Below, piece after piece: positions 1-62,006 of a DNA stretch of 62,006 nt. The notes beneath the pieces were generated by a model that worked only from the letters and a program-made list of their open reading frames with translations, did no database searches and was not told the origin of the DNA. This DNA comes from Kiloniellaceae bacterium. GTDB lineage: Bacteria > Pseudomonadota > Alphaproteobacteria > Kiloniellales > J153. Location: assembly GCA_021776095.1 (NCBI GenBank), contig JAJFGO010000012.1:1-62006 (forward strand), written 5' to 3'. The position numbers were made by a program, and so were the translations under genes. The stretch's first letter is position 1. Every line of letters starts with the position of its first letter.

Positions 1-1
1 C

Positions 2-123
2 CTAGTGGTCCGATCCTAACGCTTGGTTCCCAAGCGTTAGGTGAATCGGCCCACCAAGCCGTTGATCTTGTGGGGCGACTTATCCAAACGGATGGGAACC
101 ATCCGTTTGGGTCGCACCACTAG
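2..123. repeat. REPIN-like pair of inverted hairpin repeats
   Basis: Two related hairpins lie in opposite orientation, about 15 bases apart. Unit A (5–54) has a perfect 12-bp upper stem (15–26 with 30–41) closed by TTC, above a 10-bp lower stem (5–14 with 45–54) with one mismatch. Unit B (70–120), read on the other strand, has the same plan: a 12-bp upper stem (84–95 with 99–110), the same TTC loop, and a lower stem (70–79 with 111–120) with its mismatch at the same step. The stem sequences differ between the units but pairing is kept, so changes are compensatory. The outer ends CTAGTGGT (2–9) and ACCACTAG (116–123) match as inverted repeats. This resembles REP doublets mobilised by RAYT transposases; no RAYT gene is in the window. 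Confidence 0.75.
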
Positions 124-370
124 CTTTGGCGCCATAGCACTGGCCACGCTGGTGTTCGCCGGCGCCGCGCCCGGCGCGAAAGAGCCCCTTTGCGCCGTTC
201 TGCTGGGTTTGGTGACCGAGGAAGTCGGCCAGGATTCCCACACCCTGGCCTTGGCACGCCCCGAGCCTCAACGCGCCGCGAAGTTGTGCGAGGCCGGCCG
301 CGACGCCGAAGCGATCGCCCTGCTCACGAAAATCCGGGAAACCAGCGCGCCCACCGGTATGGGCAACTAG
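41..370 (+). CDS. Hypothetical small protein, possibly exported
   Basis: The reading frame encodes up to 109 residues. From about residue 25 it has an Ala/Leu-rich hydrophobic stretch ending in an AGAAPGA-like site, which could be a signal peptide. It is followed by a short C-terminal part with an EPQRAAKLCEAG segment reminiscent of a single TPR-like helix pair. I do not recognise the family. The first 28 codons run through the double hairpin at 2–123, so either the true start lies downstream or the repeat has replaced the original 5' end. There is no clear ribosome binding site. An overlapping minus-strand frame of 162 codons looks like a shadow (rich in Arg and Gly). Whether the gene is functional is unclear. 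Confidence 0.3.
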   Translation: MNRPTKPLILWGDLSKRMGTIRLGRTTSFGAIALATLVFAGAAPGAKEPLCAVLLGLVTEEVGQDSHTLALARPEPQRAAKLCEAGRDAEAIALLTKIRETSAPTGMGN

Positions 371-467
371 AGCCGGCCCGCCTGGAAGCTTGCGCACACC
401 GGGTTTCGAGACCACCTTCAGGTCAGGAAACCCCGGCCGGGCCGGCCGCGCGCGCGAAGGGGCCGTC

Positions 468-1844
468 ATGACCGCACCCGTCTTCAAGAACGTCCTCGAC
501 AGTATCGGCAACACCCCCATGGTCGAGCTGGGCCGGATCGATACCGGGCCATGCCGCCTGTTTCTCAAGCTGGAAAATCAGAACCCCGGCGGCTCAATCA
601 AGGACCGCATCGGCAAGTCCATGATCGAGGCGGCGGAAAAGGACGGCAGCCTCAAACCAGGCGGCAGCCTGATCGAGGCGACCGCAGGCAACACCGGCCT
701 GGGCCTCGCCCTGGTCGCGGCGCAAAAGGGCTACCGCCTGATCATCGTGGTGCCCGACAAGATGGCGCAGGAAAAGATCTTTCACCTGCGCGCCCTAGGT
801 GCCGAGGTGGTGCTGACCCGATCCGACGTGGGCAAGGGCCACCCGGAATACTACCAGGACATGGCGGAGCGCATCGCGGCGGAAACCGATGCCTTCTACG
901 TCAATCAATTCGCCAACCCGGCCAACCCCCTGGCCCACGAAACCACGACCGGGCCGGAGATTTGGGACCAGATGGACCACGACCTGGACGCAGTGGTTTG
1001 TGGCGTCGGTTCCGGCGGCACCATCGCCGGGCTGTCGCGTTATTTCGCCAAGGCCGCGCCCGGGGTCGAGATGGTCCTGGCCGACCCGCAGGGCTCGATC
1101 CTGGCCGAATACGTCGAGACCGGGAAACTGAGCACCGAGGTCGGCTCCTGGCTGGTCGAGGGCATCGGCGAGGACTTCCTGCCGCCCAACGCCGATCTCT
1201 CCCGGGTCAAGACCGCCTATACGGTCAGCGACAAGGACGCCATGCTGACCGCGCGCGAACTCCTGGCCAAGGAGGGCATCCTGGCCGGCTCCTCCTCCGG
1301 CACGCTGATCGCCGCCGCCCTGCGCTATTGCCGGACGCAGACCACGCCCAAGCGGGTCGTTACCTTCGTGTGCGACAGCGGCAACAAATACCTCTCCAAG
1401 ATGTTCAACGACTACTGGATGCTCGATCAGGGCTTCCTGGAGCGCGCGCATACCGGCGATTTGCGCGACCTCATCACCCGCCGCCACGCCGAGCACGCCA
1501 CGGTCACGGTCGCGCCCGAAGATACATTGCTCATCGCCTACGGCCGCATGAAACTCTACGAGGTTTCGCAGCTCCCCGTCCTTGGCGCCGACGACAAGGT
1601 CGCCGGACTCATCGACGAAAGCGACATACTGCTCGCGGTCGCGCGCGACGAGGCGCACTTCAAAAACCCTGTCGAAAGCGCCATGACCAGCCGCCTGCAA
1701 ACCCTGCAAGCCAGCCGGCCCATGGACGACCTGCTACCGATCTTCGACGCCGGCCACGTCGCCATCGTGGTCGAGGGCGAGAAGTTTCTGGGCCTGATCA
1801 CCCGGATCGATTTGTTGAACCACTTGCGGCGGAAGATGCGCTAG
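468..1844 (+). CDS. Cystathionine beta-synthase with C-terminal CBS pair
   Basis: This PLP enzyme condenses serine (or an activated serine) with homocysteine to give cystathionine, the first step of reverse transsulfuration. The 458-residue protein begins with the fold-type II core; Lys45 in GGSIKDR is the Schiff-base lysine, and ATAGNTG and GVGSGGT are the substrate and phosphate loops. Two CBS domains follow at about residues 340–395 and 400–455, the regulatory module seen in animal CBS and many bacterial homologues. The N-terminal haem segment of animal CBS is absent. The ATG at 468 is preferred because AAGGGG lies just upstream and the 26 codons before it are low-complexity. The cystathionine gamma-lyase-like gene at 3433 is the expected partner. 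A cysteine synthase with CBS domains is the alternative. Confidence 0.88.
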   Translation: MTAPVFKNVLDSIGNTPMVELGRIDTGPCRLFLKLENQNPGGSIKDRIGKSMIEAAEKDGSLKPGGSLIEATAGNTGLGLALVAAQKGYRLIIVVPDKMAQEKIFHLRALGAEVVLTRSDVGKGHPEYYQDMAERIAAETDAFYVNQFANPANPLAHETTTGPEIWDQMDHDLDAVVCGVGSGGTIAGLSRYFAKAAPGVEMVLADPQGSILAEYVETGKLSTEVGSWLVEGIGEDFLPPNADLSRVKTAYTVSDKDAMLTARELLAKEGILAGSSSGTLIAAALRYCRTQTTPKRVVTFVCDSGNKYLSKMFNDYWMLDQGFLERAHTGDLRDLITRRHAEHATVTVAPEDTLLIAYGRMKLYEVSQLPVLGADDKVAGLIDESDILLAVARDEAHFKNPVESAMTSRLQTLQASRPMDDLLPIFDAGHVAIVVEGEKFLGLITRIDLLNHLRRKMR

Positions 1845-1904
1845 GCGGGGTGAGCGGAAACGACGCGCGAGTCCCGCCAGGCCATTTCAACACGAAGACG
1901 CGCG

Positions 1905-1955
1905 AAAGGGAAAAGGGTAGCGTCCCCTTTATCCCCCCTTTATCCCCTTCCGGTC
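1905..1955. repeat. Short intergenic A/G-rich repeat motif
   Basis: The intergenic tract between the two convergent genes holds AAAAGGGTAGCGTCCCCTTT followed by a second CCCTTTATCCCC block. On the minus strand this reads as the GGGGACGCTACCC type of motif that recurs between genes in many proteobacterial genomes. Only one copy is visible here, so its status as a dispersed repeat rests on recall. The rest of 1845–2033 shows nothing else. Confidence 0.3.
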
Positions 1956-2033
1956 GCACACCAGAATCGAGTTCAGGCATGAACGCGGGGCACGGGCATT
2001 TTACAGAGCCCTCGCGTTACACGGGACCGCGAA

Positions 2034-3140
2034 TCACGGCATCCGGTTGAAGTCGGTCCCCTCGGGGAACAGGTCGGCGTGGCTGTCTTCGAAGGCCTTC
2101 TGCTCGCCCTCGCCCCACAGAAAGCCGGCCACCATGAAACGCCGGCCCTTGGTGACTGGGGCCACGCCGTGCAGGAGGGAGCAAGAGAACACGACGCCGC
2201 CGCCGCTCGGCGGCGCGTAAAGCTGCGGCCCATATTCCGGCAGGCGCAGGTGACCGCCTTCGTAGTCGCCGGTGTTCAGGTTCAGGACCAAGGCATAGCG
2301 CCGGTGCGCCGTGACCGCTTGGGTATTGTCGCGGTGCGGTGCGAAATAGCCGCCCTGGTCCGCGTCGTAACAGCCGACCCGGAAATGCTCGGCCCGCGTG
2401 GCCTCGAAATTGAACGCCTTGGAAATTTCGGGCAGCAGCCGCCGGCTCAACACGGCAAGCAATTCGTCGCACGCCGGCGTCCCGATCCGCAGGTACACGT
2501 CGCTGCGGATCTTCGATTTCGGGTTCTGGCGAAATTTTTCGCCGCCGGACGAAACCGCATTGTCCACTTTACCGCCATGCTCCCAAAACGCGATCAGACG
2601 CCGGCAGTGATCGGGATCGATGAGGTTGGGCACCACCAAGGCCGGCGCCTGGGCGCCGACCACCAGGGGCCGATGGATTTCCAGTCGCGCCTGGGCGTGG
2701 GCCAAGGCGGCTTCGGCCTGGCTCTGGCCATCGGCGGGCGTGATCTCGCGTTCCAACCGCAGGACGGAATCGAAAAACAGGGTGCGCGAGGCATCGCCCT
2801 GCACCATGCCGGCCGCCCGGTGCAATTGACCCTCCTCGTCGCTCAACAGCATGAAGGGCAGCTTGAGGCGCTGGGCCAGCACCGCGTTCTCCTGCGCCGG
2901 CGCGCGGGTGACGCCGACCACCAGGGTTTCCAGGCGCTCGAACTCCGGCGAATGGCGCGCCAGGCTCAACAGTTCGTCTTCGTCGACCCCCGCCAGGTGG
3001 ATCACCTTGGGCGCGCCGAACAAACGATGGTGATAGAGCGAGATCGCCTGGCCATCGGGCAGACGGAACGGCAAATCGCAGAGCCGCTCCCCAATGGCAA
3101 GCGGCCCCTGCGCCGAGGCTGGTTTCGGTTCGAATGGCAT
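2034..3140 (-). CDS. Redoxin–2OG-Fe(II) oxygenase fusion protein
   Basis: The protein has about 368 residues in two parts. Residues 1–150 resemble an AhpC/TSA-type redoxin fold (IGERLCDLPFRLPDG, then a VVGVTRAP strand and a LPFMLLSDEEG segment), but no obvious peroxidatic CxxC or TxxC motif is present. Residues 170–365 form a prolyl-4-hydroxylase-like double-stranded beta-helix: the HxD pair is in APHRDNT, the distal His in LLHGVAPV, and the 2OG-binding basic residues in KGRRF. The predicted activity is Fe(II)- and 2-oxoglutarate-dependent oxidation of an unknown substrate. The ATG at 3140 has GGAG 11 bases upstream; a GTG at 3161 would add seven residues. The gene lies antisense between the two transsulfuration genes, but no functional link is proven. 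Confidence 0.8.
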   Translation of the reverse strand: MPFEPKPASAQGPLAIGERLCDLPFRLPDGQAISLYHHRLFGAPKVIHLAGVDEDELLSLARHSPEFERLETLVVGVTRAPAQENAVLAQRLKLPFMLLSDEEGQLHRAAGMVQGDASRTLFFDSVLRLEREITPADGQSQAEAALAHAQARLEIHRPLVVGAQAPALVVPNLIDPDHCRRLIAFWEHGGKVDNAVSSGGEKFRQNPKSKIRSDVYLRIGTPACDELLAVLSRRLLPEISKAFNFEATRAEHFRVGCYDADQGGYFAPHRDNTQAVTAHRRYALVLNLNTGDYEGGHLRLPEYGPQLYAPPSGGGVVFSCSLLHGVAPVTKGRRFMVAGFLWGEGEQKAFEDSHADLFPEGTDFNRMP

Positions 3141-3312
3141 GGTCCGGCGATCTCCGCGCACCCCGATTGACTGGCCGGCGACGCTAGCACAAGGATCGAT
3201 CGAGAACGAGATGCGCGCTTTCCACAGCCCTTCTATTGCCCGAGGCCGGGCGGTCGCTAAACTTGGGCGGCGGGAGCCAGGCCAACAACGCTTCTCATCC
3301 CCTTAGGGCACC

Positions 3313-3350
3313 CCCTGTTTTTTCCCTGTTCAGCAGGGAATAACAGGGAA
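3313..3350. repeat. 38-bp palindromic intergenic repeat, copy 1
   Basis: This element recurs in inverse orientation at 58415–58452, with 36 of 38 bases identical. It contains an 8-bp stem (TCCCTGTT with AACAGGGA) around an 11-base loop, and an alternative pairing of TTCCCT with AGGGAA. The form recalls CCCTGTT-type intergenic palindromes of alphaproteobacteria (recall, not a search). It lies 83 bp upstream of the cystathionine gamma-synthase/lyase gene. Confidence 0.8.
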
Positions 3351-3432
3351 CCCGCCACCGGACGGCCCTGCCCCTTTGACATGGCCCTGAAAAGGGCCAC
3401 ATGTTGACGCCGTCGAACCCGCCGAGGTCCCC

Positions 3433-4605
3433 ATGTCCGATACCGAGAACCGCCCGAACCGTCCCCACTTCGCGACCCGGGCGATCCATGCCGGGCAGTC
3501 GCCCGATCCCTCCACCGGGGCGATCATGCAACCGATCTACGCGACCTCGACCTATGTCCAGGAAAGCCCGGGAGTACACCAGGGCTACGAATACAGCCGC
3601 AGCCAGAACCCGACCCGCATGGCCTACGAGCGCTGCATCGCCGATCTGGAGAGCGGCACGGCCGGCTTCGCCTTCGCCTCCGGCATGGCGGCGACCTCGA
3701 CCATCCTGGAGGTTCTGGATAGCGGCAGCCACGTGGTTGCCATGAACGACCTCTACGGCGGCACCTACCGCTTGTTCGAGAACGTGCGCAAGCGCTCGGC
3801 CGGGCTCAGCTTCAGCTTCGCCGATCTGAGCGACCTGGCCGCGCTGGAGGCCGCGGTGCGCCCGGAGACCAAGCTGATCTGGGTCGAGAGCCCGACCAAC
3901 CCCCTGCTCTCCCTGGTCGATCTGGAGGCGGTCACCGCCTTCGCCCGCCAGCGGGGTATCCTCTGCGTCGCCGACAACACCTTCGCCAGCCCTTGGGTCC
4001 AGCGCCCGATCGAACTGGGTTTCGACATGGTCATGCATTCGGCCACCAAGTATCTGAACGGCCATTCGGACATGGTCGGCGGCATCGCCGTAGTCGGAGC
4101 CAACCCGGAGTTGGCGGAGCGCATGACCTACCTGCAGAACGCGGTCGGCGGGGTCCAAGGGCCTTTCGACAGCTTCCTGGCCTTGCGCGGCCTGAAGACC
4201 CTGGCCCTCAGGATGGAGCGGCACTGCATCAACGCCCAAAGTGTCGCCGAATATCTGGAAGACCATCCCAAGGTCGAGCGGGTCTACTACCCCGGCCTGG
4301 CCAGCCACCCGCAGCACGCCCTGGCGGCACGCCAGATGGACGCCTATGGCGGTATGGTCACCGCCATCCTCAAAGGCGGCCTGGCCGAGGCCCGGCACTT
4401 CCTGGAGCGGGTCGAGATCTTCGCCCTGGCCGAGAGCCTGGGCGGGGTCGAGAGCCTGATCGAGCACCCGGCGATCATGACCCACGCCTCGATTCCGGCC
4501 ACCATACGGGCCGAATTGGGCATCGGCGACGGCCTGGTACGTCTTTCAGTCGGGGTCGAGAACGAGGCCGATTTGATCGCTGACTTGAAGCAGGCCCTGG
4601 CCTAA
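3433..4605 (+). CDS. Cystathionine gamma-synthase/gamma-lyase family PLP enzyme
   Basis: This is a 390-residue member of the Cys/Met-metabolism PLP family (aspartate aminotransferase fold). SATKYLNGHSD carries the Schiff-base Lys206; YSRSQNPT and FASGMAAT are the tyrosine/arginine and phosphate-binding segments, and the length is typical. With the cystathionine beta-synthase at 468 it probably works as the gamma-lyase, cleaving cystathionine to cysteine, 2-oxobutyrate and ammonia. Sequence alone cannot separate lyase from gamma-synthase. The intervening minus-strand gene means the two plus-strand genes are not one simple operon. A 38-bp palindromic repeat lies upstream. Confidence is high for the family, moderate for the reaction. 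Confidence 0.88.
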   Translation: MSDTENRPNRPHFATRAIHAGQSPDPSTGAIMQPIYATSTYVQESPGVHQGYEYSRSQNPTRMAYERCIADLESGTAGFAFASGMAATSTILEVLDSGSHVVAMNDLYGGTYRLFENVRKRSAGLSFSFADLSDLAALEAAVRPETKLIWVESPTNPLLSLVDLEAVTAFARQRGILCVADNTFASPWVQRPIELGFDMVMHSATKYLNGHSDMVGGIAVVGANPELAERMTYLQNAVGGVQGPFDSFLALRGLKTLALRMERHCINAQSVAEYLEDHPKVERVYYPGLASHPQHALAARQMDAYGGMVTAILKGGLAEARHFLERVEIFALAESLGGVESLIEHPAIMTHASIPATIRAELGIGDGLVRLSVGVENEADLIADLKQALA

Positions 4606-4677
4606 CACACCCAGGTCTCGCGCGCCGGCCCTAAAGAAGCCCCGGCAAGGCCTTAATCCGTATTCAGAAACAGCGGG

Positions 4678-4692
4678 TTAAAGCCTTCTTAA
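4678..4692. promoter_or_regulatory. CtrA-type binding site upstream of motA
   Basis: TTAA, seven bases, then TTAA: an exact match to the alphaproteobacterial CtrA full-site consensus, about 60 bp before the motA start. CtrA commonly controls motility genes in this class. Occupancy is inferred; no ctrA gene is in the window. Confidence 0.6.
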
Positions 4693-4751
4693 CCGCGCTT
4701 CGGGACAATGGCGGCCGCTTCGTTTCCCCTGGGCGCAAAGATTCAGCCGCT

Positions 4752-5621
4752 ATGCTCGTCATCGTAGGCACTATTATCGTCATCGTCGCCGTCCTCGGCG
4801 GCTACGCCGCACCGGGCGGCCACCTGGCCGTCCTGTTCCAGCCCTTCGAGTTCGTGATCATTTTCGGGGCCGCGATCGGCGCCTTCATTACCGGCAATAC
4901 CAAGACGATCCTGGCGGGCGCGACCAAGTCCCTAGGCCGTATGATCAAGGGCCCGAGACACAAGCGGGACGGCTATTTGGAGCTGCTGAGTGTGCTCTAC
5001 CAGATCTTCAAGGTGGCCCGCGCCAAGGGCAACCTTGAGCTGGAGAAGCACATCGAAACGCCCGAGGAAAGCGACATCTTCTCGCAATTTCCGCTGGTTC
5101 TGAACGACCACCACGCCATGCAGTTCATTTGCGATTACCTGCGCCTGCTGACCATGGGCTCGGATAACCCGCACGAGCTCGAGGCCCTGATGGACCAGGA
5201 TATCGAAACCCACCACACCGAGGAACACGCGGTCTCCAGCGCCTTAACCGCCATGTCCGACGGCATGCCGGCCTTGGGTATCGTCGCGGCGGTGCTCGGC
5301 GTCATTCACACCATGGGCTCGATCACCGAACCGCCGGAAGTTCTGGGCCACCTGATCGGCGCGGCCTTGGTTGGCACCTTCGCGGGGATTCTGCTGTCCT
5401 ACGGCTTCGTCGGGCCCATGGCCTCGGCGCTCACCAACATCATTGTCGCGGATGGGCGATTCTACGTTTGCATCAAATCCGGCATTCTGGCCCACATCGC
5501 CGGTCATCCGCCGGCCATCGCCATCGAGTTCGCGCGCAAGACCCTGTCGAGCGACGTGCGGCCCAGCTTCTACGAGTTGGAAGAAGCCTTCGAGAACGCG
5601 GCCCCGGCGGCGGCCGGATAA
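4752..5621 (+). CDS. motA: Flagellar motor stator protein MotA
   Basis: MotA forms, with MotB, the inner-membrane proton-driven stator of the flagellar motor. The 289-residue protein has four hydrophobic segments (about residues 1–20, 32–52, 170–190, 202–225) and a long cytoplasmic loop between the second and third. The loop carries the charged region that meets FliG, and the third segment holds the MPALGIVAAVLGVIHTM motif of the ion path. Length and order match the alphaproteobacterial family. motB follows after 18 bp, so the two are co-transcribed. A CtrA-type site upstream suggests cell-cycle-linked expression. No other flagellar gene is in the window. Confidence 0.95.
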   Translation: MLVIVGTIIVIVAVLGGYAAPGGHLAVLFQPFEFVIIFGAAIGAFITGNTKTILAGATKSLGRMIKGPRHKRDGYLELLSVLYQIFKVARAKGNLELEKHIETPEESDIFSQFPLVLNDHHAMQFICDYLRLLTMGSDNPHELEALMDQDIETHHTEEHAVSSALTAMSDGMPALGIVAAVLGVIHTMGSITEPPEVLGHLIGAALVGTFAGILLSYGFVGPMASALTNIIVADGRFYVCIKSGILAHIAGHPPAIAIEFARKTLSSDVRPSFYELEEAFENAAPAAAG

Positions 5622-5639
5622 GCCAGCGGCGCCCAGCGC

Positions 5640-6617
5640 ATGGCCGACAAGAAAAAAGACGAGGGCAACGTCGCCCCCATCATTATCAAGAAAGTCAAGA
5701 AGGGTGGCCACGGCCATCACGGCGGCGCCTGGAAGGTCGCCTACGCCGACTTCGTGACCGCCATGATGGCGTTCTTTCTGCTCCTGTGGCTGCTGCAGGC
5801 CACCACCGAGGAACAGAAACTGGGCATCGCCGACTATTTCGCGCCGGCCAGCGTCTCGCGCTCGACCAGCGGCAGCGGCGGCATCATGGGCGGCCGTACC
5901 CTGACCAAGGAGGGCGCCAACCCGAACGATCAAACCCCGGTCGGCGTGATGATCAAACTACCAACCAATCCCCCCGATTGGGATAACACCGGCGACCCGG
6001 AAGAGAACACGGCAACCGAAGAAACCGAAGCGGGCCAGTCGGATAAGAAGGAGCAGGCGGCCGAGGACGTCTCCGATCAGCAACTCGAGGATTTCCTGGC
6101 CAAACGCGAGGAGGAGCAATTCGCAAAGGTCCAGGAAGCCCTGCGGGAAGCGATTGAGGACGTCCCCGACCTGCGCAAGCTGTCGAGCAATCTATTGATC
6201 GACCAGACTGAGGAGGGGCTGCGCATTCAGATCGTCGACGAGGCCGGAAAGTCCATGTTCCCTTCCGGCAGCGCCAATATGTTCGACCATACCCGCGAGA
6301 TCCTGTCCCTGGTGGTCGACGCCATCGCGCAACTACCGCAGCAGATCGCTATCAAGGGCCACACCGACGCGACCCCGTTCTCGGCCAAAAACGGCTATAC
6401 GAACTGGGAGCTCTCGACCGATCGGGCGAATTCCAGCCGCCGGGCCCTGGTCAGCGCCGGATTGCGGCCGGAACGCATTGCCTCCGTCGTCGGCTTGGCC
6501 GACAAGGAGCCCATGGACGAGGCAGACCCCTACGCCTCGCGCAATCGGCGGATTTCCGTGATCTTGCTGCGCGAAACCGGGCTCCCGCCCCAAACCGCCG
6601 TGAAGCCCGCCGAATAG
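5640..6617 (+). CDS. motB: Flagellar motor stator protein MotB
   Basis: MotB anchors the stator to peptidoglycan and carries the proton-binding aspartate. The 325-residue protein begins with a Lys/His-rich cytoplasmic tail (GGHGHHGG), then one membrane segment at about residues 38–58 in which YADFVTAMMAF supplies the essential Asp. A Glu/Asp-rich linker (about 115–155) precedes a C-terminal OmpA-like domain with IKGHTDATPF and NRRISVIL, the usual peptidoglycan-binding motifs. It lies 18 bp behind motA. The acidic, low-complexity linker is longer than in enteric MotB. Confidence 0.95.
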   Translation: MADKKKDEGNVAPIIIKKVKKGGHGHHGGAWKVAYADFVTAMMAFFLLLWLLQATTEEQKLGIADYFAPASVSRSTSGSGGIMGGRTLTKEGANPNDQTPVGVMIKLPTNPPDWDNTGDPEENTATEETEAGQSDKKEQAAEDVSDQQLEDFLAKREEEQFAKVQEALREAIEDVPDLRKLSSNLLIDQTEEGLRIQIVDEAGKSMFPSGSANMFDHTREILSLVVDAIAQLPQQIAIKGHTDATPFSAKNGYTNWELSTDRANSSRRALVSAGLRPERIASVVGLADKEPMDEADPYASRNRRISVILLRETGLPPQTAVKPAE

Positions 6618-6706
6618 ACGGCGGCTTGGGCGGCGGGGCCGCGCCGCCTTGACGGTCTTCCCGGCAATCCCCATGTCTCACCACATCCCGGTCCCCCGGA
6701 AAAAAG

Positions 6707-7225
6707 GTGAGATGCGTGGCATCCCGGAATAACCTGCCAGAAATATACCTATACGGCGATACCTGGGGCGACGCCCCGCCGAATCCACTGAGCACCCCGG
6801 AATGCTACGATGGCCTGATCTGGCGGCGGTGCCTGGGCTTTCTGATGGACGCGGCGCTGGTTTGGGGCTTGAACCTAGCCTTGGCCGTGGCCTTCTGGAT
6901 CGCCGGCGTCATGACCCTGGGCCTGCTATTCCCGCTGGGTGCGATCGCCCTGGCCATCTTCCCGATCGCCTATCATACCTATTTTATCGGCCGCAACGGC
7001 GCCACCCCGGGCATGACTCTATTTGGGGTCGCCCTGCGCTCCTGGGACGGCAAACGCCTGGACTATCCTCAGGCCCTGCTGCAGACGGCCCTGTTCTACA
7101 CCACAGTCCCACTGACCGGTGGCCTGATCTTGGCCGTTAGTCTTTTCAGCGACCGCAGCCGGACCCTCCACGACATGCTGTCCGGCACTGTCGCCTTGCG
7201 CGCTCAGCCCGCCCCACAAGACTGA
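6707..7225 (+). CDS. RDD family membrane protein
   Basis: A small integral membrane protein of about 170 residues. The RDD signature is recognisable as WRRCLGFLMDAALV near residue 40 and as GMTLFGVALR and RTLHDMLSGT later in the chain, with about four hydrophobic segments between residues 45 and 155. The family function is poorly defined (cation exchange is proposed for some members). Start choice is uncertain: GTG at 6707 is the longest, while GTG at 6716 sits directly behind an AGGTGAG ribosome-binding sequence and may be used instead. The gene follows motB on the same strand but has its own leader. Confidence 0.8.
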   Translation: MRCVASRNNLPEIYLYGDTWGDAPPNPLSTPECYDGLIWRRCLGFLMDAALVWGLNLALAVAFWIAGVMTLGLLFPLGAIALAIFPIAYHTYFIGRNGATPGMTLFGVALRSWDGKRLDYPQALLQTALFYTTVPLTGGLILAVSLFSDRSRTLHDMLSGTVALRAQPAPQD

Positions 7226-7400
7226 TCCCAGTCGGATTTCGGCCGCTTTCCGGCCTTAGCGACCCGCTCGGGAGCCTGCGGCCCCGTGTGCTTGGGGCAA
7301 AGCGTTAAGGTTAAGCGTTAGTAAATCAGCACTGGCAAGCGGGGGCCCAATCCTGCGATAATACCTCCGCCAAGCGGCACCGGCTGCCACGAGATCAGCG

Positions 7401-8243
7401 ATGAACTCGCGGAGGCCTAACCACAAACAACCAAGCCGCGGAATGAGACAGGGACGTAACCCGATCGGATTGAATCCACAAAACGGTGTGGCAGGTCTCG
7501 GCCTGCCGCAACAGGTTTTCTTTGTGCTGTCGGATACGCCCTGCCCCTACGTACCGGGGCGGCGCGAGAAAAAACTGATCACCGAGATCGATCGCGGCGA
7601 CCCAACCCAAACCTACAGCGCCCTGTCGCGCGCCGGCGTCCGGCGCAGTCATCATTTCGCCTACCGGCCGGCCTGCACCGACTGCCGCGCCTGCGTTCCG
7701 GTTCGGATTCCGGCCCACGGCTTCGTACCCAGTCGCTCGCAAAAGCGGGTTTGGCGAACCAACGAAGGTTTGGAGGCACGAGAGGTGCCGGCCACCGCGA
7801 CCGCCGAGCAATACGCGGTCTTCGCCCGTTATATCGCTTCGCGTCACGGCGACGGTGAGATGGCTGCCATGACCATGGCCGACTACCGCAGCATGATCCA
7901 CCATAGCCGGATCGACACGCGCCTGACCGAATTCAGGACGCCTGACGGCACCTTGGTGGCGGCGTGCCTCATCGACTGGCTGGATGACGGCCCCTCCGCG
8001 GTCTACAGCTTCTTCGACCCAGCGCTCAGCGAACGCAGCCTCGGCAGCTATATGATTTTGTGGCTGGTGCACGAGGCGCGGCGGCGCAGCCTGCCTTATG
8101 CCTATCTGGGCTACTGGATCGCCGAATCCCCGAAGATGTCCTACAAGCTGAAGTTCCGCCCGCTCGAGGCCCTCGGCCCCGCAGGATGGAAGACTTTGGA
8201 CCCCAATACCCAAACCGTTCCACTCACCGCTATCGCAAGCTAG
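7401..8243 (+). CDS. bpt: Aminoacyl-tRNA–protein transferase (Bpt/Ate family)
   Basis: The enzyme transfers leucine (Bpt) or arginine (Ate) from charged tRNA to the N-terminus of proteins starting with Asp, Glu or similar residues, marking them for ClpAP through the N-degron pathway. The 280-residue protein has the conserved N-terminal Cys-containing segment DTPCPYVPGR, the second cysteine motif ACTDCRACVPVRI, and the C-terminal acyltransferase signature YLGYWIAESPKMSYK followed by FRPLE. Length fits the family. No clear ribosome binding site precedes the ATG at 7401; an internal ATG at 7443 is possible. It stands alone between an RDD gene and a TRAP binding protein. Whether leucine or arginine is used cannot be read from sequence. 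Confidence 0.88.
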   Translation: MNSRRPNHKQPSRGMRQGRNPIGLNPQNGVAGLGLPQQVFFVLSDTPCPYVPGRREKKLITEIDRGDPTQTYSALSRAGVRRSHHFAYRPACTDCRACVPVRIPAHGFVPSRSQKRVWRTNEGLEAREVPATATAEQYAVFARYIASRHGDGEMAAMTMADYRSMIHHSRIDTRLTEFRTPDGTLVAACLIDWLDDGPSAVYSFFDPALSERSLGSYMILWLVHEARRRSLPYAYLGYWIAESPKMSYKLKFRPLEALGPAGWKTLDPNTQTVPLTAIAS

Positions 8244-8381
8244 CGCAACGGAAGCGCGCCGTTTCCTTGAACTCACAGGAATCGCCGCCTATTCTCGCGG
8301 TGGCGGCGGGCAAAGGCTCGATCGCCATGGGATGTCGAGGCCGCGTGTCTCGATCTTCATACCAGGGAGGACCTAACCATC

Positions 8382-9539
8382 ATGTCGAAAAACGACGCCA
8401 AAACTGCCGACATTGGCTCGGAAAAGGGGCTCAAGCGCCGGGACTTCATCAAGAAGGCAACAACCACGACCCTTGCCGCGACCGCCGTCGCGGCGTCGAG
8501 CTTCCCCAAGCCATCGCTATCGCAAGGCCGCATGAAATGGCGCATGCAAACCACCTGGCCGAAGAATTTCCCCGGCCTCGGCACCGGTGCGAACAAGCTG
8601 GCGGAGTTTATCGGCAGGGCCTCGGACGGGAAACTGACGGTCGAAGTTTTCGGCGGCGGCGAGATCGTGCCGGCCTTCGAGACCATGGATGCGGTCTCCA
8701 GCGGCACTATCGAAATGGGTCATGGCGCGCCTTACTATTGGAAGGGCAAGGTGGCGGCGACCCAATTCATCGCCTCGATCCCCTTCGGCTTGAACGCACT
8801 GGAGCAGAATTCCTGGCTTCAGTTCGGCGGCGGCCAGGAACTGGCGGACAAGGTTTACCTTGAACTGGGCTGCAAGTTCTTCGCTTCGGGCAATACTGGA
8901 GTTCAGGGCGGCGGCTGGTTCAACAAGGAGATCAACTCGCTGGAGGACTACAAGGGCCTGAAGATGCGCATTCCGGGCCTGGGCGGCGAGGTCGTGAAGG
9001 CGGCCGGCGGCAACGTGGTCAACCTGCCGGGCGGCGAAATTCCACCGGCCTTGTCGTCGGGCGCGATCGATGCGACCGAGTGGGTCGGTCCTTACAATGA
9101 CCTGGCATTCGGCCTCTACAAGAGCGCCAAGTTCTATTACTTCCCCGGATGGCACGAGCCCGCGACGTTGCTCGACAACTTCATTAACCTGAAGGCCTGG
9201 GACGGGCTGTCAGACGATTTGAAGGCCATCATCGAGACGGCGAATTCCTATGCGAACTCATATGTGATCAACGAGTTCGTGGCCAACAACAACGCTTCGC
9301 TCGATACCTTGGTGAACAAGCACGGCGTCGTGGTCAAGAAGTTCCCCGATCCCGTGCTCGACGGTCTTGGGGCGTTGGCGGGCAAGGTCATCGGCGACCT
9401 GGCGGCGGCCGATCCCTTGAGCAAGGAGGTGCTGGTCAGCATCGCCAAGTTCCGCAAGCAGTCGATCGCCTATGCGAAGTTCTCGGAGCAGGCTTTCTAT
9501 AACGCTCGTGGCCTGCCGTTCAAATGGGTCGACCTCTAG
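8382..9539 (+). CDS. TRAP transporter substrate-binding protein (DctP/TakP-like)
   Basis: A 385-residue periplasmic binding protein with a twin-arginine signal: KRRDFIKK at residues 18–25 followed by an Ala-rich hydrophobic stretch ending near residue 47. The mature part begins KWRMQTTWPKNFPG and contains GLKMRIPGLGGEV and ATEWVGPYNDL, typical of DctP proteins related to TakP, which bind 2-oxo acids. The ligand is therefore probably a monocarboxylate or 2-oxo acid (inference). No small (DctQ) or large (DctM) membrane subunit is adjacent, so it is an orphan in this window. The gene has a good GGAGG site upstream and is closed by a strong terminator at 9548. Confidence 0.9.
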   Translation: MSKNDAKTADIGSEKGLKRRDFIKKATTTTLAATAVAASSFPKPSLSQGRMKWRMQTTWPKNFPGLGTGANKLAEFIGRASDGKLTVEVFGGGEIVPAFETMDAVSSGTIEMGHGAPYYWKGKVAATQFIASIPFGLNALEQNSWLQFGGGQELADKVYLELGCKFFASGNTGVQGGGWFNKEINSLEDYKGLKMRIPGLGGEVVKAAGGNVVNLPGGEIPPALSSGAIDATEWVGPYNDLAFGLYKSAKFYYFPGWHEPATLLDNFINLKAWDGLSDDLKAIIETANSYANSYVINEFVANNNASLDTLVNKHGVVVKKFPDPVLDGLGALAGKVIGDLAAADPLSKEVLVSIAKFRKQSIAYAKFSEQAFYNARGLPFKWVDL

Positions 9540-9547
9540 ATCGAGAT

Positions 9548-9580
9548 TGGGTCGGGCTGTTTCAACCCGACCCACTTTTC
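9548..9580 (+). terminator. Intrinsic terminator of the TRAP binding protein gene
   Basis: A perfect 9-bp GC-rich stem (TGGGTCGGG with CCCGACCCA) around a 9-base loop is followed by CTTTTCTC. It begins 9 bp after the stop codon. Confidence 0.8.
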
Positions 9581-9659
9581 TCGTTCCGGTTCATGGTATT
9601 GGGTGAGCTTCTTCTAAGGCGGTATTAGGCGCATCTTAGGTCCATGGTTCGACCTATGG

Positions 9660-9707
9660 CGGAATTTAGCGGGGCACGGGAGAACACGCCCCGGCCCCGC
9701 TATTCCG
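9660..9707. other. Long imperfect hairpin upstream of the methyltransferase pair
   Basis: CGGAATTTAGCGGGG (9660–9674) pairs with CCCCGCTATTCCG (9695–9707), interrupted only by two extra T residues on the left arm. No T-run follows on either side, so it is not a standard terminator. It lies about 125 bp before the SABATH methyltransferase start and could be a leader-RNA structure or a protein-binding site. The rest of 9581–9832 shows nothing else. Confidence 0.5.
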
Positions 9708-9832
9708 TCATTCGGATACTACGCGCCCGGCTTCCAACCTGCACTCAAATACGTTCCGCCCAAACATAGGCCGGCCTGGACCTGGATCTATTCTCAACCG
9801 CCGATCGCGGACCTCTTACAAAGCTCAGAACC

Positions 9833-10948
9833 ATGACCCAGCCCAGCGACGCCAGTACGACGATTTCCATGAAGAGCGGTGGCTATTACAGCACCCGCAC
9901 CAAGGGGGCGAAGGATGTCATCGACAAAGCGACACCGCTGGTCCTGAACGCGCTGGAGGCGCTTGACCTGGGCGGCGAGCCGGCACGGCCAGTGGGTTTG
10001 GCCGATTTCGGTGCGGCCGACGGCGGAACCTCCATGGAGATGATCGGCCGCGTCGTTGCGGCCCTGCACGCAAAAGCGCTGGGCCGGCCCGTTGTGTTGA
10101 CCTATAGCGATTTGCCGAACAACGATTTTTCTCAGGTTTTTCTCAATACCCAGGGCCTCGGCACGGCCGGCGAGCACCTGAAAGACATCGAGGGCCTGTT
10201 CGTGTTCGGCTCCGGCACCTCGTTCTATCGCCAAATCCTGCCGCCGGGCAGCTTGGACCTGGGGTTTTCCGCGACCGCCATGCATTGGATCACCGGGGCG
10301 CCATGCCCGATCAGCGATCATGTGCACGCCGTCGGCGCGAAAGGCGCGGAGTTAGCCGCCTTCACCGAGCGTGGCATGTTGGACTGGGCCACCATCCTGC
10401 GTCATCGCGCCCACGAGTTGGTCCCGGGCGGGCGTCTTGTACTGGTCAATTTCTGCATCGACGAGGACGGCCGCTATTTGGGCAACACCGGCGGGGCCAA
10501 TATGTTCGATACCTTCAACATGCTGTGGCAGCGCCTGCGCGACCGCGGCACGATCACAGCCGAAGAATACCGCGACACCAATTTCCCGCAGTTCTACAAG
10601 ACGGTCGAACAGTTCCGCGCACCACTGGACGATGCTGACGGCCCGCTGCGCGGCATGGGCTTGTCGCTGGAGCACATCGAAACCCAGATTGTCCCCTGCC
10701 CTTACAAGGCGGACTACTTGACGAGCGGCGACCTGGACGCCTTCGCGCCCGCTTTGGTCGGGACCTTGCGCTCTTGGAGCGAGACCGTATTCATGAACGG
10801 CCTGAACCCCGCACGCGCCTTGGCCGAACGCCGGAAAATCGTCGATGCCTTTTATGCCAGCTACGAGGACGAAATCCGCGTGGCGCCTGACGCGCACGCC
10901 ATGGACTACGTTCATGCCTATATGACGGTCGTAAAGGCCGCAGCCTAA
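9833..10948 (+). CDS. SABATH-type SAM-dependent carboxyl methyltransferase
   Basis: A 371-residue methyltransferase of the SABATH family, best known from plant enzymes that methylate the carboxyl groups of salicylate, jasmonate or indole-acetate. Visible signatures are the N-terminal GGYYSTRTKGAKD segment, the SAM loop LADFGAADGGTSM, the SDLPNNDFSQVF motif that is almost diagnostic of the family, and FSATAMHWIT after it. Length matches plant members. The natural substrate here is unknown. A second methyltransferase follows after 4 bp and is probably co-translated. Bacterial SABATH proteins are known but uncommon. The AfsR-like regulator facing the pair may control it (inference). Confidence 0.85.
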   Translation: MTQPSDASTTISMKSGGYYSTRTKGAKDVIDKATPLVLNALEALDLGGEPARPVGLADFGAADGGTSMEMIGRVVAALHAKALGRPVVLTYSDLPNNDFSQVFLNTQGLGTAGEHLKDIEGLFVFGSGTSFYRQILPPGSLDLGFSATAMHWITGAPCPISDHVHAVGAKGAELAAFTERGMLDWATILRHRAHELVPGGRLVLVNFCIDEDGRYLGNTGGANMFDTFNMLWQRLRDRGTITAEEYRDTNFPQFYKTVEQFRAPLDDADGPLRGMGLSLEHIETQIVPCPYKADYLTSGDLDAFAPALVGTLRSWSETVFMNGLNPARALAERRKIVDAFYASYEDEIRVAPDAHAMDYVHAYMTVVKAAA

Positions 10949-10952
10949 CGCA

Positions 10953-11648
10953 GTGACGGAGCGGCACAAAGAGCTTTCCGACTCTTGGATCGAGAACGCC
11001 GACCACTGGGTTCGGGCCGTACGCGACGGTCAGATCCCGAGCCGCAGGGCCGGAACCGATCAGGCCATCCTGGATGCGATTTCACGAGTCGTTGGCGAGC
11101 GAGACCCGGTAAAGCTGCTCGACATCGGCTGTGGAGAGGGTTGGCTGCTACGGCGCGTCGCCGAAATCCCGGGACTTCAGGGAGTCGGCATCGACGCCTC
11201 CACACCACTCATCGAGGCCGCCCGCCAAGCGGACCCCGTGAATCGGTACGAAGTGGTTTCCTACGCCGAATTGATTGAGGGGGCCGATTCCCTGGGCGAC
11301 GGGTTCGATGTCATCGCCTTCAACTTCGCGCTGTTGGCGGACGATTCGCTCGGCGTACTCAATGCCGCACGAGGGCGCCTGACCGGCGGCGGCACGATCA
11401 TCATTCAAACCCTGCATCCCGAGGTTGGCACACTCAGCGGCGAAACGCGCGATGGCTGGCGGATCGAGGATTTTATGGCTTTCGAGGACCAGGGTTGGAC
11501 GCCCATGCCCTGGTACTTCCGGACACTGGAGTCCTGGCACAAAGTCGTTCGAGAAGCGGGCCTAACCCTTCGAGAGCTGATCGAGCCGACCGCTGGGCCG
11601 GGTCAGGCACCTATGTCCCTGCTCATGGTCTGCGAGTCTGAGTCCTAG
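10953..11648 (+). CDS. Class I SAM-dependent methyltransferase
   Basis: A 231-residue Rossmann-fold methyltransferase. The SAM-binding motif I is LLDIGCGEGWLL near residue 50, motif II is the acidic GVGIDAS, and the motif IV region is VIAFNFALLAD. The protein starts with a GTG codon four bases after the SABATH stop, so the pair is one transcription unit. The C-terminal part (MPWYFRTLESW) resembles methyltransferases acting on small molecules, but the substrate is not identifiable. The stop overlaps the end of the convergent regulator gene by four bases. Confidence 0.82.
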   Translation: MTERHKELSDSWIENADHWVRAVRDGQIPSRRAGTDQAILDAISRVVGERDPVKLLDIGCGEGWLLRRVAEIPGLQGVGIDASTPLIEAARQADPVNRYEVVSYAELIEGADSLGDGFDVIAFNFALLADDSLGVLNAARGRLTGGGTIIIQTLHPEVGTLSGETRDGWRIEDFMAFEDQGWTPMPWYFRTLESWHKVVREAGLTLRELIEPTAGPGQAPMSLLMVCESES

Positions 11649-14600
11649 CGCGGTGAAATTGTCAGGGCAGCCGGCGCCGCCATCCGGCTTTCCCCCAGGC
11701 CCCAACTCGCGAAATGGGTCGACACGCCCAAAGCGCCGCACGTGGCGGTTTCCTGATACCGGACCCAATCGACGCCCGAATCCGTGGATCGCGCGTTTCG
11801 GGCGCGCCGGCCCCGAGGGTGCATGGCAAGGGTGAACGCGCCCGCCAAGGCGCGCAGGACGGGCGGGCGGGTCCAGGCCTGCCCATGGGACAAGCGCCAA
11901 GCCTGCAAGGATTGCCGCAAGGCGGCCTGGGAATCGCCGCGGCGCCGGCCAAGTTCCGACACGCCGGCATGGAACAAGGGCAGGTAAGGCAACGTCGCGA
12001 GATCGGCCGCCATCGCGATAACTTGCTCCAAATCTGCACGGGCCGCGTCCAGATACCCAAGTGCCAGATTTGCCTGGCCACGCAACCCCCGAACGACACA
12101 AGTCCGAATCAGATCGCCGTCCTCCTTGGCCAAAGACAGCGCGCGGTCCAATGCGGCGCGGGCCTCGGCCACGTTCCCCAACCAGGTCCGCGTCATACCC
12201 TCGATCTGTAACAATGCCGCTTCCGCTCTTGGATCGCGGTGCTTGGCAACCGCCTTGTGTGCGGTGGCAATGGCGTCGTCGGCCGCCCGGTCATCGCCGA
12301 TCAATCCTGCCATCATCGCTTGCGCGGCCGCGATTTCCCCAAGCTCGGACCAGGCCCCGAGTTTGCGCGCGCGTCGAGCCCCAGCTTCCAGGCTCGCAAC
12401 CAAGCGGCCCTTGGCCGGACCGTGGAGGTGCAGGCGAAACAGCAAGCGCTCGGCTAAGCACCAAGGCCCGGCCATGCCGCCATGGCGCGACGAAACGCGT
12501 AGCGCACGGCGCGCATAGCGCAGTGCTTCATCATCCTCGCCGGCGACGCTCAGGGCGCGGGACAAGGTGTGGAATAGAGCAATGGCATTGCGTGGACAGC
12601 CGTCGATCGGCCGGCGTCGTTCGAGCCCGCGAAGCTCAACCAACGCGGTGGCCGGATCGGCGTCGGCTTTCGCGATCGCCGCGCGCAAAGTGCCCACGCG
12701 CCAGAGCATCGCCTCAAACCACACGCCGGGCGACTGCTCACGCAAGACAACCTCAAGATCCGTCAAAGACTTGGATATGCCGCGCCGCGCACCGCGCGCG
12801 AAAGCCTGTTCCAAGTCGAGCATGCAGTACTCGGCCGCAGCCAAAGGCCGGCCTGCCACCTGACAATGATAGGCCAGAGCCCGGCAGTGCGGCGCCAAAT
12901 CCCCCGCATATACCTGTTGAAACGCGGCCGCGATCGCGGCGTGCATGGCCCGACGTCGGGGCTCCGGCAAATCGTCCCGTACCGCCTTGCGAAACCATGG
13001 GCGGACAAAGTCGAGAGACTCCGCCTGTCTTCGCATCACGCCTACGGCGACCGGCGCCTCCAATACCTCGACCGCGCGCGACGATGCGATGCCAGCCGCC
13101 CGGGCGCAAACGGCGAACTCGATTGGGGCTCGCATCAAGCTCGCGTAATGGATCAGCGCCCGCGCCGGCGGCGGGAAGCGGGCCAGGTCGTCGTGAGCAC
13201 TGTGAAGCAGATTCAGCGGCAGACCGGGCGGCTGCGCGCGAGCCGTGCTGTCGAGGCCAGCCAGCAGGACCTGCGGGTTGCCTCCGGCCAAGGCCAGAAT
13301 GCGCCGCCGACGGCGATCGCTAAGCTCCTCCGCGCCGCTTTCAGCCAAGGTGCGCTCGATCAAAGCCAGGGAATCAGCATGAGACAGCGGCGGCATGTCC
13401 AATTGCCGAACCAGGCGCGCTCTTTCCAAATCGCGCAGGACACCCGCGATTTGAGTCGGCGCCCGTGCTCGGCTTGAGCGCATGGCGATGACAAAAAGCA
13501 CCGGCGCCTTGCCCAGGCTATGTAGAGCCCGGTTCAAAAGGCGGAGACTCGGACCGTCGGACCACTGCACATCTTCCAAGATAATCGCCACAGGGCCGAT
13601 TGCGGCGGCTTCGCGCCACGTCGCCAGAATTTTGTCGAAAGTTTCGGACCAATTGCCGCCCGCAGGGCGTTGCGTCATGTCGGCCGCATGAGGCGGCGAT
13701 TGGTGGGGTACGAGGCCTTCGCGCAGCCGGTAAGGCGATGGTGGATCTGCGGCTTCGATCTCGGTGCGGAGAACCTCCTCGATTTGGCCCCACAGCCCCA
13801 GGGGCAGTAAGCGTTCGGCCCGGCGTACCGCAACCCGGTAGACCGGAGCGCCGCACCGCGCCAAGCGGGCCGCGAAAACATCCAAGAGATGGGTCTTGCC
13901 GATCCCCGCCTCGCCGCGCAAGTCAACCAGGTGGGCGCCCCTGTCATCGAGCGCATGAAACGCCTCAAGCAAGGCGCCCAGCACTCTCTCGCGTCCAATC
14001 GGCGGAGTATCTGGGTTCAGAACGTCGGCACAGGTAGGACTGCGCCCGGATAAAGGAACGAAGGCCCGTACGGCCATCTCCGCACAAACACGCTGAAACA
14101 GCGCCTCCGTCACTTCATCTGGACCGACGTCGAGCTCCCTGAGCAAGATCGCCCGGCAGGCCCGGTATTGGGTCAGCGCCGCGCCACCCTGGCCGTTCGC
14201 CACATACAACGACATAAGGTCGCGATGCACCGCCTCTTGGCAGGGGTCGAGGTCCAGAGCGCGCTTGGCGGTTTCGATGGCAGCGCCAAGTTCGCCGGCC
14301 TCGCGGTGACGCGCGAACAAGGTCTGCAGGCAATTTAGGGCGGTGATCTGAAACCGGATCCTCCGGTCCTGCAACCAGTCTTCGAAAACCGGCGCGTCCA
14401 GCGCCGGGCCCGGCAGAAACTCGCCCCGATACAGGTCCGCGGCATGCAGCAAGGCCGAGTTGCTTCCCGTGGCCGCCAGGGAGTCGAAGGTCTGAACATC
14501 GATGGTGAGGTCCTGGTCGCATAGCGCGACGTCGAGGCCCTCAATCTGCAAAATCCGCAGGTCGTGCGCGCTGAGCACTTGCGACAATTTCAGCAAGACT

Positions 14601-14806
14601 TGGCGAAGGTTTTGCCGGGATTTGCGGCTGTCGCTATCGCTCCACAAGAGCAGCGCCAAGTGTTCGCGCGATGCCCTAAGCCCTTGAGTGCAGGCCAGGT
14701 AAGCGAGCAAGGCCCGGCCCTTGGCCGTTCGAACGACGATCCCACGACCTTCCGCGGTCTCGAGCCGAAACCCACCGAGGAGCGACAATCTTGCGGAGAG
14801 CGGCAT
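11645..14806 (-). CDS. SARP/AfsR-like regulator: BTAD, AAA ATPase and TPR-like repeats
   Basis: A 1053-residue signal-integrating transcription regulator. Residues 1–90 form an OmpR-like winged helix (LSLLGGFRLETAEG at the start), and about 95–245 a bacterial transcriptional activation domain with TPR-like helices. A STAND/AAA-type ATPase follows at about 270–520, with Walker A GEAGIGKTH and Walker B VAIILEDVQW. The remaining roughly 500 residues are Ala/Leu-rich helices like the TPR sensor of AfsR and MalT relatives. Such proteins usually activate adjacent pathways on binding an unknown ligand. It ends four bases inside the preceding methyltransferase gene and is convergent with it. The last 60 residues are unlike the rest and may be an extension. 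Confidence 0.83.
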   Translation of the reverse strand: MPLSARLSLLGGFRLETAEGRGIVVRTAKGRALLAYLACTQGLRASREHLALLLWSDSDSRKSRQNLRQVLLKLSQVLSAHDLRILQIEGLDVALCDQDLTIDVQTFDSLAATGSNSALLHAADLYRGEFLPGPALDAPVFEDWLQDRRIRFQITALNCLQTLFARHREAGELGAAIETAKRALDLDPCQEAVHRDLMSLYVANGQGGAALTQYRACRAILLRELDVGPDEVTEALFQRVCAEMAVRAFVPLSGRSPTCADVLNPDTPPIGRERVLGALLEAFHALDDRGAHLVDLRGEAGIGKTHLLDVFAARLARCGAPVYRVAVRRAERLLPLGLWGQIEEVLRTEIEAADPPSPYRLREGLVPHQSPPHAADMTQRPAGGNWSETFDKILATWREAAAIGPVAIILEDVQWSDGPSLRLLNRALHSLGKAPVLFVIAMRSSRARAPTQIAGVLRDLERARLVRQLDMPPLSHADSLALIERTLAESGAEELSDRRRRRILALAGGNPQVLLAGLDSTARAQPPGLPLNLLHSAHDDLARFPPPARALIHYASLMRAPIEFAVCARAAGIASSRAVEVLEAPVAVGVMRRQAESLDFVRPWFRKAVRDDLPEPRRRAMHAAIAAAFQQVYAGDLAPHCRALAYHCQVAGRPLAAAEYCMLDLEQAFARGARRGISKSLTDLEVVLREQSPGVWFEAMLWRVGTLRAAIAKADADPATALVELRGLERRRPIDGCPRNAIALFHTLSRALSVAGEDDEALRYARRALRVSSRHGGMAGPWCLAERLLFRLHLHGPAKGRLVASLEAGARRARKLGAWSELGEIAAAQAMMAGLIGDDRAADDAIATAHKAVAKHRDPRAEAALLQIEGMTRTWLGNVAEARAALDRALSLAKEDGDLIRTCVVRGLRGQANLALGYLDAARADLEQVIAMAADLATLPYLPLFHAGVSELGRRRGDSQAALRQSLQAWRLSHGQAWTRPPVLRALAGAFTLAMHPRGRRARNARSTDSGVDWVRYQETATCGALGVSTHFASWGLGESRMAAPAALTISPR

Positions 14807-14827
14807 GGGTCGGAGTTCCCCATCACC

Positions 14828-15784
14828 TCAATTATCGACCCGATCCTCGGGGCGGCGGCCAAGGCCACGCCGCGGATCCTCGGCCGTTATGGGTTCGGGA
14901 ACTTCCACAAACAGGATGGCATTGGCGCCGCCCCGCGCCCGAACCGGCACCGCCAGGGACCGGCGCTCATCGGCGAGCTTGACCTCCCTTGTCCGGACAG
15001 CGCCCAAAGGACCCAGTTCCACCGATCGCAAAGCTTCCGACGTCAGGAGCCTCTTTAGCACCTTGGGAAGGGCGCGGCCCGGGGCGATCTTGCCGCTGGC
15101 CTCAGGAAAGAGGTCGGCGATGGCCGCCGTGCAGGTTTCGACCCGGCCGTCGCGGCCGATCACGATCAAGCCAATGGCCCAATCGGTGAAAGCGCTGCCG
15201 GGCTCGTCGCGCGGCTTCCGCCGCACCAAGGCACGGGCACGGTCGTCGTCCCGTCGCGCAGCCGCCGCCAGGACGAGATGTTGGATCTCGCAAGGGTGAA
15301 TTGGCTTGAATTGCACGCTCAGGCGGTCGGCCGGCGGAATACGTGCGCTCAAATCCCTCGGATCGAAATCGCACTGTGCGGCGGTCAGCACGATCTGTAC
15401 TTCGGGGTCCAGGGCGCGGACCGCCTCGGCAACGTCGAGCCCCCAATAGGCAGGCGGCGCGCCGGCATCGACGAACACCGCCGTAAACGGCTGGCTATCC
15501 TCCAGGGCTCTCTGAACCGCCGCGACCGCGGCGGGACCGACGGTTTCAACCGTCAATTCGACTTCGGCCAAGCCGCCCGGACCACCGCGTATCCTGTGAA
15601 GTTCGGCCTCGAACGCCGGGCCGATGGAAGACGCGCCGGCGGATGACAGATCGGCTGGGCCGAGGACGATCCGAAAGTCCTCAATTGCCCAGTGATCCGT
15701 GTCGAATACCAACACCGGTAATGCGGAAGTCCCCAGTGCCTCGCCCCTACAAGCGTGTCGCAATGGCATACGATAACATAACAT
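14828..15784 (-). CDS. Receiver-like plus PAS-like signalling protein
   Basis: A 318-residue protein without a recognisable output domain. Residues 20–175 look like a receiver: VLVFDTDHWAIEDF at the acidic end, TAVFVDAG where the phosphoacceptor Asp should be, VLTAAQ for the Thr/Ser strand and FKPIHP for the conserved Lys. The acidic pocket is reduced (DTD rather than DD). Residues 190–300 resemble a PAS domain, beginning DWAIGLIVIGRDGRV. Its stop lies 22 bp before the SARP-like regulator start on the same strand, so the two may be co-transcribed. It could feed a signal to that regulator. The start is uncertain: ATG at 15784 or a second ATG five codons in, both near an AT-rich promoter region. 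Confidence 0.6.
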   Translation of the reverse strand: MLCYRMPLRHACRGEALGTSALPVLVFDTDHWAIEDFRIVLGPADLSSAGASSIGPAFEAELHRIRGGPGGLAEVELTVETVGPAAVAAVQRALEDSQPFTAVFVDAGAPPAYWGLDVAEAVRALDPEVQIVLTAAQCDFDPRDLSARIPPADRLSVQFKPIHPCEIQHLVLAAAARRDDDRARALVRRKPRDEPGSAFTDWAIGLIVIGRDGRVETCTAAIADLFPEASGKIAPGRALPKVLKRLLTSEALRSVELGPLGAVRTREVKLADERRSLAVPVRARGGANAILFVEVPEPITAEDPRRGLGRRPEDRVDN

Positions 15785-16102
15785 GATATGTTTTCGTCGA
15801 GTTTCTTTATGGAAACGGAAGTAAATTATCGATTCTGGACGTATAATTATTTATAATGTATAGATATTATAGTGAAATATACATATTGCTATACAATTAT
15901 ATTATTACATTACATCAGAATATAAGTTATGTTCCCAAATTCTGTGCAATTTTAATACTGATCGACCTCAGAAAGAATTTCTTGCAAAACTTACCGTTTT
16001 AGTGGAATTCGCCCTCTGCACGGACCTGCCGCAACCAAGGTACGCTTAATCATTTACCGGTAATCTTAGGCCTGATCATAGCCCGTTTTCGGCAAGGCGC
16101 TC
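15785..16102. promoter_or_regulatory. AT-rich divergent intergenic region
   Basis: This 318-bp stretch separates the receiver–PAS gene from the phosphatase operon. From about 15785 to 15960 it is far richer in A and T than the genes on both sides, with many TATA-like runs. It probably holds divergent promoters and perhaps sites for an H-NS-like silencer; no coding potential or clear operator is seen. The strong base change makes horizontal origin of one flank possible. Confidence 0.5.
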
Positions 16103-17344
16103 ATGCACGCGATTCACCCCCAAACCCCCACGGCCGCGCCGGACCGGGATCATCTCGGTGACGCCGAACGGCTCGCGCTCTATTGCCAGAACTTCGCGAT
16201 CGAGCGCGACCTGTCTGCAACCTTGAATGCGGCCCTGGAAGGCATGGTGCGAAACCTGCACGCGGAAATCGTGGAGGTGTTCCTTTGGCGCAACGATCCG
16301 GAGGGCTTCATCTTCGAATCCGCACGGGGGCGCTCGATTGCGCGCGGGCGGCAACCCGACCCGCGAGACCCCTACCTAGCACGTTGCCTTGGTGAGAAAA
16401 CGATCCTGGGCAGCCCCCAGACCGACATGATTGCGGCCGTGGCCTACGCCCCTCTACTACCCCTCGGTCGGCCGTGCGGGGTGGTGCGTTTGGTCCGTCC
16501 TCTGGGCCAAGGCGCCCTCGATTCCCGGGAGTCTGCCCTGTTCGGCGCCATGGCTAGCGCCGCTGCCCTGGCGATCGCAAACGCGCAGCTCTTAGCGACG
16601 GTCGAAGACCAGAGCGATACGACGCGCGACCTCGCCTTTGCAGCAGAAATTCAACGTCATTTGCTGCCCAGCGCCGCGGCCGGCGAATCCCCGATTTTTG
16701 GCCTCAACCGGCCGATCCGCCAAGTATCCGGCGACTTCTTCGATTTCTTCACCCTGCCAAACGGCAAGATCGCCTTCGCCCTGGGCGACGTTGCCGGCAA
16801 GGGCATGAACGCAGCCTTGCTCATGGCCAAGGCGGCCAGCCTGTACCGCTGCCTGGGCAAGACGATCTTTCACCCCGCCGAAATATTGGAACGCCTTAAT
16901 CGCGAGATCCACGAGACCGCCAGCCGGGGCATGTTCGTCACCATGGTCGCCGGCACCTACGATCCCGGGTCCGGCCGCCTGGAAATCGCCAATGCGGGGC
17001 ACGAGCCGCCGCTTCTGCGCACCATCGATCAGCGTTATGAGTCCTATCCGGCCGACGGGCCGCCCCTTGGGGTCCTGCCGGAGCTCAATCTTTCGACCCG
17101 CGAGGTCGAGATGTCCGGCGGCGAGTTTTTCATCTTCAGCGACGGCCTGACCGAGTTTCGCTATGGCCAGGGCGAGCAATTGGGCGTCGACGGTCTGATA
17201 CAGATGATTGAGGCCCTCTCGCCCATGCCGCTGGCCGTGCGCATGGAGGCCCTCCTATGCGAGTTGGACAAGGAAGGTTGGAGCATGCGGGACGACTTGA
17301 CCGTGCTGGTGATCGACGACTCATGGGTACAAAACAATGAGTGA
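16103..17344 (+). CDS. GAF–PP2C (SpoIIE/RsbU-type) serine phosphatase
   Basis: A 413-residue protein phosphatase. Residues about 30–165 form a GAF-like sensor; residues 185–410 are a SpoIIE-type PP2C domain. The metal-binding aspartates lie in VSGDFFDFF, LGDVAGKGM, FSDGLTEF and MRDDLTVLVI, in the usual order. A short coiled linker (TVEDQSDTTRD) joins them. In partner-switching systems such enzymes remove phosphate from a STAS antagonist, and here a STAS gene lies two genes downstream. The coding sequence overlaps the next gene by eight bases. It is the first gene of the seven-gene partner-switch/Mla operon. The signal sensed by the GAF domain is not apparent. Confidence 0.9.
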   Translation: MHAIHPQTPTAAPDRDHLGDAERLALYCQNFAIERDLSATLNAALEGMVRNLHAEIVEVFLWRNDPEGFIFESARGRSIARGRQPDPRDPYLARCLGEKTILGSPQTDMIAAVAYAPLLPLGRPCGVVRLVRPLGQGALDSRESALFGAMASAAALAIANAQLLATVEDQSDTTRDLAFAAEIQRHLLPSAAAGESPIFGLNRPIRQVSGDFFDFFTLPNGKIAFALGDVAGKGMNAALLMAKAASLYRCLGKTIFHPAEILERLNREIHETASRGMFVTMVAGTYDPGSGRLEIANAGHEPPLLRTIDQRYESYPADGPPLGVLPELNLSTREVEMSGGEFFIFSDGLTEFRYGQGEQLGVDGLIQMIEALSPMPLAVRMEALLCELDKEGWSMRDDLTVLVIDDSWVQNNE

Positions 17345-17795
17345 AGCCGCGCCTCTCCCCGCTGGCGATCTTGAGCTGACACGGGTTCTCCTGGAGGTCC
17401 GGTTTTGCGCTCGGGTCGACCGGATCAAGCTGATCCGCCGTGTGGTCGAGGCCTCGGCGCTGATGTGCGACCTGGCGTCCGAACATGCGCGGGACGTTGT
17501 GCTGGCGGTCGACGAAGCCTGCCAGAACATTATCGTCCACGGATACAAGAGCCAAGGCGGCGGCGAAATCGTTCTGACCCTGGCGAGCCTGGATGATGGC
17601 CTCTTGGTCGAGCTGCGCGACCAGGCGCCGCGCATCGATCCGGCCAGGATCCAGCACCGCGCCTTGCACGATGTCAAACCGGGCAAGCTGGGCTGTTACT
17701 TCATGAGCGCGATCATGGACCGGGTCGAATACCTGCCCGACCCGGGTGGCGGGAATCTGCTGCGCATGTACAAGCGAAAGGACGGCTCGTCATGA
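17337..17795 (+). CDS. RsbW-like anti-sigma/serine kinase (HATPase)
   Basis: A 152-residue protein with a GHKL ATPase fold of the RsbW/SpoIIAB type. The N-box is AVDEACQNIIVHGY; a G1-like loop reads LRDQAPRID (DQA where DxG is usual) and a G2-like loop GKLGCYFM. Such proteins phosphorylate a STAS partner on serine and bind either it or a target protein. The expected targets are the STAS protein encoded next (four-base overlap) and an unknown sigma factor or other partner; no sigma factor gene is in the window. The divergent G1 motif leaves kinase activity open, though binding may remain. Confidence 0.87.
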   Translation: MSEAAPLPAGDLELTRVLLEVRFCARVDRIKLIRRVVEASALMCDLASEHARDVVLAVDEACQNIIVHGYKSQGGGEIVLTLASLDDGLLVELRDQAPRIDPARIQHRALHDVKPGKLGCYFMSAIMDRVEYLPDPGGGNLLRMYKRKDGSS

Positions 17796-18124
17796 CCGAG
17801 TCCGAGAACGGAACTGCCAGCCGCCGGGTCGTGCACTTGGCGGGGGAAATCGATCTGGAGCACGCGCCGCAAATCCGCAAGGTGTTGCTCGGCGCGGTCG
17901 ATCAGGGCCGTTGGATCCTGGTCGATATGGCGGAGGTTTCCTATATCGACAGCTCGGGCATCGCCTGCCTGATCGAGGCCTTGCAGGAGGCCCGAAAGAA
18001 GGACGCCGACTTAGCCCTCTTCGCCGTCAATCCGCAGGCTTTGCGGGTCCTTGAGTTGGCCCGTCTAGACACGGTCTTCGCGATCCACCCGGATCTAACC
18101 AGCGCCGTGCAGGCGAAAGGTTAG
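17792..18124 (+). CDS. STAS-domain protein (RsbV/MlaB-like)
   Basis: A 110-residue single STAS domain. The key segment YIDSSGIACLIEAL carries the DSSG serine that is phosphorylated in anti-sigma antagonists such as SpoIIAA and RsbV. The same fold forms MlaB, the cytoplasmic subunit that binds MlaF in lipid ABC transporters. Position favours both readings: it overlaps the RsbW-like gene by four bases and lies 12 bp before the MlaE permease gene. The permease itself carries no N-terminal STAS domain, so this may be the missing MlaB. I infer it is the shared node between kinase, phosphatase and transporter; direct evidence is lacking. Confidence 0.85.
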   Translation: MTESENGTASRRVVHLAGEIDLEHAPQIRKVLLGAVDQGRWILVDMAEVSYIDSSGIACLIEALQEARKKDADLALFAVNPQALRVLELARLDTVFAIHPDLTSAVQAKG

Positions 18125-18136
18125 GGGGCTCGCGCG

Positions 18137-18925
18137 ATGCTCGCCTTCCTGGAACAGACCGGCCGGCGCGGCGTGCGCGCCTTCGATGAGTTGGGCTATG
18201 CCACGGTCCTACTCGGCGAGAGCCTGTTCTGGACCCTGTTCGGCCGGCGCTGGCGCCAGCCGGTACGCTTCGCCAGCGTGGTCGCGCAGATGATGCATGT
18301 GGGGATCGAGGCTCTGCCCATCGCCACCCTATTGGCCGCGGCAATAGGTTTCATGCTGGCGGTGCAAAGCCTCTACTCCCTGGGCTTGTTCGGCGCGGAG
18401 TCTTTCGCCCACGTCGGCATCGCCTTGGCCCTGATCCGCGAATTTTCGCCGCTGATCATCGGCATACTCATGGCCGGGCGGTCCGGTTCCGCACTGGCGG
18501 CGCGAATCAGCACCATGACCATCAATCAAGAGGTCGACGCGCTGCATACCATCGGCATCAACCCGGTTCGTTTCCTTGTGGCGCCCGCCCTGCTGGCCAT
18601 GGTGATTATGCTGCCGGCGCTAGCCATGTGGGCGAATCTGATCGGCCTGGGCGCGGCCGGTCTTCTGGTATCGTCTTCGCTCGACATCACCATGGCCGCC
18701 TTCGTCACCAACACCATCGAGGTTCTATCCCCCGGCGACATTTTGCACGGCCTGGGCAAGAGCGTGCTGTTCGCGGTCCTGATCGCGATCATTGCCTCAG
18801 TCAACGGTTCCCGGGTCCGCGGCGGCTCGGATGGCGTCGGCCGGGTCACGACCCGCTCCGTGGTCCACGCCATCTCGGCAATCATCGTGGCCGACATGAT
18901 TTTCGGTTTTTTGGCAACGACCTGA
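18137..18925 (+). CDS. mlaE: MlaE-type phospholipid ABC transporter permease
   Basis: The inner-membrane permease of an MCE-type lipid transporter, 262 residues. About five to six hydrophobic segments are visible, and the conserved cytoplasmic motif NQEVDALHTIGINP lies near residue 135, followed by FLVAPALLAM. The N-terminal amphipathic helix is present, but no STAS domain is fused. It is translated from ATG at 18137, and the ATPase gene begins three bases after its stop. Function: movement of phospholipid between outer and inner membranes; direction is not readable from sequence. Confidence 0.9.
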   Translation: MLAFLEQTGRRGVRAFDELGYATVLLGESLFWTLFGRRWRQPVRFASVVAQMMHVGIEALPIATLLAAAIGFMLAVQSLYSLGLFGAESFAHVGIALALIREFSPLIIGILMAGRSGSALAARISTMTINQEVDALHTIGINPVRFLVAPALLAMVIMLPALAMWANLIGLGAAGLLVSSSLDITMAAFVTNTIEVLSPGDILHGLGKSVLFAVLIAIIASVNGSRVRGGSDGVGRVTTRSVVHAISAIIVADMIFGFLATT

Positions 18926-18928
18926 ACG

Positions 18929-19804
18929 ATGACGATCGAGCACGCCCAAACCATCCCATTCGGTGACGCCCATGCACCGTCGGAATCAGCCGTCGCGGTG
19001 CGCGGTCTCAACGCCCACTTCGGCGCTACCCAGGTCTTGTACGATTTGGAGCTGACCATACGGCCGAGCGAAATCATGGTTATCATGGGCGGCAGCGGAT
19101 CGGGCAAGAGCACCTTTCTGCGTCACCTGATCGGTCTGGAACAGCCGAGCAGCGGCACGATCGAGCTGCTCGGCAAGGACATCACCCAACTTGGCCCGGT
19201 CGAGATGCTCGATCAACGGCGCCGCATCGGTGTCGCCTTTCAGGGCGGCGCGTTGTTCAGTTCGCTTTCGGTCGCGGAGAACATCAAACTGCCGTTGCGC
19301 GAACATACTCAGCTCGACGAAAAGACCATGGACATCATGGCGCGCATGAAGCTGGAGGTGGTCAACCTCGCCGGCTTCGGCGATCACATGCCCTCGGAGC
19401 TTTCAGGCGGCATGCTAAAGCGCGCCGCAGTCGCTCGGGCCATCGCCACCGACCCGAAGCTGTTGTTTTTCGACGAGCCCTCCGCCGGCCTGGACCCAGT
19501 CGTCTCAGCTGCCCTTGACGAGTTGATCGTGCGCCTGCGCGACGCCATGCAGATGACCATCGTGGTGGTCACCCACGAAATACACAGCGCTTTCAAGATC
19601 GCCGATCGGATCACGATTCTAGACCAGGGCCGGATCGTCGAGGTCGGCACGCCAGAGGAGGTGCGTAACAGCCCCAACCAGCGGATACAGGGCCTGTTGA
19701 ATCGCCGGCCCGACGAAACGCCGCTCGACCCCGAGGAATACCTGCGCCGCCTGTCGGGCGACGACCAAGGTTTAGACGACAGAACGAGAACACGGCATGT
19801 ATAG
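18929..19804 (+). CDS. mlaF: MlaF-type ABC transporter ATPase
   Basis: The ATP-binding subunit partnered with the MlaE permease. The 291-residue protein contains Walker A GGSGSGKST, a Q-loop in VAFQGGALF, the signature ELSGGMLKRAA, Walker B LLFFDEPSAGLDP and the switch His in VVTHEIHS. The N-terminal 20 residues and a C-terminal tail of about 40 residues lie outside the core fold. In E. coli the C-terminal extension of MlaF contacts the neighbouring ATPase and MlaB, so this tail could touch the STAS protein encoded upstream. The last eight bases overlap the MCE gene. Confidence 0.93.
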   Translation: MTIEHAQTIPFGDAHAPSESAVAVRGLNAHFGATQVLYDLELTIRPSEIMVIMGGSGSGKSTFLRHLIGLEQPSSGTIELLGKDITQLGPVEMLDQRRRIGVAFQGGALFSSLSVAENIKLPLREHTQLDEKTMDIMARMKLEVVNLAGFGDHMPSELSGGMLKRAAVARAIATDPKLLFFDEPSAGLDPVVSAALDELIVRLRDAMQMTIVVVTHEIHSAFKIADRITILDQGRIVEVGTPEEVRNSPNQRIQGLLNRRPDETPLDPEEYLRRLSGDDQGLDDRTRTRHV

Positions 19805-20765
19805 CAAAAAAGCAAATTACGTCCTGGTCGGATGTTTCGTATTGAGCATGACATTGGCGAGCTTCGTTTCGATCGCCATTTTGGCCGGGCGGACCGGGCC
19901 GACCGACCGCTACTTTCTGACGATGGACAACGTCGCCGATATCAAATACGGAACCCAGGTCCGCTTCGAGGGCTTTGCCGTCGGCCAGATCGAGCAGATC
20001 GAACCTGCCGAACCCGGCGCGGACGGCCGATTCCGGGTCGAGATCAGCGTCGCCGAGGGCTGGCGCATCCCGGCTGACAGCGTCACCCGTATCGGTAGTT
20101 CGAGTTTTTTGGCGGCGAAGACCCTGGATATCGAAAGCGGGCGCGCCACGGAGGCCGTCCCCAAGGGCGGGCGGATCGCCAGCGCCGCGCCGGACGACAT
20201 GTTCACAACCATGCGGGTCGCCGCCAACCGCTTAACCGCGCTCAGCGAGGGCAGCGTCAAACCCTTGCTCGGCACCCTGCAGTCCCTGGTCAGCACAATC
20301 GACCGCGACACGCCGCAAATTACGGCCGAGTTCGCCGCCTTCGCGCGCCGGCTGAATACCAGTTTGGCGCCGATTCAGGACATCCTGAACGACGAAAATG
20401 TCCAATCGGTCCGGCAGATCCTGGCCAATTCAGAGAGCACGACACAAACCTTGAGCGGCGCCAGCCGCGACCTTGCTGTCGCCATGGGCAATCTGCAGAA
20501 TCTAACCGGCAACATCGACGGCTTGGTCGAGTCGAACAACGCCAGCGCTGAGCAGACCTTGAAGGACCTTCAGTACACCCTGGCCTCGGTTTCGCGCAGT
20601 GTAGATACGATCGTGCACAACTTCGACGGCACGGCGCGCAATATGAACGAGTTTAGCCGGCTGATCCGCAACAACCCTGGCGTCCTCCTAGACAGCTCGC
20701 CGCGTGAGGCTGTTTCAGAGGCCAAAGCCAGCAGCCCCGCGCGTAAGCCCGAAAGCGCCCAATGA
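19797..20765 (+). CDS. mlaD: MlaD-like MCE-domain protein
   Basis: A 322-residue periplasmic MCE protein anchored by one N-terminal membrane helix (residues 7–30). The MCE domain lies at about residues 38–115 (DIKYGTQVRFEGFAVGQIE), and helical, Ser/Asn-rich sequence follows to about residue 290, longer than E. coli MlaD. The long C-terminal helices suggest a PqiB/LetB- or Mce-like tunnel extension rather than a simple ring. The start overlaps mlaF by eight bases and the stop overlaps the lipoprotein gene by four. It should form a hexamer on the MlaE–MlaF complex. Confidence 0.9.
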   Translation: MYSKKANYVLVGCFVLSMTLASFVSIAILAGRTGPTDRYFLTMDNVADIKYGTQVRFEGFAVGQIEQIEPAEPGADGRFRVEISVAEGWRIPADSVTRIGSSSFLAAKTLDIESGRATEAVPKGGRIASAAPDDMFTTMRVAANRLTALSEGSVKPLLGTLQSLVSTIDRDTPQITAEFAAFARRLNTSLAPIQDILNDENVQSVRQILANSESTTQTLSGASRDLAVAMGNLQNLTGNIDGLVESNNASAEQTLKDLQYTLASVSRSVDTIVHNFDGTARNMNEFSRLIRNNPGVLLDSSPREAVSEAKASSPARKPESAQ

Positions 20766-21391
20766 CCAATCGCAAACTCATACCTAGCATCCTGCTCTTG
20801 GCGATCCTGGGCGGTTGCCTTGGTGCTGCCCGGCCGGTACCTCGCGATCATTTTTACCGGATCGAGGTCGAAGTCGTTCAGGAACCGCCGGCGCGCCTTC
20901 CGGGTACCATCTCAGTCTCGCCGATCGACGCCGAGGGCCTGATGCGTGAACGCCCCATGCTGTTCAGCATCGGCGATGCACACGAAATACAGCAACACGA
21001 TTACCACTATTGGATCGAGAGCCCGCCACGCATGCTGCAAGGCCAGTTGGTGGATTTCCTGAGGCGGAGCGGCGCCGCGGATTCGGTGATCACGCCCGAC
21101 CTGCGGTTGCCCGCGGACTTCGAAGTGACCGGACGCATCCGGCGCTTCGAACGCGTCCTGCGGGCCGATGCTACCCGCGTGGTCGTCGAACTGGAATTAG
21201 CCATGGCCGATACCGGCGGCAAGCGCCTGGTGGTGGTAAAAAGTTATGGCGCCGAGGTTCCGGCCGAGGATGCCGGTGTCGAAGCTTCGGTACGGGCCAT
21301 GGATGTCGCATTGTCGGATATCTTCACGCGCTTCCTAGCCGACGCGGGCATCCGCAGCCGGGAACAACGCGCCGCCGCCGGTAAGGATTGA
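20762..21391 (+). CDS. ABC-type transport auxiliary lipoprotein (PqiC-like)
   Basis: A 209-residue outer-membrane lipoprotein. The signal peptide ends in a lipobox LGGCLG with the acylated Cys at residue 19. The following domain (VSPIDAEGLMRERPMLFS, then DYHYWIESPPRMLQGQLVDFL) matches the ABC-type transport auxiliary lipoprotein family of PqiC. Such proteins join MCE tunnels to the outer membrane. It closes the seven-gene operon; a convergent secretion gene ends 42 bp downstream. A separate MlaC-type protein is encoded at 40330, so this cluster may use either partner. Confidence 0.88.
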   Translation: MTNRKLIPSILLLAILGGCLGAARPVPRDHFYRIEVEVVQEPPARLPGTISVSPIDAEGLMRERPMLFSIGDAHEIQQHDYHYWIESPPRMLQGQLVDFLRRSGAADSVITPDLRLPADFEVTGRIRRFERVLRADATRVVVELELAMADTGGKRLVVVKSYGAEVPAEDAGVEASVRAMDVALSDIFTRFLADAGIRSREQRAAAGKD

Positions 21392-21433
21392 TACAAAATC
21401 GGCCGGACGCGCCCGACGAAATCCGACGCCGTC

Positions 21434-22393
21434 CTACTCAGCCTCCACCGCGATCGGGAATAGGATGCGCCGCCCCTGCTTCCAGCCCCAAAAGTCGTAA
21501 GGCGGCTCACTTGCTGTGCCGATTTCGACCACCGCCTCCCTGACAAAGACCGCGCCAGAATCGCTGCGCGCCTCAGAGTGAATTGTGAAAAAATTGGTTC
21601 GCGAGCGCGGTGGCAAGGGCTCGCCATCCTGAGCCGAGAATTCGCCGGGAACCGGCGGTTCGCGCGGCTCGTCGGCGCTCAATTCCGTATCGGGACCTAT
21701 GGTCTCGGGGGCTTCGGGGCCGTCCTTGCCAGCCACAGGTTCATCTGAGATCTCATCCGGCACCTCGCCGGCCATGGCGGCCCGGACCAGGGCCGGCGCC
21801 GTCGGCACGTGCGGCTCGCGCTGAGCCGCTTGCACGGTCAATGCCGGAGCCACCCGATCGAACAGCGCCGTGGTCATGCCGTAAACCTGCCGTAGCTCTT
21901 CAACCGCCTCAAAGGGGGCGTCCTTGGCTCCATAAGGTAGCTCGGCGTCGCTATAGTCGCGATCTTCGGCGCCATTCAGTTGGCGCAGGTCGTTGATGTC
22001 ACGATAGTCGACGATCCGGTCCACTAGGACAGCAGCGTCGTTCGAGCTTTCCCCGGCGGCCACCATCAAGGCTTTGAGCAAAGCATCCGTCGAAACGTTC
22101 AGGTCGATCTTGCCGCCTTCATCTTGGACACTGACTCGGATCTCTCCTGCGCCGAAGCGCCAACCGTAGACCGTTCCATCGACGCGCCACTGCCCCCCCT
22201 GCCCGCTCGCCATAAGACCCAGCAATGCCGCATGCACGCCGGCATCGGCCAGAGCTTCGGCTTGGGCGACCGCCGCCTGGTTGAAGGCAAGCTTGATTTC
22301 GGTTCGGGTCGAGTTAGAAAAGCTGGCGGCAATCAAGGAAAGCAGCGTCAGGACCCACAGCACCGTAATCAGCGCGAGTCCGCGCGCGTTCAT
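21434..22393 (-). CDS. gspK: Type II secretion minor pseudopilin GspK
   Basis: GspK caps the tip of the type II secretion pseudopilus. The 319-residue protein starts with a short leader and a hydrophobic helix (GLALITVLWVLTLLSL), a GspK-type start that lacks the Glu5 found in other pseudopilins. The body carries the inserted domain expected for this subunit (VDYRDINDLRQLNGAE and DAPFEAVEELRQVYGM). A Pro/Glu-rich stretch at about residues 195–265 is unusual and probably disordered. It follows gspD by 13 bp and is the last gene of the secretion cluster. Confidence 0.88.
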   Translation of the reverse strand: MNARGLALITVLWVLTLLSLIAASFSNSTRTEIKLAFNQAAVAQAEALADAGVHAALLGLMASGQGGQWRVDGTVYGWRFGAGEIRVSVQDEGGKIDLNVSTDALLKALMVAAGESSNDAAVLVDRIVDYRDINDLRQLNGAEDRDYSDAELPYGAKDAPFEAVEELRQVYGMTTALFDRVAPALTVQAAQREPHVPTAPALVRAAMAGEVPDEISDEPVAGKDGPEAPETIGPDTELSADEPREPPVPGEFSAQDGEPLPPRSRTNFFTIHSEARSDSGAVFVREAVVEIGTASEPPYDFWGWKQGRRILFPIAVEAE

Positions 22394-22406
22394 GGCAGGC
22401 CCGGCC

Positions 22407-24653
22407 TCATTGCGGTGCGACGATCTTTTGCTCTAGCGGCTCGATACCGGTCAAGCGTTTGCGAAGTTCGTCGGTGACGTCTTGCGCCTCGCGGCGATCG
22501 CGCACGACCCGCGGCGTGATCAGAACTAAAAGCTCCGTACGGCGCTGAGCATTGTTAGTGGTCTTGAACAAGTTGCCCAGAATGGGAATCTCGGACAGGA
22601 GGGGCAGGCCGCTCTTTGATTCTTGGTCGCGGTCTTGAATCAGGCCGCCTAGGGCGATGGTATCGCCACTCTGCACGGCGACGGTGCTCTCGATGCTGCG
22701 TTGCTGAATGGTCGGCGAGTTGAGTTCCGAGGTCGTGGTAGCGACCACGTCGCTGACCTCCTGCAAGACCTCCAGGGTGACCAGGCCGCCGGCATTGACG
22801 CGTGGGGTCACGGCCAAGATCACGCCGGTGTCGCGGAACTCGATGGAGTTCACCACCGGCGCACCGGTATCGGTAACCGACACGGCCGATTGCGTCGCGA
22901 TCGGCACCTGATCGCCGATCTGAAGACGCGCGCTTTGATTATCGAGCACCATCAATTGCGGCGAGGAGATCACGCGAACGTCTGTGATTTCGGTCAGGGC
23001 GTTCAGGACAAAGCGCGCGTCGCTGGGCGAGAAAACATAGGAGAAGCCGGGGAAGGCCGAAGCGACGGCGCCGTCGGCCAGGGTGCTGAAGCTGAGCCCG
23101 TTGTTACCCTTCTGGAAGAACCATTGCAGGCCGTAGCGCAATGTATCGTTCAGCATGACTTCCGCAATCGTCACTTCGATCAGAACCTGCAAGGGAACTA
23201 GGTCCAGGCGCTTCAAGGTCGCCTGGATCATGCGGTACTCGGCGGCCGTGGCCAGTACCACCAGCGCGTTGTTGCGCTCGTCGGCGATGATCCGGATGTT
23301 GCCGCTACTGGTGATCGCCGTAATGCCGGTGGTATCGGAAAGCCGCTGTCCTTCGCCGGGCACCGGGGCGGCCGGTGTTTGGGCGGTTAGGCCTTCGGCC
23401 GCAGGCGGCGCTATCGGCTGCTGGCTAGTCAGTGTAGCCGGGGTCAAGCCTGGTGCCAATCCGGCCGCGGGCGGGGTCGCCCCGCCGCTTTCGCCGGTCT
23501 CGAAAATGCGGGCCAAGACCTCCGCCAGGTCGGCCGCGCGGCCGTTTTGGACGTGATACACGTAAATGCGCCGTCCGGCACCCTCACCGCCGCGGTCCAG
23601 GCGGTCGATCCAGGTTTCGGCTTGGTCCAGATAGGCGGCTTGCGGCGAGATCACCAGAACCGAGTTCAAACGCTCGATCGGCACGAAGCGGACCAGGCCG
23701 GCCAGAGGGCTTTGGCCGTTTTGCAAAAACACGGTCTCCAGATCGGCCACCACCGCCTTGGCATCGGCGATTTGCACCGGGAACAGCGCGAACGACATGC
23801 CCGCCATCCAGTCCACATCGAAGACGCTGACCATTTCGATGAGGTCGCGTGCCTCGGGTCCGGTTCCGGCGAACACGATAAGGTTGCGTGCGGCATCGAT
23901 GCGGAACACCCGCCCGGGGCCGATGAAGGGGCGCAAGACCTCCGACATGGCCTGGACCGAGGCGTAACGCACCGGAATGATGTGAACCGCGAAGCCGCGC
24001 GCCGAATCACTCGCACGGGTCGACAGCACGGGGCTGGTCAGGCCGGTCGCGGCCTGTTGCAGCGTAACCACCTTGTAGACCCCGTTATCCAGGGTCAGGG
24101 CGGCACCGTTCAGGGCCAGGATGTTCTCCAGCGCCGGGATCACCGACCGGCGCGGTATCGGGCGGCTGGTGCGCGCGGTCACTTCGCCCTGAACCCGGGG
24201 GTCGATAATGTAGCTGAGCCCCAAGGCTTGCCCGAGCACGGCGTCGACCACCTCGCGGATCTCAGCATTGGCAAAATTCAAGGTGATATCGCCGTCGTCG
24301 ATCATGCCGACCTCGGTCCGCGACCCGGTGGGCCGGCGGGCCATGACGCCGGTGCCGCGGAACAGCTCCGGCTCCTCGACATCGGCCTCCAGGGCGTCGG
24401 GCAGCAGCGCAAGTTCCCCGAGCGGGCTCGCGGCCAGCTTGGTCGGGCCTGATCCGGCCCTGACCGTGCTCCGGCTCAAAGGGGCGGACTGGGCCGCCGG
24501 CATGTCAATACCCAAGGCATCGGACGCCGTGGCCGAGGGCCCGGCGTCGCGTGTGCCCTGGCAAGACGCCAGCGCAGCCAGCAACGCGCCCGCCAGCATG
24601 AACCGGCGGCTCAAAAAAAGGCGCGCGTCGCGACTTTTATCCCGGCATTTCAC
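22407..24653 (-). CDS. gspD: Type II secretion secretin GspD (predicted lipoprotein)
   Basis: GspD forms the outer-membrane secretin channel. The 748-residue protein has an N0 domain (ITLNFANAEIREVVDAVLGQ), further N-domains (MSEVLRPFIGPG, VVADLETVFLQ) and a C-terminal secretin core with VISSPQLMVLDNQSARLQIG and VNSIEFRDTGVIL. A Pro/Thr-rich linker occupies about residues 395–440. Unusually, the signal peptide ends in LASC with the lipobox Cys at residue 31, so the secretin itself may be lipid-anchored, and no pilotin gene is nearby. It is preceded by a 257-bp gap and followed by gspK. Confidence 0.92.
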   Translation of the reverse strand: MKCRDKSRDARLFLSRRFMLAGALLAALASCQGTRDAGPSATASDALGIDMPAAQSAPLSRSTVRAGSGPTKLAASPLGELALLPDALEADVEEPELFRGTGVMARRPTGSRTEVGMIDDGDITLNFANAEIREVVDAVLGQALGLSYIIDPRVQGEVTARTSRPIPRRSVIPALENILALNGAALTLDNGVYKVVTLQQAATGLTSPVLSTRASDSARGFAVHIIPVRYASVQAMSEVLRPFIGPGRVFRIDAARNLIVFAGTGPEARDLIEMVSVFDVDWMAGMSFALFPVQIADAKAVVADLETVFLQNGQSPLAGLVRFVPIERLNSVLVISPQAAYLDQAETWIDRLDRGGEGAGRRIYVYHVQNGRAADLAEVLARIFETGESGGATPPAAGLAPGLTPATLTSQQPIAPPAAEGLTAQTPAAPVPGEGQRLSDTTGITAITSSGNIRIIADERNNALVVLATAAEYRMIQATLKRLDLVPLQVLIEVTIAEVMLNDTLRYGLQWFFQKGNNGLSFSTLADGAVASAFPGFSYVFSPSDARFVLNALTEITDVRVISSPQLMVLDNQSARLQIGDQVPIATQSAVSVTDTGAPVVNSIEFRDTGVILAVTPRVNAGGLVTLEVLQEVSDVVATTTSELNSPTIQQRSIESTVAVQSGDTIALGGLIQDRDQESKSGLPLLSEIPILGNLFKTTNNAQRRTELLVLITPRVVRDRREAQDVTDELRKRLTGIEPLEQKIVAPQ

Positions 24654-24910
24654 GTCCCGCGTTCCCCCGAAGCGCCGGCTCGACCGTCCACCGTGAGCGG
24701 TAGAGTTTTTCCCGCGTTTCCATCTAATTAGATAAACTACACCTGGACAAGATGTAAACTTTAGCTAACGAATCGTAATGAGACGGAGTTAATAAAAGTT
24801 GAATAATACCGTGCGGGATCGTCGCGAACCGAAAATCCGCCAAACTTCTTCAAGTTTTTTTGAATACCGCCCCTAAAAAGACCGTCAGCCTCAACTTAGT
24901 CTAGACTATT
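24654..24910. promoter_or_regulatory. Intergenic region between gspC and gspD
   Basis: This 257-bp stretch is more AT-rich than its surroundings and breaks the otherwise tight secretion gene order. Between about 24715 and 24900 it holds several A/T runs, including AAACTTCTTCAAGTTT at 24843–24858, whose plus-strand reading is followed by T residues. It probably contains a separate promoter for gspD-gspK. No gene is visible. Confidence 0.45.
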
Positions 24911-25465
24911 TCATTCCTTTTTCGCTTTGGTGCCGGCTGCTGCCTGCTCTTTTGCGGCGCGCGGGCGTTTGGGCGGCAGATCGAAGCTGAGTTCGACCCG
25001 CTCGACCGCCTTATCGCGCCGAAAGGTCACTCGGTGGGGCTCGATTTGGGCAACCGTCCAACCTAGATACCGGTCGCCAACGGTAACCCTGGCGAAACTA
25101 TCGCTGCCGCGTGGCGCAACGATAGCGATAGGCGCGTCGGAGGCCACGATAACGCCGATCAGGCGAACGTCGAGTTCGGAACTCATGGTCTCGATGGTTA
25201 TTTCCTGCTCCTGCGTGGCCCGGCGGTCCGAGGCAAAGATCGGGCGCGCCACGATTTCCACGAAAGACTTGGCCGGCGGCATGGCGAAAGCAGTGTCGAT
25301 CGGACCCTGGCTGGCGGGAATGATCTCTCGCATGGTGGCGCTGGACCCTTCGGTAGAGACCCCGGGGGTCATGCTCAGCACGGTAAAAAGCGCCGCCGCG
25401 ACGAACAGGCCGCCGCCGGCCACACAGGCCGGCATAAACATCACGGATCTGCGGTTCACCATCAT
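24911..25465 (-). CDS. Type II secretion protein GspC/GspN-like
   Basis: A 184-residue bitopic inner-membrane protein. One membrane helix spans about residues 10–32; a periplasmic domain follows with ARPIFASDRR and LDVRLIGVIVAS, the homology-region pattern of GspC that meets the N0 domain of GspD. The typical C-terminal PDZ domain is absent and the chain ends in a Lys/Ala-rich tail. It overlaps the GspM gene by four bases. The short form is known in several alphaproteobacterial secretion systems; GspN is the alternative name. It likely joins the platform to the secretin. Confidence 0.78.
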   Translation of the reverse strand: MMVNRRSVMFMPACVAGGGLFVAAALFTVLSMTPGVSTEGSSATMREIIPASQGPIDTAFAMPPAKSFVEIVARPIFASDRRATQEQEITIETMSSELDVRLIGVIVASDAPIAIVAPRGSDSFARVTVGDRYLGWTVAQIEPHRVTFRRDKAVERVELSFDLPPKRPRAAKEQAAAGTKAKKE

Positions 25466-26073
25466 TTCTCTGCCTCGGGCCGGACATAACCGGTCAAGTC
25501 CAGGCGGACCAGCAAATCCGGATCGGTTGGCGCGCCGGCGCGCTGGCGTTTCTGGCGGTTGCTGATATCAAGGTTATCGACGAACAGGAACGTATCGCCC
25601 GCCTCGAAAGCATAGAGCATGCGCGCGACGGCCGCGATATTGGCGGTCATTTGAACGCGTACACCGACCCGGCGGAAATCGCCATCGTCGCGGGGCGGCA
25701 AAATTTGGACGCTACGCACTTGCCCGCCGTTCGATTCAACCCGCGCGTTGACAATTTCCTGCAAGCGGGCTGCGGACAAGGCGTCGGTTTCGCCGGGCAG
25801 GTAGACGCCGCTTTCCGTATGTGTCGCGCTGACCCGGTCGAGCAGTGCCTTGTGGACGGATTGCTGGGCCGCGACCCTTTGGTAACGCGCCAAAAGGTCG
25901 CTGGACTGCGCAATCTCGCCGTTGATCTGGCTATAGGCCGCAACCAATGGCGCCACCAGCAAGCTGTAGCCAACCAACAGCAAGACGAGCAAAACCCCGA
26001 CCGCCGTCGCACGGCTCATCCAAGGCGATGAGAACACCGCGCCGCCACCGATCGATTCAGACCCGCTGGCCAT
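25462..26073 (-). CDS. gspM: Type II secretion platform protein GspM
   Basis: A 203-residue inner-membrane platform protein. One membrane helix at about residues 22–42 is followed by a short coiled segment (QINGEIAQSSDLLARYQRV) and a ferredoxin-like periplasmic domain. The domain contains the SVQILPPRDDG and VRVQMTANIAAVARMLYAFE pattern of the T2SSM family. It lies directly behind gspL and overlaps gspC by four bases. GspM normally pairs with GspL. Confidence 0.8.
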   Translation of the reverse strand: MASGSESIGGGAVFSSPWMSRATAVGVLLVLLLVGYSLLVAPLVAAYSQINGEIAQSSDLLARYQRVAAQQSVHKALLDRVSATHTESGVYLPGETDALSAARLQEIVNARVESNGGQVRSVQILPPRDDGDFRRVGVRVQMTANIAAVARMLYAFEAGDTFLFVDNLDISNRQKRQRAGAPTDPDLLVRLDLTGYVRPEAEK

Positions 26074-27198
26074 CTAACCGGCCCTGCCTTCCACAGCGGC
26101 GGTCAGGTTGAAACGTTCCATCCCGACCTTTTGATCCATGGTCACCGGCGAGCTGAAACGAACACTCGCGAACATCGATGACTCTTCCAGCAATCCAATC
26201 AGCGCCGAGGGCTTCGCGGAATAGCCCGACACGCTCAACAAGTTGTTGCGCACACTGAATTTCAGAACCCAGGTATTGTTCGGCAGCAGGCGTGTGACCT
26301 CGTTCAGCACTTCTGTCGCCGTAAGTTGTTTGCCCTTCAGTTCAACCACGAAGCGGCTGCGCGTGGTCAGGTCGGTGACCTGTTGGCGCATTTCATCAAC
26401 CTTGGCGGCGGCAACGCGCGCGCCCTCCAACTCGGCCTCCAACGCCGCTAGCTTTATCCGCTTCGCCTCCAACGGCAGGTAAACCGCCGCAAGAAGCATG
26501 GCCGCGCACGCGACCCCTGCGGCAATGTTCAAGCGACGGCGCAAACGGCCGCGCGCCTCTCGTGCCGAATGGGGCAAGAGGTCGAATAACTGGTCCTCCT
26601 GAGTGGTCTTGCCGCCCATGTCAACCAAATCGAGATCGACCCCCCAAGCATCGGCCAAGCGCATGACGCGATCCACCACATCGCGCGGCACGACCACCAG
26701 ATCGACCTTGATCCGCTTGCGCTGGGAATCCTGGTCCCGGACCCGGAAATCGAAATAAACCTCGTCCGCCTTGAAAGGGGTTTGGCGGTCCATCTCGAAA
26801 CCCAAGACTTCGCGCAGGTTTTCGGCGGCCGCTGAGGGCAGATCGACCAGACGACGCAGAACCTTTTCCCGCGGCAGCCGGACCAGGCCGCCGGCCCCGC
26901 TCAGCCCTGCCCGGTCGATAATCCGTTGCACCGCCTCGACCTGACTGGGTCCAGGCGTGTCGGAGAGGTCGGGGTTCTCCAGGAAGATCGAGCCGACCCG
27001 TTTCAGGGCGCCGCCTTTGCTGCGCAGGAAATGGGCCTTGCCATCTGAAATATCGATAACCAACCGCTGGCCGGCCGGAAAAACGCGATCCCTCAGCTTG
27101 GCCGGTAGAACGGCCAGCAATTCGCCGGTCCACCAGCGCCAGAAACGCCCGGTACCCCGGCCAAGTGGCGCTGGTATGAGGTTCGCGACAATCATCAA
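26074..27198 (-). CDS. gspL: Type II secretion platform protein GspL (PilM/PilN-like)
   Basis: A 374-residue protein with a cytoplasmic actin-like half (residues about 40–205, VFPAGQRLVIDISDGKAHF) and one membrane helix near 225–243. A PilN-like periplasmic part follows, with a coiled coil (LEAELEGARVAAAKVDEM) and VLNEVTRLLPNNTWVLKF. GspL recruits the GspE ATPase to the membrane. It starts the gspL-gspM-gspC run and is divergent from the receiver–PilZ gene with 163 bp between them, so the two may share a control region. Confidence 0.85.
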   Translation of the reverse strand: MMIVANLIPAPLGRGTGRFWRWWTGELLAVLPAKLRDRVFPAGQRLVIDISDGKAHFLRSKGGALKRVGSIFLENPDLSDTPGPSQVEAVQRIIDRAGLSGAGGLVRLPREKVLRRLVDLPSAAAENLREVLGFEMDRQTPFKADEVYFDFRVRDQDSQRKRIKVDLVVVPRDVVDRVMRLADAWGVDLDLVDMGGKTTQEDQLFDLLPHSAREARGRLRRRLNIAAGVACAAMLLAAVYLPLEAKRIKLAALEAELEGARVAAAKVDEMRQQVTDLTTRSRFVVELKGKQLTATEVLNEVTRLLPNNTWVLKFSVRNNLLSVSGYSAKPSALIGLLEESSMFASVRFSSPVTMDQKVGMERFNLTAAVEGRAG

Positions 27199-27361
27199 CT
27201 TTTCTCTGGGTTTATCCTACATTACGCCCAGCATTTATACACGCCCCACCTAGAGTGAATTAATCAGCTGGACACACCAATCATGGTGCAGATTTCTTAA
27301 CAATTATCACAGAAGATCATTCGCCGTATGTGTCCGATTTACGTTTTTTGGGGGTCAAGGG

Positions 27362-28024
27362 ATGCGGGTCCTGCAAATTGAGGATGATAAGACCACTGCC
27401 AAAGTGGTGGCTGAAACCCTGAAATCCAAGGGTTTTTCCTGCGATATCGCCCATCTAGGCGAGGATGCGGTCGATCTGGCGCTCCAAAATCACTACGATT
27501 TGATCCTTCTCGACATCATGCTTCCCGATATCGACGGGTACGAGGTGCTGCGCCGGCTTCGCGACGCCGACATCCATACGCCGGTGGTTATCCAGTCGGC
27601 CCTGACCGGTCAGCAGGAATTGGAGCAAGGTTTGGCCGCGGGCGCGGTCGACCGCTTGGTGAAGCCATTCAGCGGCTATGATTTACGCGAATGCGTGTCC
27701 TCTATCCTCGAGCGCGCTGGCAGCGAGGAGCTGGGGCATACCTATGAGGCCCCCGCTAACGAGACAAACCCGCGCCGCCGCCATCCGCGGGTCAAGACCC
27801 TAAAATCGGCGCAGATTATCTACAAGCATTCGACCTGTACTTGCGATTGCCTGGTGGTCAACATGTCGGCCGGCGGCGCCGCGCTGAAAATCCCAGAAAA
27901 CCTCGAGGTTCCGGAGTCTTTCGTTTTGCAGCTGCAGAACGGCCCAATGTTCCATTGCCATGTCTGCTGGCGCCACGGCGACAAGGTCGGCGTGATGTTC
28001 ATCGAGCAGACGATCAAGAACTGA
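27362..28024 (+). CDS. Receiver–PilZ response regulator
   Basis: A 220-residue two-domain regulator. Residues 1–118 are a receiver with acidic pocket Glu7-Asp8-Asp9, phosphoacceptor Asp51, Ser79 and Lys101. Its start (MRVLQIEDD) and the LILLDIMLPDIDGYEVL segment look closer to CtrA than to most receivers. Residues 135–215 form a PilZ domain with the c-di-GMP motifs RxxxR (Arg139–Arg143) and NxSxxG (Asn167–Gly172). It has no DNA-binding domain. It lies on the plus strand inside the type II secretion cluster, between gspJ and gspL, so it may link phosphorylation and c-di-GMP to secretion (inference). The cognate kinase is not adjacent. Confidence 0.9.
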   Translation: MRVLQIEDDKTTAKVVAETLKSKGFSCDIAHLGEDAVDLALQNHYDLILLDIMLPDIDGYEVLRRLRDADIHTPVVIQSALTGQQELEQGLAAGAVDRLVKPFSGYDLRECVSSILERAGSEELGHTYEAPANETNPRRRHPRVKTLKSAQIIYKHSTCTCDCLVVNMSAGGAALKIPENLEVPESFVLQLQNGPMFHCHVCWRHGDKVGVMFIEQTIKN

Positions 28025-28046
28025 ACTGACCCGGCCCGGATTTGCC

Positions 28047-28727
28047 CTATCGTCCCTCCCGCGCCAGGCGGGTTTGGACCACGAGGGGCGGCCAATAGCG
28101 GCTCGAACCTTCCGCGAATTCGACGTTGACCGCAATCAGGCCGGGTAGGTTTCCGGCCTCGTCCCAAGTCTCTTCCCACTCCGGTTCGCCGAAACCCGGG
28201 CCGTCCGACCCGAGATATCCGAAGGTCACGGACTCCACGCCGTTCAGAAGAGTCCGCCGGCCTTCGGCCAGCGTATCCTCATCGTCGGCCGCGATCTCCT
28301 CGCTCAGCGATTCATCGCTAGAGACCTGATCCGGCCGGTATAAGCGCCAGGCGAATTCCAAGCTGTCGCCTTCGCCGGCCCGGCCTTCGATCCGGGCGAT
28401 CTCAATCTGATAAAGGCCGCCGATCCCCACATGGGCGGCGTTCAAGGTGACGAATTGCAGGCGCGAGGCCTCGCCAACAAAGAGCGCCTCCCGATTGGCC
28501 CGCTTGCCGAACGGCTTCGGCAGGCTGGCCTGTGCCAGGTAGCGCCGCAAAACACTTTGTACGGCCTCAATTTCCGCAACCGCCTGGGCGCGTGAATCGC
28601 CGGTCTCCCAAACCCGGGTGCCGAATCTTAGGCCGCCCATGACCACGATCGAGATCAGCCCGAACAGGGTCAAGGCGACCAACAGCTCGATCAGCGTGAA
28701 ACCGGAGGCTCGGCGCCGGGTCCTCAT
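28047..28727 (-). CDS. gspJ: Type II secretion minor pseudopilin GspJ
   Basis: A 226-residue minor pseudopilin with a prepilin leader cut before the Phe of GFTLIELLVALT. The body has the beta-rich fold expected for GspJ, with SLEFAWRLYRPDQ and an acidic DEDT segment around residue 150. It overlaps gspI by four bases (ATGA). It ends 22 bp from the convergent receiver–PilZ gene, closing the E-F-G-H-I-J run. Confidence 0.87.
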   Translation of the reverse strand: MRTRRRASGFTLIELLVALTLFGLISIVVMGGLRFGTRVWETGDSRAQAVAEIEAVQSVLRRYLAQASLPKPFGKRANREALFVGEASRLQFVTLNAAHVGIGGLYQIEIARIEGRAGEGDSLEFAWRLYRPDQVSSDESLSEEIAADDEDTLAEGRRTLLNGVESVTFGYLGSDGPGFGEPEWEETWDEAGNLPGLIAVNVEFAEGSSRYWPPLVVQTRLAREGR

Positions 28728-29179
28728 TGGGCCGGTCCCAGGCGCAAGGTCTTCAGCGAGAGGCCGCCGCCCCGCGGCCCGGCGACCCGTACCTCGACCT
28801 CGTAAGGGATCGCGATCGGCTGCACCGGACCGAACTCACCCTGATCTTCGACCCGTGCGATCACCACCGACCAACTATAGCCGTCGTTGAATTCGCCGCT
28901 CAGTTCGCCGTCTTCCAGGGCGATGGTCTGGCCGACCTCATCCATCTTGGAGCGGGCATGCATGACTGCGGTGGCGCTCGCCTGGGCCGCGCTCAAGCCG
29001 TGCATGCCGGTCGCAAAGGCTTGCAACAGACCGACCAAAGCGACCGCCAGGATAGTGAAGGCGACGATCACCTCCAGCAGGGTGAAGCCGCCGACCCGCC
29101 GACCCAGCGCACGCCGGGGCGCGGGCCGGCGCTCAGTCCCTGAGTTCAACCCGCCCGGTGAGCCAATCGACCACAACAT
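28724..29179 (-). CDS. gspI: Type II secretion minor pseudopilin GspI
   Basis: A minor pseudopilin with leader GGFTLLEVIVAFTIL. The body continues with SAAQASATAVMHARSKMDEVGQ-type sequence typical of the family. The start is uncertain: ATG at 29179 lies 47 bases inside gspH and gives a 31-residue leader, while TTG at 29149 gives a 21-residue leader closer to normal. Both would be translationally coupled to gspH. The protein has 141–151 residues. Confidence 0.83.
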   Translation of the reverse strand: MLWSIGSPGGLNSGTERRPAPRRALGRRVGGFTLLEVIVAFTILAVALVGLLQAFATGMHGLSAAQASATAVMHARSKMDEVGQTIALEDGELSGEFNDGYSWSVVIARVEDQGEFGPVQPIAIPYEVEVRVAGPRGGGLSLKTLRLGPAQ

Positions 29180-29579
29180 GGAGCTTCCGATCGTTTTTGG
29201 TGAGGGTCAGGCGCCCGCCGGTAGACGTGCCGTCGGGATAGAAACGGACCCGCCCCTCGTTGTCGTTGAGTTGTTCCGAGGACGAGGTCAAGAGCTCCAG
29301 ACCCAAACCGGACTCGAGCTCCTGCTGGGCCCCGGCGTCGCCGAGGCGATAGGCGCGCGCCTCGACATCGATCAGCACATAGGCCTGGGTACCGTCGCGG
29401 ATTGCGGTGCTGCGCGCCTCCCGGAACACGGCGGCCAGTTCGCGCGCCGCCGATTTCAATGCCAGACCCGGCAAGACCTGGCGAAACGCGATTGGGCCCA
29501 TGGTCACAATGAGGCCCATGACCAGCACCACAACCAAGAGTTCGATCAGGGTGAAACCGCCCGGCCCGGCCCGGCCTAA
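29133..29579 (-). CDS. gspH: Type II secretion minor pseudopilin GspH (start unresolved)
   Basis: The coding region for GspH is clear from the prepilin site GGFTLIELLVVVLVMG through LKSAARELAAVFREAR to the stop. No ATG, GTG or TTG is in frame between the gspG stop (29576–29578) and the prepilin site. The frame stays open upstream inside gspG, but the nearest canonical start lies roughly 60 codons upstream and its sequence is a shadow of gspG. I therefore mark the start at the TTA overlapping the gspG stop as a placeholder. Possible reasons are a non-canonical start, coupling with frameshift from gspG, or a sequence error. Confidence 0.8.
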   Translation of the reverse strand, partial: LGRAGPGGFTLIELLVVVLVMGLIVTMGPIAFRQVLPGLALKSAARELAAVFREARSTAIRDGTQAYVLIDVEARAYRLGDAGAQQELESGLGLELLTSSSEQLNDNEGRVRFYPDGTSTGGRLTLTKNDRKLHVVVDWLTGRVELRD

Positions 29580-30037
29580 CGGTTGTTCACGTTCACGTCC
29601 GCGTTCTCGCCCTCGCCGCCTTCCTGGCCATCGCCACCCAGAGAGTACAGATCGTAGTCGCCGGATTCGCCGGGTATTTGATAGATGTAGGGCCGGCCCC
29701 AAGGATCGTTCAGGGAGTCCGCCTTCTTCAAGTAGGGCCCGTTCCAGGTTGCCACGTCCGACGGCTTTTCGATCAAGGCCTGAAGGCCGACTTCCTGGGG
29801 CGGATAGTGCCCATTCTCCAGGCGGTAGAGGTCGAGCACGCTGGACAAGCGCTCGATCTGGATATTGGCCGCGTCCGACTTGGCGCCGCCCACATACTTG
29901 ATGACCTGAGGCGCGGCAAAGGCCACGATTAATCCAAGGATGACCAAGACCACCAGCAGCTCGATCAGGGTAAAGCCGCCCTGCGTGCGGCGCCGTTTGG
30001 TCGATTTTCGGAACCAGAACACGGAAAACCCTTTCAT
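29576..30037 (-). CDS. gspG: Type II secretion major pseudopilin GspG
   Basis: The major pseudopilin, 153 residues. The leader is 20 residues, Arg/Lys-rich (KSTKRRRTQG), followed by GFTLIELLVVLVILGL with Glu5. The body has the GspG hallmarks DLYRLENGHYPPQEVGL and DPWGRPYIYQIPG, including the calcium-site region YDLYSLGGDGQ. A short Asn/Asp-rich tail ends the protein. It lies 47 bp behind gspF and is the best-conserved pseudopilin here. Confidence 0.93.
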   Translation of the reverse strand: MKGFSVFWFRKSTKRRRTQGGFTLIELLVVLVILGLIVAFAAPQVIKYVGGAKSDAANIQIERLSSVLDLYRLENGHYPPQEVGLQALIEKPSDVATWNGPYLKKADSLNDPWGRPYIYQIPGESGDYDLYSLGGDGQEGGEGENADVNVNNR

Positions 30038-30084
30038 CTCTGTTGTGTATCAATGGCATGGCTTCAATCCCTGAAACCAATATC

Positions 30085-31314
30085 TTAGAACGGCAGGTCG
30101 TAGGAACTCATGATCGCGGAGATCATGGACCCGATGATTCCCGCGATCAAAACGCCCAGGGCCAAGGTCACCAGCGGCACCAAGAGGGACAGCATTTTCT
30201 GGATCGCCCGTTTAACTTCCTCGTCGTAGATCTCCGCGATGCGGACCAGCATGTCGTCGAGCCGACCGGTTTCCTCGCCGACCCGCACCAATTGCAGGGC
30301 CAGGCCCGGAAACACCCCGGTCTCGGCCAGGGGGTCGGCCAGTCCCTCGCCCTTGGCCAAGCGGCCTTGGGCCTGGGCCGCGGCCCGGGCGAAGGCCTTG
30401 TTGTCCAAGGTGTCGATGGTCATCGACATGGCGTTTAGAACGCTAACCCCATTGCTAAGCAAGGTCCCCAAGGTACGGCTGAAGCGGGCGACCTCGATCT
30501 TGGTCATGAGGTCGCCGAAGATCGGCGCCTGAATTCGCCAGGCGTCCCAGCGCAGGCGACCCTCCTCGGTGCGGTTGTGCTGTCGAAACCCCAAGGCGGC
30601 GGCCAGGAAAAGCAGCGCGACCAGCCACCAATAGGCCGCCAGGAAATCCGAAATGCCGATGACGATCTGGGTGGAGACCGGCATGGCCGCCCCAGCGTCC
30701 TCGAACAAGGGGCGGAATTCCGGAATCACCGCGGTCATTAGCACCGCAAGCGATATCACCGCCATGACCACCACTAGGGCCGGATAGCGCAAGGCCGCCT
30801 GAACATTCTCCCGCAGGGCCTGGGCCCGCTCCAGGGTTTCAGCCAGGCGAACCAGGACACCGTCCAGGGTGCCGCCCGCCTCGCCGGCGCGCACCATACC
30901 CACATAGAAATTGGGAAACACCGCCGGATACTCGGCCAGGGCGTCCGCCAAGGTGGCGCCGCCGCGCACTTTTTCGCGAATTTCCTCGACCAGGACGCGA
31001 ACCGGACCCACGGGGGCCAGATCGAGCATCACCGACATGCCCCGGTCGAGCGGCAGCCCGGCCTGTAACAGGGTCGCCAATTCCCGGGTGATCAGAACCA
31101 GATCTTCGCGCCGTACCCGCCTGGGCTGAAACAGGCCCGCCAGACCGGTCGGCCCGGCCGCGACCGCGGCGGCGGCGCGGCTCAACTCGGCACGGATCGG
31201 TACGTGGCCGTCCGCGTGCAGGCGATCGACCACCGCCTGACGGCTGGCCGCCTCGGTCTCGCCCTCGATAACCTCGCCGTCCGGCGATACGGCCTTATAA
31301 GTAAAACGCGGCAT
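30085..31314 (-). CDS. gspF: Type II secretion inner-membrane platform protein GspF
   Basis: A 409-residue polytopic platform protein. The N-terminus MPRFTYKAVSPDGEV and two repeated cytoplasmic T2SSF domains (about residues 70–195 and 275–400) are typical, the second containing LARGEEGLADP-like sequence; three membrane helices are near 170, 220 and 380. The ATG overlaps the gspE stop (TAATG), so translation is coupled. Confidence 0.93.
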   Translation of the reverse strand: MPRFTYKAVSPDGEVIEGETEAASRQAVVDRLHADGHVPIRAELSRAAAAVAAGPTGLAGLFQPRRVRREDLVLITRELATLLQAGLPLDRGMSVMLDLAPVGPVRVLVEEIREKVRGGATLADALAEYPAVFPNFYVGMVRAGEAGGTLDGVLVRLAETLERAQALRENVQAALRYPALVVVMAVISLAVLMTAVIPEFRPLFEDAGAAMPVSTQIVIGISDFLAAYWWLVALLFLAAALGFRQHNRTEEGRLRWDAWRIQAPIFGDLMTKIEVARFSRTLGTLLSNGVSVLNAMSMTIDTLDNKAFARAAAQAQGRLAKGEGLADPLAETGVFPGLALQLVRVGEETGRLDDMLVRIAEIYDEEVKRAIQKMLSLLVPLVTLALGVLIAGIIGSMISAIMSSYDLPF

Positions 31315-33041
31315 TAAACATCCCGGGTCACCCGCAGGACTTCCTCGACCGTGGTGATTCCGGCCAGGGCCTTCTGCATGCCGTCATCGTACATGGTGCG
31401 CATGCCTTCTTCGACCGCGGCGCGGTGCAGGTCCATGGAATCGGCCCGCTTCAGGATCAGACGCCGGATCGGGTCGGTCACCACCAGCACCTCGATCAGG
31501 GCACTGCGTCCAAAAAAACCGGTGCCGTTGCAGTGCTCGCAGCCGACCGGGCGGTACAGGTGGATCTCAGGCTCGCGGGTATGACGCCGCAGATTGAGCT
31601 GCTCGACCAGTTCCGGCAGGGCCACGGCGCGTGCCTTGCAATGCCGGCACAAGTTGCGCACCAGACGTTGCGCGGCAACCCCGTTTAGGGTCGTGGTCAG
31701 CAGATAGTCTTCCGCCCCCATGTCGAGCAGCCGCGAAATCGTCCCGGCCGCGTCGTTGGTATGCAGGGTCGAGAGCACCAGATGGCCGGTCAGGGCCGCT
31801 TGAATCGCGATCTCGGCGGTTTCCACGTCGCGAATTTCGCCGATCATCACGATGTCGGGGTCCTGGCGCAGGATCGACCTGAGGACGTTGGCGAAGGTCA
31901 GGCCGATGCCAGGCTGCACCTGAATCTGATTGATACCGTCCAGCTGATACTCGATCGGATCTTCAACCGTCAGAATTTTCTTATCGGGGCTATTCAAACG
32001 AACCAAGGACGTATAGAGCGACGTTGTCTTGCCGCTTCCGGTCGGGCCGGTGACCAGGACGATCCCGTGCGGCCGTTCCAGGATCTTTATCAGGGTCTCC
32101 AAGGCGTAGTCGCTGACCCCCAGAGTTGCGAAATCCAGGGCCACGCCCTGGCGGTCCAGGACGCGCATGACCACGCCTTCGCCGTGCATGGTCGGGATGG
32201 TTGAAATACGTAGATCGATCGGCGTACCGCGAATCGCCAGCTTGATCCGTCCGTCCTGCGGCAAGCGTCGCTCGGCGATGTTCAGCTTCGCCATGATCTT
32301 GACGCGCGAGACAATGGCCGCACGGAACCGATTGGGCGGCGAATCGACTTCACGCAAAACGCCGTCGATCCGGAAGCGCACCCGCAAGGTGTTCTCGAAG
32401 GGCTCGATATGGATGTCCGAGGCGCGCGCCTCGACCGCCTTAGTGATCGTTTGATTGACCAAGCGAATGACCGGCGCCTCGCTGGCCAGATCGCGCAAAC
32501 GCTCGACGTCCAGTTCGACACCCTGATCGCCCTCCTCGAGGTCCGCCTCGCCCGGCTCGCCGGCGGGGCCCGGTTTGACCGCGTAGAGCCGGTCAATGGC
32601 GGCCTCCAGCTCGCCTGGGACCGCGACGCAGGGCACGATCTGACCGCCGGCGACCAAACGCAAGGCGTCGGCGGCAAAGCGATTCAAGGGGTCGGCCATA
32701 GCGACCTGCAGGCCCTCGGAATCCTGGCCGATAGGCAGGATTTGAGCCTCGCGCAGGAACCGCGGGCTCAGCTTGTCCTTGAACAGGGGCTCATCGGGGA
32801 AATCGGCCGGCCCGACAATTTGCAAATCGAGTTGCGCGGCGATCGCAGCCGCCATGTCCCGTTCGGAAACCAGGCCGAGCTTGGGCAGCAGAACGCTCAG
32901 GCGCTCGCCGGTATCGGCACGGACCCGCTTCGCGCGCTCCAGCCCGGCGGCGTCCAGCTTGCCGTCCTCGATTAAGCTCTTGCCAAGCGTTTGCTCGAAG
33001 TCGGCCTGCTTGTCCGTCGGGGACTGCATACTCATGGTCAT
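31314..33041 (-). CDS. gspE: Type II secretion ATPase GspE
   Basis: The cytoplasmic hexameric ATPase that powers pseudopilus assembly, 575 residues. Residues 14–75 resemble an MshEN domain (TLGKSLIEDGKL, then ERLSVLLPKLGLVSERDM). The catalytic domain has Walker A GPTGSGKTT, the Asp box TVEDPIEYQ, Walker B IVMIGEIRD and the His box TLHTNDA. A zinc-type tetracysteine motif (CRHC and CEHC) lies near residues 470–520, as in other GspE proteins. It is the first gene of the E-F-G-H-I-J run, with a 194-bp upstream region that likely holds the promoter. Confidence 0.95.
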   Translation of the reverse strand: MTMSMQSPTDKQADFEQTLGKSLIEDGKLDAAGLERAKRVRADTGERLSVLLPKLGLVSERDMAAAIAAQLDLQIVGPADFPDEPLFKDKLSPRFLREAQILPIGQDSEGLQVAMADPLNRFAADALRLVAGGQIVPCVAVPGELEAAIDRLYAVKPGPAGEPGEADLEEGDQGVELDVERLRDLASEAPVIRLVNQTITKAVEARASDIHIEPFENTLRVRFRIDGVLREVDSPPNRFRAAIVSRVKIMAKLNIAERRLPQDGRIKLAIRGTPIDLRISTIPTMHGEGVVMRVLDRQGVALDFATLGVSDYALETLIKILERPHGIVLVTGPTGSGKTTSLYTSLVRLNSPDKKILTVEDPIEYQLDGINQIQVQPGIGLTFANVLRSILRQDPDIVMIGEIRDVETAEIAIQAALTGHLVLSTLHTNDAAGTISRLLDMGAEDYLLTTTLNGVAAQRLVRNLCRHCKARAVALPELVEQLNLRRHTREPEIHLYRPVGCEHCNGTGFFGRSALIEVLVVTDPIRRLILKRADSMDLHRAAVEEGMRTMYDDGMQKALAGITTVEEVLRVTRDV

Positions 33042-33235
33042 CCGAAACCTACCCTCACCGGCCCGCCGCGCGGCTGTGCGGTAAAACGATATATCTAGCC
33101 CAGAGAACCTTAAAACAACCCAAATGCCTAAAAATGGACGGGCGTGCCCGCACCAATCGGCCCAATTACGGGCTGCATAACCGAAATTCCCCCCACAGTC
33201 CGGCTCGGCGTCAGTCTAGCGCCAAGGCCGGCCAC

Positions 33236-34012
33236 CTAGTGTGTCCCTATTGTGATCGGCCCGTAAAGCCAGGTCAGCCAGAAGCCGCCGGCCAGGAAGG
33301 GGCCGAAGGGAAACTCCCTCTGCCATTCGATACGTCCCGCGAGGCCGCTTTGGATGACATGCCCGGCCAAGGCCGCGACCAAAGCCACGGCAGCAGAGAT
33401 GAGCACCACTCCGGGCAGACCGTGCCAGGATATCCAGGCGCCAGCGGCGGCTAAGAGCTTCGCGTCGCCCAGACCGATTCCCTCGCGCCCGCGCAGCCGG
33501 GCATAGGCCCAGCGCAGGACGACAATGAAAAAGAACCCGATCACGGCGCCGATGGCGTGGTCGCTCAAGCGTCCCGGGTCGAGCGCCCAGGCCAGCGCCA
33601 GCCCCGCCGGGATCAAAGGCAAGGTGATTTCGTCCGGCAAAATCAGGTGCCGAAGGTCGATGGCGGTTAGGACCACCAGGCTCCATCCCAGTCCGGCACT
33701 GGCCCAGGCCAGCCAACCCGGTGTGACCGTGAGGCTCCATACCGCGACCCCAAGCGCCGCCAATTCAATTGCCGGATAACCCCAGGACAGAGCCTGGCCG
33801 CAGCTCCGGCACGCCCCACGCTGCAGCAGCCAGCTGACCAGGGGTATCAATTCGCGCCAGCCGAGGGGCCGGCCGCAGTGGGGGCACGCCGAGCGGCCGA
33901 ACACCACCGTCCGCCCGTCCGGCAGGCGCGCCGCGACCAGCCCGAGAAAGCTGCCGACGAAAGGCGCGGCGACCAGAAGAAATATCCAATGATAGGCGGC
34001 CACTTCGGCCAT
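33236..34012 (-). CDS. gspO: Prepilin peptidase (GspO/PilD type)
   Basis: A 258-residue inner-membrane aspartic protease and N-methyltransferase that processes pseudopilins. The N-terminal domain has the tetracysteine zinc motif CPHC and CRSC. The catalytic aspartates are in AIDLRHLILPD and GLGDAKLLA, with several membrane helices around them. ATG at 34012 is chosen because upstream codons belong to upp-side noncoding sequence. It lies 49 bp after upp and 194 bp before gspE on the same strand. Confidence 0.92.
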   Translation of the reverse strand: MAEVAAYHWIFLLVAAPFVGSFLGLVAARLPDGRTVVFGRSACPHCGRPLGWRELIPLVSWLLQRGACRSCGQALSWGYPAIELAALGVAVWSLTVTPGWLAWASAGLGWSLVVLTAIDLRHLILPDEITLPLIPAGLALAWALDPGRLSDHAIGAVIGFFFIVVLRWAYARLRGREGIGLGDAKLLAAAGAWISWHGLPGVVLISAAVALVAALAGHVIQSGLAGRIEWQREFPFGPFLAGGFWLTWLYGPITIGTH

Positions 34013-34061
34013 GATATCGCGACTCCGGCCCGGGGGAGAGGGCGCCGTGGCGGATCGGCCG

Positions 34062-34703
34062 TTACTTAGTGCCGTAGATGCGGTCGCCGGCGTCGCCCAG
34101 GCCCGGCACAATGTAACCGTGATCGTTCAAGTATTGGTCAATCGACGCGGTGAAGATCGGCAGGTCCGGGTGCTGATCCTGCATGGCCTTGATCCCCTCC
34201 GGCGCGGCCAGAAGGCAGACGAACTTGATGTCGCGGGCACCGCGTTCCTTGATACGGGTGATCGCGGCGGCGGCGGAGTTGCCGGTCGCCAACATGGGAT
34301 CGACCACGATCACCTGTCGCGCGGCCAAGTCCTGCGGCACCTTGAAGTAATACTCCACCGGCTCCAGGGTCTTGGGATCGCGGTACAGGCCGATGTGCCC
34401 AACCCGCGCCGAAGGCGCCAGATCCAACAGGCCCTCCAACAACCCGTTTCCGGCGCGCAGGATCGAAATGAAGACGAGTTTTTTGCCTTCAATTTTCGGC
34501 GCCATCATGGAAGTGAGCGGGGTCTCGATTTCGACCTCGGTCAAGGGCAGGTCGCGCGTCACCTCGTAACCGATCAACAGCGCGATCTCGCGCAGCAACT
34601 GCCGGAAATCCGCTGAACTAGTCTCCTTTCGGCGCATCAGTCCCAGCTTGTGCTGAACCAGCGGATGATCGATGACCGTAACGTTGTTCGGCGCTGCCGC
34701 CAT
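34062..34703 (-). CDS. upp: Uracil phosphoribosyltransferase
   Basis: The enzyme converts uracil and PRPP to UMP in pyrimidine salvage. The 213-residue protein carries the PRPP-binding [12 protein letters not shown] motif, the [13 protein letters not shown] segment, and the uracil-binding C-terminal [21 protein letters not shown] at 34703 has a GGGGG-type ribosome site; the 28 upstream codons are not conserved. The family length is about 210, in agreement. Confidence 0.96.
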
Positions 34704-34770
34704 GTCTTGCCCCCTGTTGTCTTTGCCGGCGCACCTTAGCGGCAAACGCCACAGGGCAGAAGCCTCGAGA

Positions 34771-35988
34771 TCAAGATACGGCCGCAAGCGCGTGTTTCAG
34801 AGCCGGCGTCAAATTCCCGCGCCGGCCGAGGGACACGTCGTCCAGGCCGAGCCATTCTGCGAGCATGACAAGCTCCCCCGCCAAGGCCTCGGCGGTCGCG
34901 CCCGGATCGCAGCGCGACTCAAGATGCGCGGCGGGAATGCGCAAGCGGCCTTCGGTTCGGTCCGCCTTGAGATCGACCCGGCCGACCAGACGCCCCCGAT
35001 GAAGGAAGGGCAGGACGTAATAGCCGTAACGGCGCTTCGCCGCCGGGGTATAGATCTCGATACGATATTCGAAGTCGAACAACCGCTCGGCCCGCGCCCG
35101 GGCCCAGACCAGCGGGTCGAAGGGGGTGAGCAGCGCGGTGCTCTTGACTTGGCCCGGGCAGTCGGCCGTCGGGTCCAGATAGGCCTTTTGCCGCCAACGC
35201 CGAACGTCCGCCAAGACCAAGCCGCCAGCCTCGATCAACTCGGCGATCGCATGCCGTGTCCCGGTCACCGGCAGGCGGAAATAGTCCCGCAGGTCGGCCT
35301 CGGTTGCTATGCCCAGGGCCCGCGCCGAGATCGCAACCAAGGCGCGAATGGCCTCGGGCTCGGGCGGGGTCGGGGCGTTCATGACCGCCGAGGGGATGAC
35401 CCTTTCGCTGAGGTCGTAGACCCGCTCGAAGCTGCGCCGGCTGTGGGTCGTGATCTCGCCGGTCCAGAACAGGTACTCGAGCGCCGTCTTGCCATCGGTC
35501 CAACCCCACCAGGGACCTTTGCGCGCACCGGGGCGGGACAGCTCCCGGGCCGACAAAGGCCCGGCTGCGCGCACCTCTGCCAGGACCTCCGCGATGTAGG
35601 CGCGCTTTTCCCGGGCAAATTTGGCCAGCCCGCCGTAAATGCCCTCCAGGCGCTGGGCCCGTGCCATCCGCCAGCGAAATAAGGGATGAAGCGATAACGG
35701 CAGCAAGGAGGCTTCATGGGCCCAATACTCGAACAATGCCCGATTCCGCGGCGCAAAGGCGCGCCGGTCGAGCGCGCTACGGTCATAGGGCCCGAGCCGT
35801 GAATAGCTGGGCATATAGTGCGAGCGGACCAAGACATTGACCGAATCGATCTGCAGCAGGCCCATAGTCTCGACCGCCCGGCCGATCCGGTCCCAGCCTG
35901 AAGGCCGGCGCGTGCGACGTAACCCGAATCCCTGGGCGGCCAAAGCGATGCGTCGCGCCTGCGCGGCGGAAACCGCTTCGGTACTCAT
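34771..35988 (-). CDS. YcaQ/AlkX-type DNA glycosylase
   Basis: A 405-residue protein of the HTH_42 family (winged-helix repeats). In E. coli YcaQ unhooks interstrand crosslinks; related AlkZ proteins remove azinomycin adducts. The catalytic QxD motif appears as [10 protein letters not shown] near residue 48, matching the YcaQ (AlkX) subgroup rather than the QxQ AlkZ subgroup. Later segments ([34 protein letters not shown]) are also family-typical. It lies 67 bp upstream of upp on the same strand. No biosynthetic cluster for a crosslinking agent is visible. Confidence 0.85.
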
Positions 35989-36448
35989 CCCGATACCCTC
36001 GACAATGCCATCTCCCCGCCGGTCGCCCGATGACCGCGCCCGCCGCCAAGTCTAGCGAATTGCCGGCGGCGGGCCAAAGGGCACCGGCGACGCGGCGCCA
36101 GACAAAAAAATCGCCGCCTCCATAGCTAGAAAGCGGCGATTAAAATTAGGGGAAAGAGTCGTCACGTCCGGGCGACAGGCTAAACCGACCCTCTTATCGT
36201 CCTTGGCGAAATGAAGCGGCGGCTTCTATTTCGTCAATCCAGCACATCCCGGCGGAAAGAACCTTGATTTCGCGCCCTCCTGACGCACCCAGCCCGGCCG
36301 CCATGCCATCCGTCCGCAGGATTAGGTATAGAGCCAAATGCACTTTAAATCCTTGATATGAGTCAATACGGGATCGCTTTGCCGGCCCGGCAGGGAGCTT
36401 TCCTCGGCGCGGTGTCAGCACCCCTAATCCGGCTGATTCTGGAGGGCG
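35989..36448. other. Intergenic region downstream of the PAS histidine kinase
   Basis: The 460-bp region contains a strong minus-strand terminator (36103–36141). A 75-codon minus-strand frame at 36194–36421 starts with GTG and lacks a recognisable domain; I do not support it as a gene, although its composition is less biased than most shadows. Nothing else is seen. Confidence 0.4.
36103..36141 (-). terminator. Intrinsic terminator on the minus strand
   Basis: AATCGCCGC (36109–36117) pairs with GCGGCGATT (36133–36141). Read on the minus strand the stem is followed by a T-run from the A-tract at 36104–36110. It lies about 310 bp downstream of the histidine kinase stop. Confidence 0.75.
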
Positions 36449-38719
36449 CTAAACGCGGCGTCGTTCTTGCGCCAGATTGACACCGGGCTGCACCCGAGCC
36501 GCTGGGAACACGATGCGCGCGCAGGTGCCGACTCCCTCTTCGCTCTCCAACTCCAGAGAGCCGCCGTGCAGGATCGCCAGCCGCTCTGTCAGAGGCAATC
36601 CCAGGCCGGTCCCCTCGAAGCGACTGGTAAAGGTCGAATCGACTTGGCCAAAAGGTGTCATGGCCTGCTTCACGCCGCGTGCGTTCATGCCGATGCCGGT
36701 ATCGGTGATACTGACCGCCAGAGAACCGTCTTCGCGGTGTTCGGCACCAACCGTCACGGCCCCCCCTGTCTGGCTGAACTTGACCCCGTTCGACAAGAGA
36801 TTGAGAAGCATCTGCTTGACCGCCCGTTGATCCGCACGCAGCACAAGCAAGCCATTCGGCAGGTCGTTGATTAAGGACACCTCGCCCTGATTGGCCCGGT
36901 CCCGCACCAAGTGGATAGAGGCTTTCACCTCCGCCGACAGGTCCACATCTTCTTCCACCATGTCGAACTTGCCGGCCTCGACCTTTGAAAGATCCAGGAT
37001 GTCGTTGATCAAACTCAAGAGATGGTGCCCGCTGTCGTGAATATCTCCGGCGTAGTCCCGGTATTGTGCGGGCTGCACCGGGCCGAAGAGTTCGGTCTTA
37101 ATAAGTTCGGAAAATCCGATGATCGCGTTCAAGGGTGTACGAAGCTCGTGGCTAACGTTGGCCAGGAATTCCGATTTGGAACGACTCGCGACCTCCGCTT
37201 CCTCTTTGGCCGTGCGCAGGTCCCGCTCAGCCTTGGCGCGCGCCGTGATGTCCTCGTAGGTGGCCATGGAGCCGCCATCGGACATCGGCCGAAGAATACG
37301 CCTGATTACCTTTCCGTTTGACAGGTATTCCCGGTCCTCCCTGGGCGAGTGATCGTCCGCGATCGCCAGGCGGGTTTCGACAATCTTGCGCGTTTCCTGC
37401 TCGTCGCGGCCTTGGAGCTTGGCGCTCACCGCCATGATCTCGCTCAACTCGGCGCCCTGCCGGCCTAGCTCAGGCGGCAGGTCGTAGATTTCGAGGTAGC
37501 GCCGGTTGCACATGACCAAGCGGTGCGACTTGTCGAACAAAGCGAGGCCCGTGACCATGTTGTCCAAGGCCGCATCAAGTTGGTAGTTCTTCTCGCGCAA
37601 TTCACCGCCGACACGCAGGAGTTCGGCCTCGCGTGCCCGGCTTTCCGTAACGTCCGCGGAGATCGCCACGGTGCCGCCATCCGGGGTCGGGCGATCCAAG
37701 ACCTCCAGATTTCGACCATCCATGAGAGGAACATCGATCGAACCGGACCGCTCGCGGAATGCTACCTTGCGCGCGGCCAGCCATTCCTCGGGATTGGCGA
37801 CCGCGTCGACAAGGTTGCCGCTGTACGCGGCACCCTGGGCCAAGTTGTGGAAACTCGCGCCTGGAGCCAGCTTGTTCTTTGGGCCGGGATAAAGGTCTCG
37901 ATGCCGCCCATTGCACATAACAAAGCGCCCGTCCTTGTCGAACAGGGCAAATCCGACCGGAATGGCTTCCAAGGCGTCCCGCAGGCGATTCTGCGCCGTC
38001 GTTTTCGCCTGGCCCAGGCGGTGGGCGCGCACGGCGTAGAGGACGAGCAATAGGCCGACGAATAGAATCTGGGCCATGACCAGTGGCAGGCTGTGCCTGA
38101 ACCTATCGAGCTGCAACATCTGTTGCTCCAGGACTTCGCTAGCCTCGTCGTGCGATTTCGCCAGGAGCACTTCGATCAACCTGAGTGAGTCCAAGGTGCG
38201 CAGCGCCAATTCTTCATAGGCTACCGTGGGCGCCGGCGATAGTCTCGTGTAGCCGCCATCCAACCAGGCTTGCAGCGCATCCAATAGAGGACTCACGTAG
38301 TCGTGTAGTCGAACCGTCATGGCAGCGCCTATGCGGTCCTGATCGTCTATCGTCTCAGCCAGACGCATGTGGATCCGCGCGACCCGGGCGCGCAGCGACT
38401 CGATGGGAATGGCCTCGGCTTCGCGGGCAACGCGCTGGAACATCCAGTGCAGTTGGAACAGACCTTCGTGCACCTCGCGTACGACGTGCTGGCGTTCGAA
38501 AATTTCAATCGGCACGCCGTCCTTATGGCCGCTGACGGTAATCCAGATGTAGAGGACAAAGCCCAGTGAGCCGAAAAGGCCGACGCCGGCCAAAAGAACG
38601 ACTGGTCGCAAAATGGCGGCACGTAGCAGAGAAATCATCGCCAATCGACACCGGGCCAAGTCAATCGCGGCGTCAGGCAGGGCCTGCGTAGAGGGCAGAT
38701 TTGGCCCGCGGCGCGACAA
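36449..38719 (-). CDS. Membrane histidine kinase with two PAS domains
   Basis: A 756-residue sensor kinase. Two membrane helices (about residues 37–60 and 214–232) flank a periplasmic, mostly helical sensor of about 150 residues. Two PAS domains follow (starting near LEAIPVGFALFDKDGRF and DNMVTGLALFDKSHRL). The DHp motif is NVSHELRTPLNAIIGFSEL with the phosphorylated His, and the ATPase has the N-box MLLNLLSNGVKFS and G-boxes DTGIGM and GTGLGL. No receiver domain is attached and no response regulator is adjacent. A second possible start is ATG at 38638. It is transcribed from an AT-rich region shared with the cell-wall hydrolase gene. Confidence 0.92.
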   Translation of the reverse strand: MSRRGPNLPSTQALPDAAIDLARCRLAMISLLRAAILRPVVLLAGVGLFGSLGFVLYIWITVSGHKDGVPIEIFERQHVVREVHEGLFQLHWMFQRVAREAEAIPIESLRARVARIHMRLAETIDDQDRIGAAMTVRLHDYVSPLLDALQAWLDGGYTRLSPAPTVAYEELALRTLDSLRLIEVLLAKSHDEASEVLEQQMLQLDRFRHSLPLVMAQILFVGLLLVLYAVRAHRLGQAKTTAQNRLRDALEAIPVGFALFDKDGRFVMCNGRHRDLYPGPKNKLAPGASFHNLAQGAAYSGNLVDAVANPEEWLAARKVAFRERSGSIDVPLMDGRNLEVLDRPTPDGGTVAISADVTESRAREAELLRVGGELREKNYQLDAALDNMVTGLALFDKSHRLVMCNRRYLEIYDLPPELGRQGAELSEIMAVSAKLQGRDEQETRKIVETRLAIADDHSPREDREYLSNGKVIRRILRPMSDGGSMATYEDITARAKAERDLRTAKEEAEVASRSKSEFLANVSHELRTPLNAIIGFSELIKTELFGPVQPAQYRDYAGDIHDSGHHLLSLINDILDLSKVEAGKFDMVEEDVDLSAEVKASIHLVRDRANQGEVSLINDLPNGLLVLRADQRAVKQMLLNLLSNGVKFSQTGGAVTVGAEHREDGSLAVSITDTGIGMNARGVKQAMTPFGQVDSTFTSRFEGTGLGLPLTERLAILHGGSLELESEEGVGTCARIVFPAARVQPGVNLAQERRRV

Positions 38720-39087
38720 ATACGCATGTGTGTTATTGCTAAGGCGTCATGCTTAATATCCCGCTAACCTGAAGCCGTGCGGTAAGCTAAATTAGCGAGC
38801 AATATATATTTCATAATAAGATATTATCCTATTTTCTTAATTTATTACACCGACTCAAGGTTTTAGCTTGTTTACATCCTTGCTATTTTAATATCTGTTC
38901 GCGCGATATGCCCAATAGCCAGTGCCCGGACGGCCTCTGAAAGCCCCGTCACCGCGGCCTCTTCACAGAAGCAAACAAAGTTTGTAGGGTTCTGGCCGGG
39001 CTCCGTGACATTCAGGCAGCCGTGAAGCCCGGGGAAATCCGTCCAATAAATGAGACGGTCTGGCATGTGATCAAGGACGCGGCACTC
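38720..39087. promoter_or_regulatory. AT-rich divergent intergenic region
   Basis: The 368-bp gap between the histidine kinase and the cell-wall hydrolase has an AT-rich core at about 38750–38890 with runs such as ATATATATTT and the small palindrome GCTAAATTAGC (38788–38798). It likely contains both promoters. A minus-strand frame of 77 codons at 38872–39105 crosses into the hydrolase start and has no ribosome site; I do not accept it. Confidence 0.45.
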
Positions 39088-39645
39088 ATGGCCGGTGGAC
39101 TGCATTCGACGTTACGGCGCAGAACCTGCGGGGCACTCGGCATAGTCACGGCCATGGCCGTTGCGGCCGCGGCCCTGGGCGGTGCGACGTTGCCGGCCAC
39201 AGCGGCCGGGCTCGACGTGGCCAAGGAGATTGAGTGCCTGGCCCTGACCATCTACTTCGAGGCCCGGGGCGAACCCGATGAGGGCAAGCTTGCGGTCGGC
39301 CACGTGGTCATGAACCGCGCCTCACATCCCCGCTTTCCCGAGGAGGTTTGCGGCGTCGTCCGCCAAGGCGGTGACGCGCGCTATCGCTGTCAGTTCACCT
39401 GGTGGTGCGACGGGCGCAGTGATCGGCCGAGCGAATGGGGTGCCTGGGAGCGCGCTAAGGCCTTGGCCCAGAGCGTGTTTTGGCAAGCGTCCGACGACCC
39501 GACCCAGGGCGCGTTATGGTACCATGCCGACAATGTGGTCCCGCCTTGGCGCGACAAGCTGAACCTGGGGCCAAAAATCGGCCGGCACATCTTCTATCTG
39601 CCAAGCGCCGAAAAGGCCCCACCGCCTATTCCGGCAAACGACTAG
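39088..39645 (+). CDS. Cell-wall hydrolase, SleB/CwlJ family (Hydrolase_2)
   Basis: A 185-residue exported protein, probably a lytic transglycosylase-like cell-wall hydrolase. A signal peptide spans residues 1 to about 40 (TAMAVAAAALGGATL). The catalytic domain has ECLALTIYFEARGEPDEGK with the conserved Glu, VVMNRASHPRFP, CQFTWWCDG and GALWYHADNVVPPW, the set typical of alphaproteobacterial members. ATG at 39088 has AAGGA upstream; a more distant start at 39022 would break the signal peptide. It acts on peptidoglycan in the periplasm. Confidence 0.85.
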   Translation: MAGGLHSTLRRRTCGALGIVTAMAVAAAALGGATLPATAAGLDVAKEIECLALTIYFEARGEPDEGKLAVGHVVMNRASHPRFPEEVCGVVRQGGDARYRCQFTWWCDGRSDRPSEWGAWERAKALAQSVFWQASDDPTQGALWYHADNVVPPWRDKLNLGPKIGRHIFYLPSAEKAPPPIPAND

Positions 39646-39646
39646 A

Positions 39647-39775
39647 GCATACTCCGGCGAAGCGGCTTGTGGTTAGGCGGTTCGATAATACGGTCGCGTG
39701 AGAGGCAAAAAGGCACGATCCGGTTCAACCGGACCATGCCTCTGTGGCCGCTCCATCCACCGCGAATCGAGTTGG
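39647..39775. repeat. Degenerate REP-like intergenic palindromes
   Basis: Two linked elements: ACTCCGGCGAAGCGGCTTG at about 39652, and GAGGCA to TGCCTC (39701–39741) enclosing GATCCGGTTCAACCGGACC. The inner GGTTCAACC pairs tightly. The forms recall the dispersed ATCCGGTTCAACCGGAT repeats of Rhizobiales and Rhodospirillales. Copy number could not be counted within this window. Confidence 0.55.
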
Positions 39776-39790
39776 CCGGCGGTGAGCCCT

Positions 39791-40081
39791 TTAGGCTGCA
39801 GCGCCAAAGCCATTCATAAGAGCCGCAGCTACGCCGCCGGCCGCCGGCGCCACTAGAACCGGCACCTGGGGCTGAAGGTCCCCGATTTCGATCCGGCAAT
39901 ACCGGCGGCGATCCTCCAAGATTTTGCAGGCGATCGTCCGGCTGACCGTAGGATCGGAGAGGTTCTGCACCACAGCATGCGGCGTGCCCCGGTAATCGGC
40001 GGTGACGCGCTCAACCCGCCATTGATTCCAGAAGACCTCGCTGTCCTGGTAACAAGCGCCAACGTCGATGATGTGCTTCAT
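39791..40081 (-). CDS. Hypothetical 96-residue protein
   Basis: A short protein without a recognised domain. It begins MKHIIDVGACYQDSE, has a basic Arg-rich centre (EDRRRYCR) and ends in an Ala/Gly/Val-rich hydrophobic tail. A good ribosome site (GGAG seven bases before the ATG) and codon use like the neighbours support a real gene. The flanks are repeat-rich noncoding DNA on both sides, so it stands alone. Confidence 0.55.
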   Translation of the reverse strand: MKHIIDVGACYQDSEVFWNQWRVERVTADYRGTPHAVVQNLSDPTVSRTIACKILEDRRRYCRIEIGDLQPQVPVLVAPAAGGVAAALMNGFGAAA

Positions 40082-40189
40082 GGCGATTCTCCCTAACTCC
40101 TCAGATCAATATAGAGGTTTCTTTTCATGAAATCAAATATTAAATATGTTGTATTTTACAAACTCCAATACAAATCCTATTTTGTACTC

Positions 40190-40325
40190 ATTTTTGATGC
40201 CATAATTAGGGCAAAATGTCTTCCGCAAGACAACTGCCCTCATTCTTTCAGCATTTCTAGGGTAAAATGTCCGATCATGCAGTGTGGCCGGACAAAATAT
40301 CCGGGCGACTATGCCAATCGAAAAC
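40190..40325. repeat. Hairpins with AAAATGTC motifs, possible mobile-element remnant
   Basis: Within an AT-rich tract lie two hairpins. One (about 40208–40240) nests GTCTT-CCGC-AAGAC inside AGGGC...GCCCT. The other (about 40268–40299) pairs GTCCG with CGGAC. Both are preceded by AAAATGTC, and the second is followed by the inverse GGACAAAAT. Similar TGTCCG/CGGACA ends occur in IS21- and IS481-like elements. No transposase remains, so identity is uncertain. A 68-codon plus-strand frame here (40127–40333) has poor codon use and is not accepted. Confidence 0.35.
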
Positions 40326-40329
40326 CGGT

Positions 40330-40977
40330 CTAAAGGCCGGCGATCTTTTTGCGCAATGTGCTGCTTAGGGCGGAGACGTTACCGCCGTTTTGCTTGAGCA
40401 CCGACCCGTACTCGGACCGCAATGTGACTGCCACGCTGACACCCTCGGCCACGATATCCAGAATGCGGTATCCCTCGGCCCCCTTATAGACCCGCCAATC
40501 GACGCGTACCGGCGGACCCTCATTGCGCCGCAACTGTGATTCGACGCTGAAGATATTAGGCGCCTGTCCGAACGGACGGACCGCGCCAACTTGCAGCACG
40601 TCGCCCATGAAGTCGCCCAGGACCGGCAAGAAGCGAAACACCATGGAGTCCTCGAAGACCCGGAGAAACTCCTGCCGCTCCAGCGCGCTCGTCTTGCGCC
40701 AATAGCGCCCGAGAACGAAACGCCCGATCGCATTCACATCGAAGCCTTGGCGCATCAGGACGCGAAACCGCTGCTCCTTCTCGGCTTCGGCCAAGTCCGT
40801 CTGACTCAACTCGGCCATGGCCCGCTTGCTCAAGTCGGTCAGAAAGGCGCCGGCGTCCGCCGGGCCCTGTGCGGTGCTTGCCGGTGCCACCAGAAACGCC
40901 GACAAAACAGCGGCTAAGAAAAGCCTTGCCCCAACGCCATGGCCCTTTCGGACCACGGACCTAATCTTGCCCGTCAT
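40330..40977 (-). CDS. mlaC: MlaC-like phospholipid-binding ABC transport protein
   Basis: A 215-residue periplasmic protein of the MlaC/Ttg2D family that carries phospholipid across the periplasm. The Ala-rich signal peptide ends near residue 36; the body has LMRQGFDVNAIGRFVLGRYW, DSMVFRFLPVLGDFMGDVL and VDWRVYKGAEGYRILDIVAEGVS, family hallmarks. ATG at 40977 has a GGGGGG-type ribosome site; longer frames upstream are shadows. It is far from the MlaEFD genes (18137–20765) and on the other strand. Confidence 0.9.
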   Translation of the reverse strand: MTGKIRSVVRKGHGVGARLFLAAVLSAFLVAPASTAQGPADAGAFLTDLSKRAMAELSQTDLAEAEKEQRFRVLMRQGFDVNAIGRFVLGRYWRKTSALERQEFLRVFEDSMVFRFLPVLGDFMGDVLQVGAVRPFGQAPNIFSVESQLRRNEGPPVRVDWRVYKGAEGYRILDIVAEGVSVAVTLRSEYGSVLKQNGGNVSALSSTLRKKIAGL

Positions 40978-41295
40978 CAACGCCCCCCGATCCTGTTCGC
41001 CCAAAGCTCTTGCGGCCTGTTCGATCGTCGTCCGGCCGAGATTCGGCGGCGATATCGTAAGCTCAATTTTGGTGGTTCTTGCCGCCGGATTGAAGCATCC
41101 TTGAGTGGAAATGGGCGCCGAATTCAGAAACTCATACGGACAAAACCAGCGGTCACGCACCAGCAAACCGGGCGCAGTATTCGTCAGTTCGGGGGCCCGC
41201 CTTACACGGATCCGCGGGGCGCCACGCAAACAGCCTTCGAACTGACACAGTTCTGGGTTATCATGATCTTCACGACTGAAGAGAAGGGAGGGAAC
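40978..41295. promoter_or_regulatory. Divergent intergenic region between mlaC and a small gene
   Basis: The 318-bp stretch has no convincing coding potential. It must carry both promoters, but I see no clear operator or structured element. Frames that cross it are extensions of the mlaC frame or antisense shadows. Confidence 0.35.
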
Positions 41296-41556
41296 ATGGT
41301 CGCCAACGATGCCCTCGATCCGATCCTCAAGCGCCTGGTTGCGGCTTGGCACGATGCCGAGGCGATCCGTGACATGCCTGAGTTGTTTTCGGAAGACAAA
41401 CTAGCGCAAATCGCCAGCGCTGCCATGGTTGCGATCGAAGAGGCTTGGGAAGCGCTCGGCCATAGCAAGCGCGACCTCAAGACCGCGTGCAACAAGCTCT
41501 TGGAGAGCGGCAAGCTGGAAAACTGGGCCGGCAAAAAACACGTTCGTTTGGATTGA
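41296..41556 (+). CDS. Hypothetical 86-residue protein
   Basis: A short, mostly helical acidic protein (MVANDALDPILKRLV...). No known domain is recognised. A strong ribosome site (GGAGGGAAC) directly precedes the ATG at 41296, so translation is well supported. Codon use matches the neighbours. Its stop is 37 bp from the convergent DUF1491 gene. Confidence 0.7.
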   Translation: MVANDALDPILKRLVAAWHDAEAIRDMPELFSEDKLAQIASAAMVAIEEAWEALGHSKRDLKTACNKLLESGKLENWAGKKHVRLD

Positions 41557-41593
41557 ACCGGCCTGGGGGCCGCGCGCCCTTGTACCCGCCGGC

Positions 41594-41932
41594 CTAAAAG
41601 ATTTTGCCACCGAAGGGATTGCGACCGGCGCGGTCTTCGATCTCGACGATCCAAAGGTCCGGGTCGCGGGCTGCCGCGCGAGTGACGTAGTCGTCGGCCT
41701 CGGCCTCCGGCACCAGCGCACCCTTGAACGCCGCCAGCCAACCGAGATTGCCGTCGATATCGCGGGCCTGGGAGAACACCCTGCAACCCTCCGCGAATTG
41801 ATTGATCTTGAGCACCAGGGTGCCGCCCTTGGCCTCGCCCTTGCGCACGACCATGGCGGGGATGCCCTCGTCGTTGCAGCGCCGCACGTGCGCCATGACC
41901 CAAACGTCGGTCGGCAGGCGCTCATCGGTCAC
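41594..41932 (-). CDS. DUF1491 family protein
   Basis: A 112-residue member of the DUF1491 family, conserved in alphaproteobacteria and without known function. The family pattern is visible: VWVMAHVRRCNDEGIPA at the start, VVRKGEAKGGTLVLK in the middle, and DPDLWIVEIEDRAGRNPF near the end. The GTG start at 41932 has AGAGG eight bases upstream. It lies just downstream of tRNA-Glu on the same strand, so it could be read from the tRNA promoter. Confidence 0.85.
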   Translation of the reverse strand: MTDERLPTDVWVMAHVRRCNDEGIPAMVVRKGEAKGGTLVLKINQFAEGCRVFSQARDIDGNLGWLAAFKGALVPEAEADDYVTRAAARDPDLWIVEIEDRAGRNPFGGKIF

Positions 41933-42007
41933 GCGGCAATCCTCTTTGGTCAGGGCCAAGTCCGGGGCAGCATCTGGCGACAGGGATGCCGGACCACGCG
42001 GCCCGCG

Positions 42008-42083
42008 TGGCGACCCCAACGGGATTCGAACCCGTGTTGCCGCCTTGAAAGGGCGGTGTCCTAGGCCTCTAGACGATGGGGTC
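42008..42083 (-). tRNA. tRNA-Glu (anticodon TTC)
   Basis: A 76-nt tRNA on the minus strand including the encoded CCA. The acceptor stem GACCCCA pairs with TGGGGTC; the anticodon arm CCGCC-CTTTCAA-GGCGG gives anticodon TTC; the T-arm is CGGGTTCGAATCCCG. The D-arm CGTCTAGAGGCCTAGGAC is typical of tRNA-Glu. Confidence 0.97.
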
Positions 42084-42167
42084 GGCGCGCCAGGGGTGTA
42101 GCGGTTCCAGGGCCGGGATTCAAGCCCCACGAGGCGGCCGGGCGCGCTCGGAAGGCCGCCACGGGAC

Positions 42168-42965
42168 TCAGGGAATCGCTTCCGCCAGGGCGGGATCGAA
42201 GATCGGCGGCAGGCTCGCCACCGGGACCCCGGCAATCTCCCGGATCAGTTTCGACAAGATCGCCAGGGCATAGGACTCATAGTCGTTCGCGGTCAGGACA
42301 AAGGCCCCGGTGCCGCCGATGACATTGCGGTAGTAGTAGCTGTCGACGGTCGGATCTTCGTTCAGGATGGCCAGGCCATTGATGGTAATTCCCAAATCGA
42401 CCGCCCGGTCGCGCTCGTCGCTGGGCCGCGAGCCTTGATTGGTGCGTCCATCGCCGGACACGTCGATGACCTGGCGCCGGCCCCGAAAGCCGTTGTTCTC
42501 GAATTGGCGGATGGAGTACTGAATCGCGCCGCCGATCGCGGTTCCGCCACCGATCAGAAACCGCGGCGTGCCGGCGATTTGATCGGCCAGGGCCAGGGCG
42601 CTGGTCTCGTCGCGCACCGCGGACCAGTCGACCGCGACGATCTGTTTGCGATTGTCGGACCACTGAACCATGGCGACCGCGATCCCGAGATCGCCGGTGG
42701 CCTGTATCGCGGCCAAAACCTGAGGCGTGCGAAAGGCTTCGGCCAATCCTGTGATCTGGAGATCAAATTCCTCCGCCGAGACGCTGGATGAGGCGTCGAC
42801 CGCCAAAATGAGCTCCAAGTCGATATTTTGCTCGGCCGATGCCGGCGTCGAGGCCGCCACCAAACAAGCCAGGATCGCGGCCCCAGCAACGCCATGCCAA
42901 GAGCCGCGCCTGGGTGGCGTTTTGGGGGCGGCGGCTGTGTCGGGGAGTTTCCCTACGAAATCCAT
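42168..42965 (-). CDS. DUF1194 (VWA-like) exported protein
   Basis: A 265-residue exported protein of the DUF1194 family with a von Willebrand A-like fold. A signal peptide spans about residues 22–44 after a Lys/Arg-rich start. The metal-ion site is in LAVDASSSVS, followed by GGGTAIGGAI and VIDVSGDGRTNQG, where the second and third metal ligands normally lie. Function is unknown; proteins of this type bind partners at the envelope. It ends 85 bp before the tRNA gene and starts 10 bp after recJ, so it is likely co-transcribed with recJ. Confidence 0.85.
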   Translation of the reverse strand: MDFVGKLPDTAAAPKTPPRRGSWHGVAGAAILACLVAASTPASAEQNIDLELILAVDASSSVSAEEFDLQITGLAEAFRTPQVLAAIQATGDLGIAVAMVQWSDNRKQIVAVDWSAVRDETSALALADQIAGTPRFLIGGGTAIGGAIQYSIRQFENNGFRGRRQVIDVSGDGRTNQGSRPSDERDRAVDLGITINGLAILNEDPTVDSYYYRNVIGGTGAFVLTANDYESYALAILSKLIREIAGVPVASLPPIFDPALAEAIP

Positions 42966-42975
42966 CGGGAACAGT

Positions 42976-44808
42976 CTAGCCGCTGACCGGGGCCGCGTCT
43001 TCGATTATGAATTGGACTGAATCCCGCCCCGCCCAGTCATCTAGGCGTAGCTTTCCGGCCAGGTGAAGCGGCCGCCCGCCGGTGTTCATTAAGGCGGCTC
43101 CCAAGGCACTGTCGAAGGCGCGAAAGGCGATCCCCTTCAGGCGCCCGGCCCCGGTTCCACCCAGGCTGCAGCGGACATGGCCGTCTCCCACTGGGTCGGC
43201 CCGCAGGATGCGCGCGGCGGCGATACCGAAGCGCGGCTGCGGGTTGCCGGCGCCGAAGGGGGCGCAGCGTTCGATTTCACGCACCAGGTCGGCGTTCGCG
43301 GCCTCCGGCTGGATCGCCCCGTCGAAGCCCAGGGACGCACGGTACCCGGCGGCCTCCAGCGCGCGGCCGATACGATCCGACAGAAACGCGCGCAGGGCCT
43401 CGAGTTGCGCGGCCTCGACGCTCAAGCCCGCGGCCATGGCGTGGCCGCCGCCGGCGGTTAAGAGGCCGGCCTGACGCGCGGCTATGACCGCCGCGCCCAG
43501 ATCGACCCCCGGCACCGAACGCCCGGAGCCCTTGCCCAACCCGGTTTCGGGGTCGAGGGCAATGACAATGGCGGGCAGATTGGTCCGTTCCTTCAAGCGG
43601 CTGGCAACAATGCCAATCACCCCCGGGTGCCAGCCCTCGCCGACCGCCAGGACCAGGCCACCGGCGCCCGCATCCGCCGCCTCGATCTGGGCTAACGCCT
43701 CGTCCAGCACCGCCGCCTCGATGGTCCGACGCTCCTGGTTATAGCCGTCGAGCCGCTGCGCGATCTGAGCCGCCTCGGCCGGATCGTCGCTGGACAGCAA
43801 TAGGGCGCCCAACTCGGCCTCGCCGACACGGCCGCCGGCATTGACCCTCGGCCCGAGCACGAACCCCGCGTGAAAGGCGTCCGGACGGGCGTCCACCCGA
43901 GCCACGTCGCAAAGCGCGGTCAGGCCCGGATTGCCGCGCCCGGCCATAACCTTGAGGCCCTGGGTGACCAGGGCCCGGTTGAGTCCCGCCAGGGGCACCA
44001 CATCGCAGACGGTTCCCAAGGCGACCAAATCGAGCAAGCGCAGCAAGTCCGGCTCGCTCCGCCCCGCCTGCGCGTACCAGCCGGCCTCGCGCAAGGCCCG
44101 GTTAAGGGCAACCACCAGAAGGAAGGTGACCCCCACGGCGGCTAGGGCGCGCAGCCGGTTATGGTCCTCCCCCGGCCCGATTTCGTCCAGCCGGTTCGGG
44201 TTAACCACGGCATGAGCGCGCGGCAGGCGCGGCTCCGCCGCGTGGTGATCGACCACGATGACATCTAGCCCGGCCTCAGCGGCGGCTTCCAGGGGTGCGA
44301 AAGCGGCGATCCCGCAATCAACCGTGATGGCAAGCGCCGCACCTTCCGCGCGCAGGCGCAGCAAGGCTGGGGTATTCGGGCCGTAGCCCTCGGCAATCCG
44401 ATCCGGAACATAGATTTTCGGCGGGCAACCGGCGGCGCGTAGAAACCGGCTTAAGACCGCAGCCGAGGTCGCACCGTCGACGTCGTAGTCGCCGAAAATA
44501 ACGATCGATTCCCCGGCCTGTACCGCACGGACCAGGCGCTCGACCGCCGCCGGCATATCCTTGAGACACAATGGATCGGGCAAGGCGTCGCGCAGGCTCG
44601 GCGCTAGAAAGGCCGCCGCGTCCTCCAGGCCAATATCGCGCCCGGCCATGATCCGCCCGACGATCTCCGGCACGTCCAGCCTTTGAGCTAGAGCTAGACC
44701 CTGGCGCGAATCGCCGAGCCGTTCTTCCCAGCGCCGCCCGGTCAGCGAGCGTTCCACGCCCAGGAAGCAAGACCGGGGTTCGGCGCGCGCCGCCGCCACG
44801 GCACTCAT
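42976..44808 (-). CDS. recJ: Single-stranded-DNA-specific exonuclease RecJ
   Basis: A 610-residue 5'–3' single-strand DNA exonuclease for recombination and mismatch repair. DHH-family motifs are visible: IFGDYDVDGATSA (metal-binding Asp residues), VVDHHAAEPRLP, and the DHHA1 segment GLVLAVGEGWHPGVIGIVASR. The C-terminal OB domain is present. It lies 34 bp downstream of glpX. The recJ–glpX–hom order on one strand is common in alphaproteobacteria. Confidence 0.95.
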   Translation of the reverse strand: MSAVAAARAEPRSCFLGVERSLTGRRWEERLGDSRQGLALAQRLDVPEIVGRIMAGRDIGLEDAAAFLAPSLRDALPDPLCLKDMPAAVERLVRAVQAGESIVIFGDYDVDGATSAAVLSRFLRAAGCPPKIYVPDRIAEGYGPNTPALLRLRAEGAALAITVDCGIAAFAPLEAAAEAGLDVIVVDHHAAEPRLPRAHAVVNPNRLDEIGPGEDHNRLRALAAVGVTFLLVVALNRALREAGWYAQAGRSEPDLLRLLDLVALGTVCDVVPLAGLNRALVTQGLKVMAGRGNPGLTALCDVARVDARPDAFHAGFVLGPRVNAGGRVGEAELGALLLSSDDPAEAAQIAQRLDGYNQERRTIEAAVLDEALAQIEAADAGAGGLVLAVGEGWHPGVIGIVASRLKERTNLPAIVIALDPETGLGKGSGRSVPGVDLGAAVIAARQAGLLTAGGGHAMAAGLSVEAAQLEALRAFLSDRIGRALEAAGYRASLGFDGAIQPEAANADLVREIERCAPFGAGNPQPRFGIAAARILRADPVGDGHVRCSLGGTGAGRLKGIAFRAFDSALGAALMNTGGRPLHLAGKLRLDDWAGRDSVQFIIEDAAPVSG

Positions 44809-44842
44809 GGCCGGCGGCGCGCCCTATGTTGGAGCCTATCCA

Positions 44843-45829
44843 CTAGTCGCCGATGTTTTCGTACCAGGTCTTGCGCTTGAAGTTGTGGATCGCCTCGATG
44901 AGCCGCACGGTACCGGATTTCGATCGCATGACCATGGAATGGGTCGTCGCCCCGCGATGGGTCCGCCGCACGCCGCGCAGCATGCTGCCGTCGGTCACGC
45001 CGGTTGCCGCGAACATGACATCGCCGTTGGCCAGCTCGTGCAGGCTGTATTTCCGATCAAAGTCTGTAATGCCGCAACGCTGGGCGCGACCGCGCTCGTC
45101 GTCGTTGCGAAAAACCAGGCGCCCCTGGAACTGCCCGCCGATGCACCGCAGGGCCGCGGCGGCGAGGACCCCTTCCGGCGCCCCGCCCGTGCCTATGTAC
45201 ATGTCGACGCCGCTTTCCGGGCTGCTGGTCGCGATCACACCGGAGACATCACCGTCCCCGATCAACTTGATACGGGCCCCCGCCGCGCGCACCTTCGCGA
45301 TGATCTCGCTATGGCGCGGCCGGTCGAGGATGCAGACCACCAAGTCCGACATTTCCATGTCCTTGGCCTTGGCCAGGTTCATCAGGTTGACCGCCGGTTC
45401 CTCGTCCAGGTCGACCACGTCGTCCGGCAGGCCGCCGCCGACCGCGATTTTATCCATGTAGGTGTCAGGCGCGTTCAAGAAGCCGCCTTGTTCGGCCATG
45501 GCGATCACCGCCAGGGCGTTAGGGCCGCCCTTGGCGGTGATGGTTGTGCCCTCCAAAGGGTCGAGCGCGATGTCGATCGGTGGACCGCCGGCGCCGACCT
45601 TCTCGCCGATGAACAGCATCGGCGCCTCGTCGCGTTCACCCTCGCCGATCACCACAGTGCCGGCGATGGCTAGGCCGTTCAGGGAATCGCGCATGGCGTT
45701 GACCGCCGCCTGATCGGCGGCCTTTTCGTCGCCCCGCCCCATCAGACGGGAAGCGGCCAAGGCGGCGGATTCCGTCACCCGAACCGATTCCAGAGCCAAG
45801 TTTCGGTCCATTGCAGTTGTGTCGGTCAT
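44843..45829 (-). CDS. glpX: Class II fructose-1,6-bisphosphatase GlpX
   Basis: The enzyme hydrolyses fructose-1,6-bisphosphate for gluconeogenesis. The 328-residue protein shows GEGERDEAPMLFIGE, the metal-site motif DPLEGTTITAKGG and IGTGGAPEGVLAAAAL, all characteristic of class II enzymes. ATG at 45829 has AGAGGG upstream. It lies 108 bp behind hom in the same direction. Confidence 0.95.
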   Translation of the reverse strand: MTDTTAMDRNLALESVRVTESAALAASRLMGRGDEKAADQAAVNAMRDSLNGLAIAGTVVIGEGERDEAPMLFIGEKVGAGGPPIDIALDPLEGTTITAKGGPNALAVIAMAEQGGFLNAPDTYMDKIAVGGGLPDDVVDLDEEPAVNLMNLAKAKDMEMSDLVVCILDRPRHSEIIAKVRAAGARIKLIGDGDVSGVIATSSPESGVDMYIGTGGAPEGVLAAAALRCIGGQFQGRLVFRNDDERGRAQRCGITDFDRKYSLHELANGDVMFAATGVTDGSMLRGVRRTHRGATTHSMVMRSKSGTVRLIEAIHNFKRKTWYENIGD

Positions 45830-45937
45830 GCGTCCCTCTTGCCTCAATTTATTGTTTCTCCGCCCGACATCAAGCTGCCAGGGCGGCGGATCGATCTATG
45901 GGCCCCACGGTGCCCCCGCGCTCGGATCTATCCGAAT

Positions 45938-47230
45938 TTATAAGGACTCAATCCGGATTCGCCGAGGCGGTTCCAGTACCGTGTCCAAGTCGGCGATCTG
46001 CCGCAAGGCCTTGTCCATGGCGGCGCCGGTGGTTTCGTGGGTGGTGATGACCACCGGAACCGCCTCGGTCGTGCTGCGCCCATGCTGCAGCAGCGCCTCG
46101 ACCGAAATCGCGCAGTCGCGCAAGGCCGCCGCGATATCGGCGATGACGCCCGGGCGGTCGACCACCATCACGCGGATATACTGACTGCCCACATGGCGCT
46201 CCGAGGTCAACGCGGGACTCCGGCGCAGTTCAGTCGCCGGAATCGCGAAGGTGGGCAGGCAATTGCCGCGCGCGATATCGATCAGATCCGCGACCACCGC
46301 CGAGGCGGTCGGCCCGGCCCCGGCGCCGCGTCCCTCGGCCAGAAATCTGCCGACGGAATCGCCCTCGGCCACGACCGCGTTGAACACGCCGTCGACATGG
46401 GCGATGGGCGTGCCCTCCGGGACCAGGCACGGATGGACCCGCTGCTCGATCCCGTCTTCCTCTTGGGTCGCTATGCCAAGCAGCTTGATGCGATAGCCAA
46501 GCTCATTCGCGAAGGCGATGTCGAGCGCCGAGATTTCGCGAATGCCCTCTATGTAGACACCGTCGAAATCGACCTCGCAGCCGAAAGCGAGCGCGGTCAG
46601 AATGGCCAACTTGTGGGCCGCGTCCACGCCGTCGATATCGAAACCGGGATCGGCCTCCGCGTAGCCCAGCGTTTGCGCCTCGGCCAGGACTTCGTCGAAT
46701 TCGCGCCCGGTCTCGCGCATGCTGGTCAGGATGTAGTTGGAAGTGCCGTTCAGAATGCCGTAGACGCGCGAGATGTCGTTTGCCGCCAGCCCCTCGCGCA
46801 GGCCCTTGATGATCGGTATGCCGCCAGCCACCGCGGCCTCGTAAGCCAGGAACACACCAGCAGCTTCGGCGGCCCGTGCCAATTCGGCACCGTGCACCGC
46901 AAGCAGCGCCTTGTTCGCGGTGATGACATGATGACCGGCGCCGATGGCGGCCTCGGTGACCGCCTTGGCGACCCCTTCGGAACCGCCTATCAGTTCGAGC
47001 ACCACGTCGACCTCTGGGTCCGCCGCCATGGCCACCGGATCGTCGAACCAGCGCAGGGTGGAGACGTCGACCGGGCGCGATTTGTGCCGGTCGCGGGCCG
47101 AGACCGCAGTAACGACAAGCGGCCGGCCGCACCGCGCGGCGATCGGCCGGCCACGGGATTCCAAGATTTGCAGGACACCGGCGCCGACCGTGCCAAGACC
47201 GGCCACCGCGACCCGCAGGGGCGCCGTCAC
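45938..47230 (-). CDS. hom: Homoserine dehydrogenase
   Basis: The enzyme reduces aspartate semialdehyde to homoserine for threonine and methionine synthesis. The 430-residue protein has the NAD(P) loop AGLGTVGAGVLQIL, the catalytic region GGIPIIKGLREGLAAND and NGTSNYILT, and a C-terminal ACT domain (IRVMVVDRPGVIADIAA) for feedback control. The GTG start at 47230 overlaps the aminotransferase stop (GTGA). Upstream codons in the same frame are shadows of that gene. Confidence 0.95.
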   Translation of the reverse strand: MTAPLRVAVAGLGTVGAGVLQILESRGRPIAARCGRPLVVTAVSARDRHKSRPVDVSTLRWFDDPVAMAADPEVDVVLELIGGSEGVAKAVTEAAIGAGHHVITANKALLAVHGAELARAAEAAGVFLAYEAAVAGGIPIIKGLREGLAANDISRVYGILNGTSNYILTSMRETGREFDEVLAEAQTLGYAEADPGFDIDGVDAAHKLAILTALAFGCEVDFDGVYIEGIREISALDIAFANELGYRIKLLGIATQEEDGIEQRVHPCLVPEGTPIAHVDGVFNAVVAEGDSVGRFLAEGRGAGAGPTASAVVADLIDIARGNCLPTFAIPATELRRSPALTSERHVGSQYIRVMVVDRPGVIADIAAALRDCAISVEALLQHGRSTTEAVPVVITTHETTGAAMDKALRQIADLDTVLEPPRRIRIESL

Positions 47231-48444
47231 GAGGCAATCCGTTTGGGCTCGGTCGCCTTGCCCTTGGCGTGGGTCCGCAGCATGGCCTTGATATTGCGCA
47301 CCGCCTGACGGATCCGATGCTCGTTCTCGACCAGGGCCAAACGGACGTATCCTTCGCCGTGCTCGCCAAAGCCGACGCCGGGCGAGACCGCAACCTTGGC
47401 CTCGCGCAGCAATAGCTTGGAAAACTCGAGCGAACCCGTCTCGGCCAGAGTGGGCGGCAGGGGGGCCCAGACGAACATGGTGGCTTTGGGGCTGGGAACC
47501 GGCCAACCGGCAGCATTCAAGCCGCCGACCAGTACATCGCGTCGGGCCCGATATCGGGCCCGCATCTCTTCGATGCAATCCTGCGGCCCATTCAGCGCGG
47601 CGGTGGCCGCGACCTGGATCGGGGTGAAAATGCCATAGTCCAGATACGATTTCACCCGTGCCAAGGCGGCGATCAGCTTGGCGTTACCCGTGCAGAAACC
47701 AACCCGCCAACCGGGCATGGAATAGGTCTTGCTAAGCGAGGAAAACTCGACCGCGATATCGCGCGCGCCCGGCACCTGAAGGATCGACGGCGGTGGCAGC
47801 GTGTCATAATAGACCTCCGAATAGGCCACGTCGGAAATTATGTAAATGCTGTGACGGCGGCAAAAATCGACGACCTCGGCAAAGAAATCCAGATCGACCA
47901 CCTCAGCCGTCGGGTTCGCGGGATAATTCAAAACCAAGGCCGCCGGCTTGGGCACCGAATGACGCACCGCGCGTTCCAACTGATCCATAAAATCGACCTT
48001 GGGGCCGGCCGGCATGCTGCGGATCGCCGCGCCCGCGATAATGAAGCCGAAGGCGTGAATCGGATAACTGGGGTTCGGCACTAGGATGATGTCGCCCGGG
48101 CTGGTGATCGCCTGGGCCAGGTTGGCCAAACCCTCTTTCGAGCCGATGGTTACGATGGTCTCGTTCTCGGGATCGATCTCAACCCCGAAGCGGCGCGCGT
48201 AATAGGCCGCGTTGGCCTTACGCAGACCGGGAATTCCGCGCGACGTCGAATAGCGGTGAATCCGCGGGTCCATCAGCGCCTCGGCCAGCTTCTCGATCAC
48301 GTGGTGCGGCGGCGGCTGGTCCGGATTGCCCATGCCGAAGTCGATTATGTCCTCGCCGGCGGCACGGGCCGCGGCCTTCAGCTTGTCGACCTCGGCGAAG
48401 ACATAGGGTGGCAGGCGTTTGACACTGTGGAACTCTTGATCCAT
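47227..48444 (-). CDS. Class I aminotransferase (AlaC/LL-DAP aminotransferase-like)
   Basis: A 405-residue PLP aminotransferase of fold type I. The PLP lysine is in SLSKTYSMPGW; DFGMGNPDQPPPHHV and LNYPANPTAEV are other family motifs. The sequence is close to the alanine/valine-type AlaC and LL-diaminopimelate aminotransferase-like proteins that precede hom in many alphaproteobacteria. The exact amino donor is not readable. It overlaps hom by four bases. ATG at 48444 is preferred over one 10 codons upstream. Confidence 0.9.
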   Translation of the reverse strand: MDQEFHSVKRLPPYVFAEVDKLKAAARAAGEDIIDFGMGNPDQPPPHHVIEKLAEALMDPRIHRYSTSRGIPGLRKANAAYYARRFGVEIDPENETIVTIGSKEGLANLAQAITSPGDIILVPNPSYPIHAFGFIIAGAAIRSMPAGPKVDFMDQLERAVRHSVPKPAALVLNYPANPTAEVVDLDFFAEVVDFCRRHSIYIISDVAYSEVYYDTLPPPSILQVPGARDIAVEFSSLSKTYSMPGWRVGFCTGNAKLIAALARVKSYLDYGIFTPIQVAATAALNGPQDCIEEMRARYRARRDVLVGGLNAAGWPVPSPKATMFVWAPLPPTLAETGSLEFSKLLLREAKVAVSPGVGFGEHGEGYVRLALVENEHRIRQAVRNIKAMLRTHAKGKATEPKRIAS

Positions 48445-48537
48445 GACCCTGGCCTGGTTGTCGCGGGGCCGCACGGTCGCCGAATACCGGCGTAGCGGCG
48501 GCTAAAAGCGATGGCCCGCGTTTTACCGGCGGCGCGG

Positions 48538-49488
48538 CTAATACTCCAGGAAGATTTCCGTCCGGCGATTGCCGGCTTCCCCGGTCGGCATGAACTCATG
48601 ATAGACCGGTTGCATGTCGGCGTGGGCCTCAACCTGCACTCGGTCGCGCGTTGCGCCCAAGCCAAGTAAGGCCTTGGCGACCGAATCCGCCCGGCGCTGC
48701 GACATTTCGAGATTGGCTATACGGTGTTCAACCGGATCGACAGTGCTGGTGCGCGCGCTGGCATGTCCGATCACACGGATCCGGGCACCGTTTTCGCGGC
48801 TGATCGCCACGATATCGCGCAGAATAATGTGGTCCTCGGCGTTCAGCGCGTCGGAACCATGGGCGAAATAGATGATCCCAGCCAATTCGCTCCGCCAGGG
48901 TTGCGCCGGCGCGCTCTGACTTAGCACCGGTGCAGAGGCCGGAACCTCGACATCCGCTTGCGCGGCACTTTGCGCCAGGCTCGGTGTGGCGGCGGATTGG
49001 CCCGTCTGGCGCGCCGGGGCCGGGCTCAAGGCCGGCGCCGGAACGATTTCGGTGCCACGGGTCTCCTGCGCCGTCGGCTGCACCGCCGCGGCCTTGGTAA
49101 CCGGCGGCGACAGATCGCGAGCGACGGTAGGTATCGCGGGGGCACCGTCCGCCTCCGCGCCTTTGGCGGTCAGGCGTTGGCCGCTGTACTGAGCATTGGA
49201 ACGATCGGCGGCCAGACCGGCGGCGATGGCCTCGCGCCGTGCCGACGGGGTCGCGGCCCTTGGTTTGTCCGGGACGCTGGCCAAATTGGGGAAATCCCCG
49301 GCCTTCGCCTCATCGAGGTTTTGAGCGGACGATATCCGGCTTGGCGGCGGCGTCTCTTCCTCGAACCAACTGCCGGGATCGGTCCACTCCGGCAAGGCAG
49401 TGCAAGCGGACATCAGAAAGCCCGCGGCCAGCACAACAAAGGTGCCTGGTCGGACAGTGGAAATCCGAAAATTGCTGGTTCGTGTCAT
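48538..49488 (-). CDS. OmpA-domain outer-membrane lipoprotein
   Basis: A 316-residue lipoprotein. The signal ends in LMSACTA with the acylated Cys near residue 29; a long low-complexity Pro/Ala/Ser region (about residues 50–190) separates it from a C-terminal OmpA-like domain. The domain holds IYFAHGSDALNAED, VIGHASART and RRADSVAKALLGLGA, and GNRRTEIFL at the end. It probably tethers the outer membrane to peptidoglycan. It starts a run on the minus strand 93 bp before the aminotransferase. Confidence 0.88.
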   Translation of the reverse strand: MTRTSNFRISTVRPGTFVVLAAGFLMSACTALPEWTDPGSWFEEETPPPSRISSAQNLDEAKAGDFPNLASVPDKPRAATPSARREAIAAGLAADRSNAQYSGQRLTAKGAEADGAPAIPTVARDLSPPVTKAAAVQPTAQETRGTEIVPAPALSPAPARQTGQSAATPSLAQSAAQADVEVPASAPVLSQSAPAQPWRSELAGIIYFAHGSDALNAEDHIILRDIVAISRENGARIRVIGHASARTSTVDPVEHRIANLEMSQRRADSVAKALLGLGATRDRVQVEAHADMQPVYHEFMPTGEAGNRRTEIFLEY

Positions 49489-49850
49489 TCCGCCCCCGCG
49501 AAATCCTTGGACTCACGCGTCGTTGGAGTATCCCATGCCCCTGGCCCGGGTCAACCGCCCCGATGGGTCCGGCGCCGATCTCGATCGAATTTCCTCGGCC
49601 GTCAGGCGTCTCTGACCGCCCAAAATTGTGTCGCCAAAGAGGACTGACATGGGGTCGCTGGGCGGACAATTTGCCGAGAGCGATTTTATTCAACCCGGAC
49701 CTGCTCTTGAGCCGCCAACCTGGCGGAAGTCCTGGGTTTTGGCTATTGTAACGAGGTCACTCGGCAATTATGTTTCGCGCCGAGAATTGGCCTGTCCCCG
49801 GGCAGGGCGGCACAATCATATTTCGGCGCGGCGTCAAAGGATGAAGCAAC
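49489..49850. promoter_or_regulatory. Divergent intergenic region upstream of phaC
   Basis: A 362-bp gap between the OmpA-type lipoprotein and phaC. It should contain both promoters. No repeat, hairpin or gene is evident. Confidence 0.4.
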
Positions 49851-51647
49851 ATGGCTGATCAACAGGCTCCCGAGATCAAGATGCCCGATCCGGTTGAGAT
49901 GTCGCAGAAGATGGCGAGCATCGCGGAGCGGAGCCAAAATCTTGTAACCGGTTTCCTGGAGCGACAGGCGCGCGAGCCAAACACCAATTTCGATCCATTG
50001 AACCTTGGCAGCGCTTTCCTGGAAATGACCACGCACATGATGACCGATCCGGTCAAGATGGTGCAGGCGCAGATGAACCTGTGGCAGGACTACATGAACC
50101 TGTGGCAGTCCACCGCGCGCCGCATGCTGGGCGAAGACGCCGATCCGGCGATCGAGCCGGACGCTGGCGACCGGCGCTTCAAGCATGATGCCTGGGACGA
50201 GAATCAGGTCTTCGACTTCATCAAGCAGTCGTACTTGCTGAGCGCGCGCTGGATGCAGGCAACGGTTAAAGACGTTGAGGGGATGGACGACAAGACCTCT
50301 AAGAAAGTCGATTTCTATACCCGGCAGTTCGTCGACGCCATGGCACCGTCCAACTTCGTGATGACCAACCCGGAGGTCTTGACCTCGACCCTGGAAAGCG
50401 GCGGCGAAAACCTGGTCAAGGGGCTCGAGAACCTGCTGGGTGATTTGGAGCGGGGCAAGGGCAGCCTGGCGATCAGCATGACCGACACTGAAGCCTTCGA
50501 GATGGGCAAGAACATCGCCATCACGCCGGGCAAGGTGGTTTACCAGAACAACTTGATCCAACTGATCCAATACACGCCAACGACCGAAAAAGTTTACAAG
50601 CGGCCGCTGTTGATCGTTCCGCCATGGATCAACAAGTTTTATATCCTGGACCTGCGCGAGAAGAACTCCTTCGTCAAGTGGGCGACCGATCAGGGCTTCA
50701 CCGTGTTCATCGTGTCCTGGGTTAACCCGGATACCGAACTGGCCCAAAAGACCTTCGAGGACTACATGATCGAGGGGCCCTTGGCGGCGCTCGACGCGAT
50801 CGAACAGGCGACCGGCGAAAAAGACGTGAACGCCATCGGTTATTGCCTGGGCGGCACGCTGCTGTCCTGCACCCTCTCGTACATGGAAGCCAAGAAGGAC
50901 AAGCGCATCAAGAGCGCGACTTTCTTCACCACCATGACCGACTTCACCGAGGCCGGCGAGCTAGGCGTATTCATCGACGAGGAGCAACTGACCGCCCTCG
51001 AGGACAAGATGAGCAAGACCGGCTATCTGGAGGGCGCGCACATGGCGACGACCTTCAATATGCTGCGCGCCAATGACCTGATCTGGTCCTTCGTGGTCAA
51101 CAACTACCTTCTGGGCAAGGACCCCTTCCCGTTCGACCTCCTGTATTGGAACTCCGATTCGACGCGCATGCCGGCAGCCATGCACAGCTTCTACCTGCGC
51201 AAGATGTATCAGGAGAACCTGCTGGTGCAGCCGGGCGGAATCGAGTTGAAAGGCGTGCCGATCGACCTGACCAAGATCAAGACGCCGGCCTTCATACTCT
51301 CGACTAAGGAAGACCATATCGCGCCTTGGATCTCGACCTATGCGGCGACGCAATTGTTTTCCGGTCCGGTCAAGTTTGTCCTGGCGGCCTCCGGCCACAT
51401 CGCCGGCGTGGTCAACCCGCCGGCCAGCAACAAGTACAATTACTGGACCAACGCCAAGAACCCCAAATCCCCGGATGACTGGTTTCAAGGCGCGACCGAG
51501 CATCCGGGGTCTTGGTGGACCGAATGGGCCGGCTGGGCCGGCAAGCAAAGCGGCGAAAAGATCCCGGCGCGTACGCCCGGCGACGGCAAGCTCAAGGTGA
51601 TCGAGGACGCGCCCGGGTCCTACGTGGCGGTCAAGGCACAGGACTGA
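49851..51647 (+). CDS. phaC: Class I poly(3-hydroxyalkanoate) synthase
   Basis: The enzyme polymerises (R)-3-hydroxyacyl-CoA into PHA granules. The 598-residue protein has the N-terminal PhaC domain and an alpha/beta-hydrolase core. The lipase-like box is GYCLGGTLLSC with the catalytic Cys; the Asp is in STKEDHIAPW and the His in ASGHIAGVV. Length is that of class I synthases. No phaA, phaB or phasin gene is adjacent, so the synthase stands alone here. Confidence 0.96.
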   Translation: MADQQAPEIKMPDPVEMSQKMASIAERSQNLVTGFLERQAREPNTNFDPLNLGSAFLEMTTHMMTDPVKMVQAQMNLWQDYMNLWQSTARRMLGEDADPAIEPDAGDRRFKHDAWDENQVFDFIKQSYLLSARWMQATVKDVEGMDDKTSKKVDFYTRQFVDAMAPSNFVMTNPEVLTSTLESGGENLVKGLENLLGDLERGKGSLAISMTDTEAFEMGKNIAITPGKVVYQNNLIQLIQYTPTTEKVYKRPLLIVPPWINKFYILDLREKNSFVKWATDQGFTVFIVSWVNPDTELAQKTFEDYMIEGPLAALDAIEQATGEKDVNAIGYCLGGTLLSCTLSYMEAKKDKRIKSATFFTTMTDFTEAGELGVFIDEEQLTALEDKMSKTGYLEGAHMATTFNMLRANDLIWSFVVNNYLLGKDPFPFDLLYWNSDSTRMPAAMHSFYLRKMYQENLLVQPGGIELKGVPIDLTKIKTPAFILSTKEDHIAPWISTYAATQLFSGPVKFVLAASGHIAGVVNPPASNKYNYWTNAKNPKSPDDWFQGATEHPGSWWTEWAGWAGKQSGEKIPARTPGDGKLKVIEDAPGSYVAVKAQD

Positions 51648-51754
51648 CCGCGCCGCGTGCCGCCGCCGACCCCGGCATAGTCGAAGATCTGACTGATTAG
51701 TGAATTCAGAACCGCCGGGTCCGGACTCACGTCCCCGCCCCTTGGCCGAGCAGC

Positions 51755-51919
51755 CTAAACCTTAGGGTCGCCGCCGGGCTCATCGCGCGCCTTGTGTTTG
51801 GCCTTACGCGAGTAGGCGCGCGGCGACGCCTCGACCTTGGGGTGCAGGCGCCGCACCACCGGAACCAGGGGATTGCGCGGCTTAATCCGTTTGCGCTTGA
51901 GTCCGGTCTTGCCCACCAT
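51755..51919 (-). CDS. Conserved small basic protein, 54 residues
   Basis: A short, strongly basic protein (start MVGKTGLKRKRI, then RNPLVPVVRRLHPKVEA, a Lys/Arg-rich end). It is below common ORF-length cut-offs. The gene lies 17 bp behind the gamma-carbonic anhydrase stop on the same strand, which suggests co-transcription. The charge pattern suggests RNA or ribosome contact (inference). The ribosome site is weak. No stop or frame problem is seen. Confidence 0.6.
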   Translation of the reverse strand: MVGKTGLKRKRIKPRNPLVPVVRRLHPKVEASPRAYSRKAKHKARDEPGGDPKV

Positions 51920-51936
51920 GGCCACCCACCATCCGC

Positions 51937-52503
51937 TTAGCGGCCGCCGCCCCGCGAGTGCGCCCTATATTCGGCGGCCAGCTCGCGGTAATGATCGGCG
52001 ATGTAGGGGCCTTGCGCCCGGTCGGCCTCGCTGAGCGTGCGTACCCGGCGCGCCGGCATCCCGGCCCATAGCTCGCCACCGGTCACGACCTTGCCCGGCG
52101 TGACCGTGGCCCCGGCAGCAACCATGGCGCCCGGTTCGACCACGGCTCGGTCCAACACCAGGGCACGCATGCCGATGAAAGCACCGTCGCCCACCGTGCA
52201 GGCGTGCAGGAGCGCCATGTGTCCAACCACCACATCGTCACCTATAATCGTCGGCTCGCCACCCCCCGTCTCACGGTAGTCGCCATCGCGATCGTGATTG
52301 CAGTGGACAATGGTGCCGTCCTGGATATTGGTGTTGCGGCCGATGCGGATTTTGTTGACGTCGCCGCGCAGCACGCAGCCATACCAGATCGACGAGCCCG
52401 CGCCGATCTCGACATCGCCGATTACCACAGCCGTCTCCGCGACAAAGACATCGGGCGCGATCTTCGGCGCCACACCCCGGAAGGGCTTTATGAGTGCAGA
52501 CAT
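51937..52503 (-). CDS. Gamma-carbonic anhydrase family protein
   Basis: A 188-residue left-handed beta-helix protein of the gamma-carbonic anhydrase/PaaY group. Hexapeptide-type repeats run from DVEIGAGSSIWYGC to ATVTPGKVV; metal-binding histidines are suggested by VHCNHDRD and GHMALLHACTVG. ATG at 52503 is chosen over a GTG three codons upstream. It follows argC by 37 bp. Whether it hydrates CO2 or acts as a thioesterase is not readable. Confidence 0.88.
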   Translation of the reverse strand: MSALIKPFRGVAPKIAPDVFVAETAVVIGDVEIGAGSSIWYGCVLRGDVNKIRIGRNTNIQDGTIVHCNHDRDGDYRETGGGEPTIIGDDVVVGHMALLHACTVGDGAFIGMRALVLDRAVVEPGAMVAAGATVTPGKVVTGGELWAGMPARRVRTLSEADRAQGPYIADHYRELAAEYRAHSRGGGR

Positions 52504-52540
52504 AGTTGTCACCGCTTCGCGTTCGCGCCGCCGGGGCCGG

Positions 52541-53491
52541 TTATTCCAAGCCGGCCGCTTCGGGCAGGCGCAGCATTAGGTTCATGTTCTGCACCGCCTG
52601 GCCGGAGGCGCCTTTACCCAAGTTGTCGAGTAGCCCCATCAGCACCACGTGGCCGTCGTCCTCGTTCGCACAGACGAAGATCCGCAGTTCGTTGGTGCCG
52701 TTCAGGCCCTCCGGCTCCAAGAGTTTCATGGCCAGGGATTCCAACAAGGGCACAACGCTGACAAAACGCCGGCCTTGATAGTGACGGGCCAGGGCCGCGT
52801 GCAGGTCGCGGGCGCTGGGCCGCGCCGGCAGAGCGGCTAAATGCAACGGGATTTGGACGATCATGCCCTGGCGGTAACGGCCGACGCTGGGCACTAATAA
52901 AGGCCTTTGGCTCAAGCCAATGTGCTGTTGAATTTCCGGCACGTGCTTGTGCTTCAGGCCCAGCGCATAGACCCGGTAAGCGGCCTCGGTATGGTCCGGC
53001 GAGTTCGGGTTCTCGAAGCTCTCGATCAATGATTTGCCGCCGCCACTGTAACCCGACACCGCGTTGATGGTGATCGGGTGATCGGCCGGAATCAGGTCGC
53101 CGGAAACCAAGGGATGCAAGAGTGCGACCGAGGTCAGGGCATAGCATCCCGGATTGGAAACCCGTGCGGCCTCGGTGATGCGCCGAGGCTGATCGACGTC
53201 GTATTCCGGCAAGCCATAAACCCAATCGGGGTCGGTGCGGTGCGCCGTGCTGGCGTCGATCACCCGGGCATCCGGTTTTTCGATCAAACTGACGGCCTCG
53301 CGCGCGGCAGCGTCGGGCAGGCACAGGATCGAAACATCGGCGGCGTTCAGCATCTCCGCGCGCGCGTCCCGGTCCTTACGCGCCGCCTCGGGCAGGCGCA
53401 GCAGCGTGAGATCGCGGCGCGGCTCTAACCGCGCGCGAATCTGCAGCCCCGTGGTACCGACTTCACCGTCTATGAAAACTTTGGCCGTCAT
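52541..53491 (-). CDS. argC: N-acetyl-gamma-glutamyl-phosphate reductase (type 2)
   Basis: The enzyme reduces N-acetylglutamyl phosphate in arginine synthesis. The 316-residue protein has the NADP start VFIDGEVGTTGLQI and the catalytic Cys in SNPGCYALTSV. The shorter length marks the type 2 form. A strong ribosome site (GAGGAGG) precedes the ATG. It lies downstream of rplM-rpsI but beyond their terminator, as in many alphaproteobacteria. Confidence 0.95.
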   Translation of the reverse strand: MTAKVFIDGEVGTTGLQIRARLEPRRDLTLLRLPEAARKDRDARAEMLNAADVSILCLPDAAAREAVSLIEKPDARVIDASTAHRTDPDWVYGLPEYDVDQPRRITEAARVSNPGCYALTSVALLHPLVSGDLIPADHPITINAVSGYSGGGKSLIESFENPNSPDHTEAAYRVYALGLKHKHVPEIQQHIGLSQRPLLVPSVGRYRQGMIVQIPLHLAALPARPSARDLHAALARHYQGRRFVSVVPLLESLAMKLLEPEGLNGTNELRIFVCANEDDGHVVLMGLLDNLGKGASGQAVQNMNLMLRLPEAAGLE

Positions 53492-53544
53492 CTTGTCCTC
53501 CTCACCGGGGAGACGTGAACGGTACCGCGCTATCGCCGTTCGAT

Positions 53545-53577
53545 AAATAAAAAGGGGCGCCCGATCCAGGCGCCCCT
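53545..53577 (-). terminator. Intrinsic terminator after rpsI
   Basis: AGGGGCGCC (53553–53561) pairs with GGCGCCCCT (53569–53577) around a seven-base loop. On the minus strand the stem is followed by TTTTTATTTATCG. It separates rplM-rpsI from argC. Confidence 0.88.
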
Positions 53578-53602
53578 CTTACCAGAGGTTATCCCGTTCG
53601 GG

Positions 53603-54094
53603 TTAACGTTTCGAGAATTGGAAGCTACGTCGCGCCTTGGCTTTGCCGTACTTCTTGCGCTCCACGGTGCGCGAATCGCGGGTCAGGAAGCCGCCCTTCT
53701 TGAGCACAGGACGAAGCTCAGGCTCGAACAGGATCAGCGCCTTGGAAATGCCGTGGCGCACCGCGCCGGCCTGGCCCGAAAGTCCGCCGCCCTTGACTGT
53801 GCACACCACATCGAACTGGTCGTTCCGGTTAGCCTCGGAAAACGGCTGGCCGATGATCATGCGCAGCACCGGGCGGGCGAAATAGATCGCCTGGTCCCGC
53901 TTGTTGATCGTGATCCGGCCCGAGCCCGGCTTGATCCATACCCGGGCAACCGCGTCCTTACGCTTACCCGTGGCATAGGACCGGCCTAGGGCGTCGCGCT
54001 TGGGCGCCGGTGCGTCCGGCTCGGCCTGGGGGACGGCGCCCGTGGCACCGCCCAAGTCGCTCAGGTCCGTGAGGGTCTGGGTCTCTTCGGCCAT
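53603..54094 (-). CDS. rpsI: 30S ribosomal protein S9
   Basis: A 163-residue ribosomal protein S9. The core is clear ([39 protein letters not shown]) and ends in the usual basic [11 protein letters not shown] tail that reaches the P-site tRNA. The N-terminal 30 residues are an Ala/Pro-rich extension typical of alphaproteobacteria. It lies three bases behind rplM. Confidence 0.98.
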
Positions 54095-54097
54095 GAT

Positions 54098-54562
54098 TTA
54101 GGCGGTCCTCCGATTCTTGGGGTTCCGGGCGGCGAAATCCAGAACCCGTGGGCTCTGCGCCTCGTGCGGGTGTTCGGACCCGGCATAGACCCGCAGGTTC
54201 TTCAATTGCTGGCGGCCCAGAGGCCCGCTCGGCACCATCCGCTCGATCGCCTTGCGGACCACCCGGTCCGGATGATCGCCATCCAAGACCTCGCCGGCGG
54301 TGCGTTGCTTGATCCCGCCAGGATAGCCGGTGTGCCAGTAATAGATCTTATCTTTCAACTTCTTGCCGGTCAGCTTGACCTTCCCGGCGTTGATCACGAT
54401 CACGTTGTCGCCGCAGTCCATGTGCGGCGTGTAGCTGGGCTTATGTTTGCCGCGCAAAAGGTTGGCGACCTCGGCCGCCAGGCGGCCCAGAACCACTTCC
54501 TCGGCGTCGATCAATACCCAGGATTTCTCGATATCCGAGGGGCGCGCGCTATAGGTCTTCAT
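54098..54562 (-). CDS. rplM: 50S ribosomal protein L13
   Basis: A 154-residue ribosomal protein L13. The sequence has [33 protein letters not shown] and [15 protein letters not shown], all family hallmarks. ATG at 54562 fits the normal length; an upstream start would add four residues. rpsI follows at once. Confidence 0.98.
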
Positions 54563-54745
54563 CGCTTGAACCACGTTGTCTGGAAAAATCGGCGGAGCGG
54601 TGCCCCAAGTCCTGCCTGGGCCGTCCCGGTGGCGCGGTTTCTAGGCCAAGGCCACCAAGCTGTCAATTGCAAAAACGTGTTTTATCCGAGGGCGTTAGAG
54701 ATGCGGTACTATATTACCTTTCTCGAATACCCTAAAGCTGCGCCG

Positions 54746-55198
54746 TTATTTGGCCCGATCCGGCGGGATCGAATAGGTGGCGGTGACGTGGGCCACCGGC
54801 CCGGCCTCCTCCTCCCCTTCCGAAAACAGCGAAACCTCGCCGTAGGCCAAGCGCTTGCCGAGCTTGATGAGGCGGCAATCGGCCATAATCGCACCCGGTT
54901 TGGGGCGGCGCAGGAAATTGGCGTTCAGGCTGATGGTCACCGCCAATTCGACCCGCCCGATGGCCGAAAGGACGGCCACGTACATACCGTAATCGGCCAG
55001 GCTCATGAGCGCCGGGCCGCTGACCGTGCCGCCCGGGCGCAGAAATTCCTCCTTGGCCGGCATGCGCACCCGGCAGGTGCCCTTGCCGATTTCCTCGACC
55101 GTGAGGCCCAGGATATGGACCCAGGGTAAGGCCTCTTCGCACAGTTGCTCGATTTCGGCGATGGATATACGTGGCACGGGGCTGGATTCTCCGCTCAA
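54746..55198 (-). CDS. PaaI-type hotdog thioesterase
   Basis: A 150-residue acyl-CoA thioesterase-like protein with one hotdog domain. GGTVSGPALMSLADYGMYVA carries the HGG-like/Asp-containing active-site region of the PaaI family, followed by VTISLNANFLRRPKPG. The substrate is unknown. It is divergent from the enoyl-CoA hydratase gene with 114 bp between starts, which fits an acyl-CoA role. Confidence 0.85.
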   Translation of the reverse strand: MSGESSPVPRISIAEIEQLCEEALPWVHILGLTVEEIGKGTCRVRMPAKEEFLRPGGTVSGPALMSLADYGMYVAVLSAIGRVELAVTISLNANFLRRPKPGAIMADCRLIKLGKRLAYGEVSLFSEGEEEAGPVAHVTATYSIPPDRAK

Positions 55199-55312
55199 GG
55201 GACGTGCGATCCTTCATAGCGCCTGAGGGCCCCTGCGCCCAGACCCTTGAACTCCGGCCTCGCCGGGGCCAGACTCCGCCACTACCGCCCCCAGCCAGCA
55301 AGGACAGGCCCC

Positions 55313-56128
55313 ATGAGCGCCACGATTCAGCCCCTCCAGAGCCAGGCCGCCGATCAGCCGATCCTGTTAAGCCAGGATTCCGGCGGGGTTCGGACCCTGA
55401 CCCTAAATCGGCCCAAGCAATACAATGCCTTGTCCGAGGAGCTTCTGGCCGCCCTGCAGGACGCCTTGGACCAGACCGCGGCCGACCGTTCGGTCCGGGT
55501 CGTTGTCCTGGCCGGGGCGGGCAAGGCCTTTTGCGCCGGCCACGACCTGAAGCAGATGCGGGCCAACCCCCGCCAGGCCTATTACGAGGCCCTGTTCAAG
55601 ACCTGCAGCCGCATGATGGTGTCCATGACCCGCCTGCCCCAACCGGTCATAGCCCGGGTCCACGGCATTGCCACGGCGGCCGGTTGCCAGCTGGTGGCCA
55701 GCTGCGACTTGGCAGTCTCGGTGGAAGAGGCCAAGTTCGGCACCTCCGGCATCAATGCCGGGCTGTTCTGCACCACCCCCGGGGTCGCCCTGGGCCGAAA
55801 TGTGCAGCGCAAACACGCCTTGGAAATGCTGCTGACCGGCGAAACCATTCCGGCCCAGCAAGCGCTGTCCTATGGCTTGGTTAACCGCGTGGTTCCGGCC
55901 GAGGGGCTGGACGCCGCCGTGGCCGAACTGGCCGATGCGATCCTGGCTAAATCGGCCGCCGCGATCGCCACCGGCAAGCGGGCGTTCTACCGGCAGATGG
56001 AGATGGGCCTGACCTCGGCTTACGATTTCGCCAGCGAGGAAATGGCCCGGAATATGACCTTCCACGACGCCGGCGAGGGCATCGACGCCTTCATCGAAAA
56101 GCGCAAACCCGGCTGGCGTCACGAATAG
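55313..56128 (+). CDS. Enoyl-CoA hydratase/isomerase family protein
   Basis: A 271-residue crotonase-fold enzyme. The oxyanion-hole motif is AFCAGHDLKQMR and the second is GIATAAGCQLVASCDLAVS; TSGINAGLFCTTPG completes the family pattern. The usual second catalytic Glu is replaced by residues around AGLFCTT, so it may not be a classic hydratase. ATG at 55313 has AAGGA upstream. It shares a control region with the thioesterase. Confidence 0.88.
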   Translation: MSATIQPLQSQAADQPILLSQDSGGVRTLTLNRPKQYNALSEELLAALQDALDQTAADRSVRVVVLAGAGKAFCAGHDLKQMRANPRQAYYEALFKTCSRMMVSMTRLPQPVIARVHGIATAAGCQLVASCDLAVSVEEAKFGTSGINAGLFCTTPGVALGRNVQRKHALEMLLTGETIPAQQALSYGLVNRVVPAEGLDAAVAELADAILAKSAAAIATGKRAFYRQMEMGLTSAYDFASEEMARNMTFHDAGEGIDAFIEKRKPGWRHE

Positions 56129-56563
56129 GCCGATCTGTGTCCTGTAAGGAGACCCGGGGCCCGCGCCGCCGCGATTAGGTTTTAGGCTAGAAAATAGCCA
56201 GTAACTCTCTGTTTTTAATCTGATAATTGGAACTTTAGTCCGCCGCGGGCCCCGGCGCCGCGATGGGCGGCCCCGCGCGCTCGCGGGAGGAGGGCCGAAG
56301 ACGGCCAATGGACGGGGGGTTCCATTCGCGCGGGGCCTGTCGCATTACCTGCGACTGTCAGATTATCCCCTAGCTGTCGTTGCGATCGGGTTAACCTAAA
56401 GGCCAAGAAATATCCCATGCGGGACTGTGATTTATGACCTTTCCCGGCCCGGCCTTTGGATCAGGCGGCGACGCGTCGACGGGGCGCCCAAGGGTCTTTC
56501 CCCGCACCCGCATCTGCGGGATGCTTGGCCCCTGCCCCCCTGGACCCGGAGAGCCCACGCCCC
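56129..56563. other. Structured intergenic region with a perfect 12-bp inverted repeat
   Basis: CCGGGGCCCGCG (56154–56165) is matched exactly by its complement at 56244–56255. The 78-base AT-rich interval contains a further hairpin, GGCTA-GAAAA-TAGCC (56185–56199). The outer pairing can be extended through neighbouring GC-rich bases. It begins 25 bp after the enoyl-CoA hydratase stop and lies about 310 bp before the CoA-binding protein. It could be a terminator, a leader RNA or a recombination footprint. The rest of the 435-bp region, including CCCGCATCTGCGGG at about 56508, shows no gene. Confidence 0.5.
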
Positions 56564-57067
56564 ATGAGCGAGCCCCTAACCTACAGCGACGAGGCCTTGC
56601 GCAGTGTTTTGGCCGAGGCCCGGACCATCGCCATGGTCGGGGCCAGCCCGAATTGGAACCGGCCCAGCTTCTTCGCCATGAAGTACCTTCAGGAAAAGGG
56701 CTATCGGGTGATCCCGGTCAACCCGCGCGCGGCCGGCCAAGAGATTCTAGGGGAGGCCTGTTACGCCACCCTGGCCGAGGTCCCCATCCCGGTCGATCTG
56801 GTCGATATCTTTCGCGCCTCGGACGCCGCCGGTGCGATCGTGGACGAGGCTATTGCGCTCAAGGACGAAAAAGGCATCCGGACGATCTGGATGCAGCTGG
56901 GCGTGCGCGACGACGGCGCCGCCGCCCGGGCCGAGGCCGCCGGCCTTGAGGTGGTGATGGACCGTTGCCCGAAGATTGAATTCGGCCGCCTGCATAGTGA
57001 GTTATCCTGGGGCGGCTTCAACTCCCGTATCATCTCCAGCAAGCGCCGCAGGACACGCATCGCATGA
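56564..57067 (+). CDS. CoA-binding protein (YccU-like)
   Basis: A 167-residue CoA-binding Rossmann protein. IAMVGASPNWNRPSFFAMKYL near residue 17 is the nucleotide-binding start, followed by VIPVNPRA and VDLVDIFRASDAA. The family role is poorly defined. ATG at 56564 is preferred over an upstream frame with low-complexity sequence. It overlaps metY by four bases and so is co-translated with it. Confidence 0.88.
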   Translation: MSEPLTYSDEALRSVLAEARTIAMVGASPNWNRPSFFAMKYLQEKGYRVIPVNPRAAGQEILGEACYATLAEVPIPVDLVDIFRASDAAGAIVDEAIALKDEKGIRTIWMQLGVRDDGAAARAEAAGLEVVMDRCPKIEFGRLHSELSWGGFNSRIISSKRRRTRIA

Positions 57068-58362
57068 GCGAGACCCCCAAGGACCGCTACGGTTTCGAAA
57101 CCCGCATGATCCACGCCGGCAGCCAGCCGGAACCGGTGACCGGCGCGCGCCAGACGCCGATTTTTCAGAACATCGGCTATGTGTTCTACGACACCGACCA
57201 TGCGGCCTCCCTGTTCAACTTGCAGACCTTCGGCTTCATCTATTCGCGCCTGACCAACCCGACGGTGGCGGCGCTGGAGGAGCGCCTGGCCAGCTTGGAG
57301 GGCGGCCGGGGCGCGACCTGTTGCGCCTCCGGCCACGCGGCGCAGATTCTGGCCTTCTTTCCGCTCATGGAGCCGGGCGACGAATTCATCGCTTCGAACC
57401 GGCTCTACGGCGGCTCGATCACCCAGTTCGGCAAGACCTTCAGGAAGTTCGACTGGCGCTGCAGCTTCGTCGACGTGGACGAGCCGGAGAACGTGCGCAG
57501 GGCGCTGACGCCCCGAACCAAGGCAATTTTCACAGAGAGCATCGCCAACCCCGGCGGGGTGATCAGCGACCTAGAAGCCCTCTCGGCCATTGCGCGCGAG
57601 GCCGGCATTCCTTTGATCGTCGACAACACCATGGCGACGCCGTACCTATGCCCGGCGTTCCAATGGGGCGCCGATCTGATCGTGCATTCGACGACCAAAT
57701 TTCTGTCGGGCAACGGCACCTCCCAGGGCGGCTGCGTGATCGACAGCGGCACCTTCGATTGGGCGCAAAACGACAAGTTCCCGGCCTTGGCGGCGCCGGA
57801 GGAGGCCTACCACGGCCTGGTCTTCGCCGAGACCTTCGGCGACATGGCCTATACGACCCATTCCCACGCGGTCGGCCTGCGCGACCTGGGCTCGACCATG
57901 GCGCCTATGAACGCCTTTCAAACCCTGCTCGGTATCGAGACTTTGTCCCTGCGCATGGCGCGCCATTGCGACAACGCCCTTGGCGTCGCCAGCTTCCTCG
58001 AACAGCACGAGCAGGTCGCTTGGGTCTCCTACGCCGGGCTGGAGTCGAGCCCGTACCGCGCCCTGGCAGCCAAATACATGCCGAAAGGCGCCGGCTCGGT
58101 GTTCACCTTCGGGGTCAAGGGTGGGTACGAGGCGGGCATCAAGGTGGTGGAAAGTTGCGACTTGCTGTCGCACCTGGCCAACCTGGGGGACGCCCGCTCG
58201 CTCGTCCTGCACCCGGCGTCGACCACCCACCGGCAACTGACCGACGAGCAACGCATCGCCGCCGGCGCCGGCCCCGACGTGATCCGCCTCTCCATCGGTC
58301 TGGAGACCCTGGACGACATCACGGCGGATCTGGAACAGGCGCTTAAGCGGGCGGCGTCCTAG
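57064..58362 (+). CDS. metY: O-acetylhomoserine sulfhydrylase MetY-like
   Basis: A 432-residue PLP enzyme of the Cys/Met family, longer than cystathionine gamma-lyases as expected for O-acetylhomoserine aminocarboxypropyltransferase. The PLP lysine is in HSTTKFLSGNGTSQGG; FGFIYSRLTNPT and VDNTMATPYLCPA are further marks. It would incorporate sulfide or methanethiol into O-acetylhomoserine. The start overlaps the CoA-binding gene by four bases. Methionine gamma-lyase is a less likely alternative. The second family member in the window (3433) is clearly different. Confidence 0.92.
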   Translation: MSETPKDRYGFETRMIHAGSQPEPVTGARQTPIFQNIGYVFYDTDHAASLFNLQTFGFIYSRLTNPTVAALEERLASLEGGRGATCCASGHAAQILAFFPLMEPGDEFIASNRLYGGSITQFGKTFRKFDWRCSFVDVDEPENVRRALTPRTKAIFTESIANPGGVISDLEALSAIAREAGIPLIVDNTMATPYLCPAFQWGADLIVHSTTKFLSGNGTSQGGCVIDSGTFDWAQNDKFPALAAPEEAYHGLVFAETFGDMAYTTHSHAVGLRDLGSTMAPMNAFQTLLGIETLSLRMARHCDNALGVASFLEQHEQVAWVSYAGLESSPYRALAAKYMPKGAGSVFTFGVKGGYEAGIKVVESCDLLSHLANLGDARSLVLHPASTTHRQLTDEQRIAAGAGPDVIRLSIGLETLDDITADLEQALKRAAS

Positions 58363-58414
58363 CGCGGCCGGGCCCGTTTCCCCGCTAGTCCCTGTTCCAT
58401 CCCGGCGGTTCCGA

Positions 58415-58452
58415 TTCCCTGTTATTCCCTACTGAACAGGGAAAAAACAGGC
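58415..58452. repeat. 38-bp palindromic intergenic repeat, copy 2
   Basis: The inverse of the copy at 3313–3350 with two differences in 38 bases. It lies 53 bp downstream of the metY stop, between convergent genes. The stem-loop plus the trailing A-tract (GGGAAAAAACAGG) could also end transcription. Confidence 0.8.
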
Positions 58453-58599
58453 GCCCGCGACGGCCGGGGCCGAGGTCGGGCGGTCGAAAGGCGGGGTCGT
58501 CGCGCAAGCTCCCTGCTGTCACATCGCACGTCATTGAGTTTGACGCGCCGCCGGCGGCCCGCAACGACAAGGCTGTGGAAGTCGCGGCGGGCCAAGACT

Positions 58600-59814
58600 C
58601 TAAACGGGACGCCTGCCTCGCCAGGTCCGCCAGGCGGCCAGGACGAAAAAGCCCGCGAAGCTCGCGCCCATGACCAGGGGCAGGCCCTCCGGCCCCAGGT
58701 ATTCCATGGCGGCGCCGGCCAGCGGCGGCCCGATGATGCCGCCCAGCCCCCAGATAAACGCAAAGGCGGCCGTGCCCGCCAGAAGCAGAGAGCCGCTGAA
58801 GCGGTCGCCCAACTCGGCCAGGGCCAGGGTAAAGACGCCGAAGGCGGCGGAGCCCCAGACGAACAACAGCGGCCATTGCAGAATCGTGCCGATGACCTGC
58901 GGCAAGAGCACCGCACCGAGGACGGTAATCCCGGCGCAGCCGAGCATGACTCGCCGGCGCGGAATCCGGTCCGCCAGCCAGCCGATGGGAAACTGCAGCA
59001 GGACATTGCCGGCGATGAGCACGCTGAGCGCGTAGGCGGCTGTGGCTTCGTCCAGGCCGTGGCGCAGACCGTAGAGCGGCATGAGCGACATGGCCGAGGT
59101 ATCGAACATGGCGAACACCAGAACCGCGAACAGCAGCGTCGGCGCCAGGGGTAGGAATTCCAGCAAGGACGCATGGGCCTCCGGTTTCGGCGCCGGAAAG
59201 CCGTCGCGCGTCAAGACCAAAGCCACAAAACCGGCCACGGCGAAGCCGATCCCGGTCAGAAACGGCAACCAGCCTTCGATCCCGGTCCAGGCCAGCAGAA
59301 CCGGCCCGGCGGCAAAGCCCAGGGACAAGAGGCTGGTGTAAAGCGCGACGACGCGGCCGCGGGTCGCCTGGGTGGACAGCTCCATGATCCAAGCCTCGGT
59401 GACGATGAAGAGCCCCCCGGTGGTCGCGCCCAGAATCAAACACAGGCCGAACCAGGCACCGAGCCAAGGCAAAATTTTGAGCAGCGCCAGCAGGGCCGCG
59501 GTGCCCAGGATGCAGCCGAGCACGAAGGGAACGCCGCCGATGCGCCGGGTGATGCGCGGAACCAGGGGCGAGATCGCGATCAGGCCGATCGGTATCATGG
59601 CGGCGTTCACGCCTATGGTGACCGTGTCGTGACCGCGCGCCGCCAGAATCAGGGCGAGCAGCGGATAGGTCAGCCCCATGGTCACGTCGAGCACGGTCAA
59701 GCAGGCGATGACCCCGATCAAAGGCCGCCACGCCAGGCGCCTCTCCCCGGCCCCGCCGGGCGCTTCGCCCAAGTGTTCTTCGCTCAAGTGTGTCATGGCC
59801 CACGCACGTTCCAT
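58600..59814 (-). CDS. MFS transporter (YcaD-like)
   Basis: A 404-residue major facilitator with about 12 membrane segments. The loop after segment 2 has VPRITRRIGG and the later one GWLADRIPRRRVM, the MFS loop motifs. The overall pattern (LGATTGGLFIVTEAWI) matches the YcaD/sugar-type MFS group. Substrate unknown. The start may be ATG at 59796 or 59814. A long antisense-frame alternative exists but is Arg-rich and unlikely. Confidence 0.88.
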   Translation of the reverse strand: MERAWAMTHLSEEHLGEAPGGAGERRLAWRPLIGVIACLTVLDVTMGLTYPLLALILAARGHDTVTIGVNAAMIPIGLIAISPLVPRITRRIGGVPFVLGCILGTAALLALLKILPWLGAWFGLCLILGATTGGLFIVTEAWIMELSTQATRGRVVALYTSLLSLGFAAGPVLLAWTGIEGWLPFLTGIGFAVAGFVALVLTRDGFPAPKPEAHASLLEFLPLAPTLLFAVLVFAMFDTSAMSLMPLYGLRHGLDEATAAYALSVLIAGNVLLQFPIGWLADRIPRRRVMLGCAGITVLGAVLLPQVIGTILQWPLLFVWGSAAFGVFTLALAELGDRFSGSLLLAGTAAFAFIWGLGGIIGPPLAGAAMEYLGPEGLPLVMGASFAGFFVLAAWRTWRGRRPV

Positions 59815-60033
59815 GGGCGCCCCTCGGCCGCCCCGCCATTTCTGTCTTAGACAAGGGGGGTGCGGAAGTCACGGAGGGGATTCCGGAAGGGGGCCGGGCA
59901 CGCCCCAAGAGGTGTGACATCATGGATGCAGAGGCCATCCAGCGCGCCGCGATATCCGGTCACGGAGCGATTCCGGACATGGTCTGAAACTTCTCGCATG
60001 TCGCAGATATGCCAGAAGCGGGCTTGTTGTTGA

Positions 60034-60309
60034 CGTTTAGGCTCAGACTGCCATTCTTCGCAAATCCACGATGGAGAGGTTCATGCCGAAGGGTACGGTA
60101 GCGGCGTTCCGCTTGTGATTCTCAATGGCGGCAAGCTTGATCATCGCCACATGATGGATGGTCTTGAACCGGTCTTCGAATCCTTGCCCGGTTGGCGGCA
60201 CCTTTATGTTGACCTGCCCGGGCATGGCTGGTCCGGTGCGAGCGACGCGGTCACGACCCAGGACGACGTCCTCGATATCCTTCTTGAATTTGCCTCGGAA
60301 GCTCGATGA
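60034..60309 (+). pseudogene. N-terminal fragment of an alpha/beta hydrolase
   Basis: The frame from 60034 reads ...VHAEGYGSGVPLVILNGG, then DHRHMMDGLEPVF and LYVDLPGHGWSGASDAVTTQDD, typical of the first 90 residues of an alpha/beta hydrolase. No ATG, GTG or TTG start is in frame before the oxyanion strand; a GTG at 60115 lies inside the domain. The frame stops at 60309 before the nucleophile elbow. The stop overlaps the ATG of the cyclase (ATGA). It is therefore a decayed remnant, or a gene whose end was replaced by the cyclase. Confidence 0.75.
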
Positions 60310-61529
60310 CACCGAAGACCGAATTGGACATCACGCGGTGGGTCGTCTCCGAGGGGCTGAAGGGGTCGTCGGAGACGGAGATCCTGACGGGTTTTTGCCG
60401 GCGGCTGGTGACGGCGGGCGTGCCCCTGCTGCGCGCCAATCTGTCGCAACCAACGCTGCATCCGATCATCGGCGGTCACAATTTCATCTGGTGGCGCGGT
60501 GACGAAACGGCGGTCGAGGAGGACTGGCAGCGCAGCTTCAACCGGGAAGGCCTCAAGGCCTCGCGCATCCCCTTCAGCTACATGGCTTCGGAGAACCTCT
60601 GGCGCATGCGCTACCGGCTTGGCCCGGACGAAGCGCCGTCCGAATTTCCTTTGCTCAAGCGCTTTCGCGCGCGGGGCGGGACGGACTATTTCGCCCTGGC
60701 CACCGCTTTTGGCGAGATCCGCCGGCTGGGCCCCGCCGACCGGGTGCTGTCGTCCTGGTTAAGCGACGCGTCCGCGGGCTTCGACGACCGCCACATCGCC
60801 ATCATCGAGCAGCTGGCGCCGACGCTGGCGCTCACGGTCAAGAGTGCATCGGCCTACCGTATCGCCCACAGTGTCTTCGGCACCTATCTGGGCACAGATG
60901 CGGGCCGTCGGGTGCTGGGCGGTGAGATCCTGCGCGGCACCGGCGAAACCATCCGCGCGGCGCTCTGGTACTGCGACTTGCAGGGTTTCACAAAGATCGC
61001 CGATACCACGCCGCGCGACCGGCTGCTCGGCATGCTCGACGATTACTTCGAGTGCATGGTGACCACGGTGCACGAGCACGGCGGCCAGGTGCTCAAGTTC
61101 ATGGGCGACGGCTTGTTGGCGATCTTCAAGGGCGACCCGGTCGCTGAGAGCTGCGACGCCGCGCTCGATGCCGCCGACCGGGTGCTGGGGCGCATGGCGC
61201 GCGTGACCGCCAAACGGGTTGGCGAGAACCTGCCGGTGACCGGCTTCCGGGTCGCGCTGCATCTGGGCGACGTGATGTACGGCAACATCGGCGCCCGCGA
61301 CCGGCTGGACTTCACCGTGGTCGGCCCGGCGGTTAACGAAGTCAGCCGCATCGAGGCCATGTGCCGCTCGCTCGACCAGACCCTTGTGATCTTGTCGGCT
61401 TTCGCCGAAGCCACCGGCCGCTCGAGCGACCGTCTGGTGTCGCTCGGCCGCTATGCTCTGCGCGGCGTGCGCCGGCCCCAGGAGCTCTTCACCCTGTTCA
61501 CCGATGAAGAGGGCGAGGCGTTAATCTGA
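60306..61529 (+). CDS. Class III adenylate/guanylate cyclase
   Basis: A 407-residue nucleotide cyclase. Residues 1–200 form an N-terminal sensory region of the type often found with cyclases (RWVVSEGLKGSSETEIL). The C-terminal catalytic domain contains WYCDLQGFT and KFMGDGLLAIF with the two metal-binding Asp residues, and FTVVGPAVNEVSRIEAMC. It probably makes cAMP; guanylate specificity cannot be excluded. It overlaps the hydrolase fragment by four bases, which suggests a recent joining. Confidence 0.92.
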   Translation: MTPKTELDITRWVVSEGLKGSSETEILTGFCRRLVTAGVPLLRANLSQPTLHPIIGGHNFIWWRGDETAVEEDWQRSFNREGLKASRIPFSYMASENLWRMRYRLGPDEAPSEFPLLKRFRARGGTDYFALATAFGEIRRLGPADRVLSSWLSDASAGFDDRHIAIIEQLAPTLALTVKSASAYRIAHSVFGTYLGTDAGRRVLGGEILRGTGETIRAALWYCDLQGFTKIADTTPRDRLLGMLDDYFECMVTTVHEHGGQVLKFMGDGLLAIFKGDPVAESCDAALDAADRVLGRMARVTAKRVGENLPVTGFRVALHLGDVMYGNIGARDRLDFTVVGPAVNEVSRIEAMCRSLDQTLVILSAFAEATGRSSDRLVSLGRYALRGVRRPQELFTLFTDEEGEALI

Positions 61530-61536
61530 GTCCGGC

Positions 61537-61796
61537 TTAGGTGCCGGGTTGACGCTTCATCTCCATGGTATTGCCTTTGAGCCAGGCGCCGCTGCGCGTG
61601 AACACCATATGGCCTTGTGGAAGCCTGACGATCACCCGGTCGCCGTCTTCCTCGAATTCGCCTTCCACCAGACATCTCCCGCCATTGTCATATAGACGCG
61701 TTGCTTGTCCCGGAACTCGAACTTCGGGCCATGTTTTTGGACAAAGACGGCGCCCGGCAGCGGTAAGGCAGCAAGCAGGGCTTCAGGCCACAGGGC
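61537..61796 (-). pseudogene. Frameshifted hypothetical gene
   Basis: On the minus strand one frame reads ALLAALPLPGAVFVQKHG and FEFRDKQRVYMTMAG. The next frame continues as CLVEGEFEEDGDRVIVRLPQ and FTRSGAWLKGNTMEMKRQPGT, then stops at 61537. A single-base loss near 61672 would join them into one protein. An in-frame stop (61797–61799) precedes the readable part. Codon use and sequence sense support a once-real gene; I do not recognise the family. Bases 61800–62006 show no further supported gene. Confidence 0.55.
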
Positions 61797-62006
61797 TTAG
61801 TGCGCATCGCGACGATGCCGTGGATCATCACCACGCTGATCGAATGGTTGAGGGACGTGATCGATAGTCGGATATCGGAACCGGCCTGAAGTCAGGCTCG
61901 GGATGCACCGCGACATCGGCCCTATACGCCCGCCTCCGCTTTCCGATGATGGTCCGACCCATTTCGCCACCGATCGCGTTAGCCGATGGCTCCGGAGTGG
62001 CCGCGC

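Follow-up and report, generated by a model that had tools for sequence, protein, structure and literature searches.

The window, the whole 62,006-nucleotide stretch analyzed here (contig JAJFGO010000012.1 of Kiloniellaceae bacterium assembly GCA_021776095.1), carries between positions 16103 and 21391 of the forward strand the seven tightly packed genes described in the original prediction, with every junction either overlapping or no wider than 12 bp. By open reading frame calls, successive junctions are an 8-nt overlap, a 4-nt overlap, gaps of 12 nt and 3 nt, an 8-nt overlap, and a 4-nt overlap. The genes and the features discussed below are as follows:

16103–17344, + strand: GAF-like region and PP2C-type SpoIIE/RsbU phosphatase, 413 aa (PF07228, 141 bits)
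17337–17795, + strand: RsbW/SpoIIAB-type serine kinase, 152 aa (PF13581, HATPase_c_2, 86 bits)
17514–17516 and 17526–17528, + strand: codons of kinase E60 and N64; D95 is also conserved (alignment of relatives)
17792–18124, + strand: STAS protein, 110 aa, candidate substrate of the kinase and candidate MlaB-like subunit (PF01740, 70 bits; STAS_2, 63 bits)
17951–17953, + strand: codon of Ser54, the putative phospho-acceptor (counterpart of MlaB Thr52 and of the serine of RsbV/SpoIIAA in alignments)
18137–18925, + strand: MlaE-type permease, 262 aa, without a fused STAS domain (PF02405, 210 bits, cut-off 22.5)
18929–19804, + strand: MlaF-type ATPase, 291 aa (ABC_tran, 109 bits)
19727–19753, + strand: MlaF C-terminal helix DPEEYLRRL (Tyr271, Leu275), candidate handshake or STAS-groove element (motif survey, model alignment)
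19797–20765, + strand: MlaD-type MCE protein with a long C-terminal part, 322 aa (PF02470, 44 bits, cut-off 25.1)
20762–21391, + strand: PqiC-like lipoprotein, 209 aa (PF03886, ABC_trans_aux, 52 bits, cut-off 26)

All seven products exceeded the Pfam gathering scores, the exception being the GAF_2 match of the phosphatase gene (17 bits, below cut-off). Co-transcription is suggested by the gene packing; a scan for promoter-like sites found two against 1.7 expected from shuffled sequence, i.e. no excess, and its terminator-like sites (seven against 5.7 expected) were uninformative. Neither MlaC nor a sigma factor is encoded among the seven genes.

The permease domain, MCE partner, and ABC ATPase that characterize an MlaE-type MCE ABC transporter were all found in the operon. 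The permease scored below the stricter TIGR00056 model (194 vs 212 bits), and the MCE protein below TIGR00996 (83 bits, cut-off 140.5). PDB relatives of the permease comprise the MlaE chains of P. aeruginosa, E. coli, and A. baumannii as well as Mce1 permeases. The predicted MlaF structure matched P. aeruginosa and E. coli MlaF best (Z 34–35) in comparisons run chain by chain, which carry no information on complexes, and aligned through its C-terminal helix up to E. coli MlaF residue 261. Spaced as in E. coli MlaF, the motif of this helix occurs in 95 of 97 MlaF proteins of the clade vs none of 13 paralogues; the two misses are a gene truncated by a contig end (L055) and a Phe-for-Tyr substitution (L142). 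In E. coli, MlaF Tyr261, Leu265, and Leu266 have a role in the C-terminal handshake-type helix (excerpts of PMC7367683).

The switch genes appear catalytically intact. In a 23-row alignment the phosphatase preserves the motifs SGDFfD, DVsGKG, DGLtE, and rDDlT, which we take to form the metal-binding site of a PP2C phosphatase. Kinase residues E60, N64, H68, and D95 are invariant in 25/25 aligned relatives, E60 and N64 being the N-box Glu and Asn of GHKL kinases, with catalytic roles. The PDB relatives of the kinase are RsbW and SpoIIAB. Both enzymes stand alone in the genome of the window: the phosphatase is the sole SpoIIE-family match over the cut-off (another, at 18.5 bits, lies under it), and the kinase is the only one of 17 HATPase_c_2 matches to exceed the cut-off. 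Kinase and phosphatase matches share a single frame in 46 of 80 named genomic loci, and GAF, SpoIIE, and HATPase were all detected in each of the eight loci of this type that were tested.

The STAS protein carries the predicted DSSG serine (D53-S54-S55-G56), and position 54 is Ser in 100/100 STAS rows; these come from the window, 22 relatives, and 77 of the 80 named loci (L137, L142, and L143 contribute none), and are not all distinct, since L064/L091 and L067/L092 are probably duplicate records. The protein passes the curated cut-off of the anti-sigma factor antagonist superfamily (TIGR00377, 75 bits, cut-off 53.45) but fails that of mlaB_1 (NF033618 of NCBIfam, 23.4 bits, E 6e-5, cut-off 90). 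All 23 STAS relatives matched NF033618 (best E 5.2e-9, with cut-offs given for the first member only). A profile of these relatives aligned with E. coli MlaB (6xbd_K, E 2.9e-5, residues 18–92 on 16–88) and with MlaB chain 6zy2_B (43–93 on 39–89); the profile alignments and a column count are consistent with Ser54 lying over MlaB Thr52, so that the Thr or Ser expected of MlaB is present. The short fold of E. coli MlaB, described as lacking the fifth strand and last helix, was not seen in either of two STAS models: that of relative L128 has a strand (268–270) and a helix (273–280) beyond the third helix, and that of the window has a strand (97–99) and a helix (102–107) at the equivalent place. 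Ser54 by itself does not demonstrate phosphorylation, and we rejected it as proof, because Ser or Thr is shared by STAS proteins outside the switch: Ser54 is retained in two STAS genes without an adjacent kinase (L162, L168), and the 11 STAS domains fused to other MlaE in which the position was located have Thr (nine) or Ser (two), a count that omits L047, where the motif was not located.

The survey of gene order proposed with the original prediction revealed strong conservation. The order SpoIIE-RsbW-STAS-MlaE recurs in 22/22 fetched loci of MlaE relatives, from 21 other genomes, and 19 of these loci hold the complete seven-gene set. The switch module was found in 62 of 68 named loci with at least 2300 bp upstream, and all seven genes, in order, in 54 of 60 with both flanks. 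This recurrence in many other genomes rules out chance adjacency. By record label, the operon occurs in Alphaproteobacteria, in Gammaproteobacteria, and in some further lineages, and its carriers include harmless strains in culture such as Insolitispirillum peregrinum DSM 11589 (L102) and Terasakiella pusilla DSM 6293 (L113). Among 98 related genomes, the kinase subfamily (23 matches of at least 129 bits; the next match reached 66.7 bits) is present in exactly the 22 that have this MlaE type. A kinase-anchored search placed Mla genes beside 13 of 19 new loci; in three of the 13 the MlaE falls outside the main clade, and one has an altered order. Four relatives (L060, L064, L067, and L072) were omitted from the tree. 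STAS adjoins MlaE or MlaF even where MlaE is of another lineage. The association also has exceptions. L137 and L142 have this MlaE with no STAS or kinase nearby, the kinase-less L168 keeps STAS beside MlaE, and SpoIIE-RsbW-STAS occurs without an adjoining MlaE, or an MlaE of this clade elsewhere, at L190 (genome G171, 81% complete) and L199 (genome G400, 100% complete).

Computed support for the following interpretation comes from the genes present and the conservation of their order, from the one-to-one co-occurrence, from the intact catalytic motifs and the invariant Ser54, and from the RsbW-STAS model and the MlaF helix. We hypothesize that the operon places a partner-switching module in control of an MCE/Mla-type lipid transporter, and consider it reasonably probable that STAS acts as an MlaB-like subunit and that RsbW and the SpoIIE phosphatase switch the transporter by setting the phosphorylation state of STAS. 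Unphosphorylated STAS would bind MlaF on its helical face, in the manner of MlaB, making or stabilizing the active MlaF2E2D6 complex. RsbW would bind STAS and phosphorylate Ser54, so that STAS leaves MlaF and transport falls; triggering of the sensor region of the GAF-SpoIIE phosphatase would remove the phosphate and turn transport on. Phosphorylation, STAS-MlaF binding, the sense in which the switch works, and its signal are what we infer here, as are the lipid cargo and the direction of transport. A functional link between switch and transporter, as originally predicted, is strongly supported by the genomic comparison because the order is conserved, co-occurrence is one to one, these are the sole such genes in the genome, and the association extends to other MlaE lineages. 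The second part of that prediction, one STAS protein acting both as kinase substrate and as MlaF subunit, may hold but stands less firmly: the RsbW-STAS pair was modelled confidently, in relative L128 (pTM 0.88, pLDDT 90.6), whereas the STAS-MlaE-MlaF read-through model (47-row alignment) reached a pTM of only 0.51.

Other arrangements of the same parts deserve consideration. RsbW itself could bind and inhibit MlaF in the place of a sigma factor, with unphosphorylated STAS titrating RsbW and forming no part of the transporter. The presence of the three standard parts of the module fits this, as do the profile scores, which favour an anti-sigma factor antagonist over MlaB, and two loci with two STAS (L188, L200), where the antagonist and MlaE-adjacent roles could be separate. 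E. coli MlaF, however, requires a STAS subunit (excerpts of PMC5016091 and PMC7367683), and excerpts of the literature contained no RsbW-type protein that binds an ABC ATPase. The permease here, as predicted, has no fused STAS, and the only other PF01740 STAS domain in the genome is fused to another MlaE (contig C118), leaving no second stand-alone STAS by that model; L168, moreover, retains STAS next to MlaE without the kinase. We regard inhibition of MlaF by RsbW as unlikely. Control of transcription, with RsbW as an anti-sigma factor for a housekeeping or region-3-less sigma factor and the transporter merely co-transcribed or in the regulon, seems similarly improbable. RsbW, RsbV, and SpoIIE relatives mostly govern sigma factors, which favours this reading, and the module occurs without Mla in G171 and G400. 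In vitro, the RsbW of Chlamydia trachomatis is able to bind that organism's primary sigma factor (excerpts of PMC4552016).

Against transcriptional control, the region-3 search of the window's genome gave a single sigma factor over the cut-off, a 686-aa frame of RpoD size, and two weaker matches. No SigB/SigF-type sigma factor was seen in this search and we rejected one as the target, a rejection that covers neither housekeeping nor ECF sigma factors. The conserved SpoIIE-RsbW-STAS-MlaE order is explicable without a sigma gene, and STAS stays with MlaE or MlaF even where MlaE is of another lineage. The original prediction had named as evidence against itself a separate sigma factor as sole partner of STAS together with an unconserved gene order; the region-3 search and the order survey yielded neither. 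It is harder still to credit an operon of convenience, in which STAS is a constitutive MlaB subunit with a structural or catalytic hydroxyl and the kinase-phosphatase pair serves an unlinked target. Retention of Ser/Thr in MlaB-like STAS domains without an adjacent kinase agrees with it, as does E. coli T52A, which loses ATPase activity and retains binding; yet the kinase subfamily follows this MlaE one to one across the 98 genomes, and a second stand-alone PF01740 STAS that could act as substrate is missing from the genome.

Comparison with known systems locates what would be new in an MlaB-like STAS switched by phosphorylation. The operon shares with E. coli MlaFEDB the MlaE, MlaF, and MlaD families, a separate STAS protein, a hydroxyl residue at the aligned position of Thr52, and an MlaF whose C-terminal helix has Tyr and a Leu four residues later. 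It differs in the lack of MlaC among the seven genes, a longer MlaD, a PqiC-like lipoprotein, and a STAS under the MlaB cut-off. According to excerpts of PMC7367683 and PMC5016091, MlaB Thr52 lies near the center of the interface with MlaF. Binding is weakened in T52E; in T52A, ATPase activity is lost but MlaF binding retained, which the authors found hard to square with simple phosphoregulation. Phosphorylation of Thr52 was proposed earlier in the same sources, which qualifies the original statement that no such control had been described; in these excerpts, though, the kinase is not named and MlaB has no reported kinase or phosphatase, whereas both are encoded in the operon here. Brucella Mpc, a chimeric Mla-Pqi system, likewise combines a permease, an ATPase, a long MlaD (331 aa), and a PqiC-like lipoprotein (excerpts of PMC12436622), but its permease carries a fused STAS, a layout repeated in the C118 system of the window's genome, while in the operon STAS is detached and accompanied by a kinase-phosphatase pair. 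With RsbU-RsbV-RsbW and SpoIIE-SpoIIAA-SpoIIAB the operon has in common a PP2C phosphatase, a GHKL kinase, and a STAS with a conserved serine; unlike them, it has a transporter as neighbour and no sigma gene. Vibrio fischeri SypE, a dual kinase/phosphatase acting on Ser56 of the STAS protein SypA, parallels the one-frame loci; SypA governs biofilm formation, its target is described as unknown, and no lipid transporter is linked to it in excerpts of PMC8256260.

The partner-switching module is best known for the control of transcription. In this operon we lean slightly toward a broader view: an intermembrane lipid ABC transporter would be switched, on a time scale of seconds, through phosphorylation of its STAS subunit by a serine kinase-phosphatase pair that is dedicated to it and widespread, with partner switching acting on a transporter and not on transcription. 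If true, the hydroxyl of MlaB Thr52 would be either a remnant of such control or a target for a kinase yet to be discovered. What sets MlaB activity was described as an open question in 2020, phosphorylation being one possibility with no known kinase (excerpts of PMC7367683); because a candidate kinase, phosphatase, and STAS protein occur together in one conserved operon, that question becomes testable with three purified proteins. The gene order suggests that many bacteria join switch proteins to a lipid pump, thought to carry lipids between the two cell membranes, and that this pump may be switched by phosphate. If this is right, lipid traffic to the outer membrane would be tuned post-translationally by a module of the type that controls transcription.

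The seven ORFs of the operon share the + strand and are joined, 5' to 3', by an 8-nt overlap, a 4-nt overlap, a 12-nt gap, a 3-nt gap, an 8-nt overlap and a 4-nt overlap. A Pfam scan recovered in each gene the domain named for it in the original prediction. An AT-rich gap of ~320 bp separates the operon from divergent upstream genes, and its surroundings are as follows.

9833-10948, + strand: match to Methyltransf_7 (SAM-dependent carboxyl methyltransferase, PF03492; 98 bits, cut-off 29.8), a family known chiefly from plants
11645-14806, - strand: large BTAD/AAA/TPR regulator, upstream and divergent
14828-15784, - strand: 318-aa protein, also upstream and divergent, with no Pfam or NCBIfam match
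16103-21391, + strand: SpoIIE phosphatase, RsbW-like kinase, STAS protein, MlaE, MlaF, MlaD and PqiC-like lipoprotein
21434-33041, - strand: adjoining, convergent type II secretion genes (GspK-like, GspD-like secretin, PilN/PilM-like, T2SSF and T2SSE)

The operon is genuine, and it is both conserved and dedicated. In a set of 98 related genomes that counts the window's own, 22 encoded an MlaE of the operon's type, with 52–85% identity to the window's MlaE (the G060 copy, 65% identical, is cut short), and the other full-length MlaE matches among those listed reached at most 41%. The original prediction had suggested surveying the gene order, which proved conserved: SpoIIE-RsbW-STAS-MlaE occurred in order at all 22 loci fetched from the 21 other genomes (G005 contributes two). 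All seven genes were found at 19 of these; L055 and L072 stop at contig ends, and PqiC was not recognised at L069. The identical search detected no such module at 13 other MlaE loci of the same genomes (L073–L085). A wider scan of genome contigs covered the best 80 of 560 confirmed relatives, whose records are labelled mostly Rhodospirillales, with Gammaproteobacteria second; some are MAGs assigned to Deltaproteobacteria, Myxococcota, Marinimicrobia and Nitrospirota, although such assignments are not always right. Within this best 80 of 560, SpoIIE-RsbW-STAS-MlaE was present in 62 of the 68 loci whose sequence extends 2300 bp or more ahead of MlaE, and all seven genes in order in 54 of the 60 with both flanks. 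The upstream exceptions were the following loci.

L098: SpoIIE not recognised
L116: SpoIIE not recognised, sequence partly masked
L137 and L142: neither STAS nor kinase
L162 and L168: STAS present, kinase absent

Module and MlaE were present at L161 and L164, where an adjoining MlaF was not found. In a FastTree phylogeny of MlaE, 99 members formed one clade (support 0.85), and the kinase-less members were scattered over three places, as expected of losses. In one of these, L168, an ORF with a GGEEF motif (6776–7639; diguanylate-cyclase-like, by eye) lies immediately before STAS-MlaE.

With the kinase as bait, these 98 genomes were searched with a profile (A6) built from 25 kinases; 23 matches scored 129 bits or higher and the next one 66.7 bits; the kinase occurred in all 22 genomes with operon-type MlaE and in none of the 76 without. 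At E ≤ 1e-25 it was found in at least 19 of 385 genomes sampled across the class and at least 8 of 398 sampled across the phylum, both lower bounds with up to 10 candidates scored per genome. Mla genes were adjacent in 13 of the 19 new kinase loci fetched; at L192, L197 and L205, which are among the 13, the MlaE is not a member of the main clade (support for the clade 0.785), and at L205 the genes run RsbW-STAS-MlaF-MlaE-MlaD, a weak SpoIIE match lying further on. The other six comprised L190 and L199 (see below), three lone RsbW-like kinases with no STAS or SpoIIE within ~6 kb (L189, L196 and L201), and L202. The MlaE profile had no match in the single-contig, 1.2–1.3 Mb genomes of the lone kinases (G157, G354 and G431). 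At L202 (G517), a STAS-RsbW pair accompanies a clade MlaE located elsewhere in the genome, with no STAS recognised in the ~1.4 kb upstream of that MlaE, an arrangement that fits a partnership in trans.

Kinase residues E60, N64, H68 and D95 were invariant (25/25), and the phosphatase motifs SGDFfD, DVsGKG, DGLtE and rDDlT were retained in alignment; we take their catalytic roles to be those known from SpoIIAB and SpoIIE. Pfam gave a weak GAF signal ahead of the phosphatase PP2C domain. SpoIIE and RsbW share one stop-to-stop frame in 46 of the 80 named loci, the best 80 of 560 relatives (one such frame, L144, is cut by a contig end), and also in relatives L063 and L069; GAF, SpoIIE and HATPase_c_2 were all present in 8/8 single frames scanned. 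Judged from sequence, phosphatase and kinase would act together.

The STAS protein carries D53-S54-S55-G56, and Ser54 aligns with the RsbV serine and, in a profile match to MlaB chains, with MlaB Thr52. Ser54, Ser55 and Ala58 occur in 100/100 STAS rows, Glu62 in 99/100 and Gln65 in 98/100. The conserved serine alone is not diagnostic, because L162 and L168 retain it without a neighbouring kinase and because STAS domains fused to other MlaE proteins have Thr in 9/11 and Ser in 2/11. Scored against curated models, the STAS protein belongs to the anti-sigma-antagonist superfamily (75 bits, cut-off 53.45) and fails the MlaB equivalog model (23.4, cut-off 90). RsbV and TM1442 differ from the operon STAS at positions 58, 62 and 65, and in E. 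coli it is the second STAS helix that makes most contacts (PMC7367683); these positions may therefore mark an MlaF-facing second helix. Against this idea, Glu62 and Gln65 are retained in L190, L199 and L202, where MlaE is not beside. At L188 and L200 (G118 and G410), two tandem STAS genes lie between the kinase and MlaE genes, the MlaE-side copy retaining Ala58, Glu62 and Gln65 and the kinase-side copy having Glu58 and Arg65, a possible split of subunit and substrate roles.

In E. coli MlaF, a C-terminal extension places a short helix (Tyr261, Leu265, Leu266) in the groove formed between the neighbouring MlaF and MlaB and is required for function and complex assembly, but not for MlaB binding in pull-downs (PMC7367683). 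A pattern devised here, Y-[LIVM]-x-[RKAE]-[LI], occurred near the C terminus in 95/97 clade MlaF proteins, which represent one evolutionary event, versus 0/13 paralogues. The window's MlaF model matched E. coli MlaF 6xbd_I from 397–652 to 5–261, C-terminal helix included (Z 34.0, rmsd 1.9, 254 aligned). A read-through RsbW-STAS chain from L128 (pLDDT 90.6, pTM 0.88) gave two well-placed domains joined by a disordered linker, resembling RsbW/SpoIIAB and SpoIIAA-type chains; its STAS also resembles P. aeruginosa MlaB 7cha_K (Z 13.0). The window's STAS-MlaE-MlaF chain, also modelled as a read-through (pLDDT 87.9, pTM 0.51), does not give the STAS placement.

A sigma factor is an unlikely target. 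In favour of one, L190 and L199, which hold SpoIIE-RsbW-STAS with no clade MlaE in the genome (G171, 81% complete; G400, 100%), demonstrate that the module need not come with this transporter. In the window's genome (4.98 Mb in 122 contigs; completeness 95%, contamination 4.4%), a region-3 sigma factor search gave a single match above cut-off, in a 686-aa frame about as long as RpoD, and a further two below. The operon's phosphatase (2 SpoIIE matches) and kinase (17 HATPase_c_2 matches, the remainder weak and probably histidine kinases) are alone above cut-off there, and PF01740 found two STAS domains, the operon's and one fused to a permease. Besides the operon's own, the genome holds two MlaE permeases.

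C85: MlaE permease, 273-aa frame
C118: MlaE permease, 385-aa frame that includes a fused STAS; MlaD and a PqiC-like gene come next

Direct action of RsbW on MlaF is about as improbable as a sigma-factor target. An operon of convenience is less probable still.

Phosphorylation of MlaB at Thr52 has been proposed by Thong et al. (PMC5016091) and Kolich et al. (PMC7367683). T52E weakens MlaF binding, and T52A keeps it and abolishes ATPase activity, a result that Kolich et al. found hard to square with simple phosphoregulation. A search of open-licence papers on partner switching, RsbW or SpoIIE together with MlaE, MCE or lipid transport turned up no account of the operon, and MlaB goes unmentioned in the available part of a review on STAS-only proteins (PMC8256260). 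The original prediction had the STAS protein as possibly both kinase target and MlaB subunit, with its phosphorylation a potential switch of lipid transport; post-translational control of the transporter via the STAS protein is the most economical mechanism and, on balance, probably the one that operates.
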